Below, piece by piece: positions 1-35,855 of a stretch of DNA of 35,855 bases. The stretch covers positions 1 to 35,855 of the forward strand of contig CAMBRG010000022.1 in the NCBI GenBank assembly GCA_945869845.1, read 5' to 3'. Source of the DNA: Opitutus sp. GAS368. Lineage in GTDB: Bacteria > Verrucomicrobiota > Verrucomicrobiia > Opitutales > Opitutaceae. The notes beneath the pieces are model-generated. The model was not told where the DNA came from and did no database searches. It was given only the letters and a program-made list of their open reading frames with translations. Both the position numbers and the translations under genes were made by a program. The stretch's first letter is position 1; every line of letters begins with the position of its first letter.

Positions 1-708
1 GCGGTGTTGCGTGAGTTTGCGGCTTTGGGCGGCCGCGTCCTGGATTCTTCGCCGATGTATGGTCAGTCTGAAGAAGTCGCCGGTGACCTGATGGCGAAAA
101 ACGCCCTGCGGGAAAAACTGTTTGTTGCGACCAAGGTTTGGATCTCCGGTCGCGATGCGGGTATCGCGCAGATGAACGACTCCATCCGCAAACTGCGGGC
201 GGGGAAAATCGATTTGATGCAGGTGCACAACCTGCTCGATGTGGGCGCGCATCTCGACACCTTGCGCGGCTGGAAAAAAGACGGCCGCATCCGGTATCTC
301 GGAGTGACCCACTACACGGCCAGCGGGGCGGAGGCGGTCGCGAGGCTGATCCAAAGCGAAGTCGTCGATTTCGTGCAGGTTGCTTACTCGGTGTCCGAGC
401 GCGACGCCGAGAAGCGGTTGTTCGATCTTGCCCGGGATAAGGGCGTGGCGGTGATTGCCAATCGTCCGCTGGGCGGAGGCGATCTGATCCGGCGCCAAGT
501 TGGAAAGCCGTTGCCCGCGTGGGCCGCCGAGATCGATTGCACGAGTTGGGCGCAACTGCTGTTGAAGTTCGTCGTATCCCATTCGGCGATCACCGTCGCG
601 ATCCCGGCGACTTCCAAAGTCACCCATCTCCGCGACAACATGCGCGCCGGGGTTGGTCGGTTGCCCGACGAGAATTTGCGCAGCCGAATCGCCGCCGCGG
701 TGGCGTGA
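1..708 (+). CDS. Aldo/keto reductase, C-terminal part (5' end outside window)
   Basis: The reading frame is open at the left edge and ends at TGA 706-708, so about 235 residues of a TIM-barrel NAD(P)H-dependent oxidoreductase are visible. Counting from the first visible codon, the usual aldo/keto reductase tetrad is present: D15 and Y20 in DSSPMYG, K45 in ATKVW, and H76 in QVHN. The later segment IPATSKVTHLRDN is the typical cofactor-binding end. The family reduces carbonyls to alcohols with NADPH; the substrate cannot be told from sequence. Probably only the first barrel strand and start codon are missing. It is followed directly by a palindromic repeat, not by a partner gene. Confidence 0.9.
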   Translation, partial: AVLREFAALGGRVLDSSPMYGQSEEVAGDLMAKNALREKLFVATKVWISGRDAGIAQMNDSIRKLRAGKIDLMQVHNLLDVGAHLDTLRGWKKDGRIRYLGVTHYTASGAEAVARLIQSEVVDFVQVAYSVSERDAEKRLFDLARDKGVAVIANRPLGGGDLIRRQVGKPLPAWAAEIDCTSWAQLLLKFVVSHSAITVAIPATSKVTHLRDNMRAGVGRLPDENLRSRIAAAVA

Positions 709-718
709 TGGAACCGGG

Positions 719-1010
719 ACACCAACGTCCCTTAATTTCTAGAGGTTTGTCATTGGGCGAGCAGGATCAACGTCGGGCCGTTGGGTGAAGGAGCCGACGA
801 ACGCGGTTTGTCATGGCGAGGAGCGCAGCGACGTGGTCATCCATCTGGAATTTTAGCTGGATTGCCGCGCCCGCCAAGCCAGGCTCGCAACGACAAACCC
901 GATGAGTTCATTAGCGAGGGGCGTGAAGCGCGCCGTGGCAATCCAGCTGGATTGCTTCGTCGCTGCGCTTCTCGCAATGACAGTCGGTTGATCAAGGGAC
1001 GTTGGTATCA
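719..1010. repeat. Composite palindromic repeat (MITE/REP-like), long copy
   Basis: The ends are inverted repeats: ACCAACGTCCCTTAAT at 721-736 and ATCAAGGGACGTTGGT at 991-1006. Inside are two stretches of the widespread type CATTGCGAG...GCAATCCAGCTGGATTGC, at about 808-900 and 914-983. The second stretch is close to the reverse complement of the core of the element at 12271-12401. The whole therefore looks like a non-autonomous element, possibly one inserted into another. No open reading frame here looks real. It fills most of the gap between the aldo/keto reductase and the sulfatase; 1011-1149 holds nothing I recognise. Confidence 0.75.
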
Positions 1011-1149
1011 CCGATGAGGTGAAGCCGGTTCCCCGTCTTTATCCGGGATAATTCGGGTGCAGCCGTGGTGGATAAATTTGGACGGTTGGGCTGCGGCGGG
1101 TTCAAGGTTCAATGGTTAAAACCGATGGGCCTCTCCCGCCGGATCTGCG

Positions 1150-2715
1150 CTAGGGGATTTTCGGCCGTTGCGGGGCGCGGGTGTCGGCGGAGACCGGGTA
1201 GAGGGCTTGGTGGTGCTCGAGTTGGTCGGAAAGGGCGGTCATCATGCGCCGGAGCGCAGCGGGCTCGGTGGCGGCGAGATCAGCCTGTTCGAAGGGGTCG
1301 TTGCCCAGATGGAAAAGTTGGTAGTGCGAGCCGCCGGAGACCGCGGTGGGGAAGTAGTGATAAATGACCTTCCAAGGGCCTTCGCGGAAACTGGTCCAGT
1401 AGGAGGTGCGGTGGGGGCCGTGAGGGTAGTGCATGAGGAACGACTCCGGCCGGGTGGAGTCGGTTTGGCCCGACAGCAGGCGGTCGAGGCGGAAGCCGTC
1501 AACCGGGTGGCCGGCGGGGGCGCGGGCCTCGGCCAAGGCGAGAAGCGTGGGGAAAAGATCCATGACGGCGGCGGTTTGGGTTTGGAGGGCGCCCGCGGCG
1601 ATGGGGAGGCGGCGTTGATGCGGGTTGGCGGGATCGGGTTTTGCCCACGCCGCGATGAAAGGGACGCGCATCCCACCCTCGTAATGGGAGCCTTTTTTGC
1701 CGCGGAGTGGTGCGGCGCAGGCGACGGCATGCTCATGGCCGAGGGGCGCATCGGAGCCATTGTCGCCCAAAAAGACGACGAGGGTGTCCTCCGCGATACC
1801 GAGCGCCTCGAGGTGATTGAGCAGGTCACCGAGGGATTTGTCCATGCCCTCGACCAGCGTGGCGAAGGCTTGGGCGTTGGCGGGTTTGCCGGAATCTTGG
1901 TAGTGAGCGGCGAAGCGCGGATCGGACTCGAAGGGCGAGTGGACGGCGTAGTGGGCGAGGTGGAGAAAAAACGGTTGCCCTTGCTTGGCGGCAGCGGAGA
2001 CGAGGTCTTTGGCTTCGAGCGTGAGAGCTTCGGTGAGGAACAGATCTTGGCCGTGATATTTTTCGAGCTGCGGAACGGCATGGCTGGCGCGCTTGGTCGA
2101 TTTTTTGCCGAAGTCCTGTCGGGCAAAATAGCTGCCGGGGGCGCCGATGGCAGCGCCGGCGATGTTGACGTCGAAGCCGAGTTTGGCCGGGTCGGCTCCG
2201 GCGGCGGCGCGGGGACCGAAATGGCCCTTGCCGACGTGAAACGTGCGGTAGCCGGCGTCGCGGAGGAGACCGGGCAGAGTGACATCGCCGGGCTTGAGTC
2301 CGCGCCAGTTCCACGCGGAGGGACCTTGGGTACCGGCGTTATCCGTATCGGGATTGATCCAGTTAGTGGCGTGGTGACGGGCGGCGTTTTGGCCGGTCAG
2401 GATCGCGATGCGCGTGGGCGAGCACACGCTCATCGCGCAGAAATTGTTGAATCGGACGCCGCGGGCGGCCAGGCGCTCCATCGCGGGGGTGCGGTAAAAA
2501 TGGTTGAGCGGCTGCCGTTGGGCCCGGCCGGAGGGATCGGTGATAAAAGGGACGGACGTGTCCATCACGCCCAGATCATCGACCAAAAAGACGACGAGGT
2601 TGGGCTTGGAGGCCGCGGCGGTGAGAGAAAAACCGAGGAGGAAGAAGGCGACGAGGAAGGCGCCGGGGCGGGCTTGGGGGAGCATAAAGAGGAGGCCGCG
2701 TTGGGGGTCCCCCAT
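1150..2715 (-). CDS. Secreted sulfatase (arylsulfatase family, S1 type)
   Basis: A 521-residue alkaline-phosphatase-fold sulfatase that should cleave sulfate esters, probably from sulfated polysaccharides outside the cytoplasm. A signal peptide (hydrophobic stretch about residues 18-34, then AAAS) precedes the metal-binding DD at residues 46-47 in FLVDDLG. The formylglycine site C98-S-P-T-R102 is of the Cys type, so an FGE-type maturase would be needed. LGDNGSDAP supplies further metal ligands. The start is uncertain: ATG at 2715 is the longest, but ATG at 2685 (MLPQARPGAF) gives a more ordinary signal peptide; neither has a Shine-Dalgarno sequence. It stands alone, with no carbohydrate transport or hydrolase genes beside it. 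The long open frame on the opposite strand is a codon-bias shadow. Confidence 0.93.
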   Translation of the reverse strand: MGDPQRGLLFMLPQARPGAFLVAFFLLGFSLTAAASKPNLVVFLVDDLGVMDTSVPFITDPSGRAQRQPLNHFYRTPAMERLAARGVRFNNFCAMSVCSPTRIAILTGQNAARHHATNWINPDTDNAGTQGPSAWNWRGLKPGDVTLPGLLRDAGYRTFHVGKGHFGPRAAAGADPAKLGFDVNIAGAAIGAPGSYFARQDFGKKSTKRASHAVPQLEKYHGQDLFLTEALTLEAKDLVSAAAKQGQPFFLHLAHYAVHSPFESDPRFAAHYQDSGKPANAQAFATLVEGMDKSLGDLLNHLEALGIAEDTLVVFLGDNGSDAPLGHEHAVACAAPLRGKKGSHYEGGMRVPFIAAWAKPDPANPHQRRLPIAAGALQTQTAAVMDLFPTLLALAEARAPAGHPVDGFRLDRLLSGQTDSTRPESFLMHYPHGPHRTSYWTSFREGPWKVIYHYFPTAVSGGSHYQLFHLGNDPFEQADLAATEPAALRRMMTALSDQLEHHQALYPVSADTRAPQRPKIP

Positions 2716-2738
2716 AGCGGGGGTCTGGTCGTTTACTG

Positions 2739-3671
2739 TTAGTTATTGGCCCGTTTTACTTGGTGGAGATAGCCGCGCAGAGAGTTTGCAGTTCCAAGTT
2801 GCAGGTGTTCGGCCAACCACGCGATCGCGGCTCCGGTTTGTTGGCGAATCTCGCCCGCCATTTCGATTTTCCAGCCCTGTTTCTTCGGTTTGGTCGTTAG
2901 GTCGGAGGCTGTTTTTCCGCGCTTGGCCAAGTTGGCGGACAAGCTGGCGTCCCAGCTTGCTTGTCGCAGCTCGATGCGTTCCGCACGTGGCAAGCCAGCG
3001 GTGAGGGCGCGGGCGGCGTACTCTTTGGCGAGGGCCCGTCTCCACGCGAGCGTGCCAATCGCCCAGCCTTGCGCCAAGCCCACCAAACCTTCGCGTTGCC
3101 AAGCCGCCTCGTCGTGCGCGAGGGCCTTCAAGTAAACGGTGTAAGCCCGATGACCCGATGCATCATCCGGCCAATCCCCGAGGGCTCGCAGCCAGTCTTG
3201 AGCCGTGAGCGACTTGGGGCGCGGACCTTTCAGCAGCGCGGCGAGACTGCTCCAACGAAAGCCGGCGACCTGTTCTGGCGGCGCGATTTTCGCTCTCACC
3301 GGATTGAGGTGGATGTAGTTCACCACGCGGGTCAACGCGGCGACGTTTTCGATCAGTAGCGCCTGATAACGGCCTTGGAACAGATGCCCGCTTTCCCTGC
3401 GCAAGCGATTGAACCGGGTGGCCATCGAACTTTGCAGCCAATGCATCCCCTCGCCCAAGTTCGGCTCCGGGGTCTCCACCGCCAGGTGAAAATGGTTCGG
3501 CATCAGCACATAGGCGTGAACCCGCCAGCCGAACTTCTCCGCCGCTTGAAACAGCGTGACCAAAAACGCTTCCGCCGCTCCCACGCTATCAAACAAATCC
3601 CGACCATAACTGCCGCGGTTGATCACGTGGTGCAACGCTCCGGGGTATTCGATCCGTAGTCGTCGTGCCAT
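2739..3671 (-). CDS. REP-associated tyrosine transposase (RAYT, Y1/HUH family)
   Basis: A 310-residue protein with an IS200/IS605-type Y1 nuclease domain in the first half. The HUH motif is H60-F-H62 in VLMPNHFHLAV and the likely nucleophile is Y102 in HLFQGRYQALLIE, followed by the characteristic NYIHLNPVRA. The C-terminal third (about 270-300, IAWLAEHLQLGTANSLRGYL) looks like the helix-turn-helix found in many RAYTs. RAYTs are single-copy, domesticated relatives of IS200 transposases that act on REP-type hairpins. A palindromic repeat of the GTAGGCAGCCTGC type lies just upstream at 3754-3846, and a second copy interrupts a gene at 5498-5613, so those are plausible substrates. ATG at 3671 has GAGG only 2 nt upstream. 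The frame is intact. Confidence 0.92.
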   Translation of the reverse strand: MARRLRIEYPGALHHVINRGSYGRDLFDSVGAAEAFLVTLFQAAEKFGWRVHAYVLMPNHFHLAVETPEPNLGEGMHWLQSSMATRFNRLRRESGHLFQGRYQALLIENVAALTRVVNYIHLNPVRAKIAPPEQVAGFRWSSLAALLKGPRPKSLTAQDWLRALGDWPDDASGHRAYTVYLKALAHDEAAWQREGLVGLAQGWAIGTLAWRRALAKEYAARALTAGLPRAERIELRQASWDASLSANLAKRGKTASDLTTKPKKQGWKIEMAGEIRQQTGAAIAWLAEHLQLGTANSLRGYLHQVKRANN

Positions 3672-3753
3672 GCCTCACCCAGGCTGCGTTGGCCCTTACC
3701 CTCAACCAGAAACTGACAAAACACGGCCAGACCCGAATGGCGCGCCTTTCGGA

Positions 3754-3846
3754 TGACTTTTGTCGGCCGTCTGCTTGCGGACGCACCGAGCGCCTGCAAG
3801 CAGGCTGCCTACGACGGAACGTCTAAAAACCAAACGGCACTGGTAG
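3754..3846. repeat. REP-like palindromic repeat, core B copy 1
   Basis: This shares nearly all of its core with the element at 5498-5613: inverted GCTTGCGG/CAAGC segments, then CACCGAGCGCCTGCAAGCAG, GCTGCCTACGACGGAA and GTCTAAAAACCAA. The right end (GGCACTGGTA) is a degenerate form of the CGTTGGTAT terminus in the other copy, and no left terminus is recognisable. It lies about 80 bp upstream of the RAYT start codon, the usual position of REP units relative to their transposase. Confidence 0.75.
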
Positions 3847-3854
3847 AAGGGGCT

Positions 3855-3894
3855 GCCTTACTTTATTGACGATCGAGTAAGGCGAGATTTGTTA
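3855..3894 (+). promoter_or_regulatory. Putative vapBC promoter with inverted-repeat operator
   Basis: Perfect 8-bp arms, GCCTTACT (3855-3862) and AGTAAGGC (3876-3883), flank a TTGACG hexamer (3866-3871). Seventeen bases downstream is TTGTTA (3889-3894), a weak -10. Transcription would begin close to the ATG at 3901, giving little or no leader. VapB-type antitoxins usually repress their own promoter by binding such palindromes, so this is a reasonable operator. The alternative is that the repeat is an extension of the adjacent REP-like element. Confidence 0.45.
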
Positions 3895-3900
3895 CCGAGC

Positions 3901-4161
3901 ATGGCGACCACGCTGCGGATCAAGATTACGGCGAAACGGCAGGCGACGTTTCCGGCGGCGGCGCTGCGGGCGTTGCAGGCCAAGCCGGGTGATTACCTTG
4001 CCCTGATCGAAGATCGCGGCACATGGCGGCTGGAATCGGCGGCGGTGAATCACGGTAAGCTTGCTCCGTTGCGGGCGCGGATTGCCGGGAACAAGGCCGG
4101 AGCTTTTGATCTGACGGGCTGGCGCGAAAAGGCAAAAAATCATGCCCACTTACGGGATTGA
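3901..4161 (+). CDS. vapB: VapB-type antitoxin (AbrB/MazE fold)
   Basis: A small protein of 86 residues. The N-terminus (TLRIKITAKRQATFPAAALRALQAKPGD) is the swapped-hairpin AbrB/SpoVT DNA-binding fold, normally used to bind the operon's own promoter. The C-terminal part (residues about 50-86), with DLTGWREKAKNH, would wrap and inhibit the toxin. The start is taken as ATG 3901 rather than TTG 3889, because the fold begins immediately after it. It overlaps the downstream PIN-domain toxin gene by 20 nt, a typical translationally coupled antitoxin-toxin arrangement. A palindrome just upstream is a candidate autoregulatory site. Confidence 0.85.
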   Translation: MATTLRIKITAKRQATFPAAALRALQAKPGDYLALIEDRGTWRLESAAVNHGKLAPLRARIAGNKAGAFDLTGWREKAKNHAHLRD

Positions 4162-4537
4162 TACCTCGGTCTTGGTGCGGCTGCTCACGGGTGAACCGGC
4201 GGCGGATTTCGCGGCGACGGTGTCGAAGCTCACGGCGTTGCGCGCGACGCGAACGGAGCCCATTTTGGCCGCGAATATCGTGATCGCGGAGGCTTATGCG
4301 GTCGTGCAGCACCATTATGGGGTGAGCAAGGCCGAGGCCCGTCGCGCCTTGCGCTCGGTGCTGACCAGCGGGTTGATCGAACCGGCGGCGGGAGCGGCGG
4401 TCTTGGAAGCGTTGGACGCGGCCAAGGAGCCGGGGCTCACGGATCGGCTGATTTTGATCGATCACGCGCAATTCGGCGCGGTCTTGCTCACGCATGATCG
4501 CAAGCTGGCGGGACAAACGGGGGCGCAACGGCTTTGA
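4142..4537 (+). CDS. vapC: VapC-type toxin, PIN-domain ribonuclease
   Basis: A 131-residue PIN-domain protein. The acidic residues that bind Mg2+ or Mn2+ are visible: D7 in GIDTSVLVRLL, E50 in NIVIAEAY, D101 in LTDRLIL and D119 in LTHDRKL. Length and motif order match an intact VapC endoribonuclease, which typically cleaves tRNA or rRNA to arrest growth until neutralised by VapB. ATG 4142 lies inside the end of vapB and has AAGG about 10 nt upstream, one of the few Shine-Dalgarno-like sites in the window. No truncation is evident. Confidence 0.88.
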   Translation: MPTYGIDTSVLVRLLTGEPAADFAATVSKLTALRATRTEPILAANIVIAEAYAVVQHHYGVSKAEARRALRSVLTSGLIEPAAGAAVLEALDAAKEPGLTDRLILIDHAQFGAVLLTHDRKLAGQTGAQRL

Positions 4538-4658
4538 AGGAGCGGCCGTAGAACGGGTGGTCGTTTCTTGCCATAAAGAGCGCAAAGGGTCTGTGGCTGC
4601 GGCGGTGAGTGCGTGGCGCCAATAGGCGCACGGGGCACGTGGTCGGCTCGGAGGAAAT

Positions 4659-5018
4659 TTACGATCCTTGCGGCTTTAATTCCGCTCGGGCGAGCGTTGG
4701 AAAGAAATTCGGCAGGGAGCCGTCGGCCACGTCCATCGTTGGCCAGTATTTCGCGACCGCAGTGCGAACCTGTTCGGCTTTACCGGCGAGCACGGGCTCG
4801 ACGATCACCCGGCCTTGCCCCGGCAACGCGAGCACGAGGTCGACGGCCCGCTGGGAATTGGCGAGGAGGTGGCAGGCTTCAGCCAGTACGATCTCGCAGG
4901 TGGTGGGCGCTTCGCCCAAGGCATTCAGGACTTCTCGCGCCCAGCGGTGATGCTCATCCGCCGCGTTGGCGAAGGCGACCAACGGTCCGGTATCAAGGAT
5001 GTAGCGCGGACTAGCCAC
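4659..5018 (-). CDS. Second PIN-domain (VapC-like) toxin, C-terminus atypical
   Basis: PIN-domain protein of 119 residues starting at GTG 5018; GTG 5033 would add five residues. The 5018 start is preferred because an AAGG sits about 8 nt upstream and the codon overlaps the stop of a small upstream frame. Acidic residues D9 (YILDTGPLVA), E47 (VLAEACHLL), D96 and D99 (MDVADGSL) are present. The end is unusual: after DVADGSL the family normally continues for another 25-35 residues with a T-D-x-x-D-F-like strand, but here the frame stops after LARAELKPQGS. A frameshift near 4695 or true decay is likely, so activity is doubtful. Confidence 0.7.
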   Translation of the reverse strand: MASPRYILDTGPLVAFANAADEHHRWAREVLNALGEAPTTCEIVLAEACHLLANSQRAVDLVLALPGQGRVIVEPVLAGKAEQVRTAVAKYWPTMDVADGSLPNFFPTLARAELKPQGS

Positions 5019-5184
5019 GCGCAAAACCTTCACGCAGGGAAAGGTCGCTCGGGCCGCTCATGACACCGCATAGCTCCGGCGCGAATCCGTTCCAACCCCG
5101 TGGCTTCTTCCCGTTGATCGAAAGCTTGCCGGACTTCGGCGCGCGAGCGCGCTTCGGGGTTTGAGGTTTCCGGCCGGTCTTCAT
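5011..5184 (-). CDS. Small ORF, possible antitoxin partner of the second PIN toxin
   Basis: A 57-residue frame from ATG 5184 to TAG 5011-5013. Its stop overlaps the GTG start of the PIN toxin (GTGGCTAG), as expected for a coupled antitoxin-toxin pair. The C-terminus (LCGVMSGPSDLSLREGFARG) resembles the acidic DLS-containing tails of short antitoxins that precede PIN toxins. The N-terminus is basic (KTGRKPQTPKRARAPKSGK) with no clear ribbon-helix-helix or AbrB fold. There is no Shine-Dalgarno at ATG 5184, and the same frame stays open upstream to about 5226, so the gene may have lost its start or its DNA-binding half. Position supports it more than sequence. No gene is seen in 5227-5347. Confidence 0.4.
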   Translation of the reverse strand: MKTGRKPQTPKRARAPKSGKLSINGKKPRGWNGFAPELCGVMSGPSDLSLREGFARG

Positions 5185-5347
5185 CGGACGGAGGTTGAGC
5201 GGGAGTTCGGTGCGGTCAACGAAGGAGGATGACAGGGCTCAGCAAAATTTTTCACCGCTCGCTTTCGCTCATGCACACTCATCATGACGCGGAGATGAAA
5301 ACCTCCGGAAGGAAACGGCGCTCGTCCATTGAGAATCAGCCAGTCCA

Positions 5348-5754
5348 TCAGGCGACCGCTTCCAAGACTGCCTTCGGGGGTTTCGCGGCGACGCGCAGGA
5401 GCATGCGGGCGGCGCCGGTGGGCTTGCGGCGTCCCTGCTCCCAATTGCGCAGGGTGGCCGGGCTGATGCCGAGCGCGGATGAGAACGCTTTCTGGCTGAT
5501 ACCAACGTCACATGAGATTTGGACTTTTGTAGGCCGTCCGCTGGCGGACGCACCGAGCGCCTGCAAGCAGGCTGCCTACGACGGAAAGTCTAAAAACCAA
5601 GCGGCGTTGGTATGAGGCGCAGTTTCGTGCGGATAGCCGTGACCGATTCGGGCTGAATGTGGTCCACCCGCGAGGTGGCCTTTTTGTTTCCGCGCAGGTA
5701 GGAGCCCGCTTCGCGGATGCCTTGGAGGAGGTTTTGGAAATCGGCTTCTTTCAT
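5348..5754 (-). pseudogene. HTH antitoxin gene (NadS/HigA-like) interrupted by a palindromic element
   Basis: Two collinear pieces of one gene. The 5' piece (ATG 5754 down to 5614, 47 codons) begins MKEADFQNLLQGIREAGSYL and ends TKLRL. The 3' piece (5497-5348) continues SQKAFSSALGISPATLRNWE and then QGRRKPTGAARMLLRVAA to a normal stop. Removing 5498-5613 rejoins the pieces in frame and restores the family pattern L-x-L-S-Q-x-x-F at the start of the helix-turn-helix, giving a 96-residue Cro/C1-type antitoxin of normal length. The insert is 116 bp, shifts the frame and supplies a stop codon. The remaining 3' piece can be read from an ATG inside the insert, but then carries about 24 foreign residues. 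Confidence 0.85.
5498..5613. repeat. REP-like palindromic element, core B copy 2, inserted in an antitoxin gene
   Basis: The boundaries are unusually well defined because removal of this segment restores the antitoxin reading frame. Plus-strand termini are GATACCAACGTCACATGAG on the left and GCGGCGTTGGTAT on the right, inverted copies of ATACCAACG. The core matches the repeat upstream of the RAYT gene at 3754-3846. No clear target-site duplication is visible. The terminal ATACCAACG is shared with the elements at 719-1010 and 12271-12401, although their cores differ. Confidence 0.85.
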
Positions 5755-5804
5755 GGAAATTCGGTTTTTACGAGCTGCGCGAGAATCTGCAGTGGGCGAC
5801 GATC
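5751..5804 (-). pseudogene. Remnant of a RelE/HigB-type toxin C-terminus
   Basis: Just upstream of the broken antitoxin, one frame reads DRRPLQILAQLVKTEFP and stops at a TGA that overlaps the antitoxin ATG (ATGA). RelE/HigB toxins paired with NadS-type antitoxins commonly end in a helix of the form L-x-x-L-V-K-x-E-F, and the four-base overlap is typical of such operons. A stop codon immediately precedes this fragment, and no other toxin sequence is recognisable before the AACCACGGATA repeat at 5846. The toxin gene is therefore almost wholly lost. The identification rests on about 17 residues plus position. Confidence 0.5.
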
Positions 5805-5845
5805 TCATCCTAGACTTAACGGTCGCAGGAAATCCCGGAAATTTT

Positions 5846-5966
5846 AACCACGGATAGACACGGATTAACACGGATAGATGAGAATCAACCGACGTCACCT
5901 AACGGGTGAAACGATCGTTGATTTCAAGTTCTTGGTATCTGCATCCATCGGTGTTTATCCGTGGTT
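5846..5966. repeat. Palindromic repeat with AACCACGGATA termini
   Basis: AACCACGGATAGACAC (5846-5861) faces its near-perfect inverted copy GTGTTTATCCGTGGTT (5951-5966), with ACGGATTAACACGGATAGAT repeated next to the left arm. The segment is AT-richer than its surroundings and codes for nothing recognisable. I recall similar AACCACGGATAGACACGGAT sequences as dispersed repeats in Verrucomicrobiota genomes, but cannot check that here. It lies about 40 bp upstream of the decayed toxin remnant. Confidence 0.65.
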
Positions 5967-6224
5967 TCACTGCGGTTTTTAGGCTCAAAAGCGGGGAATC
6001 GAATGAATTCCTCAGGGGGAGAGCGCGCCAGTGGCGTAACGGGTCAAGATGCGGGCGAAGGGGATGACGGCGCGCCGGCGAGCTGCGGCCTGACTTTGCG
6101 CGGGCAAGGATCGGGTGAACGCGAGGGAAGGAGGCGGGGTTTGGCCTTGGGCCGGCGGGGCGTGGATCGCGGGGTAAACCCGCTCCTACAGTTCGGAGGC
6201 GGGGGGCGGCGACTCCGGCTGGTA
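5967..6224. other. Non-coding stretch with a small palindrome
   Basis: No gene is supported here. The only structure noticed is GCGGGGTAAACCCGC (about 6169-6183), a short perfect hairpin within the string GGTAAACCCGCTCCTAC, which looks like part of a dispersed repeat. The open frames crossing the region have no recognisable protein features. Confidence 0.4.
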
Positions 6225-6410
6225 TCATCTCGCTTGCGCGGAATAGCGGCGGAGATCGAGGGTGTGGCGGCCTTCGGGAGGGAAGTCGATTTTCGGAATG
6301 AAGCGGGATTGGCCGACGGTGTGTGGCCACGGCTCCCAGCGGTCGCGGCGACGTTGGGCGGCTTCTTTGGCGTCACTGGGGACGCCGGGGTAAGCGGTGT
6401 TAAAGCGATT
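6225..6410 (-). pseudogene. C-terminal fragment of an unidentified protein
   Basis: One minus-strand frame, bounded upstream by TGA 6411-6413 and ending at TGA 6225-6227, reads as ordinary protein: NTAYPGVPSDAKEAAQRRRD, then WEPWPHTVGQSRFIPKIDF and PPEGRHTLDLRRYSAQAR. It is rich in Trp, Pro and Gly and has the look of the end of an extracytoplasmic protein. It lacks a start codon in a sensible place and is only about 60 codons long. I do not recognise the family. It may be a relic left by the rearrangements that brought in the nearby repeats. The interval 6411-6524 is purine-rich on the plus strand and holds nothing recognisable. Confidence 0.4.
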
Positions 6411-6524
6411 TCAGACGAGCCTGCGGGCTGGAAGGTAGGAATTGGGGTGGAAGAAAATGAGGTGGGAGAAATGGATGGGAGAAAGAGAAAGATTAAGAGG
6501 GAAGAGAAAGAGGACCGTGATGGC

Positions 6525-7583
6525 TCAAAGAGTGCCGTTTAAGGCGGAATTTAAATCCGCGAGGAAACGGGTGAGGTCGGCGTCGGTGGTGGCCCATGAA
6601 CACATGAGGCGATAGCCGTGTTCGCCGATGAAGGGATAAAAGTGCCAGCCTTGGGCGTGGAGGGCGGCGGCGGCGGCGGACGGGAGTTGGGCGAAGACGG
6701 CGTTGACCTGGGGCTCGCAGAGCAGCGTGACGCCGGGGAGAAGGCGAAGGGCGGCGGCGAGCTTTTGGGCTTGGGTGTTGGCGTGGGCGGCGTGGCCGAG
6801 CCAGGCGCCTGATTCGAGGAGGGCGCACCACTGCGCGCTGGCGAAGCGTTGTTTGGAGGCGAGTTGGCCGGTTTGTTTGACGCGGTAGGCGAAGTCGCGT
6901 GCGAGGGCGGGGTTGAAAAAGACGACGGCCTCGGCGGAGAGCAGACCGTTCTTGGTGCCGCCGAAACAAAGGACATCGACGCCGGCGCGCCAGGTGAGGT
7001 CGGCGGGGGAGTGGCCGGCGAGGGCGGAGGCGGCGCAGGCGTTGGCGAAGCGAGCGCCATCCAGGTGGACGGAAAGGCCGTGGGCGTGGGCGAGGTCGGC
7101 GAGTGCGCGGATTTCGGTGGGCGCGTAAAGGGTGCCGTGCTCGGTGGACTGGGTAAGGGAGAGGGCGCCGGGTTTGGGGAAGTGGACGCCGTGGCCGCGG
7201 GTGAGGGCGGAGGCGACGGTGGTGGGCGTGAGCTTGGCGGCGGGGCCGGGCAAGGGGAGGAGTTTACTCCCGCCGGTGAAAAATTCCGGCGCGCCGCATT
7301 CGTCCGTGTCGATGTGGGCGACCTCGTGGCAGAGGACGCTTTGGTGGCGTTGGCAAAGGGCGGAGAGCGCGAGGGCGTTGGCGGCGGTGCCGTTGAAGAC
7401 AAAAAAAGTTTCGCAGTCGGTCTCGAAAATCTGACGGAAGAGATCTTGGGCGCGGGCGGTCGTGGGGTCGGAGCCGTAAGACGGCGCGGAGCCGAAGTTG
7501 ACGGCGATGAGTGCGGCGAGCGCCTCGGGGCAGAGGCCGGCGGTGTTGTCGCTGGCAAAGAGTGAGTCGGGGCGGGTGGACAT
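6525..7583 (-). CDS. ltaE: Low-specificity threonine aldolase
   Basis: A 352-residue fold-type I PLP enzyme that cleaves threonine or allo-threonine to glycine and acetaldehyde in the cytoplasm. Visible marks are FASDNTAG near the start, NGTAANALAL (about 64-73), HEVAHIDTDECGAPEF, the cofactor aspartate D175 in HLDGARFAN, and the Schiff-base lysine K211 in CFGGTKNG. Length is normal for the family. ATG 7583 is the first start giving the conserved SDNTAG near the N-terminus. It is divergent from aroK with a 92-bp gap that probably holds both promoters, though no clear hexamers stand out. Confidence 0.93.
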   Translation of the reverse strand: MSTRPDSLFASDNTAGLCPEALAALIAVNFGSAPSYGSDPTTARAQDLFRQIFETDCETFFVFNGTAANALALSALCQRHQSVLCHEVAHIDTDECGAPEFFTGGSKLLPLPGPAAKLTPTTVASALTRGHGVHFPKPGALSLTQSTEHGTLYAPTEIRALADLAHAHGLSVHLDGARFANACAASALAGHSPADLTWRAGVDVLCFGGTKNGLLSAEAVVFFNPALARDFAYRVKQTGQLASKQRFASAQWCALLESGAWLGHAAHANTQAQKLAAALRLLPGVTLLCEPQVNAVFAQLPSAAAAALHAQGWHFYPFIGEHGYRLMCSWATTDADLTRFLADLNSALNGTL

Positions 7584-7675
7584 GGGGAAAGTTTTGGGAG
7601 CGGCGCGAGCGAGGGCGACAGCATTTTGGGCGTTGGCAACGGCGAGGGTGGGCGATTGCTTGCGCGGGCAACGCG

Positions 7676-8239
7676 ATGAAAGCGGAGGAAGTTAATCTCT
7701 ATCTGGTGGGATTCATGGGCACGGGAAAAACGACCGTGGGGCGGGCCGTGGCGCAGCGGGTGGGCTTCACGTGCGTGGACAGCGACCATGAGATCGAGCG
7801 GAAGCAAGGGAAGGGAATCCCGGCGATTTTTACGGAGCACGGGGAGCCGGCGTTTCGGCTAATGGAGCGGGAGTTTGTCGAAGGCGGGCATCCGACGACG
7901 AGAACGGTGATCGCGTGCGGCGGCGGGCTGGTGGTGCAACCGGGGATGTTGGCGGCGCTCAAGGCGCGCGGTGTCGTCGTGTGCCTGCACGCTTCGGTAG
8001 AGACGATACTCGCGCGGACGGCGCGGCAGAAGAATCGGCCCTTGCTCAATGTGGAAGATCCGGAGGGGCGGATCAGAACGTTGTTCGCCGAGCGGGAACC
8101 GATTTACCGGGCGGCGGGCAGCGTGATTCTGACGGATGGGCGATCGCTCGGGGACATCGTCCTGCACGTGCTGAGGGTGTGGTGGCGAGATGCGGAAGAT
8201 TTTGCGCAACGGGAAAACAGGCGGGTGCCGCGAGCGTGA
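7676..8239 (+). CDS. aroK: Shikimate kinase
   Basis: A 187-residue P-loop kinase that phosphorylates shikimate with ATP in the aromatic amino acid pathway. The Walker A motif GFMGTGKTT is at residues 12-20, shikimate-contacting D35 and D37 are in VDSDHE, CGGG is at 81-84, and the lid has RQKNRPLL at about 117-124. The start is ATG 7676, seven codons before the first strand; upstream in-frame codons run into the divergent promoter region. The stop overlaps the probable queG start (GTGA at 8236-8239), so the two genes are likely cotranscribed and coupled. Confidence 0.94.
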   Translation: MKAEEVNLYLVGFMGTGKTTVGRAVAQRVGFTCVDSDHEIERKQGKGIPAIFTEHGEPAFRLMEREFVEGGHPTTRTVIACGGGLVVQPGMLAALKARGVVVCLHASVETILARTARQKNRPLLNVEDPEGRIRTLFAEREPIYRAAGSVILTDGRSLGDIVLHVLRVWWRDAEDFAQRENRRVPRA

Positions 8240-9441
8240 GTGTGAGCGAAGGCCAGAGCGGGGAGACGGAGGCGCGAGGGCGGCAGGAAATGTTGCGGCG
8301 CCGGTTGGTCGCGCTCGGATTTGACGAGGTGCGGTTCGCGACGTTGGCGGAGTTAGGCGGAGACCGGTTGAAGGCATGGTTTGAGGCGGGGCACCACGCG
8401 GATATGCAGTGGATGGAACGGACGGCGGAGAAACGGTTGAAGCCGGAGCTGGTTTTGGCCGAGGCGCGCTCGGTGATTATGTTGGGCGTCAGCTATGCGG
8501 ATGCCGGGCGAGGCGCGAAGGGTGAAGGGCGAGAGGCCGGTGAGGCTGAACCCCAGCGGGCGAAGTGGGCGCGGTATGCGTTGCACGAGGATTATCACGA
8601 CACGATCAAAGTGGGTCTGATCGCGGCCGGGAAAGTGATCGGGGAGATGTATGGCGCGACGCGGGAAGACCTGCGGGCGTATGTCGATACCGGCCCCGTG
8701 CTCGAACGGGGGTGGGCGGCGAAGGCGGGACTCGGGTTCATCGGGAAGAACGCGATGTTGATCTCGCGGCGGCATGGGAACTGGTTGTTTTTGGCGACGA
8801 TTTTGACCCGGCAGGAATTTTTTCCCGACGCGCCGGTGCGGAAGCAGGCGAGTGATTTCGCGGATGTGGGGCTGCTCTGCGGGAAGTGCACGCGGTGTTT
8901 GGACGCGTGCCCGACGGAGGCGTTTGCGGCTCCGGGGGTGGTGGATGCGCGGCGGTGTGTTTCGTATCAGACGATCGAGAACAAAGGGATTATTCCGCGG
9001 GAGCTGCGGGCGGGAATCGGGAACCGGATCTATGGCTGCGACGTGTGCTTGGAGGTGTGTCCCTGGAACCGGTTCGCGGTGGCGGGGCGGGAGGTGTTGC
9101 TGGTGGCGAGGCGGGAATTGGCGGGATTGAGCGTGCGGGAGATTTTGGCGCTGACGCCGGCGCGGTTTGCGGAAGTTTTTCGGAAGACTCCGATCAAGCG
9201 GGTGAAACTCGCGGGGCTGCTGCGGAATGCGTGTATCGTCGCGGGGAATTCGGGCGACGTGAGCCTCTTGGAACCGTTGGTGATGCTCGCGCGGCATGAG
9301 TCGGCCTTGGTGCGGGCGCACGCGGTGTGGGCGGTGCGGACGCTAGGCGGCGAGTCTCGGGCGAGTGCGCTGCTGAAGCCGGCGCGCGCGGCGGAAACGG
9401 ATGCGACGGTGGTCGCGGAATACGAAGACGCTAGGCCTTAA
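8236..9441 (+). CDS. queG: Epoxyqueuosine reductase
   Basis: A cobalamin- and iron-sulfur-dependent enzyme for the last step of queuosine synthesis in tRNA wobble position 34. About 401 residues from GTG 8236; GTG 8242 and ATG 8290 are alternatives. The conserved Asp is D151 in YVDTGPVLERGWA, followed by GLGFIGKN. Eight cysteines for two 4Fe-4S clusters are visible: C215, C218, C221, C225 (CGKCTRCLDACP) and C241, C268, C271, C275 (CDVCLEVCPWNRF). The C-terminus (about 325-390) forms HEAT-like repeats for tRNA binding. It overlaps aroK by 4 nt and runs convergently 11 nt into the thioesterase gene. Confidence 0.95.
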   Translation: MSVSEGQSGETEARGRQEMLRRRLVALGFDEVRFATLAELGGDRLKAWFEAGHHADMQWMERTAEKRLKPELVLAEARSVIMLGVSYADAGRGAKGEGREAGEAEPQRAKWARYALHEDYHDTIKVGLIAAGKVIGEMYGATREDLRAYVDTGPVLERGWAAKAGLGFIGKNAMLISRRHGNWLFLATILTRQEFFPDAPVRKQASDFADVGLLCGKCTRCLDACPTEAFAAPGVVDARRCVSYQTIENKGIIPRELRAGIGNRIYGCDVCLEVCPWNRFAVAGREVLLVARRELAGLSVREILALTPARFAEVFRKTPIKRVKLAGLLRNACIVAGNSGDVSLLEPLVMLARHESALVRAHAVWAVRTLGGESRASALLKPARAAETDATVVAEYEDARP

Positions 9442-9835
9442 ACGCCGCGGTCATCACGGCGACGACGTTGGCGGGCGGGCGCACGGGTCGGCCCTGAAGA
9501 TCGATGAACGCATGAGCGGATTGACCGGTGGCGAGGAGTTCTTCGCCCCGGAAAACTTCGTAATCCAAATGAATTCGAAGAAGTGGTTTTTCGCGCAGAT
9601 AGGTGACGATGGTGAGAACGTCGTCGTAAAGGGCCGGGCGGGAATATTTGGCGGAAATTTCGAGCACAGGCAGGCGGTAGCCCTCGGCCTCAAGCTGACG
9701 ATAGGGGAGGCCGAGTTCCTTAAGCAGGGTGGTGCGGCCGATCTCAAACCACGGGAGATAATTCGCGTGGTAGACAATGCCCATCATGTCGGTCTCGGCG
9801 TAGCGAACGGTGACTTGAGAGCGGGAGACAATCAT
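9431..9835 (-). CDS. Acyl-CoA/acyl-ACP thioesterase, YbgC-like hotdog family
   Basis: A 134-residue single-hotdog 4HBT protein. The catalytic aspartate is D16 in RYAETDMMGIVYHANYLPWFE, the diagnostic YbgC-type motif. Such enzymes hydrolyse acyl-CoA or acyl-ACP thioesters in the cytoplasm. It lies downstream of the GT4 gene 9832-11022, but its ATG (9835) overlaps that gene's stop, so on the minus strand the order is glycosyltransferase then thioesterase in one transcript. Given the acyl carrier and ketosynthase genes nearby, it could release or edit acyl chains for that pathway, but a general housekeeping role is equally possible. Confidence 0.88.
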   Translation of the reverse strand: MIVSRSQVTVRYAETDMMGIVYHANYLPWFEIGRTTLLKELGLPYRQLEAEGYRLPVLEISAKYSRPALYDDVLTIVTYLREKPLLRIHLDYEVFRGEELLATGQSAHAFIDLQGRPVRPPANVVAVMTAAFKA

Positions 9836-11022
9836 GGGTGTTCAGCTGGAAAAGAGGCGTTTGATTCGGCTGGTTTGTCGATGGCGGGGTTGGCGCCGAA
9901 AAGGGCCTCGGCGGACTCGGTCCAACAATTGCGCCTAGCCCATTCGCGACCGGCGGTGCCGAGACGTTGGCGCAGGGCCGGATCGTGGATCAGTTTCTCA
10001 AAGGCGGCGGCAAGTTGCGCGGGTCGATGGGGCGGCACGAGCAGACCGGTCACGCCATCTTGCACCGCTTCGGCCACCCCGCCGACGTTGTGCGCGACCA
10101 CGGGCAGCCCGTGAGCGGCAGCCTCGAGATAGACGAGGCCAAAGCCCTCAACGCTGCGGGCGTGATTGATGCTCGTCATCGCAAAGATATCGGCGCGATC
10201 GTAAAGGGTGGTGAGTTCTTCGTCGGGAATATTCCCAAGAAAACGAACGGTGAGATCGGGGGTGGCGGTAGCGGCTTGACGAATCGCCTGCTCGTAGTGG
10301 CCCTTGCTCTGGCCGCCCACGATCCAGTATTCGAGGCGAGCCCGGTCGGAAGCGGGGAGCAGTTGCAGAGCCTGAAGCGTGTACAGTTGGCCCTTGCGGG
10401 GATGGATGCGGCCGACCGTGAGCACGACGATTTTGGCGCGGGGGGCGTCGGACTTGAGGGGAACGACGGCAAAATCCGAGCGAAGGGCGCCGGGCGTCAG
10501 CACGATCTTGTTGGCGGCTTCCGGAAAATGGGTGAGGAGAAGTTCCTGCGTGTAGTTGGTCAGAGTGCTCACGCGCGTGGCATGTCGGATTAACCGACCC
10601 GCGAGGGCGCGACGGATGGGGCTGCTGGCGAATTTCAAGATTTCGGAACCATGGAAGGTGAGCACCAATTGCTTTGGGCGGAAGGCCCGGAAGAATTGAA
10701 GCAGCATCATGGTCAACATCGGGCCCGGCTCGGGGAGGTAGACGGTGGCGTAACGCAACCGCCGACGTGCGCGGATGAATTCTCGGGCGAGTTGAACTTG
10801 GCACCTGAGATCATGGGTGCCCTTGAGCGGCAGCCGCCGCAGCCGGAACGGCCAGACTTTCTCTTGATCGGGCTCGGCGGATTGAGCCCAAACCTCGGTT
10901 TCGTAACCTAAACTCGCCGCGGCCCGGGCAATTTCTTCGGTGAACGTCGCGATACCGCCGCGCACGGGGTAAAATTCATGGGTAATGAGAAAAATGGAGG
11001 GAACGGAGGCAGGAACGCTCAT
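9832..11022 (-). CDS. GT4-family glycosyltransferase
   Basis: About 396 residues with a GT-B fold. The N-terminal Rossmann domain opens with IFLITHEFYPVRGGIATFTEEIARA, the glycine-rich loop typical of GT4 enzymes. The C-terminal nucleotide-sugar domain has VLTVGRIHPRKGQLYTLQAL and the donor-binding motif SVEGFGLVYLEAAAHGLPVV. It should transfer a sugar from an activated donor at the cytoplasmic face of the membrane; donor and acceptor are unknown. ATG 11022 is preferred over TTG 11037. It is divergent from the ACP-dehydratase fusion gene (about 195 bp between starts) and overlaps the thioesterase gene by 4 nt. Confidence 0.9.
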   Translation of the reverse strand: MSVPASVPSIFLITHEFYPVRGGIATFTEEIARAAASLGYETEVWAQSAEPDQEKVWPFRLRRLPLKGTHDLRCQVQLAREFIRARRRLRYATVYLPEPGPMLTMMLLQFFRAFRPKQLVLTFHGSEILKFASSPIRRALAGRLIRHATRVSTLTNYTQELLLTHFPEAANKIVLTPGALRSDFAVVPLKSDAPRAKIVVLTVGRIHPRKGQLYTLQALQLLPASDRARLEYWIVGGQSKGHYEQAIRQAATATPDLTVRFLGNIPDEELTTLYDRADIFAMTSINHARSVEGFGLVYLEAAAHGLPVVAHNVGGVAEAVQDGVTGLLVPPHRPAQLAAAFEKLIHDPALRQRLGTAGREWARRNCWTESAEALFGANPAIDKPAESNASFPAEHP

Positions 11023-11217
11023 GCGCGGAGATGGCAAAAGGACGGCCCGAAGTCATCCGGGCAGGTTGACCTATTGGGCGTTGGCCTCGCGCTGGCAAGT
11101 GCGCCGATGAACCCAACCGAAAAGTCCGAGAGGGCCGTGGTCGGTCGGAAATCACCGGCGGACCGAGTTAGAAATTGGGGTTTACTTTCAAGCCTCCGAA
11201 TCTAAAACCAAGCGATA

Positions 11218-12186
11218 ATGCCAGACGCAGTTCAACCGATCCCCGGGAGTAGCAAGCCATTTTCAGCGCCATCGAAGCCCTTCGCTCCCGAAGACGAATC
11301 GGCTCTACGTGAGGCACTTAAACGTTGTTCACCGTCCGCCTTCGAATCCGCGGTGCAGTTCCGAAAGACGGGAAACCCCGAGCATGTTCCGGCCGTCGTG
11401 ATCGGAATCGTCGAACGCTTTGTTGAGCCTGATCTGCGGATTAAGTTAAAAGACGCGGATGATGATCTCCGGCTGATTGAAGACCTGGGAATTGATTCCC
11501 TCACGATGATGGAAATCGTGATTTTGGTCGAAGACGTGCTCCAACTTTCGATCAACAATGACGAGCTAAGGAATCTGCGCACGGTGGGTGACGTGAAGAC
11601 CTTCATTGATTGCAAAATCCGGGGACTGGCTTTGCCGAAACCGACTAAGTTTATCCCGATCGAGCAAATTGCTGCGGTGATGCCGATCCAGCCTCCGTTC
11701 CTGTTCCTGAATGAGGCGTCGGTAAGTTCCAGCGGGGCAAACGGTAAATATAAAATAACCGGCCAAGAGTTCTTTCTCCAAGGGCATTTTAAGAATAACC
11801 CCGTGATGCCGGCGTCGATCATGCTGGAGGCATTGGGTCAGTTGGCGGTGCTCTACCTTTTGGAAGGCGCGGCACCGGAGCCCGGCAAGGTGATCAGCTC
11901 GTCCCTAATTTACTTCACCGGTTGTGAGGGCGTCAGGGCGCATCGGGTTTGCCGCCCCGGCGATATTCTCACGCTTTCGATCAAGCCGAAGCGGATGAAA
12001 ATGCCTTTGGCGACGTTTGAAGGTGCGATTCGGGTAGGTCAGGAGAAGGCGGCAATCGCCGAAGAAATCACGCTCACCTTTGGTTATGCCGAGGCGGTAA
12101 TGCCGCCCCCGGTCACGGAGATAAATGGCCACACGACACCCAAACCGGACGCGGTCGTGGCGACCTCGCCGATGCGGGTGGCATGA
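11218..12186 (+). CDS. Fused acyl carrier protein and FabZ-like hydroxyacyl-ACP dehydratase
   Basis: A 322-residue two-domain protein. Residues about 55-135 are an acyl carrier domain with the phosphopantetheine serine S94 in LGIDSLTMMEIV. Residues about 148-290 are a hotdog dehydratase with the catalytic His in FLQGHF (H190) and Glu in IMLEALGQLA (E204), matching the FabZ pair. A low-complexity leader (1-30) and a Pro-rich tail flank them. Separate ACP and FabZ proteins are the rule, so the carrier probably hands its own substrate to the attached dehydratase. A terminator follows at 12216. Its placement before a ketosynthase gene argues for a dedicated fatty-acyl or polyketide-like pathway. 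Confidence 0.88.
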   Translation: MPDAVQPIPGSSKPFSAPSKPFAPEDESALREALKRCSPSAFESAVQFRKTGNPEHVPAVVIGIVERFVEPDLRIKLKDADDDLRLIEDLGIDSLTMMEIVILVEDVLQLSINNDELRNLRTVGDVKTFIDCKIRGLALPKPTKFIPIEQIAAVMPIQPPFLFLNEASVSSSGANGKYKITGQEFFLQGHFKNNPVMPASIMLEALGQLAVLYLLEGAAPEPGKVISSSLIYFTGCEGVRAHRVCRPGDILTLSIKPKRMKMPLATFEGAIRVGQEKAAIAEEITLTFGYAEAVMPPPVTEINGHTTPKPDAVVATSPMRVA

Positions 12187-12215
12187 ACGCCTGATTTGGA
12201 TCGTTTGGTTTATGG

Positions 12216-12243
12216 AATGGCGGCCTTTGAGCCGCCATTTTTG
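12216..12243 (+). terminator. Rho-independent terminator after the ACP-dehydratase gene
   Basis: AATGGCGGC, a short loop, GCCGCCATT and a T run form a strong GC-rich hairpin 30 bp past the stop codon at 12186. It implies that the ketosynthase gene at 12561 has its own promoter. TTGACC at 12451 with AAAATT 17 bp downstream is a weak candidate. Confidence 0.8.
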
Positions 12244-12270
12244 TGGGTAATCGAGCGGGTCTTCCCGAGT

Positions 12271-12401
12271 GATACCAACGTCCCTTGATCAACAGACTGT
12301 CAGTGCGAGAAGCGTAGCGCCGAAGCAATCCAGCTGGATTGCCACGGCGCGCTTCGCGCACCTCGCAATGACATACGGCTGGAAATTAAGGGACGTTGGT
12401 C
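12271..12401. repeat. Palindromic repeat (MITE/REP-like), short copy
   Basis: Termini GATACCAACGTCCCTTGAT (12271-12289) and ATTAAGGGACGTTGGT (12385-12400) are inverted repeats identical or nearly so to those of 719-1010. The core (about 12302-12372) contains TGCGAGAAGCGTAGCG, GCAATCCAGCTGGATTGC and CACCTCGCAATGACA. It is close to the reverse complement of 914-983, so the core sits in opposite orientation in the two elements. It lies between the ACP-dehydratase terminator and the ketosynthase gene; the remaining 12402-12560 is presumably the ketosynthase promoter and leader. Confidence 0.8.
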
Positions 12402-12560
12402 TGAGCCGTCGATGGTCCGACGGACCCGCGGAAACCAGCCATCTCTCGCGTTGACCGCAGTCGAATTCCCTCAAAAATTTGTCCCATTCTTTAACGTCCG
12501 CGCAAACGCCAACCTCTTTTGCCGGTCTCTGCGCTCCTCGCAACCTACCTCGCACCACGC

Positions 12561-13823
12561 ATGCCCAGAGTATTCATTACCGGTCTCGGCTTTATCACTA
12601 GTATTGGTAATGACGCTGCAACAGTCACAAGAAGCCTGCGCGAGTTGCGTCATGGATTAGAGCTTTATGCTCCGTTTCAGCACCCTGAGGTTCCGGTCAA
12701 AGTAGCGGCGCCGGTTAAGGGTTTTTTCACTGATTCGGTCGATGTCGAGGATTGGACTTTTCCGGCGGGCATCGTGATCAAGCGCGAGGTCTTGCGTGGA
12801 ATGTCTCCGCATGTGGTTTACGCGTGGTGCGCGATGCAGCAGGCGATCGCCGACGCGAAACTGGGTGATGCGGAGGTTTCCAATGAGGCGACGGGTCTTT
12901 ACGCGGCTTCAGGGGGATCGCCATTTTTAATGGGCCACATGTTGGAGCGGATGCACAAGCAGGGGGTGATGCGGTGTTCACCGCTCGGGATTGTGGCTTC
13001 GATCTCCGGGGCGGTGCAGTTTAATCTCGTGGCCCATTTCAAAATCAAGGGCTCATCCTGTGGCTTCGCGTCGGCGTGTGCCTCTTCTTCTCATGCTCTC
13101 GGATTTGCCTATGACGACTTGGTGACTGGTCGGCAAAAGCGGATGTTTGTCGTGGGCGCGGAGGACGGGAATATGGATGCGATTTTACCGTTTGCTGGAA
13201 TGCGGGCCTTGTCTTTATCGACGGATCCTTCGAGTGCCTCGCGGCCGTTCGACACGGGACGTGATGGATTTGTGGGCACCGGTGGCGGCGTCGTGCTGGT
13301 GCTCGAGACGGAGGAGGAAGTCATTCGTCGTGGGGTCACACCCTATTGCGAGGTCGCAGGATGGGCCCAAGCTTCCGACGGGCATAATGTCGCGATTTCA
13401 CATCCGGAGGGCTTGGGGTTGCGCGCGGCGATGGCGAATGCGTTGCGGGTGACGGGCACTGCGCCTGAGGACGTGGACTATGTGAACGCTCACGCGACCT
13501 CCACGCCGATCGGTGATGCGTCGGAGGCGAAGGCGCTGCGGGCCGTGTTCGATCCGTCCGGGATGCGTCCGGCGATCAGCAGCACCAAGGCTTTGACGGG
13601 GCATGGGCTCTCGCTTGCCGGCGCGATGGAGAGCGGCTTTTGCGCCTTGGCCGTGCGGGACGGATTTATGCCGGGCTCGGCACACATTACCCAGCTCGAC
13701 CCGGAGTGTGCGGGTTTGAACATCATCCGCTCAACCTTGGCGGCCCAGCCCAAGGTCGCTCTCAACAACGTCAGTGGCTTCGGCGGGGCCAACGTCAGCA
13801 TTGTTTTTAAACAAGCTCGTTGA
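12561..13823 (+). CDS. Beta-ketoacyl-ACP synthase (FabF/KAS II-like)
   Basis: A 420-residue thiolase-fold condensing enzyme that would extend an acyl chain with malonyl-ACP by decarboxylative condensation. The Cys-His-His triad is present: C173 in SACASSSHALG, H311 in VNAHATSTPIGD and H348 in KALTGHGLSLAGA, with K343 just before the last. GFGGANVSIVF closes the fold. The ATG at 12561 (MPRVFITGLG) is chosen because the protein family starts there; earlier in-frame codons encode nothing family-like. Replacements around the active site relative to classic FabF suggest a specialised enzyme. Its neighbours point to a pathway-specific rather than housekeeping role. Confidence 0.92.
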   Translation: MPRVFITGLGFITSIGNDAATVTRSLRELRHGLELYAPFQHPEVPVKVAAPVKGFFTDSVDVEDWTFPAGIVIKREVLRGMSPHVVYAWCAMQQAIADAKLGDAEVSNEATGLYAASGGSPFLMGHMLERMHKQGVMRCSPLGIVASISGAVQFNLVAHFKIKGSSCGFASACASSSHALGFAYDDLVTGRQKRMFVVGAEDGNMDAILPFAGMRALSLSTDPSSASRPFDTGRDGFVGTGGGVVLVLETEEEVIRRGVTPYCEVAGWAQASDGHNVAISHPEGLGLRAAMANALRVTGTAPEDVDYVNAHATSTPIGDASEAKALRAVFDPSGMRPAISSTKALTGHGLSLAGAMESGFCALAVRDGFMPGSAHITQLDPECAGLNIIRSTLAAQPKVALNNVSGFGGANVSIVFKQAR

Positions 13824-13924
13824 ACGCCCGCGCTCCAGAGTTGATGCGATGCGGGGGCAGCCGGCAATTAGGACGAATTGACCCGGCGGCGCGGGTTTGC
13901 TCGGCTCACGGCTCATCCTGATCC

Positions 13925-15157
13925 ATGTCGAAGGTTCGCATTCTCATCCTCACTTCGTCGACTGGCGGCGGCCACGATGCACGGGCGGAGGCTTTCGCCG
14001 AATGGTGTTTTCAGCTTTACCAGCATCAGGTCGATGTGCGGATCGAGCAGATGCTTGAAAAATCCTCCGTGCTGAACCGCGCGGGAGTCGGGTTCTACAA
14101 CAAAATCCAAAAAGTGGCTCCGCGGCTGCACACGGGTTTTTACGCGTTCGTGGAACTGTTGAGTTACATCAACCGCCGAGACGTGACCTTTGGCCGCACT
14201 TACTTTCTTGAGGTTCTGCGCGATTACCAACCCCACCTGGTTTTCAGTGTTCATGATTGTCTAAATCGGGGTTACTTTCAGCTGGCCCGGGCTACCCTCG
14301 GGGCGGATCGCGTGCGCTGCGTGACGTATTGCGGGGAGTTCTCCGGCGGTTGGGGCTATTCGCGAAATTGGATCGAGCCCTCGGCGGATCTTTATTTTTC
14401 CCGCACGCCGACCGCGCGCGATTTTGCCGTGAAATCAGGGATCGCGCCGGAGAAATCGCGGGTGCGGGGCAATCTGATGTTGCCGCGTTCGGTGCTCGAG
14501 ACGATCGCGCCGGAGGAACGCGGCGCCTTGCGCGTGAAACGTTTTGGTCTGCGGCCTGATCTCTTCACGGTCTTTCTCGCGACGGGTGGAAACGGCGCGA
14601 ACCAGCATCTGCAGCTTTTGCCGGCGTTGGTGAAGCACGCCGACCGGGTGCAGGCCATCGTGATCTGCGGAAAGAACAAGGAGTCCTACAACGAGTTGGT
14701 CCACTGGCGCGCCAATCATCCGGAATTTAACTGCTACATCGAAGGTTATTCGGAAGTGGTCCATCTGCTCATCCAGGCCAGCGATGTGATCGTGACGCGT
14801 GGCGGCACCACGACGTGCGCCAAAGCGCTTCATTTCCGGTGCCCGATTATCTTCAACGCTTTCCATGGCATCATGCCGCAGGAGCAACTGACTTGGAAAT
14901 TTTTCCGCAACGGTGCCGCCTCGGAGAAGATCGAGAGCGCCGGTGATTTCGCCCGCATCATCAACACCTGGATGGGCGACCCGGCGGCTTATGCGAAGGT
15001 GAAGGAAAGTTTTCTGCAGCTGCGCTACGATGAAGACCCGACGCTTCTGATCGAGGAGATCGTGGAGCTAGCCAATAGCGTGGCCCAGACAAAGTTGAAA
15101 CGCCGGGTGTTCCCGCCGCTTAACGACCATGGCCTTGCGATGAAAGCGGCCGAATGA
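13925..15157 (+). CDS. Glycosyltransferase, diacylglycerol glucosyltransferase/MGDG synthase-like (GT28-type)
   Basis: A 410-residue GT-B enzyme. The N-terminus ILILTSSTGGGHDARAEAFAEW matches the MGDG-synthase N-terminal domain, which binds a lipid acceptor. The C-terminal half has FLATGGNGANQHL, the loop VIVTRGGTTTCAKAL and IIFNAFHGIMPQEQLTWKF, the usual UDP-sugar region of GT28 enzymes. Such proteins add glucose or galactose to diacylglycerol or similar lipids on the inner membrane. That assignment fits the neighbouring acyl-chain and oxoamine synthase genes. ATG 13925 follows the ketosynthase gene by about 100 bp on the same strand, so cotranscription is likely. Confidence 0.87.
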   Translation: MSKVRILILTSSTGGGHDARAEAFAEWCFQLYQHQVDVRIEQMLEKSSVLNRAGVGFYNKIQKVAPRLHTGFYAFVELLSYINRRDVTFGRTYFLEVLRDYQPHLVFSVHDCLNRGYFQLARATLGADRVRCVTYCGEFSGGWGYSRNWIEPSADLYFSRTPTARDFAVKSGIAPEKSRVRGNLMLPRSVLETIAPEERGALRVKRFGLRPDLFTVFLATGGNGANQHLQLLPALVKHADRVQAIVICGKNKESYNELVHWRANHPEFNCYIEGYSEVVHLLIQASDVIVTRGGTTTCAKALHFRCPIIFNAFHGIMPQEQLTWKFFRNGAASEKIESAGDFARIINTWMGDPAAYAKVKESFLQLRYDEDPTLLIEEIVELANSVAQTKLKRRVFPPLNDHGLAMKAAE

Positions 15158-15224
15158 TCGGGGCGTGCGCCCGCGCGCAATGCGCTTGGCCGGCGGGCGC
15201 TGGGGGCTCTAGCGTTACGCCATC

Positions 15225-16445
15225 TTGCCTGCACCCAAACCGGTAATCGCCTATCTGTTCACGACCTTTCCGAAGCGCACGGAAACGTTTTTGCAGCGGG
15301 AGATCATTGCGATGCGCGCGCAGGGCGTGCAACTGCGGCTCTACTCTTTGTGGGGCGGGCTGGATTCGTTTCGCGGTCTGCCCGTGGCCCGATTCAACAA
15401 GTGGCGGTTGCTGACTCTTTTTTGGATGATTCCCTGCGAAGGCGCGCGCCGGCCCGAGGTGTTACGTCAGGTGGTGCACGGTCTTTTCACCCGACGGCCC
15501 CCGTCGTGGATTAATTTTTGGGAGAACATGCTGGGCGCCGGATTTGCCTGCCTTTTCGCCGGTGATTTTCGGCGGAATCCACCGACGCTGGTGCACGCGG
15601 CGTGGGGTGGGGCGCCGGCGACGGCGGCATGGCTGCTTTGGCGACTCGACGGGCATCGTTTCAGCGCCGCCGCTCATGCGTATGATCTTTTTGAGCACGG
15701 AGGCGACTGGTGGCTGCGCGACAAACTGGAGCATGCCGCGTTTGTCCACACCTCGACGGAAATGGGTCGGACAGCGTTGATCACGTTGGGCATCCCGGCG
15801 GAGAGCGTGGTTCGCATCCGCAGAGGTTTAGACCAGATGCCGACCGTGAAACGATTACGCGCCTCAAGGGAGCCCTTGCATTTGATCTGTGTGGCGCGGC
15901 TTGTAGAAAAAAAAGGGCTGGATCATCAGCTGCGGATTTACGCTGCACTCCGGGCCGCAGGCCTACCGTTCCACGCGCGGATCGTGGGCGATGGACCGCT
16001 CCGGCCGGCGCTGGAAAAACTGGCCGGCGGTTTGGGGATCGCGGCCGAGGTGACGTTCTGCGGGCACTTGGCCCAGCATCAGGTGTGGGAGCAATTCGAG
16101 TGGGCCGATGTGTTGCTGCATACCGGCGTGATCGCGGCCAGCGGCGATCGGGACGGCTTGCCGAATGTGATTCCTGAAGCGATGTCGTGCGGAGTGGTGG
16201 TCGTGACCACGCCGACCGCCGGGACGACTGAAGCAATCACGGACGGGGTTAGTGGTTTTGTCGTGCCGGTGGAAGCGACTGCGCAATGGGTGGCGGTCCT
16301 ACGCCGACTCTCAAACGACGACGCGGTCGCCGAGCAGGTGCGGAGTCAGGCGCGACGTTGGGTGGAGGAAAATTTTGACGCGCATCGCAATGCGGCGCGT
16401 TTACTCGAGGCCTTCGAGCAAGGGGTGGCGGAGAAATCGGCATGA
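15225..16445 (+). CDS. GT4-family glycosyltransferase
   Basis: 406 residues from a TTG start at 15225; no in-frame ATG gives the N-terminal strand IAYLFTTFPKRTETFLQREI, which is typical of polysaccharide GT4 enzymes. The second domain has LICVARLVEKKGLDHQLRIYA, IVGDGPLRPALEKL and the donor-binding NVIPEAMSCGVVVVTTPTAG. It is likely to act at the cytoplasmic membrane face on a lipid-linked or membrane lipid acceptor. Its stop overlaps the start of the next glycosyltransferase (ATGA at 16442-16445), which indicates translational coupling. Confidence 0.88.
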   Translation: MPAPKPVIAYLFTTFPKRTETFLQREIIAMRAQGVQLRLYSLWGGLDSFRGLPVARFNKWRLLTLFWMIPCEGARRPEVLRQVVHGLFTRRPPSWINFWENMLGAGFACLFAGDFRRNPPTLVHAAWGGAPATAAWLLWRLDGHRFSAAAHAYDLFEHGGDWWLRDKLEHAAFVHTSTEMGRTALITLGIPAESVVRIRRGLDQMPTVKRLRASREPLHLICVARLVEKKGLDHQLRIYAALRAAGLPFHARIVGDGPLRPALEKLAGGLGIAAEVTFCGHLAQHQVWEQFEWADVLLHTGVIAASGDRDGLPNVIPEAMSCGVVVVTTPTAGTTEAITDGVSGFVVPVEATAQWVAVLRRLSNDDAVAEQVRSQARRWVEENFDAHRNAARLLEAFEQGVAEKSA

Positions 16446-17476
16446 TTTTTTTTGACGTCACGAAATCGGGCGGAGCCGGACATCGCTCCGGTTTATTGCG
16501 CGTGAGCGCGCGGTTGGCGGACGAGTTGGGCGATGCGGTGCGCGAGGTGAGTTGGACGAGTTGGGATCGGAGAATGTCGGCCGGAGACTGGTTCTTTACC
16601 GCCGAGCTTTTTTCAGAGGAAGAGAGGCCCGGGTTCTCCGCGTTTCTGGCCGCCCGGTCCGGTCGTGTCGCTGCGGTATTCCATGATGCCATCCCGCTCA
16701 AGTGGCCGCAGATCACTTGGCCGCAGAGTGTGGCGCGGCATCCGAGTTACATGAAATTACTGGCGCAGTTCGATCGCGTGTGGGCCGTGTCGGCCGCGAG
16801 TTGCGCCGAGCTTTCGGGGTTTTGGCGGTGGCAAGGACTTGAACAGGTGCCGCCGTTGGATGTGCTCGCGCTCGGTGCGGACGCGGATCGGGCGCCGCGG
16901 GTGACCGGGCGGGTAGAGGCGGTGCGGTCGAAATCATTGCTCTCGGTGGGAATTTTGGAGCCGAGAAAGAATCAGGCCCTTTTGCTGGATGTGGCAGAGA
17001 CGCTTTGGCGCGAAGGTTTGGATTTTGAATTGAATCTCGTTGGTCGGGTGAATCCTCATTTCGGGCGTCCGCTGGAGAAACGAGTGAAGGCGATGGCCAA
17101 AAAATTTCCGGGCCTGCGCTACCACGCGGCGGCGAGTGATGCCGTGGTGGCGAGATTATACGCCGACGCTCGGGCGAGTGTTTTTCCGACGATCGCGGAG
17201 GGCTGCGGACTTCCCCTGTTGGAGTCGCTTTGGCAAGGCGTGCCGTGCGTCTGTAGCGATTTGCCGGTGTTGCTCGAGAATGCGAAAGGCGGCGGTTGTT
17301 GGCCGGTCACGACCAACGATCGAGCGGCGTGGACCGAGGTGCTGCGTCGCGTGCTGACCGACGACGAACTCGCCGTCCGAGTGCGAAACGAGGCGAGGAG
17401 CCGAGAGCTACCGACTTGGGCGGCCGCAGCAGCGACGCTTCGGGCCGCTCTGCCCGAAGGGCTCAGAGCTTCTTGA
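16442..17476 (+). CDS. GT4-family glycosyltransferase, paralogue of 18960-20189
   Basis: 344 residues. The N-terminal domain is short and opens with IFFDVTKSGGAGHRSGLLRV, then AAVFHDAIPLKWPQITWPQ and ARHPSYMKLLAQFD. The C-terminal domain has SLLSVGILEPRKNQALLLDV and the donor-site motif FPTIAEGCGLPLLESLWQG. The FHDAI-LK-P-T-A-R-PSY series is repeated in the GT4 gene on the other side of the oxoamine synthase, so the two are paralogues. A GGAG 8 nt before ATG 16442 is a good Shine-Dalgarno. The 3' end overlaps the convergent oxoamine synthase gene by 14 nt. Confidence 0.88.
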   Translation: MIFFDVTKSGGAGHRSGLLRVSARLADELGDAVREVSWTSWDRRMSAGDWFFTAELFSEEERPGFSAFLAARSGRVAAVFHDAIPLKWPQITWPQSVARHPSYMKLLAQFDRVWAVSAASCAELSGFWRWQGLEQVPPLDVLALGADADRAPRVTGRVEAVRSKSLLSVGILEPRKNQALLLDVAETLWREGLDFELNLVGRVNPHFGRPLEKRVKAMAKKFPGLRYHAAASDAVVARLYADARASVFPTIAEGCGLPLLESLWQGVPCVCSDLPVLLENAKGGGCWPVTTNDRAAWTEVLRRVLTDDELAVRVRNEARSRELPTWAAAAATLRAALPEGLRAS

Positions 17477-18662
17477 CGGCGTAGGCCATCGCGTCGGCGA
17501 TCTTGTCGAGCTGTTCGTCGGTGTGCATCGCGGAAATTGCGGTGCGGATGAGGTCCTTGCCGATGGGCACCGCTGGCGCGATGGACATGACGGTGAAGAC
17601 GCCTTTCTCGAGCAGGGCTTTCCAGAAAGGGTAAACGCGTTCTTTCGAACCGAGCACGATAGGAGTGGCGGGGGTTTCGCTGCCCCAAGTGTCGAGGCCG
17701 AGGTTTTTGAGAATGGCCCGATATTTTTTTGTATTGGCCCAGAGGCGGTCGTGATGTTCCCGCTCCTGCTGCATGATTTCTAGCGAGGCCTGGGCGCACG
17801 CGGCGGCGGCGGGGCTGATGGCCGCACTGAAGACGGTCTGTTTGCCGCTGGTGCGCAGAAACTCGATGGCATCCCGCGACGCAGCGATGAAGCCTCCGGT
17901 GCTGGCGAGAGACTTCGACAGGCTGCCGCAGATCACGTCGACTTTGTCGTTGAGGCCGAAGTGATCGACGGTGCCTCGTCCGTGCCGGCCGAGCACGCCG
18001 AAGCCGTGGGCATCGTCGAGGACCGTGAAGCAGCTATGTTCTTCGGCGATTTCTGTGAGTTCAGGCAGGCGGGCAATGTGGCCCTCCATCGAGTAAACCC
18101 CCTCGATTACGAGGAGCTTTGGGGCATCGCTCGAGGACGCGGCGGCCGCGACTTCGCGGAAATCGTCGGGGCTGTTGTGCGAGAAACGTTCCACGGTGGC
18201 CCGTGAGAGCTGGATGCCTTCCCAAAGGCACGAGTGGATGTTTTTATCGGCGAAAATGATGTCCCCTTTTTGGGCGAAACTGGCGACACTGGAAATGCAG
18301 GAAAGGTAGCCGGCCGAATGCACGTGGCAGGCTTCGCGGCCAAGGAAGTCGGCGAGTTTTTCTTCGAGTTCGATGTGGAAAGCGCGTGAACCGTTTGAGA
18401 TGCGAGCTCCGGTGGTGGAAGTGCCCCATTTGAGCAGGGCGGCGCGGCCGGCTTCGATGACTTTGGGGTGAAATGATAGCCCGAGATAGTCATTGCTCGA
18501 CAGCATGATCATATCCCGGCCGTCGAGGCGCACGTTGGTCCCGTGTTGGGACTCCATGGCGTGGTAGTAGGGGTCGTATTTTAACCGCATCTTCGTCGCG
18601 TAATCGTCGCGAAAGCGGTTTTGAACGGCCTTTTTGTTTTTGCTGAAGAATGAGAGCGCCAT
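17463..18662 (-). CDS. Alpha-oxoamine synthase (serine palmitoyltransferase/AONS-like)
   Basis: A 399-residue PLP enzyme that condenses an amino acid with an acyl thioester and releases CO2. The lysine that binds PLP is K250 in GSLSKSLASTGG; D217 and H219 in LDDAHGFGVLG contact the cofactor. The segment LSSNDYLGLSFHPKVIEAG and the glycine-rich TSTTGARISNGS are family hallmarks. Family members include BioF, Kbl, HemA and serine palmitoyltransferase. No biotin, threonine or haem genes are nearby, while an acyl carrier, a ketosynthase and lipid-type glycosyltransferases are, so a long-chain base or related aminolipid is the favoured product. ATG 18662 is preferred over the in-frame start at 18773, which adds a non-conserved leader. 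Confidence 0.9.
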   Translation of the reverse strand: MALSFFSKNKKAVQNRFRDDYATKMRLKYDPYYHAMESQHGTNVRLDGRDMIMLSSNDYLGLSFHPKVIEAGRAALLKWGTSTTGARISNGSRAFHIELEEKLADFLGREACHVHSAGYLSCISSVASFAQKGDIIFADKNIHSCLWEGIQLSRATVERFSHNSPDDFREVAAAASSSDAPKLLVIEGVYSMEGHIARLPELTEIAEEHSCFTVLDDAHGFGVLGRHGRGTVDHFGLNDKVDVICGSLSKSLASTGGFIAASRDAIEFLRTSGKQTVFSAAISPAAAACAQASLEIMQQEREHHDRLWANTKKYRAILKNLGLDTWGSETPATPIVLGSKERVYPFWKALLEKGVFTVMSIAPAVPIGKDLIRTAISAMHTDEQLDKIADAMAYAVKKL

Positions 18663-18757
18663 GTCGTTTATAACATGCTGCGCGGTGGGCTGGGATTGGC
18701 AAACGCAAAGACGCTCGGAGCCACCGCTGATGGCACCTTGGTTTGCCGCGTGAGCTC

Positions 18758-18889
18758 TCAGTTTGCTTTGCAAACTTCCACCAAGGTGAGACCGGTGATG
18801 GCGCCGGCGCCGGTGACGACCGCCGTGTAAGCGCTAGGCTCAAGGGTGATGAGCAGGGCTGTATCCAAGCTACTCGCGCCAGCGAGTTT
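18758..18889 (-). pseudogene. C-terminal remnant of a large secreted/surface protein
   Basis: About 43 codons in one frame read KLAGASSLDTALLITLEPSA, then YTAVVTGAGAITGLTLVEVCKAN and stop. I recognise this from family knowledge as the usual last segment of repetitive extracellular proteins in Opitutaceae, of the form D-(S/T)-A-L-(L/V)-(V/I)-T-L-x-P-G-x-Y-T-A-x-V-x-G...LVEVY. No start codon or upstream portion of such a protein exists here, and the next gene begins shortly beyond. It is a relic left between the oxoamine synthase and the following glycosyltransferase. The remainder of 18663-18959 shows nothing else. Confidence 0.55.
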
Positions 18890-18959
18890 CGAACGGCCGG
18901 TGAACGGAGTCGTTGGAGTTTGGCGCGAAGTATCGGGCGCGTCAGTTTTCGACCTCGGC

Positions 18960-20189
18960 TTACACTCGGCGATCGAGGGTCGTGAGCCAAGTGGCGAGGT
19001 CGCGGGCGTAGTCGGACCACGTGCGGAAACGGCGGGCGCGGGCGGCGTCGGTGAGGGCGGCAAGAGCGGATGGGGTCGAAAGCAGCCGGGAAATCGCGTG
19101 GGCGATAGAAGGGGCGTCGACGCGGTCGAGGGCGATGCAGCCTCCTCCGCGGGCGGCTTCACCGAGCGCGCCGTGCGCGGAGCAGATACAGGGTTTGCGG
19201 TAAGCGAGGCTTTCCAAAACAGGCAGGCCGAAGCCCTCGATGAGTGATGGGTAAACGGTGAATGCGCAGGCGGTGTACGCGGCGGCCAGTGCGGCCTCGG
19301 TGACGGGGCCGGAGTGGCGGAGTGGGCGACCGGCGGCTTGGAGGGCGTGGACGCGCGCGAGGGCGGCGCGACCGGTCTGCGGGTGCGCGAGGCCGACTAG
19401 GTGGAGTTCAAAGTTCTCGCCGGTGGACCAAAGGGATTCGCAGGCATCGAGGAGGGCGAGGTGGTTTTTGCGGCCTTCGAGCGAGCCAACGGAAAGGAGG
19501 GTGGGGATTTCGGATTTCCGAATTCGGCTTTTCGATTTCTCCGCAGCCAGCCCGAGGGGTTTGTCATCCATCAGATGACAAACGGGGTCGATGCCGAGGG
19601 GGATGACGGTGACGGCGGGGCGGGATGATGGGGAGATGCCGAGCCAGTCCCAGTAGGAGAGGAGCGTGGCGCGGGAGTCTTCGGAGTTGGCGGCGATGCC
19701 GTCGAAGGCGAGGAGTTCGCGGAGATAGGAGGGAAAACGGGCGACGGTTTTGGCAGGGGTGAGTTCGGGAAATTTGAGGGCAATGGCGTCGTGGAAAACC
19801 GCGACGCGCGGGCCGGTCGTCGCGGCGAAGAGCGCGGGGAGCGCGGCGGCGACGGCGGGGGTGAAAAGTTCGGGGACGAGGAGACCGGAAGGTCTGAGAG
19901 CCGAGAGCTGAGCGTGGAGAGATTGGTGGCCGAGGAGGCGGCGGGTGTGGCCACGGAGTTGGGCGGTCACGGGCCAACTGGCGCCGCGTTTTCGGCTGAA
20001 CGAATCGGTGCCGAGATTCTTGAGTTCCCAAGGATCGAGGGGGCGCCACGTGCGTTGGTGGGGATCGAAGGTGACGGGCGCGGCGGCGGGGCCGAGTTCG
20101 CGCCAGAGGGACCGGGCCACGCGTTGGATGCCGGTGCGGGCGCGGGTGTGGCTCGTGTGCGAGAGATCGAGCAGAATGGTGGCGGGCAT
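18960..20189 (-). CDS. GT4-family glycosyltransferase with an in-frame palindrome
   Basis: 409 residues, paralogous to 16442-17476. It begins ILLDLSHTSHTRARTGIQRV, continues AVFHDAIALKFPELTPAKT and ARFPSYLRELLAFD, then has LLSVGSLEGRKNHLALLDAC and the donor motif YPSLIEGFGLPVLESLAYR. Between VIPLGIDP and TLLSVGS lies a 26-residue stretch (VCHLMDDKPLGLAAEKSKSR and IRKSEI), several residues longer than the paralogue's linker. It is encoded by AT-richer DNA that contains a perfect 10-bp inverted repeat (19559-19583). The frame is kept, so the protein may tolerate this as a loop between its two domains. The gene follows a membrane glycosyltransferase gene by 9 nt and is likely in the same operon. 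Confidence 0.88.
   Translation of the reverse strand: MPATILLDLSHTSHTRARTGIQRVARSLWRELGPAAAPVTFDPHQRTWRPLDPWELKNLGTDSFSRKRGASWPVTAQLRGHTRRLLGHQSLHAQLSALRPSGLLVPELFTPAVAAALPALFAATTGPRVAVFHDAIALKFPELTPAKTVARFPSYLRELLAFDGIAANSEDSRATLLSYWDWLGISPSSRPAVTVIPLGIDPVCHLMDDKPLGLAAEKSKSRIRKSEIPTLLSVGSLEGRKNHLALLDACESLWSTGENFELHLVGLAHPQTGRAALARVHALQAAGRPLRHSGPVTEAALAAAYTACAFTVYPSLIEGFGLPVLESLAYRKPCICSAHGALGEAARGGGCIALDRVDAPSIAHAISRLLSTPSALAALTDAARARRFRTWSDYARDLATWLTTLDRRV
19559..19583. repeat. Perfect inverted repeat inside a glycosyltransferase gene
   Basis: GTTTGTCATC (19559-19568) and GATGACAAAC (19574-19583) are perfect arms around a 5-nt loop. The DNA on the right (about 19500-19560, with TTTCGGATTTCCGAATTCGG) is less GC-rich than the rest of the gene. 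It lies in the interdomain linker of the GT4 enzyme and leaves the frame open. Confidence 0.75.
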
Positions 20190-20198
20190 CGTAAGCGG

Positions 20199-21758
20199 CT
20201 ACGGAGTGAGGACGCTCAGGCGGAGATCATAAAGCGCAAAGGCGAGGGCGCGGGCATCGGCGGCCGGGCCGTCGCGCGTCGCCGGGGTGTCGGTGGAGAA
20301 TTCAAGCAAGGTGCGGCCGGGGGCGAGGCGCACGGAGATGGAATGTGCTGCGGTCATTTCGCCGACGGGGCCGCGCCAGAGTTCGCGGTCGCCCTGACGG
20401 ATGATGACGGTGCGCGGAGCGAGGGTGCGGAGGGAGAAGTCGAGTCGGGCGACAACGGGAGCCTCGGCCCAGGTTTCGATTACGAGTTGCGAACGGCCGG
20501 AGCTCCAGGACCAAAGGTGCTTCGCAGTGCGCTCGGCGCCGAACCAGCCGTCGCCGATTTGGACGACGGTGGCGACGCCGCCGCTGCGACCGGCGGAGAG
20601 TTCGCGGGTGTTGACGGGGAAATCGCGGAGGACGAGGAAACCGGCGGCGATGCCGAGGTTGCCCAAAATGAGCCACGCGAGCGCGGTGCGGGCGCGGTGG
20701 GCCAGAACGTTGAAGGCGAGCGTGAGCGGGAGCAGCACGCGGGTGAACGCGCCGGGGTAGCCCTCCCAGACGGCGGTGCCCAAGGTGAGCATGAGCGCGG
20801 CGTAGGCGGCGCCGACGCGCCACCAGGCGTCGGCGAACAGTCGCCAACGCGCGGCAAAGAACGCGGCCTGCACCGCGATCCCCACGACGGCGCCGAGGGT
20901 GGTCCAAGCGAGCAGCGAGTCTTCAAGGATCGTGAGATCGGAGAGGGCGGTGGCGATTTTCTCGACGAGGCCAGAGACGGGTAACGAGAGGTTGGCCCAG
21001 CCGGCGTCGGCGGGACCGATGCGCCAGCGAATGTAGGCGAGCCACGCGAAGAGCGGCGCGGCGACGAAGATGCCGAGGAGAACGTTGCGGAGGGAAATCC
21101 AAGGCCGCGTGACGAGACCGGCGGCACCGAGCAGGGCGGTCTCGCGGGCCAAAGCGGCGGCGGCGAGGAGAGCGGCGGCGGATTTGCGGCGGGCGCGCTC
21201 GGCGGCGAAGAGCGCGGCGGCGAGGAGCAGCGCCATCGGCAGATCGGTGAGGGCGAGGCGCACGCTACTGAGGGCACCGCAGGAAAACATGACGCCGGCC
21301 CACGCCAGCCCTCCGCGGAAATCGGCGACGGCGAGGATGCGCCAGAGCAGCGCGGCGAGGGCGAGCCAGGCGGCGACATTGAGGAACGAGTAAATGTGGA
21401 CGATGGCGGCGGGTTGGCCGGCGGCGAGGAGCCACGCGACGGCGGGCGGAAGAATGCGGCGGGCGCGGTAGGAGAGGTTGTCGATCGCGGGGGCGAGTTC
21501 GGTCGAGCGGAGGAGCGGATCGTAGGCGATTTGCGCGTAGTAAAGACCATCGTAGCCGCCGGTGTCGCGGTGGACATAGACGGGATGTTCGCGGAAAGCG
21601 GCGATCTTCAGGTTGTCGTTGGGCGCGTCGAGCTGGATGAGCGCCGTGAGGCCGTAAACGGGGTGCCAAAAGCGGGCGACAAGAACGAGAAAGAGGACGA
21701 CGGCGGCGACGGCCGCGCAGCGGAGCGGCCAACGAAGGGCGGGGCGCGGGACGTTCAT
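20199..21758 (-). CDS. Multi-pass membrane protein, GYDG family copy 1 (GT-C-like)
   Basis: 519 residues. A first membrane segment (about 12-30) is followed by a periplasmic loop with GGYDGLYYAQIAYDP (GYDG at 68-71) and NLSYRARRILPPAVAW, then around eight to ten hydrophobic segments, and a C-terminal soluble region (about 400-519) rich in beta strands. An acidic Y-D-G in the first loop recalls GT-C glycosyltransferases of the PIG-M/PIG-V kind, which use polyprenyl-phosphate sugars, but the family assignment is an inference. Two more copies occur at 23322 and 27485. Its ATG overlaps the stop of the upstream GT39-like gene by 4 nt, so the pair is coupled. Confidence 0.8.
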   Translation of the reverse strand: MNVPRPALRWPLRCAAVAAVVLFLVLVARFWHPVYGLTALIQLDAPNDNLKIAAFREHPVYVHRDTGGYDGLYYAQIAYDPLLRSTELAPAIDNLSYRARRILPPAVAWLLAAGQPAAIVHIYSFLNVAAWLALAALLWRILAVADFRGGLAWAGVMFSCGALSSVRLALTDLPMALLLAAALFAAERARRKSAAALLAAAALARETALLGAAGLVTRPWISLRNVLLGIFVAAPLFAWLAYIRWRIGPADAGWANLSLPVSGLVEKIATALSDLTILEDSLLAWTTLGAVVGIAVQAAFFAARWRLFADAWWRVGAAYAALMLTLGTAVWEGYPGAFTRVLLPLTLAFNVLAHRARTALAWLILGNLGIAAGFLVLRDFPVNTRELSAGRSGGVATVVQIGDGWFGAERTAKHLWSWSSGRSQLVIETWAEAPVVARLDFSLRTLAPRTVIIRQGDRELWRGPVGEMTAAHSISVRLAPGRTLLEFSTDTPATRDGPAADARALAFALYDLRLSVLTP

Positions 21759-23239
21759 GGGGCGGGCCCGACGTAGCGCCAGATGCTGCGTTGGGCGACG
21801 ACGGCGACTTTTTCCCAGCGGGCGGGGACGCGCTCGTGGAGGACGTGGGCTTCCTCGGCGACGAGGGTGACGAGATGCAGCGGGCGGCCGGCGCGGGCTA
21901 AGTGGCTAGCTTGGGCGGAGAATTCGGCGGCGCTCATTTGGTCCCAGCGCAGAATCGGGAAGGGCGTATAGTAGTGCAGGGAGCCGCTGTCGGCGTTGGT
22001 CAGGATGACGGTGTTGCCGGGAAGTTCGGTGCGGGCCCATGTGCCAACGTCGGCATAGGCTTGCTCGTAGGTTTTGGTGAGGAGGGTGTTGAACTCGCGG
22101 GTCCAGAGAGTCGAAACCGCCAGTGACCACAGACTAAACGCGGCGGCCGTCGCGAACAACCAACGGCGATGCGGGCCGATGAAATAGTTGAGCGTCGCCA
22201 TCGCGGCGAGGATCAGCGCGGGGGCCGCGGGGAGGATGAGGCGCAAGCACCACCACGTCTGCCCCGAAACCTCGTAGAACGCGTAGAAGAGCACGTGTAC
22301 GAAAAACCAGAGTGCGACGGCGAGACGTTCGCGCAGCGGGAGGCGCGGGAGACATAAAAAAAGTGCGGCGAGAGCGAGGCAAAGGCCCGGAAGCAGGGTG
22401 CCCAGCCACTTGCCGAAATGGAGTATGGTCGGTTGAAAGTAAGCGGCGGAAAAGGCTTCAAAGATGGAGCCGTAGCCCATCTGCCAAGCGGAGCCGAAGA
22501 GATGGGCGTTGGTGGCGAGCAGGAGGACCGCACCGGGGAGGCTACCCGTAGCCGCAGCGGCAAGGGGGCGCCAGCCGGTGGCGAGGAGGACGACGAGGGC
22601 GGGGAGCAGAAGGATGTTGGTGGGGCGAACGAGGACGGCGACGGCGAGGGCGCCGCCGGTGGCGCTGGCCCAGCCGAGTGAGGTGCGGGCGCGCAGGGCG
22701 GCGTAAACGGCAGCGAGCACCCAGGTGGTCGCGAGAACATCGCTCAGCGGTTGGATCGCGATGAAGATCGTGACCGGGAAAACGCCAAAGAGCAGGGCGG
22801 CGGTGGCAGCCAACGGCCACGCGACGCGAAGTTCCCGGGCGATGGCGTAGAGGAGGAGCATCGCGGCGAGGGTGGCGCCGACGCCGACGAGGAGCGGGCC
22901 CAAGGTCCAGCCGAAGAGCACGCTGGCGAGGGCGAGGTGCGCGGGGAGGCCGAGCGGATAGGTAGGCACGAGGCGCGCGCGGGCGGGTTCGGCGATGAAG
23001 CCGAGAGGTTGGAGCTGCGTCGTCGTGCTCACCGAGAGGCCCGCGAAGTCGCGCTGGGGCGCAGTGAGTTCGCCGCGGGCGAGCAGTTGGGCGGCGTTGA
23101 GGTAGCCGGAGGAATCGGAACCGCCGGCGACCGGGGAAAAATTGAGGCCGAGGAACACCGCATAACCCAGCAGCACCACGGCGGCGAACCAAGCAAACCA
23201 GCGCGGTGCGGGAGTGGTGGCGGGGTTCGGATTTGACAT
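21755..23239 (-). CDS. GT39/ArnT-like membrane glycosyltransferase, copy 1
   Basis: 494 residues with about ten to eleven membrane helices. After helix 1 the first periplasmic loop carries SDSSGYLNAAQLL (41-53); the Asp there sits where GT-C enzymes such as ArnT, PMT and STT3 have their catalytic/metal aspartate. PTYPLGLP and VRPTNILLLPAL are shared with copy 2 at 25931-27442. The C-terminal part (about 400-490) is a soluble alpha/beta region. It would transfer a sugar from a polyprenyl-phosphate donor on the outer face of the inner membrane. It diverges from GYDG copy 2 across 82 bp (23240-23321) and is translationally coupled to GYDG copy 1. Confidence 0.82.
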   Translation of the reverse strand: MSNPNPATTPAPRWFAWFAAVVLLGYAVFLGLNFSPVAGGSDSSGYLNAAQLLARGELTAPQRDFAGLSVSTTTQLQPLGFIAEPARARLVPTYPLGLPAHLALASVLFGWTLGPLLVGVGATLAAMLLLYAIARELRVAWPLAATAALLFGVFPVTIFIAIQPLSDVLATTWVLAAVYAALRARTSLGWASATGGALAVAVLVRPTNILLLPALVVLLATGWRPLAAAATGSLPGAVLLLATNAHLFGSAWQMGYGSIFEAFSAAYFQPTILHFGKWLGTLLPGLCLALAALFLCLPRLPLRERLAVALWFFVHVLFYAFYEVSGQTWWCLRLILPAAPALILAAMATLNYFIGPHRRWLFATAAAFSLWSLAVSTLWTREFNTLLTKTYEQAYADVGTWARTELPGNTVILTNADSGSLHYYTPFPILRWDQMSAAEFSAQASHLARAGRPLHLVTLVAEEAHVLHERVPARWEKVAVVAQRSIWRYVGPAP

Positions 23240-23321
23240 GCCGGAGAGTGGTTTTGTGATGCGACAGATTGTTTACAAACCGGACAACATTTAAGCGCGC
23301 GGCGCAGCACCCGGCGCACGT

Positions 23322-24941
23322 ATGAACGGGCTGGGGCGGGCAGTTTGGCGGGCGCGGTTTCGGCTGGGGTATGCGACCATGGTCGCGGTGTTCCTGAGCT
23401 TGGTGGCCCAGTTCTATCTGCCGGGGACGGGGTTCACGAGTTTGTTGTCGATCGGGTCCCGGCTCGACGAACGGGCCGTGGAAAAACTGCGGGCGGTACC
23501 GCACTATGCGATCGAGGATTCGTGGGGCTACGACGGGACTTACTATGTGCAGCTCGCGTTGCATCCGACGTTGGATCAGCCGGCCGAACTGGGAGCGGCG
23601 ATCGATAACCTGTCCTATCGGGCGCGGCGGATTTTACCGAGTTGGGTGGCGTGGGGCCTCGGGTTGGGACGCGACGCGTGGATCGTGCACGTGTTTGCAG
23701 TTTTGAATGTCGGGGTGTGGCTCCTCCTTGGCTGGGTGTTGCTGCGGTGGCTGCCGCCGGACCGTTGGAGCAATCTGCTGCGCTGGGCGGGCGTGCTCTT
23801 TTCCCACGGGATGTGCATGAGTGTGCGCAACTCGCTCGCGGATGCGGCGGGGCTGTTGCTGGTGGCGCTGACGGTGCTGGCGCTGGAGCGCGGACGAAAG
23901 CCCGGCGCGGTGGTGGCGCTCGGGGCGGCGATGTTGACAAAGGAAACGAGCCTGCTCGCGGGCACGGCGTTGATTCCGGCGCGCGGGAGCGGCGCGGGCG
24001 CGTGGGCGCGGGCGGTGGGGCTGGGGGCGTTGGCGCTGGTGCCGTTCGTGGTGTGGCTCGGTTACGTGCGTTGGAAAGCGGGTCCGGGCAACGACCCGGG
24101 GTTGGGGAATTTTACGTGGCCGCTGGCGGGACTGGCGGAGAAGTGCGGCGTGGTGTTGGCGGAGCTGGCGGTGCGCGGGGCGCAGCCGGAAATCGTCGGC
24201 AGCGGGCTCGTTGTGATCGCGCTGCTGACGCAGGCGGCGTTTTTTTTCCTGCATCGCGAACCGGGCCGGGCGTGGTGGCGGGTGGGCGCGAGTTTTGCGG
24301 GATTGATGGTGTTCGTCGCGCAACCGGTGTGGGAAGGTTATCCGGGCGCGGCGACGCGGGTGCTGCTGCCGATGACGCTCGCGTTCAACCTGCTCGTGCC
24401 GCGGGGACGGCGTTGGTTGGCCGTGCTGGTGCTGGGCAATCTTTCGGCGGTGGTGGGGGTGAATGAATTCAGCGCGCCGCCGCACGAGTGTTTTGTCGTG
24501 AGCGGAGAAAGTGCGGTGCGGGCGCAGGTGAAACTGGAGCGCGGGGCGGGCTGGTACGTCGCCGAGGGAGACGGTTGGCGGCAATGGCGCTGGAGCAGTG
24601 GGCGGGGGGAGCTGAAGCTGGTAAACCGTGGGCTGGCGCCGGTGGCGGTGAAAATCGACGGAGAGATCGCGGGGTTGAAGGCGGGAAGGGTGGCGATCCG
24701 GGCCGGTGGGGTGGCGGTGTGGTCGGGCGCGGTCGGAGCGAAACGCGCGGCGTTTACCACGAAGGAATTCTTGGTGCCGGCAGGCGGCGCCGTTGCGGTG
24801 GAGTTCGCGTCCGACGCGCCGGGGGTGCGGTTCGCGAATGGCGACGAGCGGGTGCTGGCGTTTGCGGTTTACGACGTGGACATCGCAGTTGCGCGGGCGG
24901 AGACGGCGGCCAAGCCTGCGGAGAAAATTCAACCGAGATGA
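23322..24941 (+). CDS. Multi-pass membrane protein, GYDG family copy 2 (GT-C-like)
   Basis: 539 residues, clearly paralogous to the products of 20199-21758 and 27485-29119. It has a first helix (about 16-33), FYLPGTGFTSLLSIG, WGYDGTYYVQLALHP (GYDG at 69-72), NLSYRARRILPSWVAW, several further helices, the conserved PVWEGYPGAATRVLLPMTLAFN, and a C-terminal beta-rich domain ending VLAFAVYDVDIAV. ATG 23322 lies 82 bp from the divergent GT39-like gene; TTGTTT and CATTTA in that gap are only weak promoter-like matches. The stop overlaps the following methyltransferase start (ATGA, 24938-24941), so the membrane protein and methyltransferase are probably made together. Confidence 0.82.
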   Translation: MNGLGRAVWRARFRLGYATMVAVFLSLVAQFYLPGTGFTSLLSIGSRLDERAVEKLRAVPHYAIEDSWGYDGTYYVQLALHPTLDQPAELGAAIDNLSYRARRILPSWVAWGLGLGRDAWIVHVFAVLNVGVWLLLGWVLLRWLPPDRWSNLLRWAGVLFSHGMCMSVRNSLADAAGLLLVALTVLALERGRKPGAVVALGAAMLTKETSLLAGTALIPARGSGAGAWARAVGLGALALVPFVVWLGYVRWKAGPGNDPGLGNFTWPLAGLAEKCGVVLAELAVRGAQPEIVGSGLVVIALLTQAAFFFLHREPGRAWWRVGASFAGLMVFVAQPVWEGYPGAATRVLLPMTLAFNLLVPRGRRWLAVLVLGNLSAVVGVNEFSAPPHECFVVSGESAVRAQVKLERGAGWYVAEGDGWRQWRWSSGRGELKLVNRGLAPVAVKIDGEIAGLKAGRVAIRAGGVAVWSGAVGAKRAAFTTKEFLVPAGGAVAVEFASDAPGVRFANGDERVLAFAVYDVDIAVARAETAAKPAEKIQPR

Positions 24942-25921
24942 AGGCGTTCGATCAATTTCTGCGGCGGTTCAAGCGGGTGCGTTGGCTGGAGAATCGCGTG
25001 GTCGAACTCGAAGGCGACAAGGCTGATCTGCGGCGCGATGTGGCGGATTTGGAGCGGGCGAATGCCCGGCTCGTGGCGGAGGCGGCCGAGCGGGAGTTTG
25101 TGTTTCCGCCGGGGCATTTTTATTCGCCGCAGACCTCACGGGCGGAGGTGGCGGAGGTGTTTGCGCGGGAGCAGGGGGCGCCGACGTTTGCGGGGATGGA
25201 GCTGAACGAGGCGGAGCAGGGAGCGCGGTTGCACCGTTTCGCGGAGGCCTACGCGGAGCAGCCGTTTCCGGAAACGGCGACGGCGGGGCGGCGGTATTTT
25301 TTGAACAACCCCTCGTATGGGGCGTATGACGGGATCATGCTGTATCTGATGCTGCGCGAGACGGGGGCGCGGCGGGTGATCGAGGTGGGCTCGGGTTTTA
25401 GCTCGGCGGCGATGTTGGACTTGAACGAATTTGTTTTCAGCGGACGGATGCGGCTGACGTTCATCGATCCGGACATGGGACGGCTGCGGCCCCTGCTAAA
25501 ATCCGACGATCATGCGCGGGTGACGTTGATCGAGCAGAAGGTGCAGGAAGTGCCGTTGGCGACGTTTGCCGAGCTGGAGGCGGGCGACGTGCTGTTCATC
25601 GACTCGTCGCACGTGAGCAAACTCGGGAGCGATGTGAACCGGCTCTTTTTCGACGTATTGCCGGTGCTGAAGCCGGGCGTGTGGGTGCACATCCACGATG
25701 TGACGGGAAATCTGGAGTATCCGCGGGAGTGGTTCGACGAAGGACGTTCGTGGAACGAGCTGTATCTGCTGCGGGCGTTTTTGATGTATAACCGGTCGTG
25801 GCGGATCGAGCTGTTTACCGGCTGGATTTTCAACACGCACAATGCGTTTTTGCGGGAGCGGCTGCCGCTCTGCGCGGGCGGCGGCGGCGGGCAGATCTGG
25901 CTGCGAAAAGTGGCGGAGTGA
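24938..25921 (+). CDS. SAM-dependent methyltransferase with N-terminal coiled coil
   Basis: 327 residues. Residues about 15-50 (ENRVVELEGDKADLRRDVAD then LERANARLVAEAA) form a heptad-rich coiled coil. A class I methyltransferase core follows, with the SAM loop VIEVGSGFSSAAML (about 147-160), FIDPDMGRLRPLL, DVLFIDSSHVSKLGSDVNR and IHDVTGNLEYPREW. Proteins of this architecture are common in polysaccharide and O-antigen clusters, where they methylate sugars, although the substrate cannot be read here. It overlaps GYDG copy 2 by 4 nt. Longer upstream in-frame reading would only repeat that gene in another frame, so ATG 24938 is the start. Confidence 0.85.
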   Translation: MKAFDQFLRRFKRVRWLENRVVELEGDKADLRRDVADLERANARLVAEAAEREFVFPPGHFYSPQTSRAEVAEVFAREQGAPTFAGMELNEAEQGARLHRFAEAYAEQPFPETATAGRRYFLNNPSYGAYDGIMLYLMLRETGARRVIEVGSGFSSAAMLDLNEFVFSGRMRLTFIDPDMGRLRPLLKSDDHARVTLIEQKVQEVPLATFAELEAGDVLFIDSSHVSKLGSDVNRLFFDVLPVLKPGVWVHIHDVTGNLEYPREWFDEGRSWNELYLLRAFLMYNRSWRIELFTGWIFNTHNAFLRERLPLCAGGGGGQIWLRKVAE

Positions 25922-25930
25922 GGCGGGCGG

Positions 25931-27442
25931 TCAGGGCGCGGTGGGCGCCCATCGCCAGATCGTGACGTGGCGGACGGCGCCGACCTGGGTCCAGATGCCT
26001 GTGGTGTTAAGTTTCAAGGCGTCGGGCACCTCGTGTGGGAAGAGTACGGCGAAAAGGGGGCGCGGGCCGAGGGCGGCGGCGAGGCGGGCGAAGCGCTCGG
26101 GCTTGAGGGTATCCCAACGGACGAGCGGGAAAGTCGTGTAGTAAAAAAATGCACCGCTGGTTTGTTGGGCGACGATGACGGCATCGGCAGGAAGGTTTTG
26201 TCGGGCCCATGCGCAGGTCTCGGGATAGACCGATTCGCCGTAACCGATTGTCGCGGCGTCCAGCTTGAAGTGCCAGCGGGCGGCGTGCGCGAGCACGACG
26301 ACGGTCGCGGCGACGGTGAGGCTGCGGGCGACGAGAACGGTTCGTAGGCGAGGGAGGGTCAGGCGCTGCCAGAGTTGATGAATGACCCAGAGTCCGCCGA
26401 TCAGGCACGGGGGGAACGCGGGCAGGAGAAAACGGAGATACCACCACGTCTCATGGGTGTGCCAGTAGGCGGCGTAGAACGCGAACGTGACGGCGATCCA
26501 CGTGATCAGGACCCAGGCGAAGCGTTGGCGACGCCCGAACCAGGGCAGCGCGAGGGCGAACAGCCCGACGGGGGTGAGCAAGATCGGCAGCCAGCGGGCG
26601 TAATGGGTGAGTGTTTCCGGGACGATGGCGCGGGAGAATTTGGACGCGAGGTCACCGCCGTAACCGGAGGCGAGCGGGTGCCCGTAGGCGGCGTAATTGT
26701 AGGTGAGCAGCGCGAAGGCGCCGGGCAGACCGCCTAGGGCGAACTGCAACCAACGGCGCACGTCGAGGCCGAGGCAGAGCGCCGCCGGGACGAGGAGAAT
26801 GAGGTTGTTGGGCCGCATGAGGACGGCGACGGCAAACACCAGCCCGGCGAGAGCAGCCCAGCGGAGGTCGTCGCGGCCGCGCCAGGCGCAGAGGATGGTA
26901 GCGGTGGCGGCCGCAGTTGCCGGAATGTCGCTCATGAGCTGAATCGACATGAACGTGGTGAGGGGACTGGCGGCGAAGAGCAGCGAGCCGAAGATCGACC
27001 ACGTGTGGGGCAGACCGGCGGCGCGCCCGAGCGGGATCAGCAATGCGACCGCCAGCAGCGCACTCGCGACCATCACGAGCGGGGCGGCGAGAGTCCAACT
27101 TGTGACGGTGGCCGTCGTGGCGAGGAGGAGAGGGAGGCCGATCGGATAAGTGGGAGCCATGCGACCATGGGGCAGCGGGGTAAACCCGAGGGGAATGAAG
27201 GTGAACCACTCAAACGATTCCGGGGCATGAGGCGGCGGGATGCGCTGCGCGACCGCGGTCTCGCCATGGGCGAGGAGGCGGGCGCTGTTGAGGTAACCGG
27301 AGGAGTCGGATTGGCCGGCGTAGGCGCCGACGTGAAACGCGAGAAAGGCGGCGTAGCCCAGAAGCGCCGCGCAGAGCACCGCGAGCGTCCAAGCCGGGAG
27401 GCGAGCGGGTGGCGTGGGAGCGGCAGCGGGGGTTGAATCCAT
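25931..27442 (-). CDS. GT39/ArnT-like membrane glycosyltransferase, copy 2
   Basis: 503 residues from ATG 27442 (MDSTPAAAP). The longer in-frame start at 27712 would cover the divergent gene and adds a non-hydrophobic leader, so it is rejected. Shared with copy 1 are GYAAFLAFHVGA, SDSSGYLNSARLL (45-57), PTYPIGLP, VLMRPNNLILLVPAAL and ETWWYLRFLLPAFPPCLI. The C-terminal soluble part ends VRHVTIWRWAPTAP, as copy 1 ends RSIWRYVGPAP. Function is as inferred for copy 1: transfer of a sugar from a polyprenyl-phosphate donor outside the inner membrane. It is convergent with the methyltransferase gene (9-bp gap) and divergent from GYDG copy 3 across 42 bp. Confidence 0.82.
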   Translation of the reverse strand: MDSTPAAAPTPPARLPAWTLAVLCAALLGYAAFLAFHVGAYAGQSDSSGYLNSARLLAHGETAVAQRIPPPHAPESFEWFTFIPLGFTPLPHGRMAPTYPIGLPLLLATTATVTSWTLAAPLVMVASALLAVALLIPLGRAAGLPHTWSIFGSLLFAASPLTTFMSIQLMSDIPATAAATATILCAWRGRDDLRWAALAGLVFAVAVLMRPNNLILLVPAALCLGLDVRRWLQFALGGLPGAFALLTYNYAAYGHPLASGYGGDLASKFSRAIVPETLTHYARWLPILLTPVGLFALALPWFGRRQRFAWVLITWIAVTFAFYAAYWHTHETWWYLRFLLPAFPPCLIGGLWVIHQLWQRLTLPRLRTVLVARSLTVAATVVVLAHAARWHFKLDAATIGYGESVYPETCAWARQNLPADAVIVAQQTSGAFFYYTTFPLVRWDTLKPERFARLAAALGPRPLFAVLFPHEVPDALKLNTTGIWTQVGAVRHVTIWRWAPTAP

Positions 27443-27484
27443 TCTTGCGTCGAGTGCGGGGAGACTCTGCCTTTTGACGTTTTC

Positions 27485-29119
27485 GTGGCCAGTCTGATTC
27501 CATTTTTCCAACGTAATGCGGCGCTGGCGCTGAAGTTGGCGTATGTCGGAACGCTGGGACTTTTCGTTTGGATTTGCGCGCAATTTTATCTGCCGGGGAA
27601 GGGGTTTACCTACCTGATTATGTTCGGGGAGAAGCCGAGTGCGCCGTATGTGCCGGCCCTCAAGGCGATGAACTATTTCGCGGAGCCGGATTCGAAGGGC
27701 TACGACGCGCAATACTACGCGCAGATCGCGATGCGGCCGTGGCTGACCAACCGCGCGTTGAACGAGGCGATGGACTCGATGCCATATCGGGCGCGGCGGA
27801 TTTTATTTTCTTGGACGGCGTATGGAATTGGCGGCGGCGACCCGGCTCGGGCGCTCCATGTTTACGCGGTGCAGAATATTGTGTGTTGGTTTTTGCTGGC
27901 GGGGCTGTTGCTGCGGTGGTTTCCGGCGACGAGTTGGGAGAATTTTTTCCGTTGGGGCGGAGTGCTGTTTTCGTTTGGGCTGTGTTTCAGCGTGCGCGGG
28001 TCGCTCGTGGACGGGCCGAGCCTGTTGATGATCGCGTTCGGAATGATGCTCTACGAGCGCGGGCGGACGTGGTGGTCGGCGGCGGTGTTGGGGGTAGCGG
28101 GGCTTGGCAAGGAAACGAACCTGCTCGCGGCGGCGGCCTTGGCGCCGGCGAAGTGGCGGGAGCGGCGGGACTGGGTGCGGGCGGTGGGGCAGGCCCTGCT
28201 TGTGCTGGCCCCGCTGGCGCTGTGGGTCGTCACGTTACGACTTTGGCTGGGGCGCGGGGGCGACGCGGGGGCGCGGAACTTCGATTGGCCGTTTGCGGCG
28301 TATGTGAACAAGTGGATCGAGACCGCGGCGGTGTTTGAGACGGACGACGCGGGGTCGATCGGAGTGTGGAGTGTCCTGATGCTCGTGGCGGTGACGGCGC
28401 AGTGGTTGTTTTTCGTGCTGCGGCCGCGGTGGAGCGATCCGTGGTGGCGGTTGGGGGCGAGTTATGCGGCGCTGTTGGTCGTGCTGGGAGACGCGGTGTG
28501 GGAAGGTTACCCCGGAGCGGCGTTGAGGGTGCTGCTGCCGATGACGCTCGCGTTCAATGTGCTTCTACCGCGCGGAGGGAAATGGCGGACGTGGCTGGTG
28601 CTGGGCAATCTCTCGGTGTTTTGTTCGAGTGATGTATTGAGGCCGCCGGGACAGGAAAGTTTTCGGATCGAAGGGCCGCGTGAATTGCGGATCGTTGAAG
28701 CGACCGGCCGCACGGTGGAGGCGATTTTTCCGGATGAGCAGTGGTTCCAGGCGGAGCGGTCGCGGTTTGACTATTGGCGCTGGAGCCGGGGCGATGCCGA
28801 GGTTGTTTTCCGCAACCCGCATTCGTTTCCCGTGACCGCTGAAATCACTTTCGACCTGAAGAGCCGGGATGAGCGCAAAGTGACGGTGCGCGCCGCGGGC
28901 ACGGACGGCACCGTCTTGTGGCCGGGACAATCGGTGCAGACGATGCGTGAAGTCCGGGTGGACAATGTGCGTTTGGCGCCGGGCGACACGGTGTGGCGCT
29001 TCGAGACGGACCGGGCGCCGGAATTCCCGAACAATGGTGACCCTCGAAAAATGGCGTTCAGCTTGCGGAACCTGCGGATCGAAATGAAGGCAAAGGCGGC
29101 GGAGAAGGCCGGGAAGTAG
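27485..29119 (+). CDS. Multi-pass membrane protein, GYDG family copy 3 (GT-C-like)
   Basis: 544 residues from a GTG start at 27485. It resembles copy 2 along its whole length: FYLPGKGFTYLIMFG, SKGYDAQYYAQIAMRP (GYDA instead of GYDG, 72-75), MPYRARRILFSWTAYG, VWEGYPGAALRVLLPMTLAFN and a C-terminal beta-rich domain ending KMAFSLRNLRIEM. The change of the loop Gly to Ala leaves the Asp in place. Its 3' end is followed within a few bases by a fragment of a third GT39-like gene on the opposite strand. The start codon is uncertain, since only 42 bp separate it from the divergent gene. Confidence 0.8.
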   Translation: MASLIPFFQRNAALALKLAYVGTLGLFVWICAQFYLPGKGFTYLIMFGEKPSAPYVPALKAMNYFAEPDSKGYDAQYYAQIAMRPWLTNRALNEAMDSMPYRARRILFSWTAYGIGGGDPARALHVYAVQNIVCWFLLAGLLLRWFPATSWENFFRWGGVLFSFGLCFSVRGSLVDGPSLLMIAFGMMLYERGRTWWSAAVLGVAGLGKETNLLAAAALAPAKWRERRDWVRAVGQALLVLAPLALWVVTLRLWLGRGGDAGARNFDWPFAAYVNKWIETAAVFETDDAGSIGVWSVLMLVAVTAQWLFFVLRPRWSDPWWRLGASYAALLVVLGDAVWEGYPGAALRVLLPMTLAFNVLLPRGGKWRTWLVLGNLSVFCSSDVLRPPGQESFRIEGPRELRIVEATGRTVEAIFPDEQWFQAERSRFDYWRWSRGDAEVVFRNPHSFPVTAEITFDLKSRDERKVTVRAAGTDGTVLWPGQSVQTMREVRVDNVRLAPGDTVWRFETDRAPEFPNNGDPRKMAFSLRNLRIEMKAKAAEKAGK

Positions 29120-29121
29120 GG

Positions 29122-29256
29122 CTACCGGTGTCGAGATAGCCCGACGAATCGGCGCTGGCCGGCATCAGCGCCCATGCGCAGCCCAAGGAAGGTCGCGTCG
29201 GCAGCAAAAGCGACGATGGTGGCAAGTAGCGGCCATGGATGCGACGATTTGACCAT
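29122..29256 (-). pseudogene. Truncated, frameshifted third copy of the GT39-like glycosyltransferase
   Basis: From ATG 29256 the frame reads MVKSSHPWPLLATIVAFAAD and then ATFLGLRMGADAGQ, matching the first helix of the intact GT39-like copies. In the next frame it continues ADSSGYLDTG, the counterpart of SDSSGYLN in copies 1 and 2. A single-base shift near 29152 therefore splits the motif, and the sequence stops at the end of GYDG copy 3, so about nine tenths of the gene is missing. The orientation is the same, relative to a GYDG gene, as that of copy 2 relative to copy 1's neighbourhood. The stretch 29257-29429 contains no other feature I can support. Confidence 0.7.
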
Positions 29257-29429
29257 CGGCGCGGCTGCAGAAGCCAGGCGGAAGGCGATCAGATCGGTGA
29301 GTCCCTTGAGGTTTAGAGTCTCGGCCGAAATCCTATTCGACAAATTTTTCTAGACGTGAAGTGCGGTGGATTTCGGCCCACGAAAGCCGGAGATAGGCGC
29401 AACCAACCGTGCCGCGCGGCGATGGTCTG

Positions 29430-30188
29430 CTACTTCCAGAGCAGCACCACGCCCTGGGCGCGGGTCACGAAGAGATTCCGCAGCGTGCGCAGCACACTGA
29501 GAAGCCGGCGACCCAAGAGGTCGGCCGGGCCGGTCGCCCGCGAGTAGGCTGGGCGGTAAAGATGCCGCATGTGATCCCACGGCCAAGGCAGGACGAGGTG
29601 GCGGCGAAATCCGGCCGCACGGGCGTGGCGGATGATTTTCCGCGGGGGCATATCTTTTTCATGCACGCCGAATTCTTTCACGGCATGGATGGAGCCGGGC
29701 GACTGGCTGTGGCCGTCGCCGGGCTCGATGCAGATCGTCATGCCGCCGGGCTTTAGGGCCGCGTAGGCGGCGCGCAACGCGGCGTCTTCGGATTCGGCGT
29801 GGTGGAGGGCGTCGTGGAAAATGACGTAGTCCGCCGGTGGATCGATCGTCACTTCTTCGTAGTCGGCGACGCGAAACGAGGCGTGGGGAATTTGCCTTTC
29901 CTGCCGCAGTTGCTCGGCGATCGCGATCGCCTCGGGCGCGATGTCGATGCCGACGACCTCGTAGCCGCGCTCGGCCAAGATCAGGCTCAGCCAACCGGTG
30001 CCGCAGCCGAACTCGACGATGCGCCCCGGAGGCGGCGGCAAGAGCGAGAATAGCACGCTGATGTTGATGACGTGGCGCGTGCAGTGCTCGTCGCCAAACG
30101 GCTTGCGCATGGCGTGGAGGCGGCCGGCGTCGCCGATGCGGGTGAAGTATTCGCGTTCACCTTGCTTGGGGTCGGAAAAGGTCGGCAC
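29430..30188 (-). CDS. SAM-dependent methyltransferase (class I)
   Basis: 252 residues from GTG 30188; no ATG precedes the conserved EYFTRIGDAGRLHAMRKPFG. The SAM loop is IVEFGCGTGWLSLILAERG (about 57-75), followed by EVVGIDIAPEAI, FHDALHHAE and ALKPGGMTICIEPGDG. It is probably a sugar or lipid methyltransferase in the glycan pathway, but the acceptor is unknown. The C-terminal region, LLGRRLLSVLRTLRNLFV, is amphipathic and could associate with the membrane. The gene follows the large GT4 gene by only 6 nt on the same strand, so the two are almost surely cotranscribed. Confidence 0.88.
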   Translation of the reverse strand: MPTFSDPKQGEREYFTRIGDAGRLHAMRKPFGDEHCTRHVINISVLFSLLPPPPGRIVEFGCGTGWLSLILAERGYEVVGIDIAPEAIAIAEQLRQERQIPHASFRVADYEEVTIDPPADYVIFHDALHHAESEDAALRAAYAALKPGGMTICIEPGDGHSQSPGSIHAVKEFGVHEKDMPPRKIIRHARAAGFRRHLVLPWPWDHMRHLYRPAYSRATGPADLLGRRLLSVLRTLRNLFVTRAQGVVLLWK

Positions 30189-30194
30189 GGCAAA

Positions 30195-31847
30195 TCAGAA
30201 GCCGGCGATGGCTTCGAGGCGGCGGCGGTAGCGGGCACCGATGACGGCGGGCGCAAACTTTTCGGAGATGGTCGCGATCGCAGCGGAGCCGAGGCGGACG
30301 CAGAGCGCTCGGTCGGCGAAGAGCGCGCGCATGTGCGCGGCGGCGTGCGCGATGTCGGGGTCGGCCCAGGTCTGGCCTTTGGCGTAGGGGCCGTGGTTTT
30401 CGGTGAGAGTGATGAGCGGGGCGCGCACCGGGCAGCCGTTGTGAATCGTGACGAACTCGGCGGTGGCGGACCAGTCGGTCGAGATCACGGGTTTGCCGAG
30501 GGCCATGCATTCGGCCACTGCGAGGCCGAAGCCTTCGGAACGGTGGAGCGAGACGAAGACATCGCAGGCGAATTCCAGCGCGTAGATGTCGGCGCGGGAG
30601 AGCGTGTCGGTGATGAAGTGGATGCCGGGGATGTCGGCGGCGAGGGCTTGGAGGTGGGCAAAATCGGCTTCGTTGCCGGTGAGATTCTGGACCTTGACGA
30701 CGAGCGTTGCGGCGGGCGCGGCGAGACCGGAGTCGCGGAAGGCGGCGAGGGCGGCGCGGGGGTTTTTGCGGGCGGCGTAGGAGTTGAGGTCGAAGAGCGT
30801 GAGGAAGAGGAACGAATGGGCCGGCAGACCGAGGCGGGCGCGGATCGCGGCGATTTGCTCGACGGGTACCGGGACGTTGATGGCGTGTGGAAACGTGAGA
30901 ACGGGGATCGGAGATTTCTCGGCGATGGCGGCGCGGGTGAAATCGCTCGGGCACCAAATCTCGTCGTAGAAATCGAAGGACGGGATCCAGTCGTCGGGAA
31001 ACTCGGGGAGTTCCCAAGCGAAGTAGGCGATGTTGTATTTGCCGGCGCGGAAGTGTTTCCCGTGGTGGTGGTCGAGGTCGCGCGAGGCGGGCGGGTCGAG
31101 GTGGACGACGTTGACGTCGTGGGGATTCGCGTCGGATAGACGGGCGGCGTAGGTGGGGTCGCCGAGGCGGTTTTTGCAGTTGAGTTTGAGCGGGACGAGG
31201 GCGGCGGGGATGCGGGCGGCATCGGCGGCGCGGACCATGCAACGCGCCGATTCGCCGAGGCCAAGATCGGCGGTGAGGAAGCCTACGATGTTGAGCCCGA
31301 GATGGGCGTGGCGGCGGGCGAACTCGGCCCGGAACGGCGCGTGGCGGCGGGAGAAATCGTAGATGAGTTCGCCGGTATCGGCGGCGAGGGCGGTGAGGCG
31401 GAGCGCGCGGTTTTTATTTTGGGCGCGGAAGCGTTTCAGCGGCGCGAGACCGGTGACGCGACCGAGCCAAGCGAGGGTGTCGGTGAGACCGGTGCCGCCA
31501 AGGCGGAGGGTGAGCGAGAAGCCGGCGGCGGGTGCGGGAGCGGGGAGCGGGAGACGGATTTCCCACGGGCCGGGTTTGAAGTTGCGCAGAGTGACGACGA
31601 AGGTGCCGTTGAGAAAAACGGAGAGGGTGGGCGGCGCGGACTCGAGGCTACGGGCGGCGGGGTGGGGGCGAAAATCGCCGCGGAGGGTGAGAGCGGTGAT
31701 GCCGTCGAGGGGCGGAAGGCGGAGTTGGCCGGTTTCGCGGAGCCAAGCGGAGTCGGTCGCGAAATCGTCGAAGAAAATGCCGGAGTAATGCGTGAAGCGC
31801 CGGTAGAAGGCGCCGCCGGTCGGAGGCGTGCGGTGTTCTGAAGCCAT
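30195..31847 (-). CDS. GT4-family glycosyltransferase with N-terminal beta-rich domain
   Basis: 550 residues from ATG 31847 (an in-frame start at 31889 would add 14 residues). The first 180 or so residues are not glycosyltransferase: they contain LTLRGDFRPHP, PTLSVFLNGTFVVTLRNFK and PGPWEIRLPLPAPAPAAGFS, the pattern of a jelly-roll or sandwich domain. The GT-B enzyme begins near LNIVGFLTADLGLGESARCM and contains YFAWELPEFPDDWIPSFDFY, FLTLFDLNSYAARKNPRAAL and the donor motif LHRSEGFGLAVAECMALGKP. This type of GT4 is common in O-antigen and exopolysaccharide clusters. The extra domain may bind the growing glycan. A methyltransferase gene follows after 6 nt. Confidence 0.88.
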   Translation of the reverse strand: MASEHRTPPTGGAFYRRFTHYSGIFFDDFATDSAWLRETGQLRLPPLDGITALTLRGDFRPHPAARSLESAPPTLSVFLNGTFVVTLRNFKPGPWEIRLPLPAPAPAAGFSLTLRLGGTGLTDTLAWLGRVTGLAPLKRFRAQNKNRALRLTALAADTGELIYDFSRRHAPFRAEFARRHAHLGLNIVGFLTADLGLGESARCMVRAADAARIPAALVPLKLNCKNRLGDPTYAARLSDANPHDVNVVHLDPPASRDLDHHHGKHFRAGKYNIAYFAWELPEFPDDWIPSFDFYDEIWCPSDFTRAAIAEKSPIPVLTFPHAINVPVPVEQIAAIRARLGLPAHSFLFLTLFDLNSYAARKNPRAALAAFRDSGLAAPAATLVVKVQNLTGNEADFAHLQALAADIPGIHFITDTLSRADIYALEFACDVFVSLHRSEGFGLAVAECMALGKPVISTDWSATAEFVTIHNGCPVRAPLITLTENHGPYAKGQTWADPDIAHAAAHMRALFADRALCVRLGSAAIATISEKFAPAVIGARYRRRLEAIAGF

Positions 31848-31949
31848 GTCGTGGGTGCAAGAGCGAAAGGGCTGGGCTCCGCATAGCAAAACTTTACGCG
31901 AACGGGAGCGCTGCGGCCGAAGGGAAACAGGCCGCGGAGCAAGGGCGGT

Positions 31950-32690
31950 CTAAGCCCGGCGGGCAAGATAGACGCAACTCTCGAAGGCGGTGCCCGCACC
32001 GTGGCGGTCATCGACCCAAACGATTTCGCCGCCCGCGGCGCGGACGATTGCCTCGACCTCGGCCCGGGGCAGCGAATTCATCTCCATGGTCGGATACAAG
32101 GCGAGGTAGGCATTGATTCGCCGCCAAATGTTTTTCGCGACGGTGGGAGGATACCATGAGCGGCGAGCGGGGCGAACGGTGCCGGCCGTGAGTTGGAAAT
32201 AAACCGCGCCTCCCGGAGCGCAGACTCGCATGAACTCGGCGATGTAGCGCCGGGAATACTCGGGGGCCAGGTGTTGCAGCGTGATCACGCTGAAGACCAG
32301 GTCGAAGGTGCCGTCACCGAACCGGCCGAGGTGTTCGAACGGGTTGTGCTGGTAGTCGACCCGGTCGCCGTGGCGGTTGTGGTGACGGGCTTGGACGAGC
32401 ATCTCGGCAGAGATATCCACCCCCGTCACGCGGTCAAAGTGCCGGGCGAGCGCCTGGCTGATGCGACCGACGCCGCAGCCAAAATCGAGCGTATGGCCGC
32501 GGCCCATCGTCGGCACGCGGACCCGAATCGTGGCGAGCGCCGCATCGACTTCGTTCACTCCGCTTGTGAAAAATTCTTCGATCTTCCACCGATTGGCTTC
32601 ATTTCCGGCCGTGGTGAGCACCGCCCAGAAAGGATCTTTGCGGGCGAACAAATCCCAGTGTCGGCGGACCTGCCATAGACGCATCGGCAT
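31950..32690 (-). CDS. SAM-dependent methyltransferase (class I)
   Basis: 246 residues. The SAM loop HTLDFGCGVGRISQALARHF is at about 66-85, followed by VTGVDISAEMLVQA, FDLVFSVITLQHLAPEY and RVCAPGGAVYFQL. The C-terminus is variable, with no additional domain. It starts at ATG 32690, or at ATG 32684 two codons in; neither has a Shine-Dalgarno. It lies about 100 bp upstream of the large GT4 gene on the same strand and could be the first gene of that operon, so a glycan substrate is plausible but not shown. Confidence 0.86.
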   Translation of the reverse strand: MPMRLWQVRRHWDLFARKDPFWAVLTTAGNEANRWKIEEFFTSGVNEVDAALATIRVRVPTMGRGHTLDFGCGVGRISQALARHFDRVTGVDISAEMLVQARHHNRHGDRVDYQHNPFEHLGRFGDGTFDLVFSVITLQHLAPEYSRRYIAEFMRVCAPGGAVYFQLTAGTVRPARRSWYPPTVAKNIWRRINAYLALYPTMEMNSLPRAEVEAIVRAAGGEIVWVDDRHGAGTAFESCVYLARRA

Positions 32691-33293
32691 GGGTTTAAGG
32701 CACTGCGACCGGGCGCTTCGAAACGGGTTGGCTCATTGGGTGCAATCGAGATTGCCGGGGAGGCTCTGACGGATAGCCGCGAACGCAATGACAGAGTCGC
32801 GGGGGCGTAAAATCGAAGGACGCGGCCGAATCGAGCGCCGGGCGATACGGATGAAACGGTCGGTCACGAGCGGGAAATCGGAAGAAATTTGCGAAGGGCG
32901 GTCCGCAAGCTTGCTGGGCGGAAGGGGATCCTCTTGGACCGCGCCACGGGGCACATCCGAGTAGTCTAACTCGTGCGACAAAAGCACTGGCCGACACGGT
33001 TTACCTCATTCCAATCCTACCGAAGGCAAAAATAGTAGCGGCTTCTATCGCCATGACGGCGCGGAAAAAAGGATCAGGAGTGCAGGGTCGTCGCTTGCCG
33101 GTGGGCCGCCGCGCGACCGAGCTACAAGGCGTGGCGGCAAGCGCCAGGCCTACACCTGATGGTCCCCCGTCGGCCCATGGGTGGACGAGGGGCGGGGTCG
33201 AAAAATAATGGCGGGGCGAAAGGTCGGTCTTGCTCGTCGTGAGCGCAGTGGTGTGGAGTCGGAGCCGCTTCTTACCATCGGTCTCCAGTCTGA
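32691..33293. other. Intergenic region of about 600 bp without a supported gene
   Basis: Open frames here have no recognisable protein features. An imperfect palindrome lies at 33092-33143. The divergent orientation of the flanking genes suggests that both promoters lie within it, but no convincing hexamers were found. Confidence 0.5.
33092..33143. repeat. Inverted repeat, possible REP unit
   Basis: CGCTTGCCG (33092-33100) and CGGCAAGCG (33135-33143) are perfect arms around 34 bp containing GACCGAGCTACAAGGCGTGG. The flank GCCAGGCCTACACC recalls the GGCTGCCTAC of the repeats near the RAYT gene, so it may be a diverged member of a similar family. Confidence 0.45.
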
Positions 33294-35444
33294 GTGAGAT
33301 TTTTTCCCCACATAATTTTTTCCCGCGCCCGGAATTGGTGGCGCTTGGGCCTGCTCACGCTCGTGGCAGCGTCGGTGTGTATCGCGCACTATGGTTGGTG
33401 GACGCCGGCGCGGTGGAGCGTGCCGGCGGAGTACACGGGGGAATCGTTGGAGATCTTGGCACGCATCAAGGCGGCCTCGGAGGGCGACCTTGCGCCTTTA
33501 CGGCCGCAAGTGATGTCGCGGCTCGGTGCGCCGTTTGGGGCGAATTGGAGCGCGTATCCCTCGTCGGATATGTTGCTGGTGTGGACGCTGGGCCAAGTCG
33601 CGCGGGTGACGGGCGTGGCGGTGGCGGCCAATCTGGCGTTGTTGCTCGCGGTGCTGAGTGCCGCGTGGTCGTTCTACGCGTGCGCGCGGTGGCTGCGATT
33701 GCAGTGGGAATGGGCGATGGCGGGGGCGCTGTTGTTTGCGTTTACGTTTCAGACGTTCAACCGGGGCCTTCAGCACCTGTTGATTGCGTTTTCATGGACG
33801 GTACCGTTGGCGATTCTGAGCGTGGCGCTCGTCGCCTCGAGTCGGCGGGTGCAGTGGCGCAGCAAGTGGGGGGCGGTGGTGCTGGTCTCGGCGCTGGGGA
33901 TCGGTGTAAGCAATCCCTATCTGCTGTTTTTGTATCTGCAGCTGATGGGACTGGCGCTGTTGGCCCACTTGGCCGGCGGACGTTGGCGCGCGGAGAATGT
34001 GCAGGTGGGCGCGGCGGCGCTGGCGTTGGCGCTGGCGGCGTTGGCGTTGGTGCAGGTGCATCCGTGGTTGCATGCCACGGACACGGCGGCCGATTCGCCC
34101 TTGGAGCGCAATTACGGGGGGACGGAGATGTACGCGTTGAAACCGTTGGAGTTGGCGGTGCCGCCGGCGACGCACCGGTGGGAACCGATGGGTTTTTTTG
34201 GCCAGCGGTATCTGCGGTGGTCGGACTGGCGGAGCACGGAGGCGTTTGCGCCGTATCTGGGATTGGTGGGATTGGCGGGGCTCGGATGGTTGGGCGGCGC
34301 GGCGGCTGGAGCGATGTGGCGGCGGCGGCGGGTGCCGGGTGCGGCGTTGACGACGGGGTGGGTGCTGGCGTTCGCCTCAGTGGGCGGGGTGACAAATTTC
34401 TTCGCGTTTTTCACGGGGCTGGCGCTCTTCCGGGCGAGCAACCGGTTTAGCGTTTTTATCTCGGCGGCGGTGTTGTTGTTTCTCGTGGCGCGGCTCTCGC
34501 GTTGGGGGCGGGCGTGGCCGGCGGGTTGGCGCCGATTGGGCGCGGTGGGGTTGGTGTTCTTTGGGTTGGCGGACCAGTTGCCGCGTCCGATGGCGGCGGA
34601 GCGTCGGGAAGCGATGGCGCGGATGGCGAGAAACGACGGTGAATTCGGACGGCGGCTGGAGGCGGCGTTGCCGGCGGGGGCGATGGTTTTTCAGTTGCCG
34701 GTGATTTCGTTTCCGGAGGCGCCGCCGCTCTATCAGCTGGGCGACAGCGAACACTTCCGGCCCTTTGTGGCGACGGAAACACTCCGGTTTAGCTATGGCG
34801 CCCTGAAAGGGCGAAGCCGCGGACAGTGGCAACGCGATCTGGCGCGGCTGACGACGGCGGAGCAAATCCAGGCGTTGGAGAGCTACGGATTTGCGGCGAT
34901 CTATTTGAATCGGCGGGGCTTCGCCGATCGGGGTGAGGCGTTGTTGGCGGAATTAGCGGCCTTGGGACGAAGCGAGCGGATCGAAGGGGCGAGGCGAGAA
35001 CAGATCGTGGTGCGGCTCCGGCCGGCGGCGCAGCCCGTGCCGCCGATCGCGCGAAAGCTGACCTTTGGGCGGGGATGGCACCGGCCGCCGCACGGCGGAT
35101 TGCAGACGGAGCCGCGCTGGGCCTTTGAGCCAGCGACGATGTCATTTTTCAACCCCTACGCCGATGAGCGTGAGTTCGAACTAAAGCTGGCGCTGAGCGG
35201 GGCGGGATCGAAGCGATCCGTACGGTTGTCGGTTAACGGTCGGGAAAAGTTGGATGTGGATTTGAGCGACAAAGCGCGGGAGTTCCCGCTGAAGGTGCGA
35301 CTGCTGCCCGGGCCGAATCACTTCGATTTCGATTCGGTCGAGCCGGCGGTGCGGCTCAGCGCGGAGCGCCGCCAGCTGCGGATGTTCGCCGTGCACGGGA
35401 GCTCGATCCGCGTGGTGGATCCGGCGGCTGAAACGGCGAAGTAA
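33294..35444 (+). CDS. Large multi-pass membrane protein, YfhO-like/GT-C-like
   Basis: 716 residues from GTG 33294, the only start upstream of the first helix because a stop codon precedes it. Helix 1 is about residues 17-34; the first external loop has SRLGAPFGANWSAYPSSDML, and about ten further helices reach residue 440. After that come a soluble alpha/beta part (ALPAGAMVFQLPVISFPEA; EQIQALESYGFAAIYLNRRG) and a C-terminal beta-sandwich (about 600-716) with VRLSVNGREKLDVDLS and FDFDSVEPAVRLSAERRQLR. This layout resembles YfhO-family and other uncharacterised GT-C proteins that handle lipid-linked sugars. Its C-terminal domain resembles those of the GYDG proteins. Confidence 0.8.
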   Translation: MRFFPHIIFSRARNWWRLGLLTLVAASVCIAHYGWWTPARWSVPAEYTGESLEILARIKAASEGDLAPLRPQVMSRLGAPFGANWSAYPSSDMLLVWTLGQVARVTGVAVAANLALLLAVLSAAWSFYACARWLRLQWEWAMAGALLFAFTFQTFNRGLQHLLIAFSWTVPLAILSVALVASSRRVQWRSKWGAVVLVSALGIGVSNPYLLFLYLQLMGLALLAHLAGGRWRAENVQVGAAALALALAALALVQVHPWLHATDTAADSPLERNYGGTEMYALKPLELAVPPATHRWEPMGFFGQRYLRWSDWRSTEAFAPYLGLVGLAGLGWLGGAAAGAMWRRRRVPGAALTTGWVLAFASVGGVTNFFAFFTGLALFRASNRFSVFISAAVLLFLVARLSRWGRAWPAGWRRLGAVGLVFFGLADQLPRPMAAERREAMARMARNDGEFGRRLEAALPAGAMVFQLPVISFPEAPPLYQLGDSEHFRPFVATETLRFSYGALKGRSRGQWQRDLARLTTAEQIQALESYGFAAIYLNRRGFADRGEALLAELAALGRSERIEGARREQIVVRLRPAAQPVPPIARKLTFGRGWHRPPHGGLQTEPRWAFEPATMSFFNPYADEREFELKLALSGAGSKRSVRLSVNGREKLDVDLSDKAREFPLKVRLLPGPNHFDFDSVEPAVRLSAERRQLRMFAVHGSSIRVVDPAAETAK

Positions 35445-35447
35445 AAC

Positions 35448-35855
35448 TCAGATCGGAGTGGGCCGCGGTGGTAGCAGGCGCGGAGCGGCGAGGACGACGA
35501 GACCGCCGAACAAGCTCCAGAAGACCGTCGCGACCCAGACGAGCAGCGCGAGAAGCGGGGCGAGATCGCGGGCGGCGGGCGTCGCCAGCAGACCGAGGGC
35601 GGCGAGCGTGCCGAGAAACGCACCTTCTCGAACGCCGTGACCGCCGACGCTGATCGGGAGCACGGTGGCGGCGTAGGCGACGCTCATCGCGATGCAGGTG
35701 TCGAGAAAAGGCAGGGGCAGACCGATCGCAAGGGCGAGCAGCCACACCGCGATGAAGTCCAGCAACCAGATGACGGCGCCGAGCAAAAAGGTGGCGGAGT
35801 GAGTGCCGGGCGTGGCTCTCACGCAGGCGAGCAGTTGGGCGGCGGTGGCCAGACG
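35448..35855 (-). CDS. LPG-synthase-TM family (UPF0104) membrane protein, C-terminal part
   Basis: The frame is open at the right edge, so only about the last 135 residues are present; the internal GTG at 35822 is not a credible start. Four or so helices are visible, and the motif AYAATVLPISVGGHGVREGA is the hallmark of the lysylphosphatidylglycerol synthase transmembrane domain family. Relatives without the synthase domain are widespread in glycan clusters and are thought to move lipids or to help glycosyltransferases. It is convergent with the YfhO-like gene, with a 3-bp gap between the stop codons. Confidence 0.8.
   Translation of the reverse strand, partial: RLATAAQLLACVRATPGTHSATFLLGAVIWLLDFIAVWLLALAIGLPLPFLDTCIAMSVAYAATVLPISVGGHGVREGAFLGTLAALGLLATPAARDLAPLLALLVWVATVFWSLFGGLVVLAAPRLLPPRPTPI

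Follow-up and report, generated by a model that had tools for sequence, protein, structure and literature searches.

A gene set kept across the Opitutaceae that most likely joins a fatty chain and an amino acid into an unusual lipid bearing sugars

The Opitutaceae keep a set of genes whose products most likely combine an amino acid with a fatty chain to form an unusual sugar-bearing lipid. In the window, by which we mean the whole analysed stretch of 35,855 nucleotides from Opitutus sp. GAS368, these genes lie at positions 9431-18662. Our preferred reading, to which we give a probability of roughly one half, is that they form a dedicated long-chain amino-lipid locus, in which an acyl-ACP module feeds an enzyme of the serine palmitoyltransferase (SPT) type and the product is probably then glycosylated.

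Organization of the locus

The genes named in the first-pass annotation were all recovered as open reading frames at their positions, with Pfam families in agreement and catalytic residues intact. On the reverse strand, the gene for a YbgC/4HBT hotdog acyl thioesterase (9431..9835; PF13279 and TIGR00051 above cut-off) is overlapped by that of a GT4 glycosyltransferase, GT4a (9832..11037; PF00534), and this pair, divergent from the ACP fusion, persists where the synthase sits elsewhere (locus L071). The forward strand carries the genes for an ACP-FabZ-type dehydratase fusion (11218..12186; PF00550 and PF07977, with FabZ and ACP chains matched in the PDB), a FabB/FabF-like beta-ketoacyl-ACP synthase (12561..13823; PF00109/PF02801), a GT28/MGDG-synthase/diglucosyl-diacylglycerol-synthase-like glycosyltransferase (13925..15157; PF04101 and PF06925; PRK13609 at 80 bits, against a model cut-off of 500) and two GT4 glycosyltransferases (both PF00534), GT4b (15225..16445) and GT4c (16442..17476). 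Beyond the Opitutaceae, in other families of the order, GT4b still adjoins the fusion (loci L117 and L118). The gene for GT4c is convergent with, and overlaps the end of, the reverse-strand gene for an alpha-oxoamine synthase (17463..18662; PLP lysine Lys250), which trees, models and residues assign to the SPT clade. A further GT4 gene, GT4d (18960..20189, reverse strand; PF00534), is, in the gene neighbourhoods of many relatives, next to the synthase gene and oriented like it. Several more GT4 genes are present in the window, as are three proteins of the AZOBR_p60025 cell-surface-glycopolymer family, all slightly under the family cut-off.

The fusion consists of an ACP at about residues 60-135 (Ser94) and a FabZ-type dehydratase at about residues 148-290 (His190 and Glu204), and these three residues are invariant in 39/39 orthologous loci (38 distinct sequences, 38-98% identity). 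Likewise, Cys173, His311 and His348 of the ketosynthase are invariant in 37/37 loci (36 distinct sequences). No relative of the whole fusion was found on plasmids, where six records match the dehydratase half alone. Stand-alone ACP paralogues were set aside as pathway markers: those examined adjoin TonB receptors, FecR or Ig-domain proteins, with no clear link.

No ketoreductase is visible in the cluster of the window, as had been reported. However, in 12 of the 21 relatives with loci holding both genes, an SDR ketoreductase gene sits between the ketosynthase and GT28 genes, a place occupied in the window by a gap of about 100 bases (13824..13924). This SDR was not found in the window's genome, nor in 5 of the 6 genus mates searched, but it is present in 114/150 family genomes (E<=1e-45). 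The best models for this SDR are general SDRs (133 bits), ahead of FabG (106) and the 3-ketodihydrosphingosine reductase NF049977 (93), all under cut-off. It follows an SPT-like gene in locus L060, yet adjoins the ketosynthase and ACP fusion in genomes G157 and G222, and is at most a candidate 3-ketosphinganine reductase.

Relationships of the oxoamine synthase

When the synthase was placed in trees with reference enzymes, as the first-pass annotation had advised, it grouped with characterised SPTs and apart from the BioF, Kbl and HemA (ALAS) references. This was found in three trees, with support of 94/90, 96/94 and 85/92; the trees have midpoint roots, few references and a long-branch warning, and the first and last of these values are under the starred level. 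Among NCBIfam models, the SPT model NF047600 scored best at 369 bits, followed by BioF (320) and glycine C-acetyltransferase (304). The synthase misses the SPT equivalog cut-off of 640 bits, as does, at 444 bits, a homologue from Rubrobacter whose neighbouring genes follow an SPT-CerS-CerR-like order.

The PLP lysine, K250, is kept in 71/71 of the oxoamine-synthase homologues compared, Kbl, ALAS and other non-orthologues among them. The synthase also keeps the counterparts of SPT Asn52, the PLP-stacking His, Ser185, the Asp and His of DDAH, Lys244 and the carboxylate-binding Arg, some of the SPT residue numbers being assigned by offset. In addition, it has Gly80, the NG asparagine, Ser243 and an alanine at the place of SulA Lys281, whereas the Kbl, Thermus, BioF and ALAS references each deviate at at least two of these positions. 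In a passage of PMC9304779, SulA of sulfonolipid synthesis is a cysteate acyl-ACP transferase, an oxoamine synthase taking acyl-ACP, and its Lys281, against alanine in SPTs, separates the two kinds of enzyme; our alignment column was placed from that passage and a primer. Although the window's synthase resembles SulA as an oxoamine synthase that probably works with acyl-ACP, we rejected a cysteate transferase identity on this alanine and on the best PDB chains, which were Sphingobacterium SPT at 305 bits versus cysteate acyltransferase at 191.

The part of PMC10196870 that concerns the SPT active site gives a GTFSKS motif and a contact between Ser81 and the amino acid carboxylate. The synthase has GSLSKS in place of GTFSKS, Ala in place of Ser81 and Ser in place of Thr241, and the latter two replacements are found in 60/71 and 59/71 homologues, respectively. 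The GSLSKS motif and the Ala make serine less certain as the substrate, and the replacements at both sites, together with the SPT score, suggest that the amino acid could be a different one. Compared with bacterial SPTs (Sphingobacterium, Sphingomonas and E. coli B), the synthase agrees in its place in the trees, in the PLP lysine and catalytic residues, and in the alanine found where SulA has Lys281; it differs in the Ser81 and Thr241 replacements, in scoring below the 640-bit cut-off and in being embedded among acyl-chain and sugar genes.

A single frame in genomes G044, G075 and G041 joins ketosynthase, ACP, dehydratase and oxoamine-synthase domains, and adjoins an SDR and a ceramide-synthase-like gene. 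Its oxoamine-synthase domain falls in a clade other than that of the window's synthase, and is therefore an analogue rather than an orthologue. On Caballeronia and Paraburkholderia plasmids, the relatives of this domain adjoin type I PKS and LpxC-like deacetylase genes; polysaccharide export genes also lie near the PKS-linked synthase on the Caballeronia plasmid. In the rkp-1 and wcb systems, a fatty-acid/polyketide synthase, an oxoamine synthase (WcbT in the Wcb system) and a reductase make a special lipid that bears the capsule. As in these systems and the fused proteins, the window has chain-building enzymes and an oxoamine synthase near glycan genes; in contrast to them, its genes are separate and its synthase lies in the SPT set, outside the PKS-linked clade.

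It is possible, if doubtful, that the lipid serves to anchor a surface glycan, as in Sinorhizobium rkp-1 or Burkholderia wcb, and is not a free membrane glycolipid, a reading that overlaps with ours as far as the lipid. The extra GT4 genes and the three sub-cut-off AZOBR_p60025-family proteins are consistent with this, as are the genomic settings of the fused protein's relatives and the combination of PKS with capsule genes in the portion of PMC3908369 on the wcb/rkp clusters. However, the window's synthase is not of the PKS-linked kind, and no capsule export genes were recognised among those neighbours that were annotated.

Conservation and co-inheritance across the Opitutaceae

The first-pass annotation had named as a refutation the lack of conserved co-occurrence among ketosynthase, ACP fusion and synthase in related genomes; the co-occurrence of the synthase with the ACP fusion proved to be conserved across the family. 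The synthase is present in 132/150 family genomes and an ACP-fusion match in 138/150, one or two of these matches possibly being to the ACP only. The synthase is also missing from 10 of the 12 family genomes without an ACP-fusion match (Fisher 2e-9, ignoring kinship), and from 5/5 among genomes at least 90% complete (Fisher 7e-7, ignoring kinship); counting G109 and G106 as lacking the fusion gives 10/14 and 5/6, respectively. Of the five well-assembled genomes that lack both, three (G044, G098 and G135) belong to one genus, and a looser synthase search yields the synthase domain of the fused protein in G044 and a 32% match in G149. Outside the family, 28 genomes of the order or class comprise 5 with both genes, 4 with the fusion only, 1 with the synthase only and 18 with neither (p 0.007). 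Three of the four fusion-bearing genomes (out of nine) that lack a close synthase are of one genus, and two of these three match one half of the fusion only.

Gene order was compared in 39 relatives whose sequence extends 9.5 kb or more downstream from the start of the synthase, drawn from 60 loci after the exclusion of 19 shorter and two non-verrucomicrobial loci. In 18/39, the ACP fusion, ketosynthase, GT28 and two GT4 genes lie downstream of the synthase on the opposite strand, with synthase identities of 74-99% across these loci; 21/39 do not have this order, and in 20/39 there is no ACP fusion within reach of the synthase. The synthase and the ACP-dehydratase/ketosynthase unit are at separate places in many family genomes (e.g. 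G048). In the more distant genomes G157 and G222, the SDR gene forms one uninterrupted run with those for the ACP fusion and ketosynthase, and the synthase is 70 and 14 kb away, respectively. In locus L047, an ACP gene comes immediately before the synthase orthologue, and its product shares 52% identity with the ACP fusion across 122 residues.

These arrangements bear on a somewhat unlikely alternative, in which two unrelated pathways are neighbours: an ordinary SPT, and an ACP-dehydratase/ketosynthase/SDR module that makes the special acyl group of another glycolipid. The separation of the two halves in many genomes, G157 and G222 included, and the presence of just one half in some would fit with this. 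The co-absence and the adjacency in 18/39 loci argue against it, as do the ACP next to the synthase in L047 and the joining of all four domains in the fused proteins.

A candidate pathway and its product

In the dedicated amino-lipid pathway that we favour, the ketosynthase would extend an acyl chain carried on the ACP half of the fusion, the SDR ketoreductase encoded next to it in many relatives (or the product of some other gene in this genome) would reduce the chain, and the fused FabZ-type dehydratase would then remove water. The SPT-type PLP enzyme would free the chain from the ACP by condensation with an amino acid, most likely serine, giving a 3-keto long-chain base that would subsequently be reduced. 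The GT28 and GT4 enzymes would add sugars to the base, and the hotdog thioesterase may edit stalled chains. The earlier proposal that the genes make an acyl-ACP, condense it with an amino acid and add sugars is supported in part, by the SPT grouping and the co-occurrence with the ACP fusion; judging from gene adjacency, the product is probably glycosylated.

A dedicated ACP is also used by the SPTs of Rhodobacteria, according to the part of PMC9386255 that deals with them. The window resembles the rhodobacterial ceramide operon (AasR, CerR, AcpR, SPT and CerS) in pairing an SPT-type enzyme with a specialised ACP, which here is the linked or co-occurring fusion and in L047 the adjacent ACP; over 70 residues the ACP half shares just 30% identity with E. 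coli AcpR, a possible orthologue at most. The window differs in that its ACP is joined in one protein to a dehydratase and accompanied by a ketosynthase, and no homologue of AasR, E. coli CerR or the known YghO-type CerS was found in the loci searched. Rubrobacter CerR gave one weak match (E 4e-7, locus L057), at a distance of some 8.5 kb from the synthase.

The first-pass annotation had considered a possibly sphingolipid-like product; a sphingolipid of the ceramide kind was not supported. A ceramide-synthase profile of two sequences only (E<=1e-6) has no match in the window's genome, which is 83% complete, and matches in only 16/100 family genomes. At least one family genome (G060) has a separate SPT-CerS-CerR set beside a window-type synthase, so the product of the latter may differ. 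A PF13480-type N-acyltransferase lies beside the synthase in L047; we rejected it as a general partner, with 57/150 family genomes matching (E<=1e-4) and none in that of the window.

Eukaryotes install the 4-trans double bond of sphingosine with a desaturase. Since carrier and dehydratase form one protein and the cluster has no recognised enoyl reductase, it is conceivable, as a long shot, that the synthase condenses a trans-2-enoyl chain from the fusion with serine to give 3-ketosphingosine, and that the base is glycosylated without a ceramide step. If so, chain building itself would introduce the double bond, and sphingosine-type bases would be reached without a desaturase.

It is improbable that the ACP fusion and ketosynthase instead make unsaturated or polyene chains, in a FabA/FabB-like or aryl-polyene-like manner, with the synthase incidental. 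FabB-type chains are the best PDB matches of the ketosynthase, and the annotated neighbour families include no recognised enoyl reductase; however, the dehydratase has FabZ chains as its matches and Glu where FabA has Asp, and none of the annotated genes was recognised as encoding a chain-length factor, ammonia lyase or ligase. A mis-called BioF or Kbl is the least credible reading and was rejected, for although the enzyme family is shared and the BioF model reaches 320 bits, all three trees oppose it, bioB is scarce (9/61 family genomes, against 132/150 for the synthase, with no match at E<=1e-40 in the other 52 or in the window's genome) and the Kbl of this genome is a separate gene beside a threonine-dehydrogenase-like gene. 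Judged by its sequence, the enzyme is an SPT-type oxoamine synthase and neither BioF nor Kbl.

Verrucomicrobiota are barely described as sphingolipid makers in the literature searched, in which we found one relevant paper; this Black Sea study counted Spt-like proteins in 22 Verrucomicrobiota genomes, and 'Opitut' does not occur in its main text. Searches of the Opitutaceae lipid literature gave nothing usable. Because an SPT-type enzyme is present in most genomes of the family and is largely co-inherited with the carrier-dehydratase fusion, the Opitutaceae would, if our reading is true, be an added environmental family among the candidate producers, and SPT chemistry would be coupled in them to its own chain-building enzymes. 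The locus offers a simple genetic test of which long-chain base is made by the Opitutaceae.

Gene content of the putative lipid locus

The reading frames proposed in the first-pass annotation are real and lie at the positions it assigned, and Pfam and NCBIfam searches identified them as a YbgC-type hotdog thioesterase (9431-9835, minus strand), a GT4 enzyme (GT4a; 9832-11037, minus), a fusion of ACP with a hotdog domain of the FabA/FabZ type (the ACP fusion; 11218-12186, plus), a FabB/FabF-type ketosynthase (12561-13823, plus), a GT28/MGDG-synthase-like enzyme (13925-15157, plus), two GT4 enzymes (GT4b, 15225-16445, and GT4c, 16442-17476, both plus) and an oxoamine synthase (17463-18662, minus). 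The same searches revealed a further GT4 after the synthase (18960-20189). The residues S94, H190 and E204 of the fusion were invariant in all 39 orthologous loci (38 distinct sequences), as was the Cys-His-His set of the ketosynthase in 37 of 37 loci (36 distinct sequences). The window is contig 22 of a 3.6 Mb genome that is 83% complete, and synthases of Opitutaceae relatives are up to 99% identical to that of the window.

The first-pass annotation saw no ketoreductase in the window. In relatives, a short-chain dehydrogenase (SDR) gene lies between the ketosynthase and GT28 in 12 of the 21 having both genes, and 114 of 150 family genomes carry it (E ≤ 1e-45); the same search did not find this SDR in the window genome or in five of six genus mates. 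This SDR is a candidate ketoacyl-ACP reductase or 3-ketosphinganine reductase. An SPT-like gene followed by a related SDR was also seen in an Oscillospiraceae genome titled sheep duodenum (L060:10001-11898).

After the lipid genes, the window encodes three AZOBR_p60025-family cell-surface-glycopolymer proteins (20199-21758, minus; 23322-24941 and 27485-29119, plus), all scoring slightly under the family cut-off. It also has a REP-associated tyrosine transposase-like gene, below cut-off (2739-3671, minus), adjoining a sulfatase gene (1150-2715, minus). The RefSeq product name of E. coli BL21 exbB (L093:3688-4422), 'tol-pal system-associated acyl-CoA thioesterase', is apparently a naming slip.

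Identity of the oxoamine synthase

The top NCBIfam model for the synthase was the Bacteroidetes-type serine palmitoyltransferase (SPT), at 369 bits and under its 640-bit cut-off, with the remaining SPT models and those for BioF and glycine acetyltransferase scoring lower; among solved chains the closest was the Sphingobacterium SPT (305 bits; cysteate acyltransferase, 191). In all three trees, which hold few references and several long branches, the synthase grouped with the Sphingobacterium and Sphingomonas SPTs and a Rubrobacter plasmid homologue, together with the E. coli B SPT in the two trees that included it. Support for this set was 94/90, 96/94 and 85/92, and in the first of these trees the next split, from BioF, Kbl and ALAS, reached only 79/73. 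The Rubrobacter gene lies upstream of genes for a GNAT protein and an epimerase-family protein; the former shares 33% identity with YghO from the SPT region of E. coli, the latter 29% with the E. coli protein taken as CerR.

Kbl is a separate gene in the window genome, adjoining a threonine-dehydrogenase-like gene, and identity with BioF is unlikely, bioB being present in just 9 of 61 genomes. The residues highlighted in published work on SPT are retained, including Ala where SulA has Lys281. Among 71 homologues, about a dozen of them non-orthologues, SPT Ser81 is replaced by Ala in 60 and Thr241 by Ser in 59. Because these two positions differ, serine is the likely but not certain substrate predicted from sequence.

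Co-occurrence and linkage of the synthase and the ACP fusion

Among 150 family genomes sampled evenly from a larger group, the synthase was found in 132 (E ≤ 1e-90) and a fusion match in 138 (E ≤ 1e-25), the latter including one match to the ACP half only (G109), one weak match (G106, 4e-30) and a few fragments or split frames. Ten of the 12 genomes without a fusion match also lacked the synthase and the other two lacked the fusion only, while eight further genomes lacked the synthase alone; with G109 and G106 counted as fusion-less, the synthase was missing in 10 of 14. When the set was restricted to the 119 genomes with completeness of 90% or more and contamination of 5% or less, the synthase was missing from nine and the fusion from five, those five lacking both (5/6 if G109 is counted as fusion-less); the co-absence counts ignore kinship, and three of the five double absentees belong to one genus.

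A survey of 240 genomes of the phylum gave a fusion match (E ≤ 1e-40) in 29, of which 20 belong to the family and nine do not. We compared these nine with the first nineteen genomes from outside the family listed without a match, counting synthases at 53-64% identity and E ≤ 1e-144 (next best match, 2e-70). Both genes occurred in five of these 28 genomes, the synthase only in one, neither in 18, and the fusion only in four, of which three are from one genus, two of these matching one half of the fusion only.

Relatives share the gene order: in 18 of the 39 loci with enough sequence, all five partner genes (ACP fusion, ketosynthase, GT28 and two GT4 genes) lay downstream of the synthase and were encoded on the other strand. 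In other genomes the synthase half and the ACP-fusion half occupy separate places, as in G048, where SDR-GT28-GT4b-GT4c and the synthase are at one place and ACP fusion-ketosynthase with GT4a-thioesterase at another. A marine-titled Opitutia genome links synthase and fusion without ketosynthase or SDR (L055:4248-14256), beside an ABC-transporter and PPIase gene set.

Relation to ceramide synthesis and to fused proteins

Homologues of AasR, YghO-type CerS and E. coli CerR were not found in the loci searched, and the canonical bacterial ceramide pathway, as judged from sequence, is not part of the locus. A ceramide-synthase profile built from two sequences had matches in 16 of the 100 family genomes searched, scoring above 220 bits in 11, and did not match the window genome, which at 83% completeness may have lost genes in assembly. 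Ten of those 11 genomes carry the window-type synthase. Of six ceramide-synthase regions inspected, three held a fused protein, two had no recognised synthase, and one was an SPT, ceramide-synthase and CerR set (L122:4458-7939) in G060, a family genome also having the window-type synthase. Since such regions coexist with the window-type synthase, its product may differ from that of the ceramide pathway.

The fused proteins carry ketosynthase, ACP, dehydratase and oxoamine-synthase domains in one stop-to-stop frame of 1325-1352 residues in three Opitutaceae genomes, G044, G075 and G041 (L121:6836-10858, minus; L124:2142-6116, plus; L125:6945-11000, minus), with Pfam domains taken from two of the three, the third being 72% identical to one of these. 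Their neighbours are an SDR and a ceramide-synthase-like GNAT gene. On a plasmid of Streptomyces anthocyanicus, the protein at L127:7001-11839 resembles the fused protein at both ends (69% covered, 48% identity). The synthase domain of the fused proteins is placed as an analogue rather than an orthologue of the window synthase because it groups with oxoamine synthases that Caballeronia and Paraburkholderia encode next to type I PKS genes. Neither the window-type synthase nor the ACP fusion is present in G044, and both occur in addition to the fused system in G075 and G041. The fused proteins show that carrier, chain-building and oxoamine-synthase activities are joined elsewhere. At another locus (L047), a stand-alone ACP with 52% identity to the fusion over 122 residues lies upstream of the synthase orthologue, as does a GNAT/FemAB-like gene. 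Further stand-alone ACPs resembling the ACP half (L063-L069) had TonB-receptor, FecR/sigma-factor and Ig-domain genes among the neighbours viewed.

Specialised ACPs serving SPT are already known in Rhodobacteria (PMC9386255), Spt-like proteins of Verrucomicrobiota have been counted in the Black Sea (PMC11334938), and PKS/NRPS proteins with oxoamine-synthase domains are tabulated in PMC3870968, where the portion of the table consulted holds none with the ketosynthase-ACP-dehydratase-synthase order. Our searches of the open-licence literature turned up no paper joining an SPT to a carrier-dehydratase fusion and a ketosynthase. Our preferred account, held with a probability of roughly one half and inferred for all steps beyond gene content, is that a dedicated acyl-ACP module would pass its chain to the SPT-type enzyme and that sugars would be attached after this step.
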